Shown here piece after piece: positions 1-64,000 of a stretch of DNA of 64,000 nt. Numbering within the stretch: position 1 is the stretch's first letter; each line of letters opens with the position of its first letter. The DNA is taken from positions 3,226,501 to 3,290,500 of the forward strand of contig NC_089447.1 in NCBI RefSeq assembly GCF_026210795.1, read 5' to 3'. The DNA comes from Rhizophagus irregularis. Taxonomy: Eukaryota > Glomeromycota > Glomeromycetes > Glomerales > Glomeraceae. A model generated the notes under the pieces. It searched no databases, was not told the DNA's origin, and worked only from the letters and a program-made list of their open reading frames with translations. The translations under genes were made by a program, and so were the position numbers.

Positions 1-1290
1 TTTGTATTATTATCCAAGAATCCATGTCCCTAATAAAAATGATAAAAAAAAGAAAGGGAACATTATTAACGTCCTTACATGAAGAAATATAAAAAAATAA
101 CTTCCTCTTTTAGAAATACTCACCGGTCTCCATTTCCAAGTTCTGGGCTAAAATCTACAAAAAAAAAGAAGTAAAGGAACGTTAATAAACGTTCTTACAC
201 AAAGAAAAATTAAAAAAATCTGCTTCCTCCCTTTAAAAATACTCACCACTGGTCACCATTTCCGAGTCCTGGGCTAAAATCTACAAAAAAAAGGTAGTAA
301 AAGAACGTTAATAAACGTTCTTACATGAATAAATATAAAAAAACATTTAGAAATACTCACCGGTCTCCATTTTCAAGTTCCGGGCTAAAATCTACAATAA
401 AAGAAGTAAAGGAACGTTAATAAACGTTCTTGCATAAAGAAAACAAAAAAAACCCCTACTTTTCCAAATACTCACCGGTCTCCATTTCTGAGTTCTGGGC
501 CGAAATCTACAAAAAAATAGAAATAAAAGAACGTTAATAAACGTTCTTACATAAATAAAATAAAAAACCCCCCCACTTCCCTTTTTAAAAATACTCACCG
601 GTCTCCATTTCTGAGTTCCAGGCCGAAATCTACAAAAAAAATAGAAATAAAAGAACGTTAATAAACGTTCTTACATAAATAAAATAAAAAACCCCCACTT
701 CCCTTTTTAAAAATACTCACCGGTCTCCATTTCTGAGTTCCGGGCCGAAATCTACAAAAAAAATAAAAATAAAAGAACGTTAATATACGTTCTTACATAA
801 AGAAAAATTTAAAAATCCGCTTCCTCCCTTTAAAAATACTCACCACCGGTCTCTATTTCTGAGTTCCAGGCCGAAATCTACAAAAAAAAAATAAAAGAAC
901 GTTAATAAACGTTCTTACATAAAAAAAAAACCTCCTCCTTCTCAAATACCCACCGGTCCCCATATCCGAATTGCAGGCTAAAATCTACAAAAAAAGAAGT
1001 AAAGAACGTTAATAAACGTTCTTACATAAAAAAATCTCCTGCTTTCCCCTCTTACTGATCCTAATTTCAAGTTCACAGGCCGAAATCTACAAAAAGGAAA
1101 AAGTAAAAGAACGTTAATAAACGTTCTTACATATGAAAAACCAAAAAAAAAACTCGCTTCCTCCTTTTAAAAATACTCACCGGTCTCCATTTCCAAGTTC
1201 CGGCCGAAATCTACAAAAAAAAAGCAGTAAAAGAACGTTAATGAACGTTCTTACATAAAAAACAAAATTTTTCGAGACACTTACCCGGAA
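1..1290 (-). repeat. Tandem array A of intron/micro-exon-like units
   Basis: About eleven units of 110-125 bp. Read on the minus strand, each unit has GTGAGTATT, an A/T stretch, the palindrome GAACGTTTATTAACGTTC (a few variants), a T-rich tract ending in TTTTTGTAG, then a 31-base segment that begins ATTT and ends GGAGACCG directly against the next GTGAGT. The GT...TAG limits and T-tract have the look of a short fungal intron, and the 31-base segment that of a micro-exon. The exon-like segment has at least one open frame per unit, but 31 is not a multiple of three, so consecutive inclusion would change frame. The array starts outside the window, so its host element is unknown. Splicing is inference; the repeated anatomy is seen directly. 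Confidence 0.8.
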
Positions 1291-1429
1291 TCTACAAAAA
1301 AAAGATGTGTAGATCGGCCAATCAAATATACCGATATACTGAATACCCGATAGCATCCATTTCCGGTTAAACGATATTGAGTATGAAATATACCTCCGAA
1401 TCCTCCGATGTTGTATAGTATAGTTGATA

Positions 1430-1560
1430 AAAATCTATATTTATCCATACAGTATAATTTTTTATCTATACAGTATAGTTTTTTATTTTATACAGTATAG
1501 TTTTTATTTTATACAGTACCCCTTTTATCTATACAGTATAGTTTTTTTACACTATACTTC
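1430..1560. repeat. Short AT tandem repeat (ACAGTATAG core)
   Basis: Five to six imperfect copies of a 20-27 bp unit built on TATACAGTATAGTTTTT. It links array A to the long satellite. I see no coding potential. Confidence 0.7.
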
Positions 1561-1739
1561 TCTTATTATGACGAAATTAATGATAAATTAACTTTTCCCA
1601 ATATTATTATAGGGACAAAACATCAAAGATGATTTACCGAATGATAATTATATAAACGAAAAAGATATGAATTGTAAGTACTTGGATTATAATATACAAT
1701 GAACGGTTTTTAGAATTTTATTACTATACACCATCGGAA

Positions 1740-4700
1740 GTATATATCATACTCAATAACTATATTATCTTAGAAATTTCTCTATCAAATGATACCTTCA
1801 GTTAAAAAATTCTCAAAAAATAATTTTTCAAACAAACTCTTAGAAAATTCTCTATCAAAAAATGTTCCAAATAGTTAAAAAATTCTCAAAAATAATCTCT
1901 CCAAACGAATCTTTAGAAAATTCTCTATCAAAAATGCCCTAAGCGATCCTCTTAATTAAAAAATTTAAAAAATAATTTTTCCAAACAAACTCTTAGAAAA
2001 TTCTCTATCAAAAATTGCCCTAAACGATCTCCTTAATTAAAAAATTTAAAAAATAATTTCCCTAAACGAACTCTTAGAAATTTCTCTATCAAACGATACT
2101 TCAGTTAAAAAATTCTCAAAAAATAATTTCCCCAAACTCTTAGAAAATTCTCTATCAAAAAATACCCTAAACGATCCCCTTAATTAAAAAATTCAAAAAA
2201 TAATTTCCCTATACGAACTCTTGGAAATTTCTCTATCAAACGATACCTTCAGTTAAAAAATTCTCAAAAAATACTTTCCCCAAATAAACTCCTAGAATTT
2301 TCTCTATCAAAAATGTCCCAAATGATCCCTTTAGTTAAAAAATTCTCAAAAAATAATTTTTCCAAACGAACTCTTAGAAAATTCTCTATCAAAAAATGCC
2401 CTAAACGATCCTTTTAGTTAAAAAATTCTTGAAAAACCATTTCCAAATGAACTCTTAGAAAATTCTCTATCAAAAATGTTCCAAACGATCCCTTTGGTTA
2501 AAAAATTCTCAAAAATAATCTCTCCAAACGAATCATTAGAAAATTCTTTATCAAAAAATGCCCTAAACGATCCCCTTAATTAAAAAATTCAAAAAATAAT
2601 TTCCCTAAACACACTCTTAGAAAATTCTCTATCAAAAAATGCCCTAAATGATTCTTTTAATTAAAAAATTCTCGAAAAACCATTTCCCAAACGAACTCTT
2701 AGAAAATTCTCTATCAAAAATGTTCCAAACGTTCCCTTTAGTTAAAAAATTCTCAAAAATAATCTCTTCAAACGAATCCTTAGAAAATTCTCTATCAAAA
2801 AATGCCCTAAACGATCCCCTTAATTAAAAAATTCAAAAAATAATTTCCCCAAACGAACTCTTAGAAAATTCTCTATCAAAAATGCCCTAAATGATCCTTT
2901 TAGTTAAAAAATTCTCGAAAAACCATTTCCCAAACAAATTCTTAGAAAATTCTCTATCAAAAATGTTCCAAACGTTCCCTTTAGTTAAAAAATTCTCAAA
3001 AACAATCTCTCCAAACGAATCATTAGAAAATTCTCTATCAAAAATGCCCTAAGCGATCCCCTTAATTAAAAAATACAAAAAATAATTTCCCTAAACGAAC
3101 TCTTAGAAAATTCTCAATCAAAAATGCCCTAAATGATCCTTTTAGTTAAAAAATTCTCAAAAAACCATTTCCCAAACAAATTCTTAGAAAACTCTCTATC
3201 AAAAATGTTCCAAACGTTCCCTTTAGTTAAAAAATTCTCAAAAACAATCTCTCCAAACGAATCATTAGAAAATTCTCTATCAAAAATGCCCTAAGCGATC
3301 CCCTTAATTAAAAAATACAAAAAATAATTTCCCCAAACGAACTCTTAGAAAATTCTCTATCAAAAATGCCCTAAATGATCCTTTTAGTTAAAAAATTCTC
3401 AAAAAACCATTTCCCAAACAAATTCTTAGAAAATTCTCTATCAAAAATGTTCCAAATGTTCCCTTTAGTTAAAAAATTCTCAAAAACAATCTCTCCAAAC
3501 GAATCATTAGAAAATTCTCTATCAAAAATGCCCTAAGCGATCCCCTTAATTAAAAAATACAAAAAATAATTTCCCTAAACGAACTCTTAGAAAATTCTCA
3601 ATCAAAAATGCCCTAAATGATCCTTTAGGTTAAAAAATTCTCGAAAAACCATTTCCCAAACAAATTCTTAGAAAATTCTCTATCAAAAATGTTCCAAACG
3701 TTCCCTTTAGTTAAAAAATTCTCAAAAACAATCTCTCCAAACGAATCATTAGAAAATTCTCTATCAAAAATGCCCTAAGCGATCCCCTTAATTAAAAAAT
3801 ACAAAAAATAATTTCCCTAAACGAACTCTTAGAAAATTCTCAATCAAAAATGCCCTAAATGATCCTTTAGGTTAAAAAATTCTCGAAAAACCATTTCCCA
3901 AACAAATTCTTAGAAAATTCTCTATCAAAAATGTTCCAAACGTTCCCTTTAGTTAAAAAATTCTCAAAAACAATCTCTCCAAACGAATCATTAGAAAATT
4001 CTCTATCAAAAATGCCCTAAGCGATCCCCTTAATTAAAAAATACAAAAAATAATTTCCCTAAACGAACTCTTAGAAAATTCTCAATCAAAAATGCCCTAA
4101 ATGATCCTTTTAGTTAAAAAATTCTCAAAAAACCATTTCCCAAACAAATTCTTAGAAAATTCTCTATCAAAAAATGTTCCAACGGTCCCTTTGGTTAAAA
4201 AATTCTCAAAAATAATCTCTCCAAACGAATCATTAGAAAATTCTCTATCAAAAAATGCCCTAAACGATCCCCTTAATTAAAAAATACAAAAAATAATTTC
4301 CCTAAACGAACTCTTAGAAAATTCTCTATTAAAAAATGCCCTAAACGATCCCCTTAATTAAAAAATTCAAAAAATAATTTCCCTAAACGAACTCTTAGAA
4401 AATTCTCAATCAAAAAATGCCCTAAACGATCCCCTTAATTAAAAAATTCAAAAAATAATTTCCCTAAACGAACTCTTAGAAAATTCTCAATCAAAAAATG
4501 CCCTAAACGATCCCCTTAATTAAAAAATTCAAAAAATAATTTCCCTGAACGAACTCTTAGAAAATTCTCAATCAAAAAATGCCCTAAATGATCCTTTTAG
4601 TTAAAAAATTCTTGAAAAACCATTTCCCAAACAAATTCTTAGAAAATTCTCTATCAAAAATGTTCCAAACGTTCCCTTTAATTAAAAAATTCTCAAAAAC

Positions 4701-5330
4701 AATCTCTCCAAACGAATCATTAGAAAATTCTCTATCAAAAATGTCCTAAGCGATCCCCTTAATTAAAAAATACAAAAAATAATTTTCCTAAACGAACTCC
4801 TAGAAATTTCTCTATCAAATGATACCTTCAGTTAAAAAATTCTCAAAAAATAATTTTTCCAAACAAACTCTTAGAAAATTCTCTATCAAAAAAATTCTCT
4901 ATCAAAAAATGTTCCAACGGTCCCTTTGGTTAAAAAATTCTCAAAAATAATCTCTCTAAACGAACTCTTAGAAAATTCTCAATCAAAAAATGCCCTAAAC
5001 GATCCCCTTAATTAAAAAATTCAAAAAATAATTTCCCTAAACGAACTCTTAGAAAATTCTCAATCAAAAAATGCCCAAATGATCCTTTTAGTTAAAAAAT
5101 TCTCAAAAAACCATTTCCCAAACGAATTCTTAGAAAATTCTCTATCAAAAAATGTTCCAAACGGTCCCTTTAGTTAAAAAATTCTCAAAAATAATCTCTC
5201 CAAACAAATCTTTAGAAAATTCTCTATCAAAAATGCTCTAAATGATCCTCTTAGTTAAAAAAATAATTTTTCCAAACGGACTCTTAAAAAATTTCTCAAA
5301 AAAATCTATCTAAAAGTTTCTTAAATAAAA
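1740..5330. repeat. Long satellite, ~80 bp unit with 242 bp higher-order period
   Basis: Tandem copies of a unit with core TTAGAAAATTCTCTATCAAA, then AATGCCCTAAA or AATGTTCCAAA, a GATCC(C/T)TT or GTTCCCTT stretch and TTAAAAAATTC. From about 2.7 to 4.2 kb three unit types alternate, so the variant ATGTTCCAAACGTTCCC recurs near 2720, 2962, 3204, 3447, 3689, 3931 and 4173, a spacing of 242-243 bp. This indicates recent amplification of a trimer. The flanks from 1740 and after about 4.3 kb are more irregular and use dimers or monomers. No open frame of note and no splice-like anatomy. Confidence 0.9.
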
Positions 5331-5479
5331 TCCCTATTAAATATTATTCAAATGGACTTTTAAAATTTCTTAGAAAATTATTTATAAAAATTATCTAAAA
5401 AATGAATTTAAATAAAAAATTTTAGTTGAAACGGATTATATATAATACAGTACGTTGTACAAAATAAAAATCTTACGTA

Positions 5480-5650
5480 TTAAAATTTACATATCGGGTA
5501 CCTGATATGTGTAAGATAGATCAATGCCCGATATACAATATCAGTGACTAATAGCTTAGCTATCGGGTACCCGATATGTAAAAATACCCGATATTTATCC
5601 GATTAGCCACCGATATATAGGTACCCGATATGTACCCGATAGAATTGATT
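5480..5650. repeat. Clustered palindromic TATCGGGTACCCGATA motifs
   Basis: Several full or half copies of TATCGGGTACCCGATATG (near 5492, 5561 and 5621) and single CCCGATA boxes lie within 170 bp. Related CCGATA/CCCGATAG words appear near 1340-1360 at the other side of the satellite, so they may belong to the ends of one large repeat element. Function unknown. Confidence 0.5.
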
Positions 5651-5814
5651 TTGACCAGTGATATATTATGATCGGCAAATGATCAGTATGTGATAATAAG
5701 CATGTTCGCTATACTATTAATGAGAAGGAATCACGCTTTTGTGTATCACATATTTAGATTAATCTCACTTATTTTTACTTTTAAAAAACACTATGCAAAG
5801 AAAAGAGTATACAT

Positions 5815-5983
5815 ATAAACTGTATTGTACAGTTAGCTAAACTACTGTACTGTATAAAGTGAGAATTCACCAATCAGATTTTATTGCGATAAATAAAAAA
5901 AATTTGAAAAGTATACAATGAGTTATGATTGGCTAAAATATTTTCGTACAGTACAGTTTAGCTGACTGTACATTACAGTTTAT
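5815..5983. mobile_element. Small inverted-repeat element (MITE) with ~37 bp arms
   Basis: The left arm starts ATAAACTGTATTGTACAGT (5815) and the right arm ends ACATTACAGTTTAT (5983). The arms are complementary over about 37 bp with a few mismatches and contain internal TGTACAGT palindromes. The 95 bp between the arms is A/T-rich. No clear target-site duplication was found, so the superfamily is not assigned. Confidence 0.6.
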
Positions 5984-6001
5984 CTATTTACCTAAGAAAA
6001 A

Positions 6002-6256
6002 GGCAGATTTTACCGTCCTTGTGATGCCAATCCATAGAAAGAATATTCAACTTGCAATAAATGTTATGAAAAATGTAAGAATACGCAAAAAGAAATAAAC
6101 CCGATCTCCAGAAAAAAAATGAAACTTGAAGACGGCTTAAATGAACTGATTCTTCAAATAAATACTGATTCCAATCAAACTTCCTTTTCCCAACTTATGA
6201 ATCTTGAACTACGAGATGATGTTATGCAGGATGATGACAATAATGTCAATAAATAA
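6002..6256 (+). pseudogene. Fragment of an unidentified coding region
   Basis: One frame is open for about 85 codons except for a TAG at codon 11. It starts RFYRPCDANP, continues KEYSTCNKCYEKCKN and ends in an acidic tail QDDDNNVNK before a TAA at 6254-6256. The Cys spacing in STCNKCYEKC suggests a small zinc-binding or cysteine-rich segment, but I do not recognise the protein. There is no start codon in frame near the 5' end, so this is probably a remnant exon or a truncated gene copy. It lies immediately right of the 5815-5983 element, which may have removed the upstream part. Confidence 0.45.
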
Positions 6257-6444
6257 CTTGTTCTCAAATTGCTCCTTAAATGGCAAAAGGTTATTTTAAA
6301 GGATGTGGGTATTTTTAAAAATAGAAAATATTAGAATAAAAAATATTTTATATAATATTTTTTTTTTATCAATAGAATAAATAGAATAAAATATTTTGAA
6401 TAAAACATTTTTATATAACGCAATTCATTATTATAAAATGAAAT

Positions 6445-8286
6445 CTATTTATTTGTATTTTTGAACAGCTTTTCGATATTTCTAACCAAGGTTGCTTGCT
6501 GAAACTTAGGGGTTTAGGCAAGATGGCGTTTCGCCAAAAAGCAAAATTCTGCCAAAATTATATTAAAGTTATATTAAAAAACTGGCGAAACTTTGGAGAA
6601 AGGTGAAACTGCCAAAACTTATTATAAATGCCAAAACTGCCAAAACTCTGCCAAAATTATAATAAATCTATAGTAAAATTTTGACAAAACTAATCGTAGG
6701 ATTTTGAAGAGGTTTAGACAAGCAACTTTATCTCCAACTGCTATTACTCCGCAAATTTCAAATTGTGTATCATTCAATTTACTCAAATGTTTTACTCTAA
6801 TTCTTTGTTTTTCAAATCCTTCCAAAAAATTAAAATAATAATCCTCTGTTTTCTCTGGTTCATCTATTTGTCACAAGAATTCAGCCATTGAAGGTATTGA
6901 TTGTGATGATTGAGATACTATAGAATTATTAGCTATTAAAGAAGATGAAGGTTGTTGAAGAAAATGTGGAGTAACTAATGCTTGTAGAAGGGTAGAAAAA
7001 ATAGGATTAATCAAATTATTTGAAAATTGAGGTAAATTTGATTGAGATCTATTTTTTGATGAATATGTATACCTAAATAAAGGATGTGTTGGTGATTCTT
7101 TAACTGTAGCAAGACCATTAAGCTAAATATAAAAAATTAATAAAATTAATCAATTATAAATATAATAAATAGTTCACCATTTCTGTAGCTCAAGTCAAAA
7201 ACATCATGTTGCTTATTTCAGCATGGAGTTCACAATCCTTTAAGCAATACCTATTATGAATAGAATACCAAGTTTCCTTTCGTAATTCTATAACATTTTT
7301 GGCAATTCTTTGATCAATTATAGAAATATCTGAAACTTTTGGAATTTTATTACTATTGCCACCCTTTGGAATTGATTCATCACAAATTATTTCTTCATCA
7401 TCTGAATTAGATTCCTAATCAAAAAAATATGTAATTTTAATAATTTTTCAAAGATACAGTGTAATAAAAAAGCATAAAATAAACTTAACCTTTTTCTTTC
7501 ATTTCACTAGCTTTTCCTTTTTTTCATAGTAACAAGAATAAGCAATAGTTCTTTTTGCTACAGCAAGTTTAACGTATTCTAATCAAAAATTTTAAAATTA
7601 CATACATCTACTAATAAAGTACCAGCCTCTTGAGTCTTTTCTGATTTGAAAGAAATGTTATAATTATTAGCATTGATTTTATCATCTTTAAGAAGAACTG
7701 TAATATTATTTTGAATTGCAAGTAAAAATTCGTCTAATTCAGAAATTATTACTAAATAATTTTTAGCCAGAAGAGCAGAACCATCAGCTTGTTTGATAAC
7801 AAGTTTATAATTAATTTCCATTTATTGTTTATCATCATCATCATTTTCTGAATCATTGTGTTTAGATTCACTTTGAGTTACTGTAGAGACTTCAGAAAAG
7901 CCAGTTTCAAGATCAATAACTTCTGTAGTTTCTGTTCTTTTTGTTCTTCCTGTTTTTTTGTATCAAATTTAAACTATTGGACAATCATTGATAAGAACTA
8001 TTACATTTTGTACAAAGTGAAAATTAAATATTTTTTGTTAAATCATATTCATATTGGAAATGTTCATTTTTATTTTTAACAAAATCAAATTGTTTAGAAT
8101 TAAAAGTAGTAGGATCAAATGCTCTTGAAAATGCATTTTTGACAAGAACAGTCCCATTTTTTCTAGTTGGTTTAACTGTTTTTTTGCATTTACATTATTA
8201 CATATATCTTTTTCTAAATTGATATCACAATATAAACATTTTTGACATCCAAAGCATGTTTTAATTTTGTACTTTTTTTTTACCAT
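6445..8286 (-). pseudogene. Degenerate SAM-type gene of a Glomeromycotina family, split by a MITE
   Basis: Reading right to left, ATG at 8286 starts MVKKKYKIKTCFGCQKCLYC, a CxxC/CxxC zinc-ribbon-like head. After a frameshift come NAFSRAFDPTTF, a stop, FSLCTKCNSSYQ, and an acidic stretch ending DSENDDDDKQ. The next segment (7821 to about 7600) begins MEINYKLVIKQADGSALLAK and is open for about 70 codons. Two intron-like gaps follow (one at 7123-7177, GT..AG, 55 bp), then a Ser/Gln-rich region and a SAM-like C-terminus containing IPSMAEFL, HLSKLNDTQFEICGV and AVGD. There are at least four stops or frameshifts. A hAT MITE (6487-6730) interrupts the SAM-like region; joining its two flanks restores a frame that ends at TAG, 6445-6447. 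I recall similar multicopy proteins of unknown function in arbuscular mycorrhizal fungi. The gene is not functional as it stands. Confidence 0.7.
6487..6730 (-). mobile_element. Nonautonomous hAT MITE, family TAAGGTTGCTTG
   Basis: The termini read CAAGGTTGCTTGCTGAAAC on the left and GACAAGCAACTTTA on the right, degenerate forms of the family ends TAAGGTTGCTTG / CAAGCAACCTTA. Flanking octamers TTTCTAAC and TCTCCAAC match at 6 of 8 positions, as expected for an old hAT 8 bp duplication. Related copies lie at 52745-52960 and 63741-63962 with perfect 8 bp duplications. The interior is rich in GCCAAAACTGCC-type repeats. It sits inside the SAM-type pseudogene. Confidence 0.8.
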
Positions 8287-8683
8287 TTTTTGCACGTCAA
8301 AATTACGAATACGTGAAAAATAATTATGTAAAATTTTAAAATTTTATTAGTTATTAATGTTGATCATTATATAAAATCTGATTACCTGATAATTTTAGCA
8401 TCATGTAGTATAAAAATTGACTGATTGCACTAATTTAAAAATGGCGATAATTCACTCTAGATATATAAAAATTCATTAAAAAATTGGAAATCTTTTAATT
8501 TTAAATGACAGGAAGAGTCTTTAGAAGTGTTGAAAATTTAATTAGTCATAATATAAAGATATTATCATATGTAATATAACAGAATAATATGTATAATAAA
8601 TATAATAATAAAATTGAATAGTAAAATAATATTAAAATATCAATATTAAAATAGTGTAATATACTATTATTTATTATATAATT

Positions 8684-9170
8684 AATTTTCCAAAATACAT
8701 TAGATTGAACTTATTGAATTTTTCTTCAAGTTCTTTCACAGCATTTTAAAAATTTTTGACTTCAGCCTTCTCTTCACCTTTAAATAAGAGTACATTGTTC
8801 ATCCAACATAAAAAATTAGATCTTTTAGTACCCACCGTTGTTATTTCTCAATCTTTGCAGTTTCTATCAATTTCAATTGGAAGAATTTTTCCTTCAAGAC
8901 TCTTGTGAAAAATCTGAAGTAAGATTTTAATCAAACTATCTATACTCCAATGTATCATATCTTCTGAGGTATTATTTAAGTTTTACTTTTCAATAATATC
9001 TGTAAGTAAATGGGAAATATGATGTTTTGATAGATTACTTCCACATTCACTTTTGTTTATTTGGATTAAATCAGCAAGTTGGAAAAGCTTCATTTTCTCG
9101 TAAAAAGATACAGGCAGTTTTTGCGTTAATAGTGCAATAATAAGAGATCTAAATTTATTTACTTCACTTA
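8684..9170 (-). pseudogene. Degenerate coding fragment, AM-fungal family of unknown function
   Basis: A single minus-strand frame of about 160 codons runs with only three stops. Recognisable stretches are EVNKFRSLIIALLTQKLPVS, FQLADLIQINKSECGSNLSK, NFLCWMNNVLLFKGEEKAEV and AVKELEEKFNKFNLMYFG. The mix of conserved-looking residues and scattered stops indicates a recent pseudogene. The LLFKGEEKAE and AVKEL segments resemble what I recall of multicopy AM-fungal proteins that carry a nuclease-like or kinase-associated domain. I cannot name it with confidence. It has no start codon and both ends are lost in A/T-rich DNA. Confidence 0.5.
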
Positions 9171-9363
9171 GGAGTTAAGACAAATCCAAATGGTTTAATA
9201 AGCATATTGTAAATTAAGCTAATCCTATCAACAAATATTTCATTATAACTCCGTTTTAATGTTATTTAGGAAATAGTTAATATGTAAAACTTAAATTAGA
9301 AAAGCTGGATCATGTTGACTAAATTTATTATGATTCACTTACTAGGTTGTTCTACGATATGAG

Positions 9364-9442
9364 TAAGGTTACTTGCCGAAACTAGGAAGTTTCGGCATGC
9401 CAAAACTGCTGAAACTGCCAAAATTAGGTTTTGGCAAGCAAT
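9364..9442 (+). mobile_element. Deletion derivative of the TAAGGTTGCTTG hAT MITE
   Basis: It begins TAAGGTTACTTGCCGAAAC and shortly afterwards shows GGTTTTGGCAAGCAATC, which matches the family right end without its last bases. Only about 80 bp remain, against 216-244 bp in the other copies. The following 40 bp keep TGCTGAAATGCAAAACT-type words, so the remnant may extend to about 9500. Confidence 0.6.
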
Positions 9443-9599
9443 CAAAAATGCTGAAATGCAAAACTATTAAAACTGTTTTGGCATTTTGGCATAATATATC
9501 ATATGATATACATATAGTTTTAGCATTTCCGATGTAATATCGATCTGATTTTACTGATCTAATCGGCTGATAATCTCTTTTTTATAAAAAAATATTTTT

Positions 9600-9870
9600 T
9601 TTTTAATACCTTTTTCAAATTGCTGTTCCTTCAAGTTCAGGAAATACGTCAAAAAGTCTATTTCTACAAAAAGAAAAAGAAAAGAACGTTATTAAACGTT
9701 CTTATATTATGAATATTCCTTCGAAATACTATACCTCCAAGTTCAGAAAATGCGTTGAAAAGAACGTTCTTAAAAGAAAAAGAAAAGAACGTTATTAAAT
9801 ATTCTTATATTAATATATTAAAAAAACCTTCTTTCTAACATTGCCGCTCCTGAATATCTACAGTGGGTCA
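9600..9870 (-). repeat. Intron/micro-exon-like units, short array
   Basis: Two diverged units on the minus strand carry the palindrome GAACGTTTAATAACGTTC followed by a T/C tract ending CTTTTTGTAG, then an exon-like segment containing TTTCCTGAACTTGAAGGAAC. The palindrome and TGTAG junction are those of array A (1-1290), so these are relatives in sequence and in anatomy. No clear 5' splice-like motif is left in one of the two units. Confidence 0.55.
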
Positions 9871-10039
9871 GTAATGCTAAGCAACCAAAACCTAAAAAGT
9901 AAAAAAAATAAAATTAAATTAATAAAAGAAAAATATATAAAATAAGAATAAAAGAAAAAAAAATAAACTTACCGTTACCATCCAAGAATTGAAAAAAAAA
10001 TACCGTACTTGTTCATCAATTCACAAGACTAGGAGAAGG

Positions 10040-10200
10040 GTGTTCTTGATATAAGAATGTTTAATAATGTTCTTTTTCTTTCTTTTTTGTAGATTCCAAA
10101 CCAGTGCCTTGGAATTGAAGTGACTGGGAGTTTTTTTTTGGTTTAAATTCTTTTTACTTAGATTTTTGAACTGAAACCTTGGAACTGAGCAGGTACTGTA
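10040..10200 (+). repeat. Intron/micro-exon-like unit in the opposite orientation
   Basis: On the plus strand AGAATGTTTAATAATGTTCT is followed by TTTCTTTCTTTTTTGTAG and then an exon-like segment containing CCTTGGAATTGAAG. A second segment (10150-10200) has CTTAG followed by GAAACCTTGGAACTGAGCAG and GTACTG. These face the units at 9600-9870, so the two groups may be arms of one element or inverted duplicates. Confidence 0.45.
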
Positions 10201-10496
10201 TATGGTAGTGAGAGATAAGAGATAGTAAAAAAGGTGCTTCAGAATGTTTTACTAATATTCATTATTTTTTTATTGTAAATTCCATCGTGTTAGACTGAAA
10301 ATGGAATTTTGGATTAAATAATATATTTTTCTAATTAATCTGTTTTAATATAAATAAAAAATTGCAAATTATAATATAAACTAAATAATTTTTTTAATTT
10401 TTGTTTTTTTTTGTTATGTTAGTAATAACTTAAAACAAATTAATAAAAAACCTTTAGCTTAGTAGCGAGCAAATAATTTAAATGGGGTGGATATAA

Positions 10497-11627
10497 GACC
10501 TTGGAAAATGCTTATATATGTAAAGTACCAAGGTGCTTAGCCAATATAGAAAAATTTTATGATGTAAGAATTTTATAATGCTTAATTTTGAGAAAATTTT
10601 ATACTATGTAAGATAATTAAATTGCATATTTTTGGTATTATTTTAAAATACTAAGAGTTTCTAGTTGCTTATTTTTCATATTTATAGAACTTTTTAAATT
10701 ATTATACATTGAATTTATAATTAATTTTTATTTTATTTTCACTAATGGTGAGTGTTAATTTTGTACTACATTTCACAATTTTATATAAATACATAAACAA
10801 AAATTTTTTTTTGATGAAATTTCAGTTTTTTTTTTCAATATTTTATTAATTATCTTTCAATAGTATTTTTTTAATTTTTATTAAACTCAGTGTATTATTT
10901 TAATATAAAATTACTATATTATACATGTTTATTTTGTTAAATAAAATTACTGTAAATATGTTTTACTTTAAAATATAATTTCACTTCTCACCACTTTGGT
11001 TATATCAAATTATCTTTTATGCTTAAGTAAGGTTATTCAGCAAGTTAAATTTACTTGTATTTTAATTTTCATAAGGCTAAGTATGATATTTATATAGAAA
11101 AGCATATTTTTTATAATAGTAATAACTTTTAAATTTTTCACTTTTTCATTTACAACTTCAGAGCGTAATTACACCCCTTTGGTTAAATGAAATTGACTTT
11201 CTAAATTAATTGAAAATTGTTCAGCAAAGTCGAAACTACCTACATATTAATTTTTATGGGTGTAAGTATAATACTTATGGAGCAATTTACATTTTTTGTA
11301 ATAGTATTAATTTTGAATTTTTCTTTTACTGTTTATTAAACTTTATTAATTGAATATTGTTAATCTACTTGTATATTATGTTTAGTTTAGTTTCACAACA
11401 TATTTAAAATTGGATTTAATAAAATATATTAATTAATAAATATATTTTATAAATTATATGTGTTATAATAAAAATTTAATTAGGTTAGAAGATTGATTTG
11501 CTTATTTTTATATAATTTTTAAGGTTAGATATCAACAATGCTTAGCGATCATAGTAAAAACCTATGCTTAGAGCTACTAATAAAAAATATTTTTGGGACC
11601 TTACCTATATAAGTATTTTCTGGGGTC
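10497..11627. mobile_element. 1.1 kb terminal-inverted-repeat element, no coding
   Basis: The left end, beginning at 10497 with GACC, contains GGAAAATGCTTATATATGTA; the inverted right end, finishing at 11627, contains AGAAAATACTTATATAGGTA. The arms are about 31 bp with roughly 25% mismatch. Inside is a degenerate duplication of about 170 bp (10990 and 11160: CTTAAGTAAGG...TTCAGCAA and related words). No target-site duplication is visible. Sequence at 45.9-46.4 kb in the other orientation is related (TTCAGAGCGTAATT, TTGCTTAGTAG). Confidence 0.5.
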
Positions 11628-13403
11628 CTAGCAAAATCTTATATAATATAAAATTAAATATTTTTATTGGTACTTAGATTATGAAACTAATATTAGCTAA
11701 TATATGTTACTACCCTAAATATATTTTTGAATTTTTTTATTGTATTTTATTTGCTTTTTTTATATTTAAAATAATTGGAAGATTTTGAATAAATTAAAAA
11801 TTCTTTATATTTATTTGCAAAAAATTAATATATTTTAATAATTTTATAATAAATATTCTGGTAAAGATTATTTTTTTTTAAAAGTAAAAAAGTATTTGTT
11901 TATTTTTAGTAAATAAAAACAGGAAAATTGATAGTTATACAGATTAATCTGATTTTTGAATATTTAATATTAAAAGCAGTTTTGAGATACAAATATAATA
12001 TTAAAGTATTAATTTTACATAACTAATATCATTATATAACTTTAAATATTAATATAATGAAGTTATTTTACAAATGGATTTTTAAAATATCTTTTGTATT
12101 ACAAAAATTTTATTATAATAATGAAATATATCAAAGATGCAGTTATATGGCTGCTTAATAATAAAGTAGTTAGTATTTATATTTATTAATAAGTTATACA
12201 CTTTATAATATTGTTCATTTTGAGGGTTTGATAAAAGAAGGAGAAGCTTACTACTTTAAATCTTTAAGTACTAATTTGAGAATCAATTCCAAAAAATTTA
12301 TTTTTAGTAGGTATTACAAAAATAATTAAAGTGTAACCAATACATTATTTGTCACCTTGCACACATTTTACATAGCGAAATTTACCTCTAGTAATAATTA
12401 CCAAATATTATACGTTCTGTAATGATTAAAATCATACATCTTGATTTGAACGAATAATTTTGTCTAAAATTTTTTACCGTATTAATAAATGAATTTCCAT
12501 GATTTAATGAAATGTACTGCATATAATAAATAATGAGTGGAATATACAGACTTTATGTTTCGTTACATGACGTAGATTAAAGAGATTAAATCAAAATTTT
12601 AAGAGAAGCCTACCATAGTGGTAACGGGTTGAGAAATCGTATAAATGAGTAGCGTGACTCTTCGTTAATTCACTAACCAACTTTGGCAATGTATGACAAA
12701 CAGGTATATCATATATGTTAGGTGAAACATTATTATAATTATTATTACCCAATTACATGGATGCTTTGACGTAAAATGTATGACTTTAATAAACAATAAT
12801 GTTCAAGGGTAAAGGGTTTAATATTCAGGAAATTATGCTGCGGAGAAAACCAATTCTCGGGTTTTATGATCAACAAGCACGCTATGATTATCGAGCACTC
12901 TGTACTCATTACATGCTTGTCCACTCTCATTGAATCTTTAGCGATTGAAATATTGTATAAAAACAAGATTTGAGTGAGCATTGAACTGTAAAAGATTGGT
13001 TTTATTATTTATACTAAAATGATTTTGTAATACATATTAAAATGATTTTATAATAATATACTAAATTATATACTAAAATGATTGTCAATTTTATATATAT
13101 ATATATATAATTATTTCATACTGACAAAAAATATCTATTTTTATATGTCGTATATCAACTTGTTTGTCATCCAATTTTTGATAACAAATGGGTTAATTTA
13201 AATATTAATTAAAGAGGCTGTGATTGAGTGGTTATTTATTTGTCTATCTTTTTTGGTCATGATTTTCTCGGGTTACTCAATAGGTCATTGCATGAATTTA
13301 TATTGTTTAAAATAGATATATATATAGTTATAATTCGTAATTTTTTATTTCGATTGCCGAAATTTTTATTATCGATTTAATTTTTTCTTAAACACTTTCA
13401 ACA
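11628..13403. other. Intergenic, A/T-rich, no gene seen
   Basis: Mostly A/T-rich DNA. 12360-12990 is slightly less AT-rich, with words such as ACCATAGTGGTAACGGG, and a 78-codon minus-strand frame at 12745-12981 that has no recognisable feature. A (TA)n run lies near 13098. The last 100 bp before 13404 should hold the F-box promoter and 5' UTR; I see no diagnostic element there. Confidence 0.5.
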
Positions 13404-14478
13404 ATGGGAGGAAAAGTATTAGGTATACCACCACCACCTCAACGACATAAACCTGAAACCCCATCACAACCAATAGATCCAACACAACCTTCAAGACCAC
13501 CAGCAACTTCAATAATACCACCTGAATTATTTATTAAAATATGTGAACCGCTTACACCTGACGATTTATTTTCATTATCACAAGTTTCTCGTTATTTTAG
13601 AGATTTATTATGTTCACCAAATTCATCAGCTACACAATCTATATGGAGAATGTCAAGGTTAACGTTTTTATCTTATCCTACTTTACCACCTCCTTCTTCT
13701 CCACCTCATGGTACAATTAGTCCTGATGGAATGGATGAAAGAACTTATATAATGATTACAAATATAGCTATAAGGTGTCAATTTTGTCATGATCGTAAAA
13801 AACAATCACATATTTATTGGGCATTTCAAATTCGAAGTTGTGATGATTGTTTTCTTCACCGAACCATTAGGTAATAATATATATAATATAATATATAAAC
13901 ACTTTATATTTTTATTTAAAATATTAATATTATATTTTTATTTTTTTTAAAAAAAAAATAGTGAATATAGATTATTAAATCATTATAGAATGCCAAAAGA
14001 AGCGTTATGTGGACTTCCATATGTATCACCTTGTGATTATAAAATATATTGGAAAGATCATATACCAATAGTACAATCAGATTATTCATTAGCAATAGAA
14101 TCCGATTTACTTTCAGTTTGGATGATCCAACAAAAAACAAAATTAGAACGTTACATGAACACAATAGAAAATCATGAATGGGAATTTAGAAATGAAATGA
14201 CGAAATGGTCATATCATAATACATTATCTTTACAAGAAGTAAAATTACGTTCAAGTTGTATGGCAGAAGAAATTGCTTCTGATATGAAATTAGATCCTGA
14301 AAAATTGAGAGATTGGGGAATTTATTGGTACCCTATGAATAGTAATAATATTAGAAATTTAAATGAGGATGATTGGAATGATTGGAGAAAAGAGATTGAA
14401 GCTGAAAGTAAAAAAATTTTAAGAAAATCTCATAATAAATGGTATAATAGATTTTCGAGAGCCAGTATAATATATTGA
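13404..14478 (+). CDS. F-box protein with a four-cysteine motif (two exons)
   Basis: Probable F-box adaptor that would link a substrate to the Skp1-Cullin ubiquitin ligase through its N-terminal domain. Exon 1 is 13404-13870 and exon 2 is 13962-14478; the 91 bp intron (GTAATA...AATAG) splits a codon in phase 2. The joined protein has 327 residues. Residues 1-37 are Pro-rich. The F-box spans about 38-85 (PPELFIKICEPLTPDDLFSL, SRYFRDLL, IWR). Then come the GMDERTYI segment and a Cx2C...Cx2C set (C125, C128, C146, C149) that could bind zinc. The C-terminal half is charged and Trp-rich with no domain I recognise. A paralogue at 23372-24203 has the same F-box, the same cysteine set and an intron at the same place and phase, which supports the model. 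The target substrate is unknown. Confidence 0.85.
13871..13961 (+). other. Intron of the first F-box gene
   Basis: It runs from GTAATAATAT to AAAAAAATAG and is very A/T-rich. The reading frame on both sides is continuous only when it is removed (AG + T makes a Ser codon). Confidence 0.85.
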
Positions 14479-15814
14479 TTATTACTTTTTAGGGTAGGGG
14501 GGGAGTATTTGAAAATTTGTATATATATTACACGCATTTTACATATTATATCCACATATAATTAATATATATTTATAATTATAATTTTTTTTATGTATTA
14601 TTTAATTTTTTTATCCAAGTAAATACTAGACTAGTATGCAATAAAATTGTACAAAATTCCAAATTCTTTTTGATTGTGTGGCACGGTAAATTATTGTTTA
14701 CACGCAACGGCGCAACGGCCGCAACGCCGTATGAGTTGCGCATAAACTTGTGCCACCGCGCAGTAAAAGCTTAATCTTTTTTGGAAATACATATTTCATC
14801 ATTATGTCATTATATATTTCAAAAGATCTCTTTCTTTTGATTATTATGATCTTATTCTTAGATTCTTTTCTTCTATAGAAAAAAAAAGGTAGCATCAAGA
14901 ATAATGAGGAAATTATCACTCTTATAATATGTAATATAATCCGACTAGCGATAGGATTCAAGACCAATCCGATCATGTAATATTTTTATACCTTGTAATT
15001 CAGATCGAATATGTAAAGTTCGATGAATCAATTATACTCCCCTAAAATTATAAAGAATAATCGAGAAGTTTCGCGTACTTTATTAACCACGTTCACGTTC
15101 ATACTTCTATTTATGATCATAGAAAAAGACGGCTATGTAAAAAAATATATATATAATATATGTATATATTTAGTGAAATTTAGGCACAGTTTATTTATTT
15201 ATTACCAACTAGAGCCAAAAAAAGCCAAATCAAATAAATCATCAAGCCTCATGGCTTGAAAAATTAATTACATAGAAAAAAAAAATGAAGATATTTTTTC
15301 GTTGAATTTACATATGAAAAAAAAAGAGGAAAAAAATTTCATTATTCATTTATTTTCAATTGACAATAATTCCGCATCATTTTTAGAAATTGATTGTTTT
15401 GCATAATGAAAAAAAAAATCATTGATATCATTTTTGATATTTTAAATGATATTTTCTTTTTTTATTTAAAGTTGTCGCAAATCATTTTTAATCTTAAAAT
15501 ATATATATATATAAATTATTACTCATCTTAAAACATTTTTATTCATCTATTTTGATCGATTTAAAAAAAAAATTTTTTTTACTTGTCCGACCTACCACTT
15601 ATTTATTCACACGTTTGAATTTAAATTTAAAATAAATAATATATATATATATATATATATATTGTTTTTTTGAATTTTTTCTCCGTAGAAAATCTCAACA
15701 GAAAAAACCAAAGTTCTGTTTTTTTCCCGATAAAGATTTTATTTTAATTTTTTTTTTTTTTTTGACGTAAAATTACATAAATTAAAAATTACCAAATATA
15801 CATAAAAAAAAAAT
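14479..15814. other. Intergenic between F-box gene and transporter
   Basis: The first 200 bp are likely 3' UTR. 14698-14765 is an unusually GC-rich patch (GCAACGGCGCAACGGCCGCA and GTGCCACCGCGC) without an open gene. A 24 bp (AT)n run lies at 15639-15662. A 78-codon frame at 15023-15259 is A/T-rich and unconvincing. The 100 bp before 15815 is T-rich and fits a fungal promoter or leader. Confidence 0.5.
15639..15662. repeat. (AT)12 microsatellite
   Basis: Uninterrupted AT dinucleotides 150 bp upstream of the transporter start. Likely polymorphic in length. Confidence 0.8.
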
Positions 15815-18416
15815 ATGACAAAGAGTGGTAGTGGTATTTCATTTTTTGGTAGCGTGGCACTATTAATCTCATCTATGACAGGTCCCGGTCTCGTCACTAG
15901 TAAGTAAAAATTTTGTTACCCTTTTTTTTTGTCATTTATTATCTATTATTTTTACCAACATTTTTATACGTTAAAAGTACCATTACTTTTTCAGACGGCA
16001 GGTTGGTTAATGTAAGTAAGATTTAATCCGCCGCAGTTAACTAAAAAAAAAAAATTAATATCCTTATTACGTTATATAGTCCAGTTATTACGTTTGTTGT
16101 GGCTACCGTACTAAGTGGCGCAGCATCATTATTTTTATGCGAAGCTTTAAGCTCAGTATCCGGCAATAACAAATTTCAAGTAAGATTGTCAATGTTACAT
16201 TTTTCATTCAATCATCTAAGATAAAAATTAATGACTTTCCTCATTTAAATCTAATGGTGTATAATTTAGAAACAAGTTGAATTTTCTCAACTTTCTTCTA
16301 TACTCGTGACGAATAAATATTATAAAAATCTTATCCAAACAGGATTATTCATTTCAATGCAATCATTCAATATAGCATCAATCATATTATCAGCACAAAC
16401 AATGGATTCATTAGTAATTTCAATAATTGGAAAAACTTGCGGCATTGGAATTCATCCTGATGCTGGATTCTTTTGTGTAAATAGACAAAAAGCAGAAGGA
16501 AGTCCATTCGAAGAACGTTATATGCTATTAACTGCCGGTTATCTGGTAAAAAAAATAAATTCGTTTGTAAACTTTTTGAAAAAAAAAGAAAATCAAAAAT
16601 CTTATTTTCTTTATATATATTTATAGATTGCTTTGTGTATAACAGTTCCTATGGGGATTATGGATCTCGTAGAAAATATTAAAGTACAAATCATATCATT
16701 GATGACGTTAACATTTATCGTTCTCACGTGGTTAGTTACGTTTGTTATTCATGGACTTGATGCAGGACTTGTTCCTATGATTGGATATGATAAAAGTCAA
16801 GTTATAGGAACTGTTTTATTTAATTACGCGTTTATTATAACAATTCCGAGTTGGGTTAACGATGTGAACCCATCGGTTCCTATTCGAAAAGCGGTTTGGT
16901 TTTCTGTGATTACTTCAACGATAGTTTATCTCTTATTAGGAATTATGGGAGGAATGGCTTATAAGATGGGACCAGTATCAAACATCATTTCTACTGTCAA
17001 TGAATCACCCGAAAAATCTATTATTAGCATCATTACAACTTATCTATTTCCACTGGCTGCATTAACTACAAGTATCCCAGTCTACACGATCATAATTCGA
17101 TATAATTTATTAAGGACTGGTTATTGCGGAAAAGGTATAATATACTTTCTTTCTTTTCTTTAAAAAATCAAAATAATTTAAATTCAATGAAATTTTTTTT
17201 TTTAGTTATGGCGAATTTGTTATCTTGTGCATTACCTTGGATTATAATCATTCCTTTCCAAACAGGATTTTGGTTAAATGCATTTATAAATTGGGCAAGT
17301 TTGATATTTAGTAGTTCATGTAATTTTATCCTACCATTCTATTTGTATTATATAACTATAAAGAAACCTTATCTAAAAGATGATATAGTTAAAGTAGAAA
17401 CAGGAGGTGAAAAACCTGCTATAGAAATTGAAAAAAAGAAATCTGGTATATCAGATACAATATCGATTAAAAGTGTTTTATTAACACTCAATGGGCAAGA
17501 CATTTCGACTCTCATTAATGATAGTAATAATAATAATGAGATGAACAATTGGCCTTCTTTACCTATTGTTGTAAGTCCACCTTCTCCAAATGAGAAACAT
17601 CTTTTACCTCCTATCTCCCATTCTCAATTATTAGAAAATAATCCTATACGTAAGAAATCACATGAATCCATTCAAACTACAAGAACTTCTTTGTCTATAC
17701 GAACTTATCGTTCAAGTCCAAAAATCAGTCCAAAAGTCAGTCCAAAAGTCAGTCCAATAATTATATCAGAAAATCATCCGGGAGGAAATTATTTCGATTT
17801 AGTTGTAATAAATACGTCAAATGCAGCAACAGAAACTACAACGCAACATGAAATTGAATCAGAGAAAACTCATCATCAGATAACTTCAGCGAATTATCTT
17901 GATATACCAATACCACAACTTATTTTAAGTGGAGATCATTCTCCTTGTTCAACACCTGTTAGAATTCGATCACATTCAACAATGACCGCTGATTATAACA
18001 TACATCATAATTCTTCAGAAAAGCAGCATTTATCAGCTCCTCCTTCTTTAATTTCACGTAATAGTTTAAAACGAAGAAGATCTCCACATAGGCATGTTAT
18101 CACGCCCATAATCACTTTGAATAATAGTCAATTGGATTCAAATGTTGATCCACTTGATACTCATTTTCGTCAAAGATTTTGTCATCATCATCCTTCAATT
18201 ATATCCAGCGATAATACTTGTGATAATTCTCAGAAAAGTGATTTAAATAATTATAATTTTAAGGCATTCCCGTGGATCTCGGAAATTAGTGGCATGAAAA
18301 TTGCTATTGGATGTAGTGCAATTTCTATCATGTTAGTTGGTGGTATTATAATTTATGATTTAATTTTATTGGCACTGGGAACGAATGTTTTTAGTATACA
18401 TCATGATACATCATGA
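15815..18416 (+). CDS. Amino-acid transporter, AAAP (Aa_trans) family, six exons
   Basis: Integral membrane permease of the amino acid/auxin permease type, likely moving neutral or other amino acids across the plasma or vacuolar membrane; the substrate cannot be read from sequence. Exons: 15815-15899, 15978-16011, 16080-16179, 16270-16545, 16627-17134, 17206-18416. Joined, they give 737 residues with no internal stop. The N-terminus has the family signature SSMTGPGLVTIPLLFQTAGW in the first helix, then VVATVLSGAASLFLCEAL. Residues 80-385 carry the remaining core helices, including VLFNYAFIITIPSWVNDV and LPWIIIIPFQTGFW. Residues 388-697 form a long hydrophilic, Ser/His/Pro-rich segment with a repeated SPKVSPKVSP motif; a last membrane helix lies at about 698-725. 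The 34-base exon 2 was placed by codon continuity, because the nearer acceptor TTTTTCAG would drop residues PLLFQ. The long insert before the last helix is unusual for the family. Confidence 0.88.
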
Positions 18417-21400
18417 TAAAGGAAATAAGATTAGATTATTATTATATTAATATTAAATATTAAAATTTTTTTATTCCCTTCACCTATAATCTTATACAAA
18501 TTTCAATTACGAATAAAATTACTTAAATCTTCGTCTGTTTCGTATGTAAAAAGACATCATCAAAGGTAGCTCCTAAAATTAAAAAATAAAAAAATTTAAA
18601 TTAATTGAAAAATATCATCTTGATTCGTCGTCGTGTCAATCATTGTCTTCCCTTTTTTTAAAAAAGTCCGTCCTTACAAGGCCATTGTTCCATTATACCT
18701 AATAATTATGAAGAAATTGAAAACTTTCATTATATAGAAAAAGAAACGGCTAATGAAACAAAAATGAAGGAACGAAAGTGAAAATAAACTTGCAACCTAA
18801 AACGTCTAGTAAAAAGACCTTAAAAAAAAGGATGTCATAGCAAAATTATAATTTTGCCTACCAGAACTAATTTTCTACCTAGGCAGAAAAAAAGATGAAT
18901 TCAATTTTCATCATTTTTAGAACTTCATGTGATCGAAAAAAGAAATAATATTATCACGTGATTGATTGATTAAAAGGCCAGACCAATAAAATCAATGTTG
19001 TTTTATCGAACTACTTCTTCTTTTGACCAAACAAGAAATGTAACTTGGCCTGACCTTTACATGCATAAATTATTAATTTTATTTTTTGTGCGAACCAAAG
19101 AATCCCGATTACGCTACTAATACAGTAATTCTGTAAATCTGTTCGATCGATTAGGGCTCGATATCACCAATAAATTTTTAATATTGGATGCAGGTACATT
19201 AACTGTATTAGTGTATTATAATGATCGAACTAATAATATTACTTCTATATCGACCACATGGTTCTTTATTGATCCTTTTCATTGATTATTGGTGAAATGA
19301 CCAACGCATGGTTCACATAAATTGTTTATTGTTTACCAATCTATTATTAAAATAATAAAAAAACAAAAACAAAAAAAACAAGCTTAATACACGTTTAATT
19401 ACAATTCTATTCATGCGTTGTAATCGGGGCAATGTAAATATTCTTACCTGAAGTTAAAATTTTCCGATTTTTAACGACTTTTTTTTTCTTCTTGATATAT
19501 ATATATATTGTTCTTAACTAAATTAAAAGAAAAAAAATAATTATTATAAATAATAATAAGATAATAATTACCATTATTAATAATGTGTTTTCGACCAGTT
19601 AAATCATTTGATCTTTTTTTCATTTAATAAAATAAACCTGCTTGGATCATATTTGATATATTTGATGTATTACATTTTTTTTTAAACATTATTTCAATGG
19701 AATTTTCGTTCTAGGAAGATATATAACTCCGAAAAGTTAATCGATTACTCACTAAATAATAAATCTTATTTTGTGAAACAATTTTTTTTTTGTTATCGTA
19801 TGTTTTGAGATATTTGGATATAGTACCACTGAAATAATATACATATTATTTGCCAAGAAAAAACCTAAACTGTAAATGTATTTAAACTTTCAACTAATAT
19901 AAATAATAATAAATATTTACTTAATGTTATAATTGTCTTTTCATAATTCACGAGCTTTTTTTCTTAAAAAGACGTACTGCGCCTGCCCTTTGAAATTAAT
20001 TCGAACCAATCAAAACTTAAACATTATGGATTGATCATCTAAAAAAAAAATAATAATAAACATGATGTTACCGTAAAATAGATTTTTCCATTCTTTTTTT
20101 TTTCTCTCTAATAAAAAATTAATTTCTATTGGGTTAAAATTAAGAATGTTTAGAAGTCATATGGTCATAATTATCTAACAATCAGTTTAAGTTTTTGGAA
20201 TTCGTGATACGAAGTAACGGGCATAAATTTATGCAGGAAAGAAGAAAAAAATTGCAGTTGAATGAAAAAAAAACAATAAAAAAATATTTATTATTTGTTT
20301 TTTTTTTTTTTTTTTTGTTTCATAAAAAGAAAAAAAACCTTTGATACAATTGTAAAATAAGAAGTAAAAATTTCTGTGCGACTGTACATTTCATGTGTAG
20401 TTGGGTACAAAGTGGTTCGAGGAAGAGAATCTTCATTCCGGATCTGCAAAATTTTCCAAAAAAAAAAATAATAATTTAATTAATATTAATTAATATTAAG
20501 GATTATAACGAATATACTATATAACATACTATATATAGATAAATTTGAAGATACAATGATTACAACAAATTTAATATTAAAAATTAAAATATGTATTACA
20601 TCAAAAAAGATGATACATATCTACATATCTTTTCGACGGGATTTATTTCCGAATTTTTTGTACAAATTCGTTCGGAATATATCCAAATTTTATTTATATT
20701 CTTCTAAAAAAAAAAAAGAAATAAAAAAAGATGAAAATTTTTTTTTGAAACTTTTGAAACTAAAAATATAGTATAAATAACTTTCCGCATTTGGGGTTTT
20801 GAATGTCTGAATGAATAAAAAAAGAGTAAAATGCGGACGAGATGACGATGATATACATACAATACAAAGGATACGCTTGACGTTTTCTTTTCTCGGCTGT
20901 GCGTCTCATGTAGATCAGTACATGTCGTGTTATAAATATGCGCTGATTGTTTCACGATTATAATAATAAAATAAGCCACGGGAGAAATTTGATTTAGTAA
21001 AAAAACAATATATTTTATAAATTTGTAATAATAATAAATAATAATAATTGGATATCAGATATATCAGATATTGCACCAGTAGTATGAAAAGTTATTTGAG
21101 ATAATGCAAGATGACTAAAAAAAATACCTTTGGAACTCATTGAACCTATTTTAGGCAAATGAAGACTAGATTGATAAAATAACATGACAAATTGTTAAAG
21201 TTTTGTCCCTGCATGCAATAAGTTGATTATGAATAAATTATGCAAAATACAATATGTGCAATTTTATTCGCCACGAATGCATCGATTTCGTCTATCGTTT
21301 CTTTTTTTTTCAAAGTAATATTGGAAAATATTAGTTACACGGTACCCGATTAAAAAAATTTTTGTCTTTGTCGTACAATAAATTCATAAAAACAACCAGT

Positions 21401-23371
21401 TTTTTAACTTGTATTTTTATGCCACTCGTCGTTCTCGTGCCATCGTGGGTAAAGTATGAAGTTTAATTCAAGATATATAACCGGAAAGGTAATCTACAAA
21501 AGGAAAATGTTTGGTTATACCGAACGGAGTAACTAATCGTTTCCAATATTTAAACGCATTAAATTGACAAACTTCACATGCAGGATTGTTTACTACGGGA
21601 CCTCCTTGATTCCCTTCTTGTCAAATGCACAAACACTCGAGCGTAAATTCATTAGACTATACCTGGAATAAACCAACACTAGATTATTAGGCCTTTTTAG
21701 AAACGTTAAGAGACCTGTGAGAACGCCAAGTTTCAGCATGAATATTCATTAACGACTCTCCTCAAAGGTATCGAACTAATAAAAATTGAGCCATTTGTAG
21801 TTCGTTACACGTTATATGATGACATTTAAAATAATGAATGATGATCATGAAATTATTTGCGAATATATGTTAAACTAAAGAAAGATCACAAAGTATGTAC
21901 CTTTAGTTCCTTTGTTATCAATTTACTTTAGTGGTTTGATAACATTTTTCAGTTTCAAAATAAGATACCGATTGCATTTGTGTTTCTTTTCTTACATGTT
22001 TTATTTTCTTTTTGTTTATTGTTGATTTGTTTGGGTCAATAGGTAAACAAAAAATTCAAGAATTTTAGTTTATTTTTCTAAACTGTTTCTTATTGACGGG
22101 GGCTTCATAATCATTCAACCCCGATGCATCATCATCATTGTTCACCGTAAATACAGAGAAAAAAAAATATATTTACCCTGAAAAATTTGTCAAAAAAAAA
22201 AAAAAAAAAAAATTCTAAAAAAAAAGAAATTAATTAATTAAAAATTATTTAAAGTATCGGAATTTTTATCATTCATTTTTAGAAAAAATTATTATTATTT
22301 TTTTTTTTAAAAAAAAAGAAAATATTAAATATACCAGAAAGAATTAAAAAAGTTACTTCCTATTAATTCGGTTAGCCTCAAAACTTGTAACGTTATTATT
22401 TAACGGTAAGTTATGCAAAAGAATCACTTAAACCAATAGCTATTACATGTGTTCGTTATCGGCATCCTGTAATCGAACAAGGTTATTTTTTCAAATAGTT
22501 AAACCTGCATGATCAGAAGTACATGTCGCGATGAATTATGTAATATCATAAAAATAATTAAAAAGATACAAGTTTTTTTTGCTTACTGTAAAACGCCCAC
22601 AAAAAAAAAGCCAAAATCAGCAAATCCTCCATCACTAAATAAGGGTCAAGCCATTAAGCCATATCTTTTTTTTTTCTTCTTCTTCTTTTAACAGAGAAAT
22701 TAAAAAAGAAATTGATTGTTTCCAAAAAAAAAAAGATATATATATCTTTTCCTCAAATCATTTCCTTATCAATAACATTAAAATTTCTCCCACTTATTTT
22801 TATTTTACTTTTTTTATTTTTAAAAAAAAAGAAAAGCCTCCTTGCAGAATTTAAAAATATAAATATCTTGGCTGGAACCTTTTTTTTTTTCTGGATCGAC
22901 TAAGGAAAACTCCTCCTTGCGTAAAAATTTTTTAATATTTCAGTACTTGGTATTGGTAAACTTTGTTTTGATGTTTGAAAATATTTCCCCATCCTTGCAT
23001 AAATGACTTCATCTTTATAACACAATATTCCCCCATCTAAAAAAAAAAATTTTTAAGAAAAATATATACATTTTTAATTTTTTTGATATTCAATTTTTTC
23101 TTGATCTTGTGAAAAATCTCAAATCTCTCTAGAATTAATTTTCTTGAATTCTCTTGAAAGGAAAAAGAATCTAACCTTTCTTTAAGAAAATATATATATA
23201 TAACATATATTCAGATCTTGTAAAACCCGATAATTCCTTTTTGATAATTCCTTTAATTCCTTTTTTTTTCTTTAAGACATAAAAAAAAAATTTCATCTTA
23301 GTCACTTCGTTCAAAGGAAAAATAAAAAAATAAAAAATAAAAAAAAATCTTTTAACGAACTTTAATTGAAT
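18417..23371. other. Long intergenic region, mostly without recognisable genes
   Basis: About 5 kb of A/T-rich DNA with many A or T runs. A minus-strand coding patch at 21468-21660 is listed separately. Near 20340-20445 the minus strand has TTTTGCAG followed by about 60 open bases (IRNEDSLPRTTLYPTTHEMY), which might be an exon but has no partner I can join. Short frames at 20556, 20704, 22509 and 22712 are low-complexity. The leader of the F-box gene probably occupies the final 300 bp, which is T- and A-run rich. Confidence 0.5.
21468..21660 (-). other. Possible terminal exon of an unknown Cys-containing protein
   Basis: A minus-strand frame of 50 codons ends at TGA (21468-21470) and reads QEGNQGGPVVNNPACEVCQF, then NAFKYWKRLVTPFG and a tail DYLSGYIS. 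Codon use is richer in G/C than the surroundings and the residue mix looks protein-like. In the same frame, just upstream, FTLECLCI precedes a TGA at 21621-21623, so either the stop is a mutation or a splice junction lies between. A possible acceptor (TTATTCCAG) is about 60 bp further upstream. I do not recognise the family. The CxxC and other Cys residues could suit a small secreted protein, but no signal peptide is visible. Confidence 0.35.
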
Positions 23372-24203
23372 ATGAGTCTTACTATGACAAATCCAGCAAT
23401 CATTCTTCCAACAAAATCAATTGGAACTTTGTTACCGACATCACCATCAAATAATCAACAAAAATCACCATCATCATCTTCAACCATGTCATTTGTTACT
23501 TCTTCACCGGAGATTTTTTCCAAAATATGCGAATATTTAACACCAATCGATATTTTCAAATTATCAAGAGTTTGTAAACAATATCGAAATTTTTTGTGTA
23601 CACCTTCATCAACTACATATCAAAACATTTGGCGTACCTCAAGAATGAAATTTTTAACTTACCCACAATTACCCCCACCTCAAGGAATGGACGAAAAAAA
23701 TTATATAAAAATATTAATTTATGATAAAAGCTGTGAATTTTGTGGAAATAGTGATCCGGGGTCTTCAAGATTATATTGGGAATTTAGAGTTCGTTGTTGC
23801 GATAAGTGTTTGCTCAAGAGAACAAAAACGTAAGTGGTTTTTTTTTCTTTTACACGGAATTGCTTTGTTTTAAACAAAAATGATTAAAATAATAATATAA
23901 TCAATTATTATTAGTCATGAGGACCTCGAAAAATCTGCGGGAATACCTGTTGATGTAATAGATACATTACCATGCGTTTGGATTAGGGGAGGTGCCTTTG
24001 CAGTTCCTGTTCATCGATATTATTGGATTGATAACATAAAATCAACAACCAAAGAATATTCTTTATTGAAAGGAAAAGATCGTAAGAACTGGTTATTGAA
24101 GAAAAAAGAACAGCACAAAAAATATATGGCAGAAGTATCACAATATTATTTTGAGGATCAAAAGCAATGGAATGAAATGTATAAGAAACAGAGGAATTGT
24201 TAA
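23372..24203 (+). CDS. F-box protein, paralogue of the 13.4 kb gene (two exons)
   Basis: Probable SCF ubiquitin-ligase adaptor. Exon 1 is 23372-23829, exon 2 is 23915-24203, and the 85 bp intron is GTAAGT...ATTAG in phase 2. I start at ATG 23372; the frame is open for only two more codons upstream from a TTG. The product is 248 residues. Residues 1-43 are Ser/Pro-rich. The F-box is at about 45-90 (SPEIFSKICEYLTPIDIFKL, then YRNFL and IWRTS). A GMDEKNYI segment follows, then CEFC (121-124) and CCDKC (142-146), matching the Cx2C...Cx2C layout of the 13.4 kb gene, with YWEFRVRCCDKC against YWAFQIRSCDDC. The C-terminus is Trp/Lys-rich (residues 155-248), shorter than in the paralogue and unlike it. 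Same intron position and phase in both genes indicates duplication. Confidence 0.87.
23830..23914 (+). other. Intron of the second F-box gene
   Basis: GTAAGTGG at the 5' end and TTATTATTAG at the 3' end. Removing it joins AC + T into a Thr codon and leaves one open frame. Confidence 0.85.
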
Positions 24204-25796
24204 TTTAAATATTAATCAACTTCCAACTTTTGAATTTTATATATATAAATATTTTTTTTATAAAAAAGAAAAAATTTTACAAAAGAAAAAATTTTTCTTG
24301 AGAATTTTCTTGAGAATTTAAGAATTAAAATATGTGAATAGGAAAATAAAAATTTTTTTTATAATTTATAGTTTTAGTCAAATAAGCTATATATATATAT
24401 ATACGATTTTTTTTTATCGAAAAGTGTGGAAGGTTTCTTAAATTTTCGCACACTACACGTGAAAAATAGTTAAAATAGTCCTTCAAAGCGGTTTAAGAAT
24501 TCGAGAAAATTAAGCTAAAAAAAGAAACTCACCGTTAAAAATTATTTGTTGATCCAATGTTGCAAATTTCCAAAATTAACTTTTTATTGTAAGTTCTGTT
24601 TTAAGAGAGATTTTATCTCGGCGTTTAAATAACGCAATAACGCAATCATCTAGATAATATTATTGAAACGCGATTGTTGTAAAGTTTGATGACGCGCTAA
24701 ACCATATTACCTAAATTGTCTATATTGAGGGTCTTATTTTTTCGATAAAGTTTTTCCAGCGAATTTTACCTTGAAGTAAAAAAATCGATTGTAGTTTAAG
24801 GTAATTTATTCAGCCTTTGATCAATTTGAAATGTTGTGACTTGTGATTTCCGATAAAAGCGCCCTTTTTGCACTTTTTCGTGTTTATTTTTAGAAATAAA
24901 ATTTTTTTTTCTTTATTTAAAATGAAACCATTATTTATTTTTAGATTAATCAAGTAAGATTTAATGTGATTTTATTCGTTCGTTTGTTTGGTACTAATCT
25001 AAATTTGAGCGTAAGAATTCATTTCTTAAGATGCGCAGTATCTGCGCCATCGAGGCTTTTGAATTAAAAAATTAAATATAAAAACGACAACAAGTGGAAG
25101 GAAAAGAAGAGCACAGCCAAGTGCATTTTATAAGAAAAATCGATTGATTTTTAAGAATGTTGGAGAAAATCAACGAGTATATTTTCCTGCCCACCATTGA
25201 TACCGAATTTAGTGATTAATAAGAATTTGGTAACGTGATAATAAATGATTCGTTATAATCTTGTTTATTTTGTTGATATTGCGTTATTTGACGAAATAGA
25301 TCGAAAAGTATGATATATACTTTTTATTTTTATTTATTTGTGGCTTTAATGAAAAAAAAGATCTTTTATTCGGTTCAATCTTAGAATCCTTTATTCTTCG
25401 TAAAGTCTAAATGTTGCATTTTTGGGTAATCATTTTTATTCCTGCATCAATACTTGCTTTAACGATCATAAATCAACAATAACTTACTATTAAAATTTAT
25501 TAAATTCTTTTTCATCATCATTTTACCTTTATAATTTGAATTAATTGTGTACTGAAGTCACGTTTAATATTTTCCCTAAACCGACCAGAAAGGAATCTTT
25601 TTAATAGAATAATATGACTAATGAACCGAGATTTGTGCTACAATACAGTTTCACCCGAATAAGGTATCAAAGCTAGGCGCTAAACAAATAATACATCGTG
25701 TTAAGCGAGACTTACAAGGTAATCACATTGTAACGCTGATCGCTTTTGCAGTATAACGAAAAATTCACAAGTTTTATTACTTTATCATATTAATTA
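24204..25796. other. Intergenic
   Basis: 3' UTR-like DNA, then A/T-rich sequence with islands of normal composition. A 20-codon frame at 25159-25221 (MLEKINEYIFLPTIDTEFSD) uses non-A/T-biased codons and could be a first exon or upstream ORF, but nothing joins to it. No RNA gene recognised. Confidence 0.45.
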
Positions 25797-26370
25797 TTAT
25801 TTCGCTGGTTTTTTAATGCAGAACACTTTATATATGTGCAAATTATTCCTTGAATTCTTCAGGCTTGTTTCGTTGTAGTCATACATCGGGCAAGGGTGCA
25901 TGTGAACAAGATGACAGATGCTATGATGCTCACATGGTACCGACTCTGCACAACTCCCCAAAGGATGCTTGCAATTTATGGATTGTTCTGGAGTTAGAGC
26001 AATTTCCGAAGCCCATTGCAATATCTGCATCGTTTCCACACTCAATTTTGTTGCCAAGATGCCGTTGCTTCTCATTCTATCCCATGTTTGTGCTACTCTG
26101 CAACAGATGGAGATACCGATCATATGCCTCATTATCTTCTCTTTTTCTTAATAGTATGTCCACGTTAGATTCACAGTTCGAAATTTCATCTGTTTCATCA
26201 TCTTCGTTAGCTGTTTCTGACTTTTTAAAAGATACGTGATTTTCTCTTCGTCTGTTAACATCACGAATGTTGGTTTGAGTGTGGAAGGTCCAGAGAAGCG
26301 ACATGACGTCCCGCACAATTATAATTAAAATTGGTCGGAAGCCTAGCGGGGTCACCATTTTTCCAGTCAT
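25797..26370 (-). CDS. Possible spliced gene of unknown function
   Basis: About 570 bp of higher GC content with long overlapping frames. On the minus strand one frame (26370-26077) contains RRRENHVSFKKSETANEDDE and LRKREDNEAYDRYLHLLQ, then meets a stop. A second frame (26132-25797) contains VAQTWDRMRSNGILATK, LQWASEIALTPEQSINCKHP and a Cys/His-rich stretch (LGSCAESVPCEHHSICH). A TTGCAG at about 26097-26102 could be an acceptor between them. The plus strand also has a 129-codon frame here, so direction is uncertain; I prefer minus because its charged segment looks more protein-like. No known domain recognised and no convincing start exon. Confidence 0.3.
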
Positions 26371-27643
26371 ACGGAATTACTATCTTCTGATACCTACGTA
26401 ATCATTTTGCTTTTTTACGTATAAAGAAATCAATAAAACGCTTTTAATGGTACATTAAGTCCAACATTTAGGTTCCCAACTTCCCATCCATGGGTCATAT
26501 AGTAATAATGTTGTTCTGGCTATCCAAGTTCTTATAACCAATATATTTTTAAACGTACACCCAAATGAGCAATCTAATTCTTTAATACAGCAGTAACAGG
26601 GTAAGGTAGTGTACTTAAAAATTCTCATTTAAAGCGGAAACAGAAGATAAGTAGATGGCGTAAACAGATTATCATTAAGAAATTAAATCAAAAATCATTA
26701 GATTTTCTTTGCAATTAAATTTTTACTAAAAAATTTGGATTTTATTTAAGTATTAAATTAAATTGTTTAATAAATAAATAGTAATAGGCAACAATAATTT
26801 ATTTATTACCTAATACATTATTATTCTTGTTTATATTATATAATAATTACATAATAATATTTTATTGAACTAATAGTAGTACACAATATCTCATTATGTA
26901 TTCTAATAAAATAAACTATTGAATAACCTTTATACATAACTATTAAATAAACTTTTATATACAACTATTAAATAAATGTCTTAAAAAATAAATTTCATTT
27001 TAAGCAATTTAAATACTGTACCATTTCAAAATTAAACAACCATTTTTTAAATTTAATTCCGGCCAAAGTAGTTATAATTCTGGTCAAAAACGCCATAATG
27101 CATGCCAGGACAGTCATAAATATACTTAAACAGCTAAAATAAAATTTATATTTGCATTTTATTTATTTTATTTGTTTATTTTTATGTCTTTTGTATTTAT
27201 TTTGGCTATCTAAAACTGCAACTTTTATAAATATATAGAATTCTTTATAAAATTTAACCAAATAAAAAATATTAAAATCTTTACTTAAAATTTGATAAAA
27301 CTATTAAAAATTTTTGCAAAAAAATAGGTTTTATTAAGGATTTCATATATTTTAATAGAAATTACTATAATTTTTAGTATTTAAAAAAATTAAATAATAT
27401 TTTTTTTTTCATATATATATAATAAAATCTTCAAAATATTTTATATATAAATTTTATTTTACAAAATTCCAGAAATCCAATATATAAATTATAAAGTATT
27501 TTTAACAAAAATTACATCTTTTACTTAAATTTAAAAAATTAGTTTTGCAATTTTTTTAATAATTAGCAATCTAATTTTAACAACCTTTTTTTAAATTATA
27601 AAACTTAATAAAAATTATAAAATAAAAAAAAAGTTTATTAATA
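26371..27643. other. Intergenic, A/T-rich
   Basis: No gene, array or element boundary recognised. The composition becomes strongly A/T from about 26650, marking the change to the transposon-rich half of the window. Confidence 0.5.
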
Positions 27644-28640
27644 CAGTCAACTCCATTACTTTATAGTCACTCTCGTTATAGTTACATTCTACTATATAGT
27701 CACACCAGTTGAATGTTCAAAACATTTTATTATTAAAATCTATCCTATATAGTCACAATCTATCTATAGTCACTATCACACCTATTTTCAAAAATCTCAT
27801 ATTAAAAAGTACTGTTTATAGTTACAGTTATGTAAAGAATATAATAAATTGCTCAGCATCTAATGATCGTAGAAAGATGCAACACAGCTCGTTGGAATTG
27901 TCTTATTGAGACGAATCGAATGGTGGTAGTTTCATTTTTTTACGATCACTGGCTTATGAGATATTTAGCGAACCGTCCAAAATTGGCATTTTAATATTTC
28001 TGGATTTACGTTTACTGTGCCACTAAACGTTTTGCTTAATTTCTCGGCATTCAGTGATTGAAAAATATGATTAATAGCTCTTTAGAATTTTCTAATCGAG
28101 ACGAATCGAATGGTGGTAAAATCATCTTTCTAGATACAATAGATCGCGAGTTATGCAAAAAAATGTTAAAATGATAAATTATTATATAAGTCACGATCTA
28201 TTGCACCTAGAAAGATGATCTTACCACCATTCGATTCGTCTCGATTAGACGATTCTAAAGAGCTATTAATCATATTTTTACAATCACTAGATGCCGAGAA
28301 ATTAAGCAAAACGTTTAGTGGCGCAGTAAACGTAAATCAAAAAATATTAAAATGCTGATTTTGGACGTTTCGCTAAATATCTCATCAGCCAGTGATCGTA
28401 GAAAGATGAAACTACCACCATTCGATTCGTCTCAATGAGACGATTCCAACGAGCTGTGTTGCATCTTTCTACGATTACTGGTTGCAGATTTAACAATATA
28501 TACATATATTTTTTAATAAAGTACTATAATAAAATGTATTAAAAATTTAATTTTTATATATGTTTTGTATATAGTCACACTTCTTTATAATCACGGAAAA
28601 TGGCTTGTCCCAAATGTGTGACTATAAAGAGAGTTGACTG
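27644..28640. mobile_element. Pogo-like (Tc1/mariner) nonautonomous element, copy 1
   Basis: It begins CAGTCAACTCCATTACTTTA and ends AAAGAGAGTTGACTG, with TA on both sides (27642-27643 and 28641-28642). The TA target and CAGT terminus fit the pogo/Tigger group. The 997 bp interior has no transposase; it is largely a foldback of two arms of about 330 bp (27830-28160 and 28180-28490) carrying CCACCATTCGATTCGTCTC and GATGCCGAGAAATTAAGC. Copies 2 and 3 are at 36033-37137 and 60306-61266; a split copy lies at 46.5-50.8 kb. Short frames inside all copies (such as MNVQNILLLKSILYSHNL) are subterminal sequence, not genes. Confidence 0.85.
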
Positions 28641-29643
28641 TATTGAATTATTATTTTTTTTTTTTATAACCACAGCACATTTGCTAATTTATTAAGTAAA
28701 AGGAATAAATAGAATACAATTTATATAATAAAGTCTATTACTAAAACCTAACATTATTAATTAACAAACCACCTGTTATATTATAGAATACTTCACATGT
28801 GCACTATCAGGTGGTAATTACTCGCAGTGTAAGCATACGTTTAAAGAAACGATCTATCTTAAGCAAGTTACTCTTTCTCTACGATAGGAACTACAGGACT
28901 TACTGTATTATGGATAAATTTAATTTTCCTTGCAATAAAAAGAAAATAACCTTTAACCAAAATGCCCCAATAACATTAATGTAAATCCAAATCCAAGTAA
29001 ACTTTGTAAAGAGATCCACATCTACTTCATAGGACCTAATAGAATTAATGATAAAAAGACTAGGCTGAAGTATCCTTCAGACTTTAACTACTTTCTCAAC
29101 AACTGTCAGAACGTTAATATTAATGGGCCCATATTTGCAAAAGTCTTCAAAATGCGTTAGAATGAGAAAGCTGTTCATCAAATGAAATATAGTAATATTA
29201 ATATTGAATTATTAAATATTAATTAACTTTTTAAAATAGTACAATTTGTTAAAAATATAATTTATATTTTATTTTAAGGATAGAGTATACCATATAATCA
29301 TTTTTTTATTAGTTAACATGCATGACTAATTATTGTTATTGGTAAGTGATCGGCAATTTGACATATACTAACGAAAAGAACTTAAAACCAAAATTTTAAT
29401 CTAAATTTATTAATTCTCTAAATTTTCCTCACAAAAAATACCATAAAAATTAATTTACTTCTTTGAAAAACTTTTCTTATAGTAAATTAATATCTATAAT
29501 CAATAGTTTTATTATAAATAAAAATAAAGAACCTAAAACTAATATTGAAATTTATATATATTGATCCAGCAGTTTTAACATGTTAAAATAGTATTTCACA
29601 ATCTAATATATTTAAAAAAACAATATTATTAACTTAGAAAATT
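28641..29643. other. Intergenic
   Basis: A/T-rich sequence with a 61-codon plus frame at 28799-28984 that has no recognisable feature. Nothing else supported. Confidence 0.4.
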
Positions 29644-30644
29644 ATTTTTATAATATGGTTTTTTTTTTTTTTAATACTTTATTATAGATGCGATCATGTC
29701 CTATTATAATCACGCTTACTTACATATATAAACTTACAAAATATAAGATAAACAAATACATATAAGAATTAAGCATTATGAAACAAGACTACTTTTCATA
29801 AAGAACAAGTCGACCTGTCACCTAACGATCACATCATTGTTAAAAACCATGATGCGACCTCAAATTCAAAGGTGACTGTCATGATCTACCTAAAAATTTG
29901 CCTAATGACCACCTCGATGGAATGCCAAATCATTCCATTTATTCCAATTACTTTCTAACATATTACAGCCAACATCTTTAACATCCACTTCAGTACGTTT
30001 ACTATGTAACTTAACTTTTTTATCTTTACCGCTAATACCGCACCGCTTTTCTTCCTTAATTTGTAACTCATTCCTTGGTTCCCAGATAAGCACTTTGAAT
30101 TCTAATAAAACTCTTCCAGTTATTTGTTTCAGTACCTTATACAACAATTTTTCTTCAGTTATTTTATAGCACCTTAATAATTCTATTAACTGACAACTGA
30201 CTTGATTCTTCATTAAAAATGTAAAATCATATAAATATCCAATATCCCACATACCAAGCTCATTAATTTTACCTTTTAATTTTTGTGTATCTATATCATC
30301 TCTTGAATACTCCTGTATAATTTTAGCTAAAAAAATTTTTAATTGTTTGAGTATATCTTGCACAACATTTTGAATCTTACTACATTTCCAAAAATGATCA
30401 CAGATTTCTTCTTCTATTTTACAAAAATTACATCTCCAATCTTCATCGTATAGATCTGGCTTACGCTTTTTTAAATTAGCACAAGTTGGTAATTCATTAC
30501 AACAAATTTTTATCCTAAATGATTGTAAATAATGATCCTCAAACAATGTATCATATTGATTTATGTTATTTAACTTTAAAGATATTTTCCAATCTATCAA
30601 CCTTAATAGATCTAATTGTCTATAATATTTTTATAATATGGTTT
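29644..30644 (-). mobile_element. 5'-truncated LINE with 18 bp target-site duplication
   Basis: The same 18 bases (ATTTTTATAATATGGTTT) lie at 29644-29661 and 30627-30644. The insert between them ends, on the minus strand, in a poly-A tail (T run at 29659-29672) and begins within coding sequence. A 232-codon frame reaches its stop at 29902; it contains FRIKICCNELPTCANLKKRK and CNFCKIEEEICDHFWKCSK, the CxxC...HxxxC pattern of the reverse-transcriptase-associated zinc finger (zf-RVT) found after LINE RT domains, and further on VLIWEPRNELQIKEEKRCGI. The RT and endonuclease parts are missing, as usual for 5' truncation. The long open frame suggests a fairly recent insertion. Confidence 0.8.
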
Positions 30645-31687
30645 ATATATATAATATTATATAATTTATATTTATATTTTTTTCTTTCTTTTTTCATTTT
30701 AAAGAAATAAACAATAAAAAATAGACTTACTCTTTTGGTTTCTATAATAGTTTTTAATATAATATAAGAGTTTTAGTTATGGTTACTTAGAACAAACTAA
30801 AAAATTGGCAACTTTTTGAAAAATTGGCAGTTTTCTTAAACTTCATATGAACGTTAAAGTATAAATAAACTTTAATTTTTATACAACATATATTATTGGT
30901 TTCAAAAAGCTTACACAAAAAGTACGAAAAGGGTTTGGCACATGTTGCCTATTTTTTATTAGACCGATCTTCTCTTGTATTACTTTAAAATTGATATGCC
31001 ATCATATAATTATTAAAATCAATTATAGTGTGTACTCTATCCTTAAAGATTTTAGATTTTTTATTAAAAAAATATTAAACATTAACAGTTAGCAGAAATG
31101 TCATTTCATATGCCAATCATTGATTAAAAAATGATTGGCAAAAATATTACCAAAACTTTGTGTTTAATACAACGTAATTTTTTTTTCAAACAACATATCC
31201 AAAATTTAATAAACTTTTATTTTTTATATTCTTACCTATACTTTACAGAAACTTCAAGATCATAACGATGGCTTAATGCGCAGTAACTGTGTTATAAATA
31301 TATAGTGACCACATTATGTAATCGTAAAGAAATTACATATATGCAGTTACTACGCATTAAACCATCGCTACGATCTTGAAGTTTCTGTAAAGTATGTTCC
31401 AATATTTTTTTTATAATACAACACTTTTACAAAAAAGTTTACTATACTGACTTTTTACTATTTTTTTGACTATAATCACAAAATGCAACCCTTTAATAAA
31501 AACTAAACGTGATTTTAAATTATTAATTATATGTAGTTTTTTATGTACAATTGAGTTACTTAAGCACAAAAAGGTGATTAGGATAGTAAATTTTATAATA
31601 CATATAAAATTCTTATTTTATTATAATGATATTGGTATAAATTAAGTGTATAACTGACATATAAATATATTTTTTATTACAGAAAGT
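30645..31687. other. A/T-rich interval with scattered repeats
   Basis: 30780-31140 holds short ATTGGCA-type words without clear element ends. A small inverted-repeat element at 31241-31392 is listed separately. No gene seen. Confidence 0.4.
31241..31392. mobile_element. 152 bp MITE with ~50 bp arms and TA flanks
   Basis: The left arm CTTTACAGAAACTTCAAGAT and the inverted right arm match over about 50 bp with few changes, and TA lies on both sides. The arms read into GATGGCTTAATGCGCAGTAA. The CTTTAC start and TA target are shared with the 363 bp family (57656, 58135, 61313), so both may use a Tc1/mariner-type transposase. Confidence 0.7.
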
Positions 31688-32379
31688 ATCATCGGGAAAT
31701 TTTTTAAGATGCAGAACTGTGGAGATCTGTAAAATTAGCAGATCTCCGCATTTTTTTTGTGAATTTATGTGGAAGTCTGCGATTTTGCAGATTTGTGCTT
31801 TTTATTTTTTACAAAGTTATGCAATAATCTGCAATTTTGCAAGTTTCCAATTTTTTATGTATGAATTTTTGCGGTAATCTGCGATTTTGCAGATTTCTGC
31901 TTTTTTTTATGTGAAATTTATGCGAAAGTCTGCAATTTTGCAGATTTTTGCTTTTTTTTCATTAAAATATCAGTTCGATCTGCAATTTCATCATTGATTT
32001 AATATTTAAACTTTGATTAACTCTAACTTGATTTAATACTTAAATGATTTTTTCGACAATATTCTTTAAAATAAAAAACTTTACAAGACTTTAAAAAAAA
32101 TAATTTTTTCTACAACACTTATTACTAAGGAAAAAAACTTTGTGAAATAATTTTTTCTACAACACCTTTTAGGAAATAATCTGTTAAAGATTCCAAAGAA
32201 AAAATATTTCTATTATTTTTTAAGCTTCGAAGCTTATCAGAGAAATTTTTTGCAAGGTTCAGAATCTTTAAGGCAAATTCGTCTAACATTCGGCACGTAA
32301 TCTGCAACATGCAGGAAAATCAGAACTAAAAAGGAGTCGTATTCCTTTTTTTTTTTGAAAAAAAAAAATTTTTTTTAAT

Positions 32380-33230
32380 GAACGTCAGTTAAAGTTCAGT
32401 TTGTAAGTCAAGAAAAGTTCCTATTATCACTTTTAATTTGGAGGTATATCACCTCTGAAACTTAATTTTTTTTAGAGAAAAAAAATTTTTTTATATATTA
32501 TAGGTTCTGAATGGAACCTTTTGATGATTTTGGAGGTATGCTTACCTCCAAAACTTAATTTATTTTTTTAAAAAAAAAATTTTTAATATTATATAGGTTC
32601 CAGATGGAACCCATCGATAATTTTGGAATTCGGAAGTATGCTTAACTCTGAATCTTAGTAATTAATTTTTTTTAAAAAAAATAAATTTTTTTATATTATA
32701 TAGGTACCTATCAAAGATATTGAAATTCGGAGGTATGCTTACCTCCGAATCTTAGTAATTAATTTTTTTTTAAAAAAAATATATTTTTTTATATTATATA
32801 GGTTCCGGATAGAACCTATCAAAGATATTGGAATTTGGAGGTATGTTTACCTCTGAATCTTAATTAATTTTTTTAAAAAAAAAATATATTTTTTTATATT
32901 ATATAGGTTCCGGATAGAACCTATCAAAGATATTGGAATTCAGAGGTATGCTTACCTCCGAATCTTAATTAATTTTTTTAAAAAAAAAAATATTTTTTTT
33001 TATTATATAGGTTCCAGATAGAACCTATCAAAGATATTGGAATTCGGGGGTATGCTTACCTCCGAATCTTAATTAATTTTTTAAAAAAAATATATATTTT
33101 TTTATATTATATAGGTTCCGGATAGAACCTATCAAAGATTTTGGAATTCGGAGGTATATTAACTTCCGAATCTTTAATTTATTTTAAAAAAAAAATAATT
33201 TTTTATTTAACGAACATCACTAATGTTCGT
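32380..33230 (+). repeat. Array B1, ~105 bp intron/micro-exon-like units
   Basis: Seven to eight units. Each has an A/T tract ending TATTATATAG, a 39-base segment starting GTTCCGGATAGAACC and ending AATTCGGAG, and then GTATGCTTACC. The bases around the last junction form a near-perfect hairpin (ATTCGGAGGTA-TGC-TTACCTCCGAAT) with the GTATGC motif in and beside its loop. Unit boundaries are regular, so the array is recent. Confidence 0.75.
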
Positions 33231-33479
33231 TTTTCATATTTTTAGGTCCTGAACGCTGAAGTGCGGCTCCGGACTTTATTTTTGAAGGTAAAAACCTTCA
33301 AATTTATTTTTTTATTTATATTTTTTTTTAATGAACGTCACTAACGTTCATTTTTTATTTTTTTTAAGTTCTGATAGTCGTTCATTTTCAATCCGTATCT
33401 ATGGTCAGATATCTGCCGTTTACGGATGAAAAGATATCGGTTATGCCGTAACGGACCATCCAGATTATTATCTGTGTTA

Positions 33480-33900
33480 CTAATGGATTATGAGATTATC
33501 CAGATCATCTGAGCTTTTAATTCAGTTCCGGACTTTGGAGATAACTGGTAGGGGACTTTTTTTAATTATATTTCTTTTTGTTTTATTATTGTTTTATTCT
33601 TATTTCTTTTCGCTAATTTCATTTTTCTTCTTCTTTAGATTCTTCTGTTTTGGACTTTGGAGACGAAGGGTGAGTTTTTTTTTATTTTATTTCTCTTTTT
33701 CGTTTATTATCTTGTTTCCTTCTGCTAATTTCGTTCTTTTCTTTAGTTTTTTCAGTTCCTGGAATTTGGAGACAACGGGTGGAGTTTTTTTAATTTTATT
33801 CTTTCTTTTTTGGTTTGTCTTGTTTTATTCTTCTAATTTCGTTCATATTCTTTAGGTTCTTCGGTTACTGGACTTTGAAGACGACGGGTATCGGCGCCCT
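33480..33900 (+). repeat. Array B2, longer intron-like units
   Basis: Three or four units of about 110-120 bp, each with a T/C-rich tract ending TTCTTTAG and an exon-like segment such as TCCTGGAATTTGGAGACAAC followed by GGGTG(A/G)GTTTT. The exon-like part resembles that of array A (GAACTTGGAAATGGAGACCG then GTGAGT), which suggests common descent. The 121-codon frame at 33490-33855 is a by-product of the T-rich tracts. Confidence 0.6.
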
Positions 33901-35520
33901 TTACTTTGGATTGGTAAGTTTCGAAAGTTTTATTCTTCAAACTTTCGAAACTTTTATTTTTTAAAAAAAAATTATTTTTTTTTTGTTTCTTTTTTTTAGG
34001 TATCGGTGAAACCCTTGCTTTCACGTAAGTTTCGAAAGTTTCATTTTTTTGAAACTTCATTTTTTTTAAAAAAAAATTTTTTTAATATTTTTTTTTATTT
34101 ATTTTTTTTAAATCGGTGAGACCCTTCACTTTGGATCGGTAAGTTTCAAAAGTTTCATTCTTTAGAAACTTTTAAAACTTTGTTTTTTTCAAAAAATTAA
34201 TACTTTTTTTTTATTTTTTAGGTTTCAGTAAGATCCTTCACTTTGGATCCGGTAAGTTTTAAGAGTTTCATTCTTTTGAAACTTTAATTTTTTTTACTTC
34301 TTTTTTTTTAATTTTCTTTTCTTTATTTTGTAGGTATCGGTTGCGACCTTTGGATACTAGGTGAGTTTTGAAAAGTTTTGTTCCTTCTTTTCGAAACTTC
34401 AAGTATTTTTTTGTTAAATTTTTTTCTTTATATTTTGTAGGTATCGATTGGCATCGGTTGGGACCTTTGGATAGGTGAGTTTTGAAAGTTTTATTACAAA
34501 ACTTTTCAAAACTTTAATTTTTTTTTAATTTTCTTTTCTTTATTTTGTAGGTATCGGTTGCGACCTTTGGAAACCTGTGGTAAGTTTTGAAAAGTTAACA
34601 TTAACTTTTCGAAACTTCAATTTTTTTTTAATTTTCTTTTCTTTATTTTGTAGGTATCGATTAGCATCGGTTGGAAACTTTAGATAGGTGAGTTTCAAAA
34701 AGTTTCATTACTTTTCGAAACTTTAATTTTTTTTTAATTTTCTTTTCTTTATTTTGTAGGTATCGATTAGCATCGGTTGGAATCTTTAGATAGGTGAGTT
34801 TCAAAAAGTTTCATTACTTTTCGAAACTTTAATTTTTTTTTAATTTTCTTTTCTTTATTTTGTAGGTATCGATTAGCATCGGTTGGAATCTTTAGATAGG
34901 TGAGTTTCGAAAAGTTTCATTACTTTTCGAAACTTTAATTTTTTTAATTTTCTTTTCTTTATTTTGTAGGTATCAAGTTGGGACCTTTGGAAACGAAACC
35001 TGTGGTAAGTTTTGAAAAGTTACATTAACTTTTCAAAACTTCAGGTATCGGTTGCGGTCTTTGAATAGGTGAGTTTTGAAAAGAATCATATTCTTTTCGA
35101 AACTTCAGTAATTTTTTTGTTTTTTAATGAACTTTACTAACGTATTCTCTTTTTGTAGGTCTATGGCTTCCTGGTGCTTTCTGAATTGAATTTCAAAGGT
35201 ATCCTTCGAAGTTCTTTAATTTCTTTTGTTTTCTTTAATGAAATATCAACTAATATCTCGTTTCTTTTTTTATACTGTAAGTCAGCAACTTTTTGGATGA
35301 CATCTGGATGGAACTTTGAAAAAAAAATAAAGATTTTCAAAGAAATGAAATTTGTAGGTCCGCGACTTCTTGGATTGCACCTGGATGGAACTTCGAAGGT
35401 ATTCTTCGAAGTTTAAATGTTATTTTTTTTAATGAAACATTACTAATTAACTGAATGTTTTTACTTTTCTACTTTTGGTAGGTCTACAAGTTCCTGGACG
35501 CTTCCTAAACGTAAATTTAA
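33900..35520 (+). repeat. Array B3, ~107 bp intron/micro-exon-like units
   Basis: About fourteen units. Typical anatomy: GTGAGTTTCGAAAAGTTTC, a partner ACTTTTCGAAAC that closes a hairpin directly after the GTGAGT, a T-rich tract TTTCTTTATTTTGTAG, then a 25-35 base segment such as GTATCGGTTGCGACCTTTGG ending at the next GTGAGT or GTAAGT. TTTTGTAG junctions recur at about 107 bp from 34330 to 34975. The last units (35155-35500) are less regular, with longer exon-like parts. Confidence 0.75.
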
Positions 35521-36032
35521 ATAGTTGTTTGTTGGAATCGAACTAACTGGAATAATATCCAAACCATTAACAACATGTAAATTACAGTAGAACTTTAGCT
35601 ATTAGTACATTAATAAAATAGTATAGTAAAGTGATAAATTTGTAGTGCGTTTAATTAATAAATTGATGTTAGATAATGCTAAAATAACAATCAAAATTTG
35701 TATAATTTATTATTATTTGATGAATTTTGCAGATTTTTATTTTGTAAAATATGTGCAGAATTTAATAACAAAAATCTGCGCAGAACTTTGTTATTTATAA
35801 AATCTGCGCAGTTTTTTATTGTATTTTTCCTCTGATGTTTTGCGCCAGGGTATAAGATCTGCGCAGATATAATTTCTGAAAATCTGCGCAGATCTGCTCC
35901 CCAAAAAATTTCCCGATGATGTCTTATTTATCTTTATGGTAATTCCACCATTCTCACACTTTTTTTTTAGTCCAGATCTTTGTTAAATGTTTACAAATAG
36001 AAGCAATAGCATCGTCTGGCAATTTTTCTTTA

Positions 36033-37137
36033 CAGTCAGCTCCCTCTATAGTCACTCCCGTTATAGTCACATTCTACTATATAGTCACACCAGTTGAATG
36101 TTCAAAACACTTTATTATTAAAATCTATCCTATATAGTCACAATCTATCTATAGTCACTATCACACCTATCCTCAAAAATCTTATATTAAAAAGAACCGT
36201 TTATAATCACAGTTATATAAAGAATATATTAAATAACTTGGCATCTAATAATCGTACAAAGATGTATCATAGCTTGTTAGAATTGTCTCACTGAGATGAA
36301 TCGAATGGTGGTAGTTTTATCCTTTTGCGATCACTGGCTGATGAGTTATTCAACAAAATGTTAAGCATCGGCATTATATTTCTTGATTTACGTTTACTGC
36401 GCCATTTAACATTTTGCTAAATTTCTCGGTACCTAGTGATTGTAAAAAGACGATTAATAGCTCGTTGGAATCGCCTCATCAAGACGAATCGAATGGTGGT
36501 AAGCTCATCTCTCTGTGATCAATATTAACGGAGTTACTACTTAAAAACCATTTAATATTTTTTAATTTCAGAAATTGATCTAGTGATTGGATTTTAATGT
36601 ATTTTATACCATTAGATTTGTCGCATTAAGACGAATCGAATGGTAGTAAGATTGTCTCTCTAGGATCAATATTGGCAGAGTTATTACACAAAAACCATTA
36701 ATATTTTTTTAATTTTAGAAATTAATCTAGTGATTGGATTTCGATGTGTTTTATACCATTAGAACCGTCTCATCAAGACGAATCGAATGGCGGTAAGAAC
36801 GTCTCTCTAGGATCAATATTGGCGGCGTTATTACACAAAAACCATTAATATTTTTTTAATTTCGGAAATTAATCTAGTGATTGGATTTCGATGTATTTTA
36901 TACCATTAGAACCGTCTCATCAAGACGAATCGAATGGCAGTAAGATCATCTCTCTATGATTAATATTGGCGGAGTTACGATACAATAAAGTTTTGAGTAT
37001 AATTTTGGCTAAAATTATGTTAATTTTTAGCCGGAATTATGATATACTAATATAAGAAATTTTTTATATAGTCACATCTCTTTATAATCACCAAATATGA
37101 ACTGTCCCAAATGTGTGACTATAAAGAGAGTTGACTG
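36033..37137. mobile_element. Pogo-like nonautonomous element, copy 2
   Basis: It begins CAGTCAGCTCCCTCTATAGT and ends ATAAAGAGAGTTGACTG with TA on both sides. At 1105 bp it is the longest copy and holds three successive ~180 bp units ending in TCATCAAGACGAATCGAATGG (36480-36960). It interrupts the pseudogene 35924-42960 between ILSVLK and KEKLPDD, with the TA duplication as the only disturbance to the frame. Confidence 0.85.
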
Positions 37138-37782
37138 TATATACTTTCAATACAGAAAGTATTTTCGTCTCCTTTTCAGTAATTTGATGCTTTTTTTGTG
37201 GCTTAGTTGTATTAGATGTGGGTTGATCCAAATTTTCATCTGTATTTTTTTATGATAATTGTAAAGATCCAGTAGTAGATTGTTTTTTATTACTATTGTA
37301 ATCTTTAACTTTCATCATAACTACTCCTACCATTCTCCTACCTTTAGTATTTCTGCTTTCTATTTTTAAAACTTCCTATCAATATATCTCTTTGATTTTT
37401 TCTAATCCATTTGGATAACATGCTATAAAACGATTAAGCCCCTCTTGGTTCATTTCTGTAGGTGGATATTTCTGAAATAATTGGTGGGATAATAGATCAT
37501 CCATTTCAAATATTACTACTACCAGGTCATTAACAAGTTTCCATAAAGATTCTTAACGTGATTTTATTGTTTTTTCACTATGTGAAATTGAATTATCATT
37601 GAAATACTCACTTATTAAAAGATCTATTCTTTTTCTTTCATTTTGAGACGCTTTTATTTGATTTTTAAGATTTTTTTTATTAATAACATTTCCACTTATA
37701 TTTTCTTTAATAAATCTTACTCCAAATGTTTCCAGAGTCTTATCAAATCCAAAACAAACATGATGCAAATCACTATCAATAT

Positions 37783-39649
37783 TAGTGCTCCGAAAAAAAT
37801 CTGATCTGATCTGGGATCCACAGATTTGATCCGAGCCAGATCGGTACGGTTTTCAAAATTTTGATCTGTAGATCAGATCGGATTTAAAAAAAATCTGATC
37901 CGATCTGAACAGATTTTGGATCAGATTTTTTTTTTAAAAACCCTTTCCTGGACGAACGGACGCCGGACGACCAAGATTTAAAAGAACGAACTAGGTAAGT
38001 TCGTTTCTTTTTTTTTGTTATTTTTACTTGAGGGAACTTAATTAACGGTTCCCTTCTTTTTTATTAGGAAGCTGGACGAACGAAGCCTAACGATCAGGAT
38101 TTAAAAAAAAAGAACGAACCTATAGTGAGTTCGTTCTTTTTAAGTTTTTTTTTATTTTTACTTAAGGGAACGTAATTAACGTTCCCTTTCTTTTTTTTAG
38201 AAAACCTGGACGTGGACGAAGCCATTAACGACCAGGATTTAAAAAAAGAACGAACTATGATAAGTTCGTTTCTTTTTTTAAGTTTTTTTTTATTTTTACT
38301 TAAGGGAACGTAATTAACGTTCTCTTTCTTTTTTTTAGGAAATCTGGACGTGGACGAAGCCATTAACAACCAGGATTTAAAAAAAGAACGAACTATGGTA
38401 AGTTTGTTTCTTTTTTTAAGTTTTTTTTTTTATTTTTACTTAAGGGAACGTAATTAACGTTCCCTTTCTTTTTTTTTAGGAAACCTGGACGTGGACGAAG
38501 TCGTTAACGACCAGGATTTAAAAAAGAACGAACTATGGTAAGTTCATTTCTTTTTTAAGAAGTTTTTTTTTTAATTTACTTAAGGGAACGTAATTAACGT
38601 TTCCTTTCTTTTTTTTAGGAAACCTGGACGTGGACGAAGCCATTAACGACCAGGATTTAAAAAAAGAATGAACTATAGTAAGTTCATTTCATTTTTTAAG
38701 TTTTTTTTTTTAATTTACTTAAGGGAACGTAATTAATGTTCCCTTTCTTTTTTTTTAGGAAACCTGGACGTGGACGAAGCCATTAATGACCAGGATTTAA
38801 AAAAAGAACGAACTATGGTAAGTTCGTTTCTTTTTTAAGTTTTTTTTTATTTTTACTTAAGGGAACGTAATTAACGTTCCCTTTCTTTTTTTAGGAAACC
38901 TGGACGAACAAAGTCGTTAAGACGTTAACGACCAGGATTTAAAAAAAAAGAACGAACTATGGTAAGTTCATTTCTTTTTTTTAGGTTTTTTTTTATTTTT
39001 ACTTAAGGGAACGTAATTAACGTTCCCTTTCTTTTATTTTTAGGAAACCTGGACGTGGACGAAGCCATTAACGACCAGGATTTAAAAAAAGAACGAACTA
39101 TGGTAAGTTCGTTTCTTTTTTTAAGTTTTTTTTTATTTTTACTTAAGGGAACGTAATTAACGTTCCCTTTCTTTTTTTAGGAAATCTGGACGAACGAAGT
39201 CGTTAAGACGTTAACGACCAGGATTTAAAAAAAAGAATGAACTATGGTAAGTTCGTTTCTTTTTTTAGGTTTTTTTTTTATTTTTACTTAAGGGAACGTA
39301 ATTAACGTTCCCTTTCTTTATTTTTAGGAAACCTGGACGCGAGACGAAGCTGAACGACCAGGGATTTAAAAAGAACGAACTATGGTAAGTTCGTTTTTTT
39401 TATTTTTATTTTTATTTTTTTTACTTTAAGGAACGTAATTAACGTTCCCTTTCCTTTTTTAGTACAAGGACCAGATCCGAACCAGATTCGGATCAGATTC
39501 AAATCGGATTCAAATGGATCCGAACCAGATTCGGATCAAATTGAACCAGATCTAATCAGATTCGGATCAGATCAGATCTATTAAAATAAAAATCAGATCG
39601 GATCAGATTTAAGCTAAATCCGGTCTGAACCGATCTGTTAGGAGCACTA
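37783..39649 (+). mobile_element. hAT-type element carrying an intron/micro-exon-like array
   Basis: The termini TAGTGCTCC and GGAGCACTA are inverted repeats that fit the hAT YARNG start, and the 8 bp ATCAATAT is duplicated exactly (37775-37782 and 39650-39657). Subterminal regions on both sides are dense in GATC words (AGATCGGATC, CCGAACCAGATTCGGATC; 37800-37940 and 39465-39640). The rest is the tandem array 37950-39460. No transposase is encoded. The element splits the pseudogene 35924-42960 between HNI and DSDLHH of the flanking frame. Confidence 0.85.
37950..39460 (+). repeat. Array C, ~140 bp intron/micro-exon-like units
   Basis: Eleven units. Each has GTAAGTTCGTTTC, a T-rich stretch, ACTTAAGGGAACGTAATTAA with its palindrome GGGAACGTAATTAACGTTCCC just upstream of a tract ending TTTCTTTTTTTTAG, then an exon-like segment of about 57-60 bases (GAAACCTGGACGTGGACGAA ... 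GAACGAACTATG). The end of the exon-like segment and the start of the next GTAAGT pair as GAACGAACT/AGTTCGTTC with ATGGTA in the loop, so the 5' splice-site-like motif lies in a hairpin. One frame of the exon is open (NLDVDEAINDQDLKKERTM), but the commonest length, 59, is not a multiple of three. Confidence 0.82.
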
Positions 39650-40514
39650 ATCAATATTATGTGAAATTTTGAAAGTACTACAATAATTTAATTTTCTTCT
39701 AATTGGAAATAAACTGCTATAGTGGCAAAAAAATGTGCTATTGCCGTTGTATAGTTTAATTTTACAGTATTTGTATAAAGAGATCCAGCTGCAGATAATA
39801 AATTTCATTGTAATCTAAAATTTTCAACGCGTATTCCTATCTGATGAGCTTTTCAGATTCCAGCTCATTTATAATACAAATATCAAATCTAAATATAGGC
39901 ATTATTAGTAAATAAAATTAAAGCTATTTAATATTAATTTTGTTTAAAAAGTAAGTTATTTTTGTAATTAATTTTTAATATATGATTACTTTAAAACAAT
40001 ATGATTATTTTCTTCATCATTCATTATTTTAGAGAATAATATTTTTTTTTTAGTAATATATATATTTATTGCTACTTCTACTGCTACCCATATAAAATCT
40101 AATACCCATGCTATTGAGCGATAATCTATTGCAGATTTAAACTCATCCAAGAAATAAACATCTAAGCGGGATGCTAGACTTAATAATTCATAACTAAAGA
40201 ATAAAATTAATAATACTAAACAAAAGTCTTTTGACATATACCATTGACCTAAAAAAGACCTTATATATATATAGCCATTTTTCTTGACATTTAATTAACT
40301 GGCGAAATATTGCTTCATCTGCAACAATATTTAGAAAAGAATGATCTTCTATTGTAAAATCCTTCTTGTACATTTTAGCAACATGCAATATTTTATTATC
40401 CAAATTTGGATTTGATTCTGGTTCTAGAATTACAATATTGGGAGATTTATCAGGACTATAGAAAATTGGCCCTTTACTAATAGTTTTTACCTTACTTTTT
40501 TCTTAAATTCTATT

Positions 40515-41330
40515 GGTTAATTATATATATGAAGTCGAAATTAAAGCCCAAAAGTAGAAATATTTCGACTTGGGAAGGTCAAAAGTCGAAATTAAAGTCG
40601 AAATGGTCGAAATTACATCATAGTCATATGATTTTTATAATTATAATTTAATATAAAATTTTAAACATGAATAACTCCGTCAATATTGATGGTACAGATA
40701 TGATATACATATCATTGGAATCCTCTCGATGAGCTGAATCCAACCGCATAAAGATCATAAAAATCGAATCACTGGATGCGGAGTTCGTTAACTTTGAATT
40801 TTAAAATTATTGTTTACTATAAAAATTATAAGACTATTTAATACCAAATTTTAAACGTGAATAACTCCGTCAATATTAATGCTACAAATATGAAATACAT
40901 ATCATCGGAATCCTCTCGATGAGCTGAATCCAACCGTGTAAAGATCATAAAAGTCGAATCACTGGATGCGGAGTTCGTTAACTTTGAATTTTAAAATTAT
41001 TATTTACTATAATAATTATAAGACTATTTAATACCAAATTTTAAACGTGAATAACTCCGTCAATATTGATGCTACAAATATGAATTATATATCATTGGAA
41101 TCCTCTCGATGAGCTGAATCCAACCGTGTAAAGATCATAAAAATCGAATCACTGGATGCGGAGTTCGTTAACTTTGAATTTTAATATTATTGTTTACTAT
41201 AAAATCATATGACTATGACGTAATTTCGACCATTTTGACTTTTGGAGGGGCTCAAGTCGAAATCATTTCGACCATTTCGACCATTTCGGAGGTCAAAATT
41301 AACCAATTTCAGTTTCATGTATAGTTAATA
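40515..41330. mobile_element. TIR element with three 190 bp internal repeats
   Basis: Arms of about 100 bp at 40520-40632 and 41205-41325 share GGTTAATT, AAAAGTC, GGTCGAAATTAC(A/G)TCATAG and TCATATGA in inverted order. Between them are three tandem copies (near 40650, 40840, 41030; spacing 190 bp) of a unit containing AATAACTCCGTCAATATT, CCTCTCGATGAGCTGAATCC and AATCACTGGATGCGGAGTTC. No coding. It lies within the pseudogene 35924-42960. I cannot fix the exact ends or a target-site duplication. Confidence 0.65.
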
Positions 41331-41429
41331 CGCTAAAAAGGAAAAAAATCATAACAATATAATATAAAATTTCCTTTTATAGTAGGATCTGCAAAGAATT
41401 TTATATATGATTTTTACCTTAGGCCTGGG

Positions 41430-41990
41430 GTGACCTATCTTACACAGGTCGAAAAGTGAAAATCAGGCATCAATCAGTCACCAATCGGTCACCAATTAGG
41501 TAGCTGATTGGTAACTGATTGGTAACTGATTGGTGACTGATTGGCATTTTTGCCAAATACCGTTACCAATTAGGCAGTTTGCTAACTTTTGATCCAGTAA
41601 TCAGCAAAGGATGAAATATAGTTCATTGGAATTGTCTCAACAAGACAAATCTAATGGTAGTAAAATCGCATTTCCAGAATTAATACTTGTTGAGAAATTA
41701 ATTAAAATATAAAAATAAAAATATATCATTTATATTTTATTTAATTTTTTATTAACTATTAATCCTAGAAATGCAATTTTACTACCAATAGATTCGTCTT
41801 GTTAAGACAATTCCAATAAGCTATATTTCATTCTTTTCTGATCACTGGATTAAAAGTTAGCAAACTGCCTAATTGGTAATGGTATTTGGCGAAAATGCTA
41901 ATTAGTCACCAATTGTCACCAATCAGCTACCTGATTGGTAACTGATTGGTGACTGATTGATGCCTGATTTTTGGCCTGTGTTATAAGTAA
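41430..41990. mobile_element. Foldback element with ~260 bp arms
   Basis: Two long inverted arms: left CAGGCATCAATCAGTCACCA...CTAATTGGTAACGG-type words and, inverted, the right side ending TGATGCCTGATTTTTGGCCTGTG. Both arms contain TGATTGGTAACTGATTGG and ATTGTCTCAACAAGACAAAT blocks. The short A/T spacer at 41700-41755 would be the loop. No coding and no clear duplication at the ends. It is inserted in the pseudogene 35924-42960. Confidence 0.7.
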
Positions 41991-43168
41991 GCGGGATCCT
42001 GATTTACCACAAGATCCATAATCTAATCTATTAAGTATTTTATGTTTAATTGTTTTTGCATTAAAATTTGTATTGTATGTAAATTCTTTATTGATTTTTA
42101 TAATTTATTGAAAAATTGTTAATGCATTCTCAATACCCTGATTCATTCCAAATAATAAAGTTTCAGTAGTTAATTCAATAATCTGCTCTGGATTAGTTTT
42201 TACTTCAATTGGCAACTGAATTTGAAAAGCTATTCGAAGGGTTGCATGAGAACTGCCATAGATAATGTTATAAATATTACCAAATTTGAAGGTTTTTTCT
42301 TTAAAATCAATATTATCAATGATGGCTAAATTCTAAATATTCTTCCCTTTAATTAGATGTTTTAATGGATCTGTTTCATTCATTCTAATTTTTGCAAATG
42401 TCATTCATATTGATCTGTATAAGATGATACATGGCAAACTTTCAATAATTGTCAAAAATAACTTAATAATCATGGTATATAACTGAAACTAGCTAAAATT
42501 TGAAGTAGCTAAACTTTCAAATAAGGAAAAGCCAAATTTAATAATATTGATGTAATTAACATTATAATTTTTATTGTTTCTTCTGAAATTATAATTTTTG
42601 GTAATTTGTGATGTCTTTTTTGTTTAATATTGCAAATTTTCATTTTTTTTGATATAATTTATCAATCATTCCAGAAAAAAAATCATTCGAAAATTTGGGA
42701 AAAGCATTATATTATTCTTAAATAGTTTTTGGAGATTCTATAGCAGATTTTTTTAAATTAATATTTAAACATAAGTTCATAGTTTTTGTTTAAATGCACA
42801 TCCAAATTCCTATTATAATAATAGAAAAATGTTAAAATATATTTTTTTAAAAAAAATAAAAGAGAAATATTTGCCTTATAATTACTAATTTCGTCCTTTT
42901 TAATTTCTTTTTCTTTAAAAATTTTTATAAAAAGAAGTTTTATCATAAATAAACTAGGAGGTTTATTAAGAATAATTTTTTCTTATTCATAATTTAATGA
43001 TGTATTAGTGGTTGGAATCAGAATTGTGATCGTGGAATCAGAACCCCAAACAATATATATAAATGTAGGTTTTAAGTTTACTTAGCCAACATATAAAAAT
43101 TTTTTTCTATGTGAGATTTATTATTGCTTATTTGATAACATAATTTTAAAATAGTCAGATATAATATG

Positions 43169-45482
43169 TAAAGCTCTAAATGGTCTGGATTGGTCCAGGT
43201 TGAAGAGTAACTCAGGACCGAACCGAAAAATTAGTTCATTTCGGTCTGGTCCAGTTTATATTAAAAGGTGAATCCAGGATCAGACCAGACTGGACCAGTT
43301 ATTTTAGTTCGGTCCGGTCCAGTCCTATAATAAAAAAATATTACGAAAACGTTTTTTAGTTATAATTATTTAGAAAAAACGTTTTGCAACGTTTTTTCGT
43401 TAAATTAATTAGAAAAACGTTGCGAAAACATTTTTTCTAATTAAATATACTTAGAAAAAACGTTGTGAAACGTTTTTTCGCTAAATTAATTAGAAAAACG
43501 TTGTGCAAATGTTTTTTCTAATTAAATATACTTAGAAAAAACATTTCATAACGTTTTTTCATTAAATTAATTAGAAAAACGTTGCGCAAACATTTTTTCT
43601 AATTAAATATGATAAGAAAAAACGTTTTGCAACGTTTTTTCTTTAAACTAATTAAAAAAATGTTGCGCAAACATTTTTTCTAATTAAATATAATAAGAAA
43701 AAACGTTTCGCAACATTTTTTCTTTAAACTAATTAGAAAAACGTTGCGCAAACATTTTTTCTAATTAAATATAATAAGAAAAAATGTTTCGCAACGTTTT
43801 TTCTTTAAGATTCGATCCGCCTATGATCGACAGAAAATTACTATATAAATTCGGGGGAAATTTTATTGCAAAAAATAAACTAAATAGGCAAAATTTTGCC
43901 AATCAAAATCATCACAAATCATGTTGTGGCATTCAAGTCATGTGATGAAACTTAAAAATGCCAAGAAAAATATCGAGAAAAATATTTTCACATAGAAACT
44001 CACAATAAACGCTAAAATCTGACACCTACCGTGTCTTAAATATTCATTATTCAGTAAAAATTGCTTCACGCATGAAAATTACTCAAATATTATTGTCAAA
44101 GTGATGGTTTTTTGGCTAAAAACAAGCGTAACTAACGTACAAATAGAAAAGATCTAAAAATGAAAAATTCAACCTAAAATAACCTATCTGCTATATAAAT
44201 CCTTCTAAAAAGCCATTATTACCTATTGTTCCGGTAATTATATGTTATTTTTTTTATATTATTCTTACAACACTTTCAAAAAGCTAATAATACTTTGCAA
44301 ACTAACGCTAAGAGTTTGTGTGATGCACTCAAATTGAAAAACTAGATAAGAATACATATACCAAAACTTCCACCATTTGAAATTAATTTACGGGTTACTC
44401 CTCATGAAAATAGAAAGAGATCATAGTAACATGTGAACTAAAAGCAAGAGAAAATATTAGAATTATAAACAAGTAGTTTTAAACATATAAAATACATGAG
44501 AACATAATTTTAAGTGTTCATATATGTTAAAATAACGTAATATACGACTTGAAATTCTTGCATATATATATATACATACCTGTCAAATCTGACGCTGCCT
44601 CAAAGTAAAGTTTCGAACAAATAAATAAATTTCTCAATTTTTTTTTATTTTTTTCATCTTTGACATTTAAGGAATCATCATGTGAATTTTGGTGCCACAG
44701 CATGATGATCTGCGGTTTTTATAGCCCATAAAATTTAGCCAATTTTGGCATTTTTATAATAACCTCGCCCCGAATTTATATAGTAATTTTCTGTCGTTCG
44801 TAGGCGGATCGGCTCTTAAACTAATTAGAAAAACGTTGCGCAAACGTTTTTTCTAATTAAATATAATAAGAAAAAATGTTTTGCAACGTTTTTTCTTTAA
44901 ACTAATTAGAAAAACGTTGCGCAAACGTTTTTTCTAATTAAATATGATAAGAAAAAATGTTTTGCAACATTTTTTCTTTAAACTAATTAGAAAAATGTTG
45001 CGCAAACATTTTTTCTAATTAAATATGATAAGAAAAACGTTTTGCAACGTTTTTTCTTTAAACTAATTAGAAAACCATTGCGCAAACATTTTTTTTAATA
45101 AATATACTTAGAAAAAATGTTGCGCAACATTTTTTCTTTAAATTAATTAAAAAAATGTTGCGCAACATTTTTTCTTTAAATTAATTAAAAAAACGTTGCG
45201 CAAACGTTTTTTTTATAATAATATGTTAAAAAAAATGTTATGCAACGTTTTTTTATTTAATAATTAAATAATCGCAACAGTTTTAATATAAACCATTGCG
45301 AAAATATTTATCAGTCCGGTCTGGTTCCAACCCGTTTTTTCAGTTCAGGCTAGATTTATAATCCGAAACTGGACCGGACCAGACCAAATATTTTGGTCCG
45401 GGTTGAAGCATCAACCCAGACTAGACCAATCTGAATTTTTGGTCCAGGTTGTCGGATTAGGACCGACCCGATTAGAGCTTTA
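43169..45482. mobile_element. hAT-type element carrying an AACGTT palindrome array
   Basis: The ends TAAAGCTCTAA and TTAGAGCTTTA are inverted repeats with a YARNG start, and the flanking ATAATATG is duplicated exactly (43161-43168 and 45483-45490). Subterminal regions are rich in GGTC/GACC words (GGACCGGACCAGACC; 43185-43325 and 45310-45470). The core is a tandem array, units of about 80 bp, of AAAAACGTTGCGCAAACGTT and AAAACGTTTTGCAACGTTTT palindromes separated by CTAATTAAATAT. A second transposon (43809-44815) sits in the array. No transposase. Confidence 0.85.
43809..44815. mobile_element. TTAA-target element (piggyBac- or Kolobok-like), noncoding
   Basis: The TTAA of the host array is duplicated (43805-43808 and 44816-44819). 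The ends are inverted repeats of about 48 bp sharing CGATCCGCCTA, CGACAGAAAATTACTATATA and AATTCGGGG. The 1007 bp interior has no open frame. The uninterrupted array unit elsewhere (CTTTAAACTAATTAG) gives the pre-insertion sequence, so the boundaries are firm. The TTAA target points to the piggyBac or Kolobok groups; the termini do not decide between them. Confidence 0.82.
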
Positions 45483-46544
45483 ATAATATGCGTAGCAGGG
45501 TATTAAATTATTAATAGTCAGATATATATTTGCATAGCAAGATAGATTTTTTTAATATATATAATATAATATATATTTTACATTTTTCACATTAAAAAAA
45601 TCTAATAAAATATGTAAACAAAGTTATAAACATGTTTGTGTAAAAGAAATTTACTATTTTTAATACAAAGATTAAGTTAATTGTATATATGATACAGGGA
45701 CCATTTTTAGACGTGATTGTGTAACATGTATTTGATAAAACAAATACGCGTCTATGTAACATTAAAAATATAAATCATATATACGTCCATGTAACATTTT
45801 AAAAATATATATTCAGAATGAGAGCAACGGGTGGGTGGGAAGGGAAAAATAAGTATTTTTCTGATTTTTTATAATTTTACACTATAATTTTTGTAATAAT
45901 CAAAAAAAGTTATTTCATTTTTACTTAGAAAATTCTTTAAAAATAATTTTTTTGTAAAAATTTCGCGTATTGGTGGCATTACGAAAAACATAAATAAATC
46001 CATAAATATATATTCAATTATGATAAAAATTTATATGTAAGTAGATTCGAACCTGCTGAACAACTTTACTTAAGAAGATTTTAGATGTTTTCTTTGACTA
46101 AAGTGCCTAAATTACGCTCTGAAGTCACAGAACAGATATATGAAAATATTAATAAGAAACATTTATAAGTTGTAATATTACAAAAAAATAATAATAGCTT
46201 TATCCATGCATTAATATTTCAAAAATTTTTGTTTTTTTAGTTTTTTTTTATATACATATTTTATAAAAAAATTATATATTAATATATATATATTATAAAA
46301 TAAGTTGCTTAGCAATGTAAAAAATTTATGGGTTAGATAAAAGTTTGCTTAGTAGACATGAAAAATATTTGCTTATTGACCATATTTCTAGCTTCAGGTC
46401 AGCTTTAATAGTGACCCAATAGGGGATGTTCTCATATATAGTGCTGTTACCTAAGGAATTAAGTACTCGGTTTAATGGTTACTCTTGGGAATAATAGGAT
46501 ACTGGCACAAGATGACCCATAAGACTGACCATAAAAATACTGCA
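45483..46544. other. Remnant related to the 10.5 kb element, otherwise noncoding
   Basis: The stretch 45900-46400 contains, on the minus strand, CTTCAGAGCGTAATTTAG and GTTCAGCAGGTTCGAATCT, and on the plus strand TTGCTTAGTAG, all related to 10450-11290. No inverted ends found here. 45690-45800 repeats GTGTAACAT...ACGCGTCTATGTAACAT words. No gene seen. Confidence 0.4.
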
Positions 46545-46737
46545 AAGTAAAAGAATAAAACTACCACCATTTAATTCGATTCAGTGAGACAATTCTAATA
46601 AGCTATGGTACATCTTTATATGATTATTAGATGCCAAGTTATTTAATATATTTTTTATATAACTGTGATTATAAATGGTTCTTTTAATATAAAATTTTTG
46701 AGGATAAATCTATAGATAGATTGTGACTATATAGTAG

Positions 46738-47001
46738 CAGGGACGATGATTTTTTGTGATCACAGAATTTCACAGAAAATCACAAAATTTGGCTATAAAA
46801 TGTTGATAATTTTCAAGTTTTTGGCCTGATTTAGGATTTGAAATTATTATAATTCCGGCAGACACTAAATTTGGCCAGAATTTATGAATCGTAATGTTGG
46901 CCAACCTTGCATAATTCTGGCCAAATCACAAAATTTCACAAAATTTACTTTTATCACACACAAAATTTACTTTATACCGCCGCAAAAAATCATCGTCCCT
47001 G
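46738..47001. mobile_element. 264 bp hAT MITE, family CAGGGACGATGA
   Basis: Perfect 19 bp inverted ends CAGGGACGATGATTTTTTG / CAAAAAATCATCGTCCCTG, and the octamer TATAGTAG on both sides (46730-46737 and 47002-47009). The duplicated octamer is made of the last five bases of the pogo target and the first three bases of hAT copy 1, so this is the youngest of three nested insertions. The interior has GGCCAGAATT and CACAAAATTTCACA repeats and no coding. Confidence 0.92.
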
Positions 47002-47938
47002 TATAGTAGTGATCCCAGGCGAAACCGAAATATTTAGTCATGTGATGAAACTGAAATTATTTCATCAATGCATTTCAAATTACGAAATTCTGAAATATTT
47101 CGTTACATGACTAAACCGAAATTATAACTAAACTGAAAAATATATTTTTAGTTTTTTTTTTATTTTACAAATAAATCGACATGTTTTCAAACACAATTTA
47201 GTAAAATTTATTAAATATTATACATACAATATGATAAAATATTAACAAATAAACACAGCTTTATAACAATATTATTATATTATACACTATAAAATAATCA
47301 CTCATTTAGTACAAGGCATCTCTCACGATACCATAATCTTTTATCCTATATGAATAAAATTGTACCAATCCTTTTATAGATTTCTATATACTGACACAAT
47401 GCATTCCATATCTAACTTATCAAACTTACCATCCTTCATAAATCAACTAATCCATCAAATCTAACTATAATCTTTACAAGTCACAATTTTGGCTCTCGAC
47501 ATACTTTAATGTCCTTGTAACTAAATTTATAATTACTCTAACTACAAAACCTTTCCAAGTCACAATTTCTGTCCTCAGCGTACTTTAAATGTCCTAAAGT
47601 TAAACTGTTGTTTAGTAACTGACTACTATTATATCTGCGAAATTGTCAGATTATTCTAACTTCCAAGTTAGATAGATTTTAAAAATAGACGAAGAGTTGA
47701 AAAAAATTGATCATCTGATCAATATTATATTGGATTATCATGTAGCACAGTTTTGATACAGACTATAAAACTTTAATTATGATCAAATCAACGATAATCA
47801 ATAACTGTTAAAATAAAAAAAATCCACAAAACATGACTACATGAGATACCAAATGACTTTATATATTGCCAAAAGTCACGTCAATGTATTACTTTTGCTG
47901 TTTTGCTATATTCATAAACATTCAATATTCTATAAAAA

Positions 47939-50415
47939 ATGGATACTCCAACTGAACAACAAAAGAAAAAAGATGGTCGTTCTCAAAGAAAAGTATGGAG
48001 ACATTATGAGAAGAAACCGCTCAAGTCTGATGGTCATTTTTTGGCTAAATGTAATTATTGTAGGACATATTGGCCTCATGGTCATTCAAATAAGCTAAAA
48101 GATCATTTAGCAAACAACTGTAAAGAAGTTTCAGAACTTGTTCATTCATTCTACTTAGATGTAGTTTCTGCGCAGAATTTTGGAAGGGAAGATACCTTTT
48201 CTTCGCCAGAAAATAGTAAAAAAAGAAAAACTCAGGTGGACCAGCGGGAGTTAACTGATTGGTTTAAGTCAACTCTCAAAAAAAAGCTTCTATTACTCGT
48301 GCTCTTGTATACGCATTTATATGTTGCAGTATTCTGTTCTCAATTATTGAGAATCCATTTTTTATTGAATTTCTCCACGAAATGAGACCAGGATATGAGC
48401 CTCCAACAAGCGAATTGCTGAGTAGTTGACTTTTAAATCAAAAAACAGCAAGAATTAATGACAAGATTAAGGAAATCATTAAAAATTCTGAGAATTTAAC
48501 ACTTGGTAAGTTTTATTATCAAATGAATTTTTAAAAATTTAAAAATTTTAAATTCTAATTGTTTAACTCTTTAAGCACTTGATGGCTGAACAAATCCGAA
48601 TGGTGTTTCTGTTTATAACTGTATAATCCTAACTCCTGATCGAGAACAATACCTTTATGCTCTTTATGACTATTTAGGTGATCATCATACAGGAGATTTT
48701 CTTGCAAGCCAAATTACGGATATTATCAAAAAAATTGGTCCTGAAAAAGTTTTTGCATTAGTTACTAATAATACCGTGAATTGCGTTAAAGCAAGGGAAA
48801 TTATTATGAATCAATTTCCAAACATTATTAATTTTTGTGCATTGTTCATTTCATCAATTTAGTAACCAAACAGATTATGGATATGTTTCAAATTCTATAA
48901 AATAATTATGAATTATTGTTAAAAATTCATTTTTTTAACCTTTTTTTTTTAATTTTAGAATATGATTTGGCTAAAATAACGATCAGTAGCTGTAATCAGA
49001 TTACATCATTCTTTAAACGTTCTTATATAGTAGGAAAATTGTTGACCAATGCTACTACTACATTACAAATCGTAGGAGGAGGGCTTAAAACATACTGTGA
49101 AACAAAATGGACTTCTATGTATGAAGTTGTAAGTTCCATGTCTTGTTTACGAATAGCACTAAAACATGTAAGTTTATTTCAATATCTATAAATTCTTATT
49201 TTGTTATTGTAATATTACTGATTATTAATAATATTTCGTAAAATATTTATAGGTTTTGAAGAATAATCCTAATGAAATCACAAATAAAAGTGTTAGACGA
49301 AATATTCGAAGCTCAAAAATTTTCTCAAATGTTGATAAATTAACTAAAGTTCTAAAGCTGATTAAAACTGCAATTACCTTACTTAAAACTTAAAAGTGCC
49401 AATGCAAACCTTACTGATTGCTTTCTTCAATTGATTTTAATAGCAAATACTATTAAAAAATTACCATCTCGAGAAATGGTAGAATTTCATCAACATTGTA
49501 TCAAATCATTTAACAAATATTGGGACAAGTTTGATTTAAAAATCTATATTTTGGCATATTTTTTACATCCTGCCTATCGCAGTTAGTAAAATCCTAATTT
49601 TTTAATGAAATTATTCATTAAAAAAAATAAATTGATTTTTTTATAAATATTTAATAGCATGTAGATTAAAAGCAGTATATTAGAAAACTATCACTACTAC
49701 CGCGGCTCAGATTTGGCAAAATAATGGTGGTGACAAGAAGTCATGTAATCGTCTTTTAGCACAAATACGTAATTATGAATTGCAAAAGAGTCCATATAAT
49801 CAAGAGATTGATAGCCATTTTAAAACACCAATAAGTTGGTGGCTTAAAATCAAAGACAAGTATGATTATCTTCCTGCATTGGCTATAATAGTGTTTTCTA
49901 TCACTTCACATAGTACAGGATGCGAAAGAATTTTTTCTACTCTTGGCTGGTTATATGGTACATGACAGCAATGATTAAGACTTTTAAAGATTGAGGCTAT
50001 GGCAAAAATTTGGTTGTTTTATGTATCTAATATTAAAAATGAGCTTACTTATGTTGGTCAACAATATACAGTGGACAAAGTGCATGAAATGATTAATGAT
50101 TCAACATTTTTACAATTTAAAGAGGAGGAAGATGAAATTGATAATAGAAGAAATATTCCTATTTCAGAAATTCCTAATCATGAAGTATGGGTTTTGATTA
50201 TTGAAGAAATGTTTAATTTAAAAAATGCAGTAAAATGTTTGAATAATAATGGTGAAAATTCAGATAATAGTGATATTAATGATGATGTTAATAAAACTGA
50301 TGGTGAAAATGAACTAGACGATAGTAAAAATGTAGAAATGGAAAGTAATTATGATGTTAAAGAATTAATTCAACAATATTCACTTGATAATGAATTAGAA
50401 GGAGACACTTTATAA
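47939..50415 (+). pseudogene. hAT transposase, copy 1 (inactive)
   Basis: Remnant of a BED-zinc-finger hAT transposase, the enzyme that cuts and reinserts this element. ATG at 47939 begins MDTPTEQQKKK; the BED finger (CNYCRTYW ... HLANNC) lies in the first 65 codons. A frameshift follows near codon 116. Later segments in order: LDG-stop-TNPNGVSVY; YLYALYDYLGDHHTGDFLAS; KVFALVTNNTVNCVKA, where copy 2 has TDNAAN, so the conserved Asp is lost; CETKWTSMYEVVSSM; WWLKIKDKYDYLPALAI; and the C-terminal dimerisation motif SHSTGCERIFSTLGWLYGT, followed by a stop. The acidic tail ends at 50415. Short intron-like gaps remain (e.g. GTAAGTTTTATTATC...TTTAAG). More decayed than copy 2. Confidence 0.85.
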
Positions 50416-50921
50416 TCAATTTTATATTAGAAATCATATTTTTTTCACATGCTTATAACTTTTTTGATAATAATATGTTGAAAATTGTGTTACATTTTCT
50501 TTGAAATTTATTAAAATTATATATTTACTAAATGTAAAATAAAATAATTATACTATAATTGGCTAGTTTACTAAACCTTAAATACTATGTTGTACTATAA
50601 ATATATTTCATTATTTCGGATATACATTTAAGTTTCAGAATAAGTTTAGGTTTTGGAATAAATTTATCCTTCAAAAAAAAAAGATGAAATATTTCAGATT
50701 GAAAAAAATAGTTTCGCCCGATATTACTACTATATAGGATAGATTTTAATAATAAAGTATTTTGAACATTCAACTGGTGTGACTATATAGTAGAATGTGA
50801 CTATAACAGAAGTGACTATAGAGGGAGTTGACTGTATAATGTACAATAAAAATAAATATAGTAATAAACTAAAAAATATGTATATAATGTTTTGGTTAAT
50901 TTTATTTGTTTAGGCTTATTA

Positions 50922-51598
50922 GGACCCCGGACATCACATATATAACTCACATTTGAGTTTTAGCAAATTCAATCAAAATTAGGTTAAACTCATAATTTTA
51001 GATAGAGCAAATTGATTGAAAATTAATTAATAGTCATAATTATGAGTTTTAGCAAATTGTGTTGATTTTACAAAGTCATATTTTATATTTGAGCAAATTG
51101 GTACCTTTTTTTGAATTTAACTTATCCTTTTTTTTTAACTATTATTGATAATATTTTTAAAAATATTAGTTTCGGGGTCCGGGTTATATTTTGGCCAAAA
51201 TTAAGCATAATGCAGGCCAAAACCTGTCTGATTAGTTTCGCAACATTTTTTTTATTTTCAGTTTTTTGCGACTATCTCGGCATTTAGTGATCCGATTCAT
51301 GCAGATTTTTTTTTAATTTGTAGAGCTCGATGAGGGCTACAAAACAAAAAACAAAAAAATGTTCGCATAAATTGGACCACTGGATGCCGAGATAATCACA
51401 AAAAACGTGATTTTTTTTTTGAAATTTAGGCCAATTTGCTAAAAAGTTACACTCATATTTTGAGTTTTAGCAAATTAGTATAGATTTAAAATGTGATAAT
51501 TTGATTTTTAACAAATTAGGTTTATTTTAGCAGGAGCAAAAAGTGCTAAATTCATGCAGATCAGTTATTATGAGTTATATATGTGATGTCCGGGTTCT
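50922..51598. mobile_element. Mutator-like MITE with 9 bp duplication
   Basis: GGCTTATTA is duplicated exactly (50913-50921 and 51599-51607). The ends share CCCGGACATCACATATATAA in inverted order (about 28 bp with mismatches in the outermost bases). An internal foldback (51240-51430) contains CGGCATTTAGTGATCC and CACTGGATGCCGAGATAATC around AGCTCGATGAGGGCTACA. Repeated GAGTTTTAGCAAATT words fill the subterminal parts. The 9 bp duplication suggests the Mutator superfamily. Confidence 0.85.
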
Positions 51599-51607
51599 GG
51601 CTTATTA

Positions 51608-52261
51608 CTAGAGAATTTAGTATCATTTTTTTAATTTGATAATTTTTTTTTATTTTTATTGTATCATTTTTCTATTTAGAATTTAACATAAATTTTTATA
51701 ATAAATACTTATTTAATGGAAGTTTAAAATATAAAAATGCTTTTTTCATAAAATTAAGATGATTAATACCTTTTTTATTTTATTACTAATTTGCTATTTG
51801 TCTTCTAATATTTATTTTTGATTGATTTAATATTAATACTTTTTTTGTTTATCTCTATTTTATTTTATTAGTATTTTCTAGTTTTGCAATTTCTTATTTA
51901 AATTCAGCTATTTTTTGGATATTTCATTTTCTTTATATTTTTTTTAATTATCATTATATTATATTTTAAATATTATTATAGCAAATAATAAATATTAAAT
52001 AATTTGATAATATAAACTTATATAATTATTATAATTATAAAATTATACTTAGGGGAGTTACATATATTACATAATATTCAGTTTAATATAAACTTACTTC
52101 CCTACTCCCCCTTGTCAGATTTAATAACCAATCAAATTATAATATTTATAAATTATATAATTTATTAAGTGTAACATAAGATTTTGGTTACTTCCTTCCT
52201 CTTTGATAATTACGTAATATCTGTAAGCTCCCTTAAACTATATATCAATTTTGATGATACA
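51608..52261. other. A/T-rich interval
   Basis: Very A/T-rich DNA between the Mutator-like MITE and hAT copy 2. No gene or element end recognised, apart from the short GTTACTTCC..CTCCCTTAAAC patch at 52190-52240. Confidence 0.4.
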
Positions 52262-52744
52262 GTATTTATTAGTAATCCCGGGCGAAACCGAAATATTTAG
52301 TCATGTGACGAAACCGAAATTGTTTCGTCAATGCATTTCAAATTACAAAATTCCAAAATATTTCGTCACATGACTAAACCGAAATTATGACTAAACTGAA
52401 AAATATATTTTTAGTTTTTTTTTTTATTTTACAAATAAATTGACATGTTTTCAAACACAATTTAGTAAAATTTATTAAATATTATACATACAATATGATA
52501 AAATATTAACAAATAAACACAGCTTTATAACAATATTATTATATTATACACCATAAAATAATCACCCGTTCAGTACAAGACATCTCTCACGATACCATAA
52601 TCTTTCATTCCATATGAATAAAATTGTACCAATCCTTTTATAGATTTCTATATATCGACACGATGCATTCCATATCTAACTTACCAAACTTACCATCCCT
52701 CATAAATTAACTAATCCATTAAATCTAACTATAATCTTTACAAG

Positions 52745-52960
52745 TAAGGTTGCTTGTCTAAACCTCTTCAAAATCCTACGATTGGTTTCGTCAAAATTTT
52801 ACTATAGATTTATTATAGTTTTGGCAGAGTTTCGGCAGTTTCGCCATTCTCCAAAGTTTCGCCAGTTTTTTAATATAACTTTAATATAGTTTCAGCAGAA
52901 TTTCGCTTTTTGGCGAAACGCCATCTTGCCTAAACCCCTAGGTTTCGGCAAGCAACCTTA
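52745..52960. mobile_element. hAT MITE, family TAAGGTTGCTTG, inside hAT copy 2
   Basis: Ends TAAGGTTGCTTG / CAAGCAACCTTA, with TTTACAAG duplicated exactly (52737-52744 and 52961-52968). hAT copy 1 has the intact empty site CTTTACAAGTCAC at 47472-47484, so the insertion happened after the two copies separated. The interior contains TTTCGCC/GGCGAAAC repeats. Confidence 0.95.
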
Positions 52961-53409
52961 TTTACAAGTCACTCGGCGTACTTTAATGTCCTCGTAACTA
53001 AATCTATAATTACTCTAACTACAAAACCTTTCTGAGTAACAATTTCTGCCTTCAGCGTACTTTGAACGTCCTAAAGTTAAACTGTTGTTTAGTAACTGAC
53101 TACTACTGCGAAATTGTCAGATTATTTCAACTTCCAAGTTAGATAGGTTTAAAAATAGACAAAGAGTTGAAAAAAATTGATCATCTGATCAATATTATAT
53201 TGGATTATCATGTAGCACAGTTTTGATACGGACTGTAAAACTTTAATTATGATCAAATCAATGATAATCAATAACTGTTAAAATAGAAAAAAACCCACGA
53301 GGCACGACCGTACGAGATACCAAATGACTTTATATATTGCCAAAAGTCACGTCAATGTATTACTTTCGCTGTTTTGCTATATTCATAAATGTTCAATATT
53401 CTATAAAAA

Positions 53410-55890
53410 ATGGACACTCCAACTGAACAACAAAAGAAGAAAGGTGGTCGTCCTCAAAGTGAAGTATGGAGACATTATGAGAAGAAACCGCTCAAGTCTG
53501 CTGGTCATTTTTCGGCCAAATGTAATTATTGTAGGACATATTGGCCTCGTGATCATCCAAATGAGCTAGAAGATCACTTAGCAAACAACTGTAGAAAAGT
53601 TCCAGAACTTGTTCATTCGTTCTACTTAGGTGTAGTTTCTGCGCAGAATTTTGGAAGGGAAGATACCTTTTCTTCGCCAGAAAATAGTAAAAAAAGAAAA
53701 ACTCAGGTGGACCAGCGGGAGTTAACTCATTGGTTTAAGTCAACTAACATAAATTCTCAAAAAAAGGCTTCTATTACTCGTGCTCTTGTGCACACATTTA
53801 TATGTTGCGGTATTCTGTTCTCAATTATTGAGAATCCATTTTTTATTGAATTTCTCCACGAAATGAGACCAGGATATGAGCCTCCAACAAGCGAATTGCT
53901 GAGTAGTTGACTTTTAAATCAAAAAACAGCAAGAATTAATGACAAGATTAAGGAAATCATTAAAAATTCTGAGAATTTAACACTTGGTAAGTTTTGTTAT
54001 CAAATGAATTTTTAAAAATTTAAAAATTTTAAATTCTAATTGTTTAACTCTTTAAGCACTTGATGGCTGAACAAATCCGAATGGTGTTTCTGTTTATAAC
54101 TATATAATCCTAACTCCTGATCGAGAACAATACCTTTATGCTCTTTATGACTATTTAGGTGATCATCATACAGGAGATTTTCTTGCAAGCCAAATTACGG
54201 ATATTATCAAAAAAATTGGCCCTGAAAAAGTTTTTGCATTAGTTACTGATAATGCTGCGAATTGCGTTAAAGCAAGGGAAATTGTTACGAACCAATTTCC
54301 AAACATTATTAATTTTTGGTGCATTGTTCATTTCATCAATTTAGTAACCAAACAGATTATGGATATGTTTCAAATTCTATAAAATAATTATGAATTATTG
54401 TTAAAAATTCATTTTTTTAACCTTTTTTTTTTAATTTTAGAATATGATTTGGCTAAAATAACGATCAGTAGCTGTAATCAGATTACATCATTCTTTAAAC
54501 GTTCTCATATAGTAGGAAAATTATTGTCTGATGCTACTACTACATTACAAATCGTAGGAGAAGGGCTTAAAACATACTGTGAAACAAAATGGACTTCTAT
54601 GTATGAAGTTATAAGTTCCATGTCTCGTTTACGAATAGCACTAGAACATGTGAGTTTATTTCAATATCTATAAATTCTTATTTTGTTATTGTAATATTAC
54701 TGATTATTAATAATATTTCGTAAAATATTTATAGGTTTTGAAGAATAATCCTAATGAAATCACAAATAAAAGTGTTAGACGAAATATTCGAAGTTCAGAA
54801 TTTTTCTCAAACGTTGATAAATTAACCAAAGTTTTAAAGCCGATTAAAACTGCAATTATCTTACTTGAAAGTGCTAATGCAAACCTTGCTGATTGCTTTC
54901 TTCAATTGATTTTAATAGCAAATACTATTAAAAAATTACCATCTCGAGAAATGGTAGAATTTCATCAACATTGTATCGAATCATTTAACAAATATTGGGA
55001 CAAGTTTGATTTAAAAATCTATATTTTGGCTTATTTTTTACATCCTGCCTATCGCAGTTAGTAAAATCCTAATTTTTTAATGAAATTATTCATTAAAAAA
55101 AATAAATTGATTTTTTTATAAATATTTAATAGCACGTAGATTAAAAGCAGTATATTAGAAAACTATCACTACTATCGCAGCTAAGATTTGGCAAAATAAT
55201 GGTGGTGACAAGAGGTCATGTAATCGTCTTTTAGCACAAATACGTAATTATGAATTGCAAAAGAGTCTATATAATCAAGAGATTGATAGCCATCTTAAAA
55301 CACCAATAAGTTGGTGGCTTAAAATCAAAGACAAGTATGATTATCTTCCTGCATTGGCTATAATAGTGTTTTCTATCACTCCACATAGTGCAGAATGCGA
55401 AAGAATTTTTTCCACTCTTGGCTGGTTATATGGTACACGACGGCAACGATTAGGACTTTTAAAGGTTGAGGCTATGGCAAAAATTCGGTCATTTTATGTA
55501 TCTAATATTAAAAATGAGCTTGCTTATGTTGGTCAATAATATACAGAGGACGAAGTGCATGAAATGATTAATGATTCAACATTTTTACAATTTGAAGAGG
55601 AGGAAGATGAAATTGATAATAGAAGAAATATTCCTATTTCAGAAATTCCTAATCATGAAGTACGGGTTTTAATTATTGAAGAAATGTTTAATTTAAAAAA
55701 TGCAGTAAAATGTTTGAATAATGATGGTGAAAATTCGGATGATAGTGATATTAATGATGATGTTAATGAAACTGATGGTGAAGATGAACTAGATGATAGT
55801 GAAAATGTAGAAATGGAAAGTAATTATGATGTTAAAGAATTAATTCAACAATATTCACTTGATAATGAATTAGAAGGAGACACTTTATAA
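53410..55890 (+). pseudogene. hAT transposase, copy 2 (nearly intact, with stops)
   Basis: ATG at 53410 begins MDTPTEQQKKKGGRPQSEVW. The BED finger is CNYCRTYW ... HLANNC (codons 38-62). The first block runs to LLSS-stop at 53908; the frame continues LLNQKTARINDKIKEI, an intron-like gap (53987-54056, GTAAGT...TTTAAG) and ALDG-stop-TNPNGVSV, where TGA replaces the Trp expected in the D-G-W motif. Then come LVTDNAANCVKA with the conserved Asp, FINLVTKQIMDMFQIL-stop, CETKWTSMYEVISSM, LPSREMVEFHQHCIESF, a stop in AVY-stop-KTITT, SWWLKIKDKYDYLPALAIIV, and the C-terminal dimerisation region PHSAECERIFSTLGWLYGT with RRQRLGLLKVEAMAK. After a last stop at VGQ comes an acidic tail ending at 55890. Two stops (LLSS, DG) are shared with copy 1. 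Confidence 0.88.
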
Positions 55891-56689
55891 TCAATTTTAT
55901 ATTAGAAATCGTATTTTTTTCACATGCTTATAACTTTTTTGATAATAATATGTTGAAAATTGTGTTACATTTTCTTTGAAATTTATTAAAATTATACATT
56001 TACTAAACGTAAAATAAAATAATTATACTATAATTGGCTAGTTTACTAAACCTTAAATACTATGTTGTACTATAAATACATATTTCGTCATTTCGGATAT
56101 ACATTTAAGTTTCGGAATAAGTTTAGATTTCGGAATAAATTTATCCTTCAAAAAAAAAAGACGAAATATTTCAGATTGAAAAAAATAGTTTCGCCCGGTA
56201 TCACTAGTATTTATGTAGGACTTAGGACAATTATAATAGAGGTCATATCTGTAATACTAATAAAAATTTGAAAAAAACATAAATTTAGTCATTTTATTAT
56301 ACATTTTTATCCTATAACCTTTATATAATACTAAAATATACTTTTTTATCATATAACATTAATATATATTTACGTTAAAATTTTATTTTTTTATTTATAG
56401 TATATCAATATCATATATGTTAATCATCTTTAAAATAAGGTAAATTTAGATATCACCTCTATATAATGTTTAAAATCTAGTAAATCAATAAAATACACAC
56501 TGTTTTATCAGGTAAAATTTATGCTATATGATGATAACTATATTATTTACAAGATCAAAATCAACATCAATTTTACAACAAAAAAACTATGTGTAAAAAT
56601 CCAAAAATTTCCAATATTAAAATAAAAATTACAAATCTATTACTAGAGATTAAAAGTAAAAATTGCCATCAAAAATCAAAAATAAGTTT

Positions 56690-57330
56690 GCTAAAAGATT
56701 AAGAATGAAGTTATACCACCAAAAAAGTACAAAATTATTACCAAGGTATGAAATCCAAGTACTTTCCAAGCTGAAATTTGAATTTTCCTAAAAAAAAGAA
56801 AGAAAAGAATATTAATAATTATTCAAAATCAAAAAAAAATAAAACAAAAAAAAAAGCTAATTACCAAAGTCTGAGGTTCTATGATTGCAAAATTCATGCC
56901 AATTGCCAAGGTCCATAAAAAAAAAAGTAAATTAATAATGTTTTAAAATCAAAAAATGCTAAAATGATAGACATTTATCGCAATTTTAAAATTAATACCA
57001 AAGTTCAAGTTAAAATATTCCTAAATAAAAGAAAGAAAATCCATTAATAATATTCTTAAATAAAAAAATAACGTTAAAACAAAAAAGAGAAAAAAACTCA
57101 ATCCACTTGTAACTTTAAGGTTTTTTGAAGTTTAAGTTCACTCTAAAAAAAAAAGAACATTAGTAAGGTTTATAGACAAAAAAATGCAAAAATAGTAAAA
57201 AAAAATTGAGAAATAATACCTTCATACATTCTTCATACTTATAATTTCAAAAATCTGTACCAATATCCAGAATGTTTTGTCATAAAAAAAAGAAAAGGAG
57301 AAAGAATATTATATATTTCAAGTAACAAAC
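56690..57330 (-). repeat. Array D, diverged intron/micro-exon-like units
   Basis: On the minus strand five or six units follow the same plan as arrays A-C: a T-rich tract ending TTTCTTTTTTTTAG or TTTTATTTAG, an exon-like segment (for example GAAAATTCAAATTTCAGCTT ... CATACCTTG, or GAATATTTTAACTTGAACTTTG) and a GTAATA or GTATTA start of the next gap. Exon-like segments again contain CTTGGA or CTTTGG. The units are old and differ in length, and I cannot place every junction. Confidence 0.6.
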
Positions 57331-57655
57331 GTAAAAATAATGAAACTCCCACTATTCCTATTTATGACTTTAGATTTTATACTATTAATACTGGAGGAGA
57401 GGAGAAAAAAAAATTTCAAAATAAAATTTTTTCTTCATACGTCACAAAATCAAGATCTCTACCAATGAAAACCCATAATGTAACAAGTAATATTATCACA
57501 AGTACGATAAAAAGCAAAATACTAACTGTTAAAATATACATTTTTATAATAAATCTATATATGACCTTGAATTTTTATCTGAAATTTTATACTTTTTTTT
57601 ACTATAACCTATTTTTGTAATATACTATTTTTGCATATAACATTTTCTTAAAATA

Positions 57656-58018
57656 CTTTACTAAAAATGGCCAATTTTTTGAAATATTTTTATAGATCTA
57701 AATACAATGGCTTTCAAAACAATTGTGCAATTATTTTGTAAAATTTTTAAAATATATCAAGATATATTTGAGGTATTTTTGAGATTAAAATATTAAAATA
57801 ATATCAAAATTAATTATATTATAATAATAAAATAATAACAAAAACATTAAAAAATTATTGTGATATTATTTTGAGTTATTTTTATAGACCTAGATACAAT
57901 ATAATTACAAAATAATAACAAAAATATAATAAAAACATTTTGATGTATTAAATGTATTTTTGTGGTATTTTAAAATTATTACAAAATCATTTCAAAAAAT
58001 TGGCCATTTTTAGTAAAG
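57656..58018 (+). mobile_element. 363 bp MITE, copy 1 (TA target)
   Basis: Ends CTTTACTAAAAATGGCCAAT / ATTGGCCATTTTTAGTAAAG, perfect over about 28 bp, with TA on both sides. Second arms inside contain TATAGA(T/C)CTA(A/G)ATACAAT. Nested within the element 56215-58108. Confidence 0.9.
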
Positions 58019-58134
58019 TATACATTTTTTTCATATAACCTACTCATTAAAAATACAAAATTTTATACTTATTTTACATATGACCCCTATTATAATTATC
58101 CAGGACCCTATTTATATAATAAACTTTTATCCTA

Positions 58135-58497
58135 CTTTACTAAAAATGGCCAATTTTTTGAAATATTTTTATAGACCTAGATACAATGGCTTTCAAAACA
58201 ATTGTGCAATTATTTTGTAAAATTTTTAAAATATATCAAGATATATTTAAGGTATTTTTGAAATTAAAATATTAAAATAATATCAAAGTTAATTATATTA
58301 TAATAATAAAATAATAACAAAAACATTAAAAAATTATTGTGATATTATTTTGAGTTATTTTTATAGACCTAGATACAATACAATTACAAAGTAATAGCAA
58401 AAATATAATAAAAACATTTTGATGTATTAAATGTATTTTTGTAGTATTTTAAAATTATTACAAAATCATTTCAAAAAATTGGCCATTTTTAGTAAAG
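58135..58497 (+). mobile_element. 363 bp MITE, copy 2
   Basis: Same ends, TA flanks and orientation as copy 1, exactly the same length and only a few base differences. It stands 116 bp to the right of copy 1 and just outside the larger element. Confidence 0.9.
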
Positions 58498-58619
58498 TAT
58501 TATTAATATATTTATGCAATAATTTTCTTATCATTAAGAAATGTGATACAACCGGCAATTTTAACAAATATTGATTATTTCAAGATGTTATATAATTGTT
58601 TAATTAATAAATATTACAT

Positions 58620-59264
58620 TTTTTACTTTACTTTTTTTTTTTTTTTTTGCAAGGTAGTGCAATTTGTGAGTTTATTAATTATATAAAAGACAGAAAGTTC
58701 AGTTACATGTATAATTAATTTGTTTAAAACTCCAAACCGGTCCCCCATCCATAAGATTGCTCCCGCCCTACCATACCATCACCTTATGAAATTCACCTAT
58801 ATCCTCCCATAGTAGCTATCAGATTATATAGGATCATCATCATCATATGGCTTTAGTAAATGCTTTCACTACCCTCTAAACAAAAAGAAGAACTATATTT
58901 GTATTTATATAATTTGAGATTGTTATATGCCTTCCAAATTACCCTATTTCCATTTTTAATAAATTGATTTATATATTGTCTTGTTTTTTCTAAAGCAACT
59001 GACCACTGTTCACCACATTTGAAAATTTTTCTTCCCTTCAGGTCCACGGAATAATCCATACAAGGCATAACCCCTGTGGTCAACAAAGTCATTAAGTGTC
59101 TGGAATTTACCCCGTCTGATTGGAAAGTTTGCATTCGATTGTTGAATACTCGGGTATAAACTTGTTGCGTCGTACTGTCTTCCATAGCCCTTCCACTCGT
59201 TATCTGCCCAGATTAATCATATGTACCATCTTCCACTTGCTGGGTATTTTTACTTTACTTTTTT
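58620..59264 (-). mobile_element. 5'-truncated LINE with 18 bp duplication
   Basis: TTTTTACTTTACTTTTTT occurs at 58620-58637 and 59247-59264. The insert ends, on the minus strand, in a poly-A tail (T run to 58648). A 110-codon frame (59185-58853) starts MEDSTTQQVYTRVFNNRMQT and contains RHLMTLLTTGVMPCMDY, FKCGEQWSVALEKTRQYINQ and NGNRVIWKAYNNLKLY. The LLTTGVMPCMDY...FKCGEQW stretch resembles the zinc-finger region after LINE reverse transcriptases, but only some of the cysteines are present. About 300 bp of untranslated sequence precedes the tail. The family differs from the 29.6 kb LINE. Confidence 0.72.
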
Positions 59265-60305
59265 CATAATTAGACTATTATAATAATATTATTATTTCTA
59301 TACAAATGCTTAGAATTTTTGTTTTTTTATTATTTAAATTAAATCATTATATCATTTATAATCATTAAAATATTATCAAAATTATAATTTATATTAAAAT
59401 AACAATAATAATTTTTTTTAAAAAAAATAATTACAAAAAATCATCAAGGAAAAAGAAAAGAAAAGTAGCAAAGAATTAAAAGTTTCTTGCAATTACTTAA
59501 AATACCAAAGGTATTTTTTAAGTTATAATTTAGTTTTAATTTTAACATATATACATCATTAAAAAATTACTTTTAAAGTAAATGATAAAAATATTAAAAT
59601 TTTAAAATAAGAATCATCAAATAAAGATGAATAAAGAAAATAATAAAAATATTAAAAATTTTAAACTTAAAATTAAACTTAGAATTCCTTCTAATTATAA
59701 ACTAATTTTTTAAAAGAATTTTAAGAAAATAGAAAAAAATATATTCAAATGCAAATTCAAAATAATCACTATAATATTAGTTCTATATGAAAAAGTAGAT
59801 TTTGAAAGGATGAATTATAGGATTGCAGTAGTTATTTAAATTAAAATTTTTTTTTTTTTTAATAAAGTAAATCTAATTGAATGAACTTTTTAAACACAGA
59901 TAAAAGTAAATAAATGGGTAATATTTAAAAATTATACTTCTTAAGAATTTTGTAGCCATGTAAAATATTATTTTGCTCACAAGCAATATATAAAATCTAT
60001 TTGCAAAATTTGCAAAACGTAATTTATTTTTTAATTTCTGCAAATTATATATATAATTCTAGTTTGCATATAGCATAACTTATAATTTAAAATTTTATAT
60101 TTAAAAACTTAAGATTTTGCAGATACAGTATTAGATATGCAAATTGGATTTATTTTGGCATAAATTGCATGTAACTTTTTGTTATACATTGTGTAAAAAG
60201 TATTTAACTTGAATTTCATATATTACTTTAAGTTCAATAATTATACACATTTACTTAATAGTATTTATATATATAATAGACTCAAAATATTGTTGAAGAT
60301 GAATA
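59265..60305. other. A/T-rich interval, no gene
   Basis: Low-complexity A/T DNA. 60000-60180 has repeated GCAAATT and TTTGCA words. Nothing else supported. Confidence 0.4.
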
Positions 60306-61266
60306 CAGTCAACTCTCTTTATAGTCACACATTTGGGACAGTCCATATTTGGTGATTATAAAGAGATGTGACTATATAAAAAATTTCTTATATTTGTATA
60401 TCATAATTCCGGCCAAAAATTAACCTAATTTTAGCCAGAATTATACTTAAAACTTTATTGTATCGTAACTTCGCCAATATTAATCGTAGAGAGATGATCT
60501 TACCGCCATTCGATTCGTCTTGATGAGACGGTTCTAATGGTATAAAATACGTCGAAATCCAATCACTAGATTAATTTCCGAAATTAAAAAAATATTAATG
60601 GTTTTTGTGTAATAACTCTGTCAATATTGATCCTAGAAAGACGATCTTACTACCATTCGATTCGTCTTGATGAGACGAAACTAATGGTATAAGATACATC
60701 GAAATCCAATCACTAGATCAATTTCCGAAATTAAAAAATATTAAATGGTTTTTAAGTAATAACTCCGTCAATATTGATCACAAAGAGATGAGCTTACCAC
60801 CATTCGATTCGTCTCGATGAGGCGATTCCAACGAGCTATAAATCGTCTTTTTACAATCACTAGGTACCGAGAAATCTAGCAAAATGTTAAATGGCGCAGT
60901 AAACGTAAATCAAGAAATATTATAATGCCGATGTTTAACATTTTGTTGAATAACTCGTTAGCCAGTGATCAGAAAAGGATAAAACTACCACCATTCGATT
61001 CATCTCAGTGAGACGATTCTAACAAGCTATGATACATCTTTGTACGATTATTAGATGCCAAGTTATTTAATATATTCTTTATATAACTGTGATTATAAAC
61101 GGTTCTTTTTAATATAAGATTTTTGAGGATAGGTGTGATAGTGACTATAGATAGATTGTGACTATATAGGATAGATTTTAATAATAAAGTGTTTTGAACA
61201 TTCAACTGGTGTGACTATATAGTAGAATGTGACTATAACGGGAGTGACTATAGAGGGAGTTGACTG
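60306..61266. mobile_element. Pogo-like nonautonomous element, copy 3
   Basis: Begins CAGTCAACTCTCTTTATAGT and ends ACTATAGAGGGAGTTGACTG with TA on both sides; 961 bp. It is in the opposite orientation to copy 2. Internal units CCATTCGATTCGTCTTGATG and AATCACTAGATCAATTTCCG are shared with copy 2. Confidence 0.87.
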
Positions 61267-61312
61267 TATAGACTTAAATTTTTTCAAAAATTTGAAATTG
61301 AGCAATTTATTA

Positions 61313-61675
61313 CTTTACTAAAAATGGCCAATTTTTTGAAATGATTTTGTAATAATTTTAAAATACTACAAAAATACATTTAATACATCAAAATGTTTTT
61401 ATTATATTTTTGCTATTATTTTGTAATTGTATTGTATCTAGGTCTATAAAAATAATTCAAAATAATATCACAATAATTTTTTAATGTTTTTGTTATTATT
61501 TTATTATTATAATATAATTAACTTTGATATTATTTTAATATTTTAATTTCAAAAATACCTTAAATATATCTTGATATATTTTAAAAATTTTACAAAATAA
61601 TTGCACAATTGTTTTGAAAGCCATTGTATCTAGGTCTATAAAAATATTTCAAAAAATTGGCCATTTTTAGTAAAG
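61313..61675 (-). mobile_element. 363 bp MITE, copy 3 (inverted)
   Basis: The same length and ends as copies 1 and 2, in reverse orientation, with TA on both sides. Differences from copy 2 are few, so the family moved recently. Confidence 0.9.
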
Positions 61676-63236
61676 TAATATGAGAGTAATTGATTAATAT
61701 ATAAGTTTCTTAAAATATGAAAATAATTTTTTTATTATTAATAAAAAAATTGATAATCCTGATAATAATTATATAGATTTAAATGGTAAAAGTTATATAT
61801 GTTGCCAAAATTTTTTTTAATTTTGGTTGCAATTCAACTTTAAAATATAATTACTTGTAAATATATTAATAAATTTTTTTTAAATTTTAGATAATTTAAA
61901 CAGATTTGCAGCAACTTTTAGCAGATTTTAGAAAATTTTGGCATAATCTGCAATCATATGGGTCGATTCAACGCATAAAATAGATTTGGCCAACATTATC
62001 AGATATTTTAAGGGAAATTTAGCTAAAATTACGGTATTTTCAGCCAAAATTATGGTATGTCTAATAGGTGGACAACAGGTTTTTAAGGAAACAATAGATG
62101 ATTATTATTATAACTTTATACCATCTTACCAAAAATAATAATTTTGTATTTGTTACTCTTTACCTTTATTGTTATATAGAAAAAAATACTTCATTGAAAT
62201 TTTATAACAAAAATTTTAATAAATAACAAATTTACTATTTAATGCATTAAATCAGCCTATATGAATTTTGAATCAGACTTTAAAATTTTAATTATATATT
62301 AAATATGAGTTATTCAAAATTCTAAAGTCCTACTGAAATTATATAAATTGATCAAAATTCCTTAAAAGTTCTTTCATAGGTTTTGTAGATCTGAATCAAT
62401 TTATTTGAAATTAAATTTAGCCAGATCTATAAAATTAGAAGATTTTGTTTTGAAGCATTTATCATGTGATCAAAATAGCTAAAATATTTTAGCAAAATAT
62501 ATAGTGAAAGTGATTAGTAATTATACAAATTAAATAATTTCAAATAAATTTAAAAATTTATATTAAAATAATTGTATAATTTTCATTTAATAAATGTTAG
62601 AATTTTAATAATTTACAATAATCATATATTTAAGTTTACAAAATAAAATTTAATTAATTATATAAATATTAAATAAAAAATTATACAATTTGTTTATTAA
62701 ATATCAAAATAAGATTCTGCTTATTTATAATAAAGGTTACTGTAAAAAATTGGATAATTTTTACTTTACTTTTTTTTTAAATTCTATTATGGGCCAGTGT
62801 AAAAAGATTCGTACCTCAACAAAATGCCAATAAAAAAATTTTTTATTATATAAATGTTTATTTATTTATTTAATTTGAATTGATATATATTTGAAAAATA
62901 TAAAAATATAAGTGTAAGATTAAATTGAGTATTATCAATTTTTTTTTTTTTTAAATGTTGAATCATGTATCATTTTATTAGAATATATTTGGACTATATA
63001 ATAATCACAACTATTCTGTAAATGATACTTCCACTCTTCCAGCACCTGGCCAGTCCGATCAAACATTAACTATTATATCACAAATAAATTAAGAATAAAA
63101 TTAAATAATAAAAGTAAACCAAAATAATTAAACCAAAATACTATACTATAAACTAAAAATAAACTATAAAGAAAAATAAAGGAAAAATAAAAGTAAAGTA
63201 AAATAAATTTACTAATAAATAATTAATTAAAAAGTT
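61676..63236. other. A/T-rich interval with a poly-A-tailed fragment
   Basis: Mostly low-complexity. At 62939-63075 a T run is followed by about 120 bp of ordinary composition (TTCCAGCACCTGGCCAGTCC), which on the minus strand looks like the 3' end of a LINE or SINE with its tail. 62757-62815 has a TTTTTACTTTACTTTTTTTT site followed by GGGCCAGTGTAAAAAG, perhaps another such end. No gene. Confidence 0.35.
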
Positions 63237-64000
63237 TTTTTTTTTTTTTAAAAAAAATTTTACTCCAGTAATTTTTTGCTTATGTATAATGTAACCTTAT
63301 TAAACTTCTTCTTTATTGGGATCCAATTCTCATATATGTATTTCTTTATAAAGGTATCCATTGATTTCTTTACCATTGGAATTGCCTTTTGTACTTGATC
63401 TACTTTTCTTGTTTGTATATCTTTTGCTTTATCTGAAGGTTAATTTAAGTGGTCTTTTGCTTTATCTGAAGGTTGATTTAAATTGTCTTTTATTTTTGGT
63501 TCAGAAGTAATTTTATCTGTTTGAGTAATGCCTTTTCTTTTTTTCCATAAAATGACTTGTTCACATCTTGGTTTCCATAATAAAATGTTAGCCATAAGTA
63601 TCTGTGCCTCATTAAGAGTTATTTTAAAATCTTTTTGTAATTTTGTTGTTAAATGAGTTTTAACTTTCACTTCCAATGCCAAGTGTTAAAACTTTTGGAA
63701 TTTTTCTGATTTTGCTGTAATTCCTAATATATCTTGTAATTAAGGTTGCTTGCCGAAACCTTCTTAATAACTGCCGAAACCTATACGGAAAATGCTGAAA
63801 CTATATTAAATCATATTAAAAATCCTGCCAAAACTTTGCCGAAATGCCGAAACCCCCATTTGCCGAAACTGCCGAAACCCTGCTGAAACTATAGTAAACA
63901 TATAGTAAAATCTTGCCAAAATTTATCACAGGATTTTGGAGAGGTTTTGGCAAGTAACCTTACTTGTAATACATTTCTAATAAAATCTTCACCTTGGCAT
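63237..64000 (-). mobile_element. LINE 3' end, continuing past the window, split by a MITE
   Basis: A T run (63237-63250) marks the poly-A tail on the minus strand. The 80-codon frame 63682-63440 contains HLTTKLQKDFKITLNEAQIL and NILLWKPRCEQVILWKKRKG, the W-PRCE--I-W-----GI signature I associate with the C-terminus of AM-fungal LINE proteins (compare VLIWEPRNELQIKEEKRCGI in the 29.6 kb LINE). Upstream, CQGEDFIRNVLQ is cut by the MITE 63741-63962 and resumes DILGITAKSEKFQKF before a stop. The 5' part lies outside the window. Confidence 0.65.
63741..63962. mobile_element. hAT MITE, family TAAGGTTGCTTG, inside a LINE
   Basis: Ends TAAGGTTGCTTGCCGAAAC / GTTTTGGCAAGTAACCTTA, with CTTGTAAT duplicated exactly (63733-63740 and 63963-63970). 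222 bp with GCCGAAAC repeats. Removing it and one octamer restores the LINE reading frame across VLQ-DILG. Confidence 0.95.

Follow-up and report, generated by a model that had tools for sequence, protein, structure and literature searches.

Chains of Putative U2-Type Introns and Micro-Exons Inside a Plavaka-Like DNA Transposon of Rhizophagus irregularis

Introduction

Introns are usually viewed as parts of genes or as single introner insertions. In a stretch of 64,000 nucleotides of Rhizophagus irregularis DNA (the window; NC_089447.1, positions 3,226,501 to 3,290,500), a 4.2 kb segment with inverted ends is filled instead with short repeated units that carry fungal-type splice signals. Here we ask what this element is, and whether its units are introns that are spliced, relics of introns, or parts of a coding gene.

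Results

Structure of the Element

The element is a transposon that spans 31690-35918, has inverted ends of 16 bp, and is flanked by a 2-bp target duplication, AT/AT. The preliminary description gave inverted ends of 18 bp. The ends are indeed inverted, but the repeat is 16 bp; the AT dinucleotides at 31688-31689 and 35919-35920, which had been counted with the ends, are the target duplication, judged from other copies. The following features were recognized.

31688..31689, no strand: left copy of the 2-bp target site duplication (AT); flanks are identical, with varying sequence, in other complete copies
31690..31705, + strand: left terminal inverted repeat CATCGGGAAATTTTTT, with matches elsewhere in the genome
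31706..31988, + strand: subterminal repeats of the TCTGC/GCAGAT type, period of ~50 bp (tandem repeats at 31738-31988)
31989..32402, + strand: leader, from comparison with other copies, with a putative promoter and first exon
32403..33746, + strand: 12 introns found by the chain parser, array A followed by array B
33747..34138, + strand: further units outside the parser chains, such as the intron 33914-33999, from reading by eye and a cruder first parse
34139..35481, + strand: 11 introns found by the chain parser, array C followed by longer units
35482..35769, + strand: tail; copy comparison gives matches to 35540-35590 in many other copies
35770..35902, + strand: right subterminal repeats of the CTGCGCAGA type, part of the ~150 bp common to transposase-type copies
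35903..35918, + strand: right terminal inverted repeat AAAAAATTTCCCGATG, from end comparison
35919..35920, no strand: right copy of the 2-bp target site duplication (AT), paired with the left AT

The exons of array A are mostly 39 nt and its introns have the form GTATGC...TATATAG. Introns of array B have the form GTGAGT...TTCTTTAG, and those of array C the form GTGAGT/GTAAGT...TTTGTAG, with exons of 27-35 nt. The tandem units of the arrays show high identity. Units become longer and less regular toward the end (35159-35510). Within the two parsed chains, inner exons measure 22-68 nt, a range that replaces the 25-39 bases first proposed. Together, the 23 parsed introns account for 1945 of the 3612 bases between the leader (near 31989) and the tail (near 35600), units outside the chains being left aside.

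The chain parser was custom-made with hand-set weights and needs GT and AG. Counts from it therefore cannot test GT/AG, and the constraint on these dinucleotides was tested on separate units gathered without a splice-site requirement. On the - strand of the element, the same parser found no chain; all units had been described as facing one way. Three arrays of one repeated plan with about 25 units in all had been proposed, and this count is right because more units can be read by eye between the two parsed chains. On the + strand of the element, 17 donors of the form GT[AG][AT]G[TC] are followed by a T-rich YAG 45-110 nt downstream. The same pattern was found 0 times on the opposite strand, and 200 dinucleotide shuffles gave a mean of 0.34 and a maximum of 3. 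In two control stretches of the window, the + strand had 0 in both and the - strand had 1 and 0.

Relationship to Plavaka Transposons

A 73-base query from the left end gave at least 40 matches including itself, scored from 88 candidates. Complete copies were picked by end matches and length, and are thus a non-random set. Identical 2-bp flanks were observed in 21 of 24 complete copies (14 of 17, the window element included, plus 7 of 7); the flanks of L013, L016, and L017 are mismatched. Target duplications of the CMC superfamily are short, 2-3 bp.

In four of the 24 complete copies read, a coding core is present in place of the arrays. One of them, L033, has the same TIRs as the window element and matches the Pfam family PF18759 (Plavaka) with an E value of 5.3e-24 and 85.5 bits against a cutoff of 26.3. 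The other three (L031, L032, and the first element of the C27 stretch) were assigned by their 97-99% DNA match to L033, so that Pfam itself supports Plavaka in one copy. The TIR is common to the window element and all four; in addition, L031-L033 share ~215-270 bp at the left and ~150 bp at the right with the window element. At least one chain (at least five introns, score of at least 2 per intron) was found in 20 of the 24 complete copies, and no such chain in the four transposase-type copies. The leader follows the same division: among the 16 copies L009-L024, 11 align with the window element from its end as far as ~32360 or further, and this match is absent in transposase-type copies.

Because copies of the same family carry a coding core instead of the arrays, the window element is classified, by sequence comparison, as a non-autonomous Plavaka (CMC/EnSpm) DNA transposon. 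It shares its ends with a copy whose protein matches Plavaka, but has no transposase; introns and micro-exons, linked in a chain, make up its interior. Plavaka is reported to be particularly prevalent in DAOM197198 and other R. irregularis strains (PMC11075540). We regard the family, the ends, and the duplications as established, together with the array structure and its direction.

Other Carriers of the Same Plan

Two further chains of the same plan lie within the window.

37783..39649, + strand: hAT-like element, the second carrier, with ends TAGTGCTCC/GGAGCACTA and the 8-bp duplication ATCAATAT
30..1284, - strand: third chain, 11 introns found by the chain parser, exons of 30-34 nt

The hAT-like element has 11 parsed introns on the + strand at 37995-39462, one of which, near the left end, is visibly mis-joined across two units. 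An 8-bp duplication and TAGTG-type ends are features of hAT, and the element fits hAT on both. All three hAT-like copies read have 8-bp duplications (ATCAATAT, GTTGAAAG, and GTAATAGG). The window element is thus not isolated. It is a member of a Plavaka family, and its plan recurs in the hAT-like element and in other arrays of the genome, where it is shared by dissimilar exon families.

Constraint on Splice Sites

In units collected by BLAST without a splice-site requirement, the donor GT is changed at 8 of 586 positions (1.4%), compared with 926 of 14485 (6.4%) for other G and T; the acceptor AG is changed at 12 of 583 (2.1%), compared with 825 of 9836 (8.4%) for other A and G. Among six unit types, acceptors are better kept in all six and donors clearly in four. 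The hAT-like type shows no such advantage for donors, with 3/70 positions changed against 13/338 for G and 24/1549 for T; the winC type has only 17 units, with 1/34 donor positions changed. The pooled constraint persists with longer flanks and nearby control columns, where the share of random column draws as low is 0.006-0.036. The margin over T and A is smaller if only nearby columns serve as controls (T 4.2-6.2%, A 3.9-4.4%). P values are overstated because the units are related through duplication. A first pairwise test, in which 94% of donors were kept against ~79-80% of other GT in the 82-92% identity bin, was biased because sites were chosen in one partner; it was replaced by these consensus-based tests.

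Recent copies were compared as whole elements, in three sets, each against its own consensus. In two sets, donors are better kept than other GT (2/108 against 19/260; 3/150 against 41/453), and acceptors are not clearly better kept than other AG (7/107 against 13/337; 10/148 against 40/490). The set of three copies that includes the window element shows no advantage for donors (12/69 against 35/264) or acceptors (15/69 against 43/210). Drift of unit borders away from GT/AG in related copies had been named as evidence against splicing. In diverged units, when pooled, the borders drift less than other columns; in recent copies, two of the three sets show this for donors and no set shows it for acceptors.

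Branch Point and Hairpins

The motif YTAAY, which played no part in the intron parser, is present 12-60 nt from the AG in 458 of 494 introns (93%), at a median of 28, compared with ~265 introns when shuffled. Donor composition and YTAAY look U2-like, and minor (U12) introns, reported as numerous in R. irregularis (PMC10639083), seem improbable as the class of these introns.

Hairpins are common in these introns: many have one that lies at or spans the 5' splice site, and in many a further hairpin surrounds the branch point. The inverted-repeat arms covary at both places. With similar introns removed, the arms match their own partners better than swapped ones, both at the branch point (5.75 of 8, n=57, against 4.95, sd 0.12) and at the 5' splice site (5.94, n=77, against 5.59, sd 0.07). 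Two units of L017 have folding z scores of -4.7 and -3.1, one unit of the hAT-like element has -4.2, and two of the window element have -2.1 and -1.9. Two of 13 loci from a list of hairpin-pattern hits (L042 and L052) are palindrome satellites without splice sites; hairpins therefore also occur outside introns. In addition, template switching can make the arms of a palindrome match in the absence of selection. As for the initial idea that the element is spliced into many micro-exons, the branch-point motif and the covarying hairpins add weight to it, and as an overall interpretation of the sequence it appears partly supported.

Search for Spliced Copies and Structured RNA

Searching with joined exons yielded 301 matches; among the ~150 listed, nearly all cover one exon, and the few that span two or three exons are 72-80% identical. 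One of these few, C1:4384612-4384724, retains the acceptor end of the intron, which indicates a deletion and not a splice. No spliced copy was found among the joined-exon matches checked, and spliced retrocopies were rejected. A tRNA-like tail was also rejected, as the tail of the window element is barely more stable in folding than shuffled sequence (z -0.7 and -1.2). ARAGORN found no tRNA anywhere in the window, and all Rfam matches for 31600-39800 stayed below the gathering scores.

Discussion

Alternative Explanations

The transposon might carry, in its arrays, a micro-exon gene that encodes a repeat protein, perhaps a secreted one. R. irregularis has secreted effectors with repeat units, and a paper on SP7-type effectors notes that a conserved intron precedes the first repeat (PMC11333574). 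Lengths divisible by three are seen in array A (39-nt exons) and in L017 (42-nt exons), and the exons are depleted of stops: of 361 unique exons, 93 have all three frames open, where dinucleotide shuffles predict 39.8. However, the reverse strand is fairly open too (70 of 361 exons with three open frames), which points to composition as a possible cause. Unique exon lengths fall into all three remainder classes (155, 101, and 120 for 0, 1, and 2), and exons of array C such as GTATCGATTAGCATCGGTTGGAATCTTTAGATAG have stops in every frame. The spliced chains keep no frame: the longest open runs of 36 chains amount to 2829 codons, against 2852 with permuted exon order. The coding reading is rejected by this frame behaviour, and we consider it very improbable. 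It is improbable, too, that the introns are introner-like mobile units which invaded new places, so that the arrays are clusters of insertions. Similarly laid-out hairpin introns do adjoin dissimilar exons, fungal introner-like elements have predicted stable structures or inverted repeats (PMC8469720), and signatures of DNA transposition are described for many introner families (PMC9860276). Here splice signals are present as sequence signals, but the repeat is exon plus intron and not the intron as a mobile unit. Exon and intron are duplicated jointly in each array read; the arrays were therefore made by tandem duplication, not by insertion. For the same reason, the initial suggestion of introner-like units turned satellite gains no support.

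A passive satellite is rather unlikely, though more probable than either of these. A once-real intron and its exon would have been captured and amplified inside transposons, by unequal exchange or palindrome-driven slippage, and the signals would be relics in an array not spliced now. Tandem arrays with high unit identity are consistent with such an origin, as are the palindrome satellites without splice sites in the same genome. In two subfamilies, CpG columns show higher rates of change (0.11-0.15) than the remaining columns (0.01-0.09), a pattern of silenced and methylated copies, and neither the acceptors in recent copies nor the donors of the hAT-like type are constrained. Against relics stand, on the other hand, GT and AG that are less variable than matched columns in the pooled six types, a rightly spaced branch-point motif in nearly all introns, one plan across dissimilar exon families, and two chains facing one way in the window element. 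The pooled GT/AG constraint in diverged units, the branch-point motif, the hairpin covariation, and the lack of a maintained frame are established.

Proposed Explanation

The explanation we favour, with moderate confidence, is a non-autonomous Plavaka transposon with ~25 U2-type introns and noncoding micro-exons which, when transcribed, is most likely spliced to a noncoding RNA. Judging from the sequence signals, the arrays most likely are, or recently were, spliced in this way. Copies with the same ends that encode a transposase would presumably mobilise the window element in trans. Its interior would be a one-way chain of these introns and of noncoding exons within the size range given above, grown through tandem duplication of exon-intron units and then copied by transposition. 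Transcription would proceed from the left, and the spliceosome would most likely remove the introns. Splicing may help the element, for example if U1 binding shields the T-rich transcript from early polyadenylation; alternatively, the spliced RNA may escape small-RNA silencing. The window element would be one example of a class of micro-exon arrays that is also present in at least one other transposon superfamily.

Comparison with Known Systems

Schistosome micro-exon genes have many tiny exons per transcript, encode secreted proteins, and keep phase; the arrays here also have many tiny exons but keep no frame. Introners and introner-like elements likewise are spliceosomal-type introns multiplied by mobile DNA, and the fungal ones have stable structures or inverted repeats, as here (PMC8469720). 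Introners are, however, single introns in genes, while the units here are tandem exon-intron blocks without a kept frame. The stwintron-derived symmetrical introns of Hypoxylaceae also contain inverted repeats, and their donor G, branch A, and acceptor G are described as frequently unpaired in the predicted fold (PMC8469720). In that description, the two ends of one intron pair and the introns sit in genes with exonic flanks; here, there are two separate local hairpins, and the introns sit in arrays. Non-autonomous elements with satellite-like arrays, such as the oyster Helentrons (PMC7492417), are likewise mobile, with internal tandem repeats spread by their ends. The window element differs from them, as they are described there: its ends are of the TIR type, and what it repeats is an intron together with an exon, with splice sites under constraint.

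Significance

The exon-intron blocks described here are satellite-like and ride inside DNA transposons, and their splice sites are still constrained. If spliced, they would offer a natural setting in which to study very short exons, hairpins at splice sites, and the use of introns to selfish DNA. Nanopore RNA exists for R. irregularis (PMC10234402). The arrays could distort gene prediction and TE annotation. Uncharacterised repeats are reported to make up 24% of the R. irregularis genome (PMC8647823), and the arrays may explain part of them.

A broader idea, which we put forward tentatively and hold to be doubtful, is that there is a large unnamed class of mobile noncoding micro-exon genes, in which unrelated superfamilies independently carry hairpin-dressed intron chains since splicing helps them. 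If this is true, splicing perhaps exports or stabilises transposon RNA or hides it from silencing, DNA transposons would rely on the spliceosome as one means of survival, and part of the uncharacterised repeats in arbuscular mycorrhizal fungi would consist of such arrays.

Predicted intron/exon arrays in the window

Introns were parsed into chains with a hand-weighted chain parser requiring a donor GT and an acceptor AG, introns of 45-165 nt and exons of 15-70 nt. Four chains in the whole window score above 2.7 per intron: two in the window element, 37995-39462 (+), and 30-1284 (-). Every other chain of at least 4 introns scores below 1.5. The two chains of the window element contain 12 and 11 introns, all on the + strand, in agreement with the preliminary description, where all units face the same way.

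Transposons carrying arrays in the window
31690-35918, arrays on +: window element, inverted repeats of 16 bp, flanks AT/AT
37783-39649, array on +: second carrier, hAT-like, ends TAGTGCTCC/GGAGCACTA, perfect 8-bp duplications in all three copies read

Paired donors number 17 in the window element against a mean of 0.34 in 200 dinucleotide shuffles, 10 against 0.04 in the 37784-39653 stretch, and 7 against 0.17 in the left-hand array (30-1284). The array at locus L017 shows 1 against 0.20 under the strict motif, yet the chain parser gives 22 introns there. This is because its donors are mainly of the GTAAAG/GTAAAA type, which the motif misses.

Termini and copies of the window element

The genome (146.7 Mb, 32 contigs) was searched with the left end (40 matches scored of 88 candidates, self included) and the right part (40 scored of 121). 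Based on these end searches and on array searches, 26 stretches (18 + 8) were fetched, two regions each being taken as two pieces. Complete elements with both ends number 24, including the window element; L025 and L026 were left out of this count as their left end is not recognisable. The 2-bp flanks are identical in 21 of the 24 (14 of 17 in one batch and 7 of 7 in the other). The 18-bp inverted ends described previously do exist, but their true length is 16 bp and the extra 2 bp are the target duplication.

A coding core is present in four complete copies: L031, L032, L033 and, of the two elements that the stretch from contig C27 contains, the first. The central part of the L033 core matches Pfam Plavaka (5.3e-24), and the other three match L033 at 97-99%. 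None of the four has a chain of at least 5 introns scoring at least 2 per intron; the C27 element has one weak chain (0.93), within the range of background chains. Each of the remaining 20 copies has at least one such chain. The array type and the coding type have their termini alone in common, L031-L033 matching the window element over ~215-270 bp on the left and 150 bp on the right. These termini, common to array copies and Plavaka-core copies, identify the window element as a non-autonomous Plavaka element.

Array elements in L026, the C8 stretch (L029 and L030) and L009 are apparently interrupted by other insertions. L026 and the C8 stretch contain long open frames, and L009 contains a repeat with open frames at ~6300-7000. 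The tail segment of the window element (35522-35590) has matches in many copies. Read by eye, its reverse strand is similar to a tRNA T-arm; in other copies it lies inside a short antisense open frame (L010, 3974-4258, -).

Conservation of predicted splice sites

Relatives of six unit types were collected by BLAST among the fetched loci except L035 and L001-L008, GT/AG not being required, and departures from the column majority were scored (95, 62, 68, 17, 35 and 16 distinct units). In the preliminary description, drift of unit borders away from GT/AG in related copies would count against its intron reading. In these diverged units, pooled, the borders drift less: the donor GT is changed in 8/586 (1.4%) and the acceptor AG in 12/583 (2.1%), versus 254/2217 for other G, 672/12268 for T, 571/7619 for A and 501/3139 for CpG columns. 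Acceptors are less changed than other A and G in all six types. Donors are better kept in four of six; in the small winC type (1/34) they lean clearly neither way, and those of the hAT-like type show no advantage (3/70 vs. G 13/338 and T 24/1549). With longer flanks, the pooled counts are 3/376 for donors and 6/376 for acceptors. Two versions of nearby-column controls gave 8/586 or 6/488 for donors and 12/583 or 13/484 for acceptors, with control rates of 4.2 or 6.2% (T), 4.4 or 3.9% (A) and 13.3 or 13.6% (G). Random draws of G/T or A/G columns were as low as the observed rates in 0.6-3.6% of draws.

Recent copies compared whole weigh against this. In whole-element alignments of two subfamilies, A and B, donors are constrained and acceptors not clearly so; in a third set (window element, L009 and L023) neither is. 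In our reading, constraint would have acted during array building and movement, and individual copies would decay once inserted. The fastest-changing columns are CpG, at 0.11-0.15 vs. 0.01-0.09 in subfamilies A and B and 0.19-0.24 vs. 0.08-0.17 in the third set, compared with the remaining columns outside splice sites. Such change would fit methylated, silent copies.

Branch points, hairpins and exons

The motif YTAAY, which is not used by the chain parser, lies 12-60 nt upstream of AG (median 28 nt) in 458 of 494 introns from 36 sources; 265 are expected with the interior shuffled and 270 with it reversed. In many introns, one inverted repeat surrounds the 5' splice site and another lies in the 3' half. 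Among 447 introns, 29% reach a score of at least 12 for the former and 21% for the latter, versus 0% after shuffling. The arms covary: they fit more poorly when swapped among introns, also in 77 dissimilar introns left after thinning (57 with the branch-point motif in range). For the exon/intron arms TT[YR]AAG|...CTT[YR]AA with both changed from CG to TG or CA, compensation is seen in 31 of 42 pairs (TG-CA 22, CA-TG 9; uncompensated TG-TG 7, CA-CA 4). Folding z is -4.7 and -3.1 for two L017 units, -4.2 for a unit of the hAT-like element, and -2.1 and -1.9 for two units of the window element.

As a small control, six introns from ordinary genes of the window were placed by eye, some being off by 1 base, and show no strong branch-point hairpin: three have the motif, with a best arm match of 6 of 8, and three lack it. 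Palindrome-rich satellites with ACGTT cores are present at 43372-43808 and 44816-45222 and in L042 and L052. No splice chains were seen in them; thus, the hairpin motif also exists outside introns. Matched arms could, in addition, be produced by template switching at palindromes. Due to these two points, an RNA function of the intron hairpins is plausible but unproven.

The exons are richer in G+C than the introns (43% vs. 22%) and have fewer stops than dinucleotide shuffles. Unique inner exons number 155, 101 and 120 for length remainders 0, 1 and 2. No kept frame was found in 36 spliced chains, where the longest open runs total 2829 codons versus 2852 with exon order permuted. The words TGGAC/CTGGA are over-represented across dissimilar exons (TGGAC in 18 of 85, 2.9 expected), which could reflect a splicing-enhancer-like signal or a remote common origin. 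Two similar open frames (MDTPTEQQKKK...), zinc-finger-like by eye, lie ~5.5 kb apart at 47939-48385 and 53410-53910.

Distribution of arrays in the genome

The element at 37783-39649 is considered hAT-like because of its ends and 8-bp duplications. It is non-autonomous, and its interior is an array of 11 parsed introns whose exons are unlike those of the window element. Around the left-hand array, which adjoins an 81/242-bp satellite (1872-5262), ~3.7 kb recurs on three further contigs (L036, L037 and L038) at ~99% identity, suggesting recent spread.

Searches with array pieces gave at least 132 (left-hand), 172 (hAT-like) and 260 (L017) matches, where neighbour units within an array also count. 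For the hairpin pattern GAACGTN{1,4}TAACGTTC there are 664 forward and 616 reverse matches, symmetrical ones being counted on both strands; the reversed pattern occurs once on each. Thirteen regions, clustered and isolated, were hand-picked among the matches listed (contigs C1 and C2). Parser chains were found in eight (L043, L045, L046, L047, L048, L051, L053 and L054). Visual inspection shows arrays in L049 and L050 as well and a single intron-like stretch in L044; L042 and L052 are palindrome satellites that lack splice sites. Seven pieces of 9.9 kb each, taken at preset places (69.3 kb in total), contain 10 introns in three chains (L055, L057 and L059), of which the L059 chain is doubtful and one L055 intron is unusually long; four pieces have none. 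As a rough guess extrapolated from these few chains, the whole genome would contain on the order of ten thousand array introns or more.

Possible origin and role of the arrays

Judging from titles and abstract openings among the matches listed, the open-licence literature describes no element of such composition, nothing on Rhizophagus with micro-exons and introns, and nothing on arbuscular mycorrhizal introners; one listed paper matches R. irregularis together with introners. A search on R. irregularis short exons, tandem repeats and transposons listed no paper on short exons, and the main text of PMC9860276 has no mention of Rhizophagus. The carriers are already known as transposons; the cargo, the intron/micro-exon arrays, appears to be new.

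Most likely, a noncoding transcription unit with multiple introns was captured between the ends of a Plavaka element. It would then have been lengthened by tandem duplication of exon and intron blocks, and the element would be moved by transposase produced elsewhere. Any importance of splicing for the element would come through its RNA, for which two proposals can be made: arrays of U1 sites may prevent early ending of a T-rich transcript, or efficient splicing may shield the RNA from small-RNA silencing.
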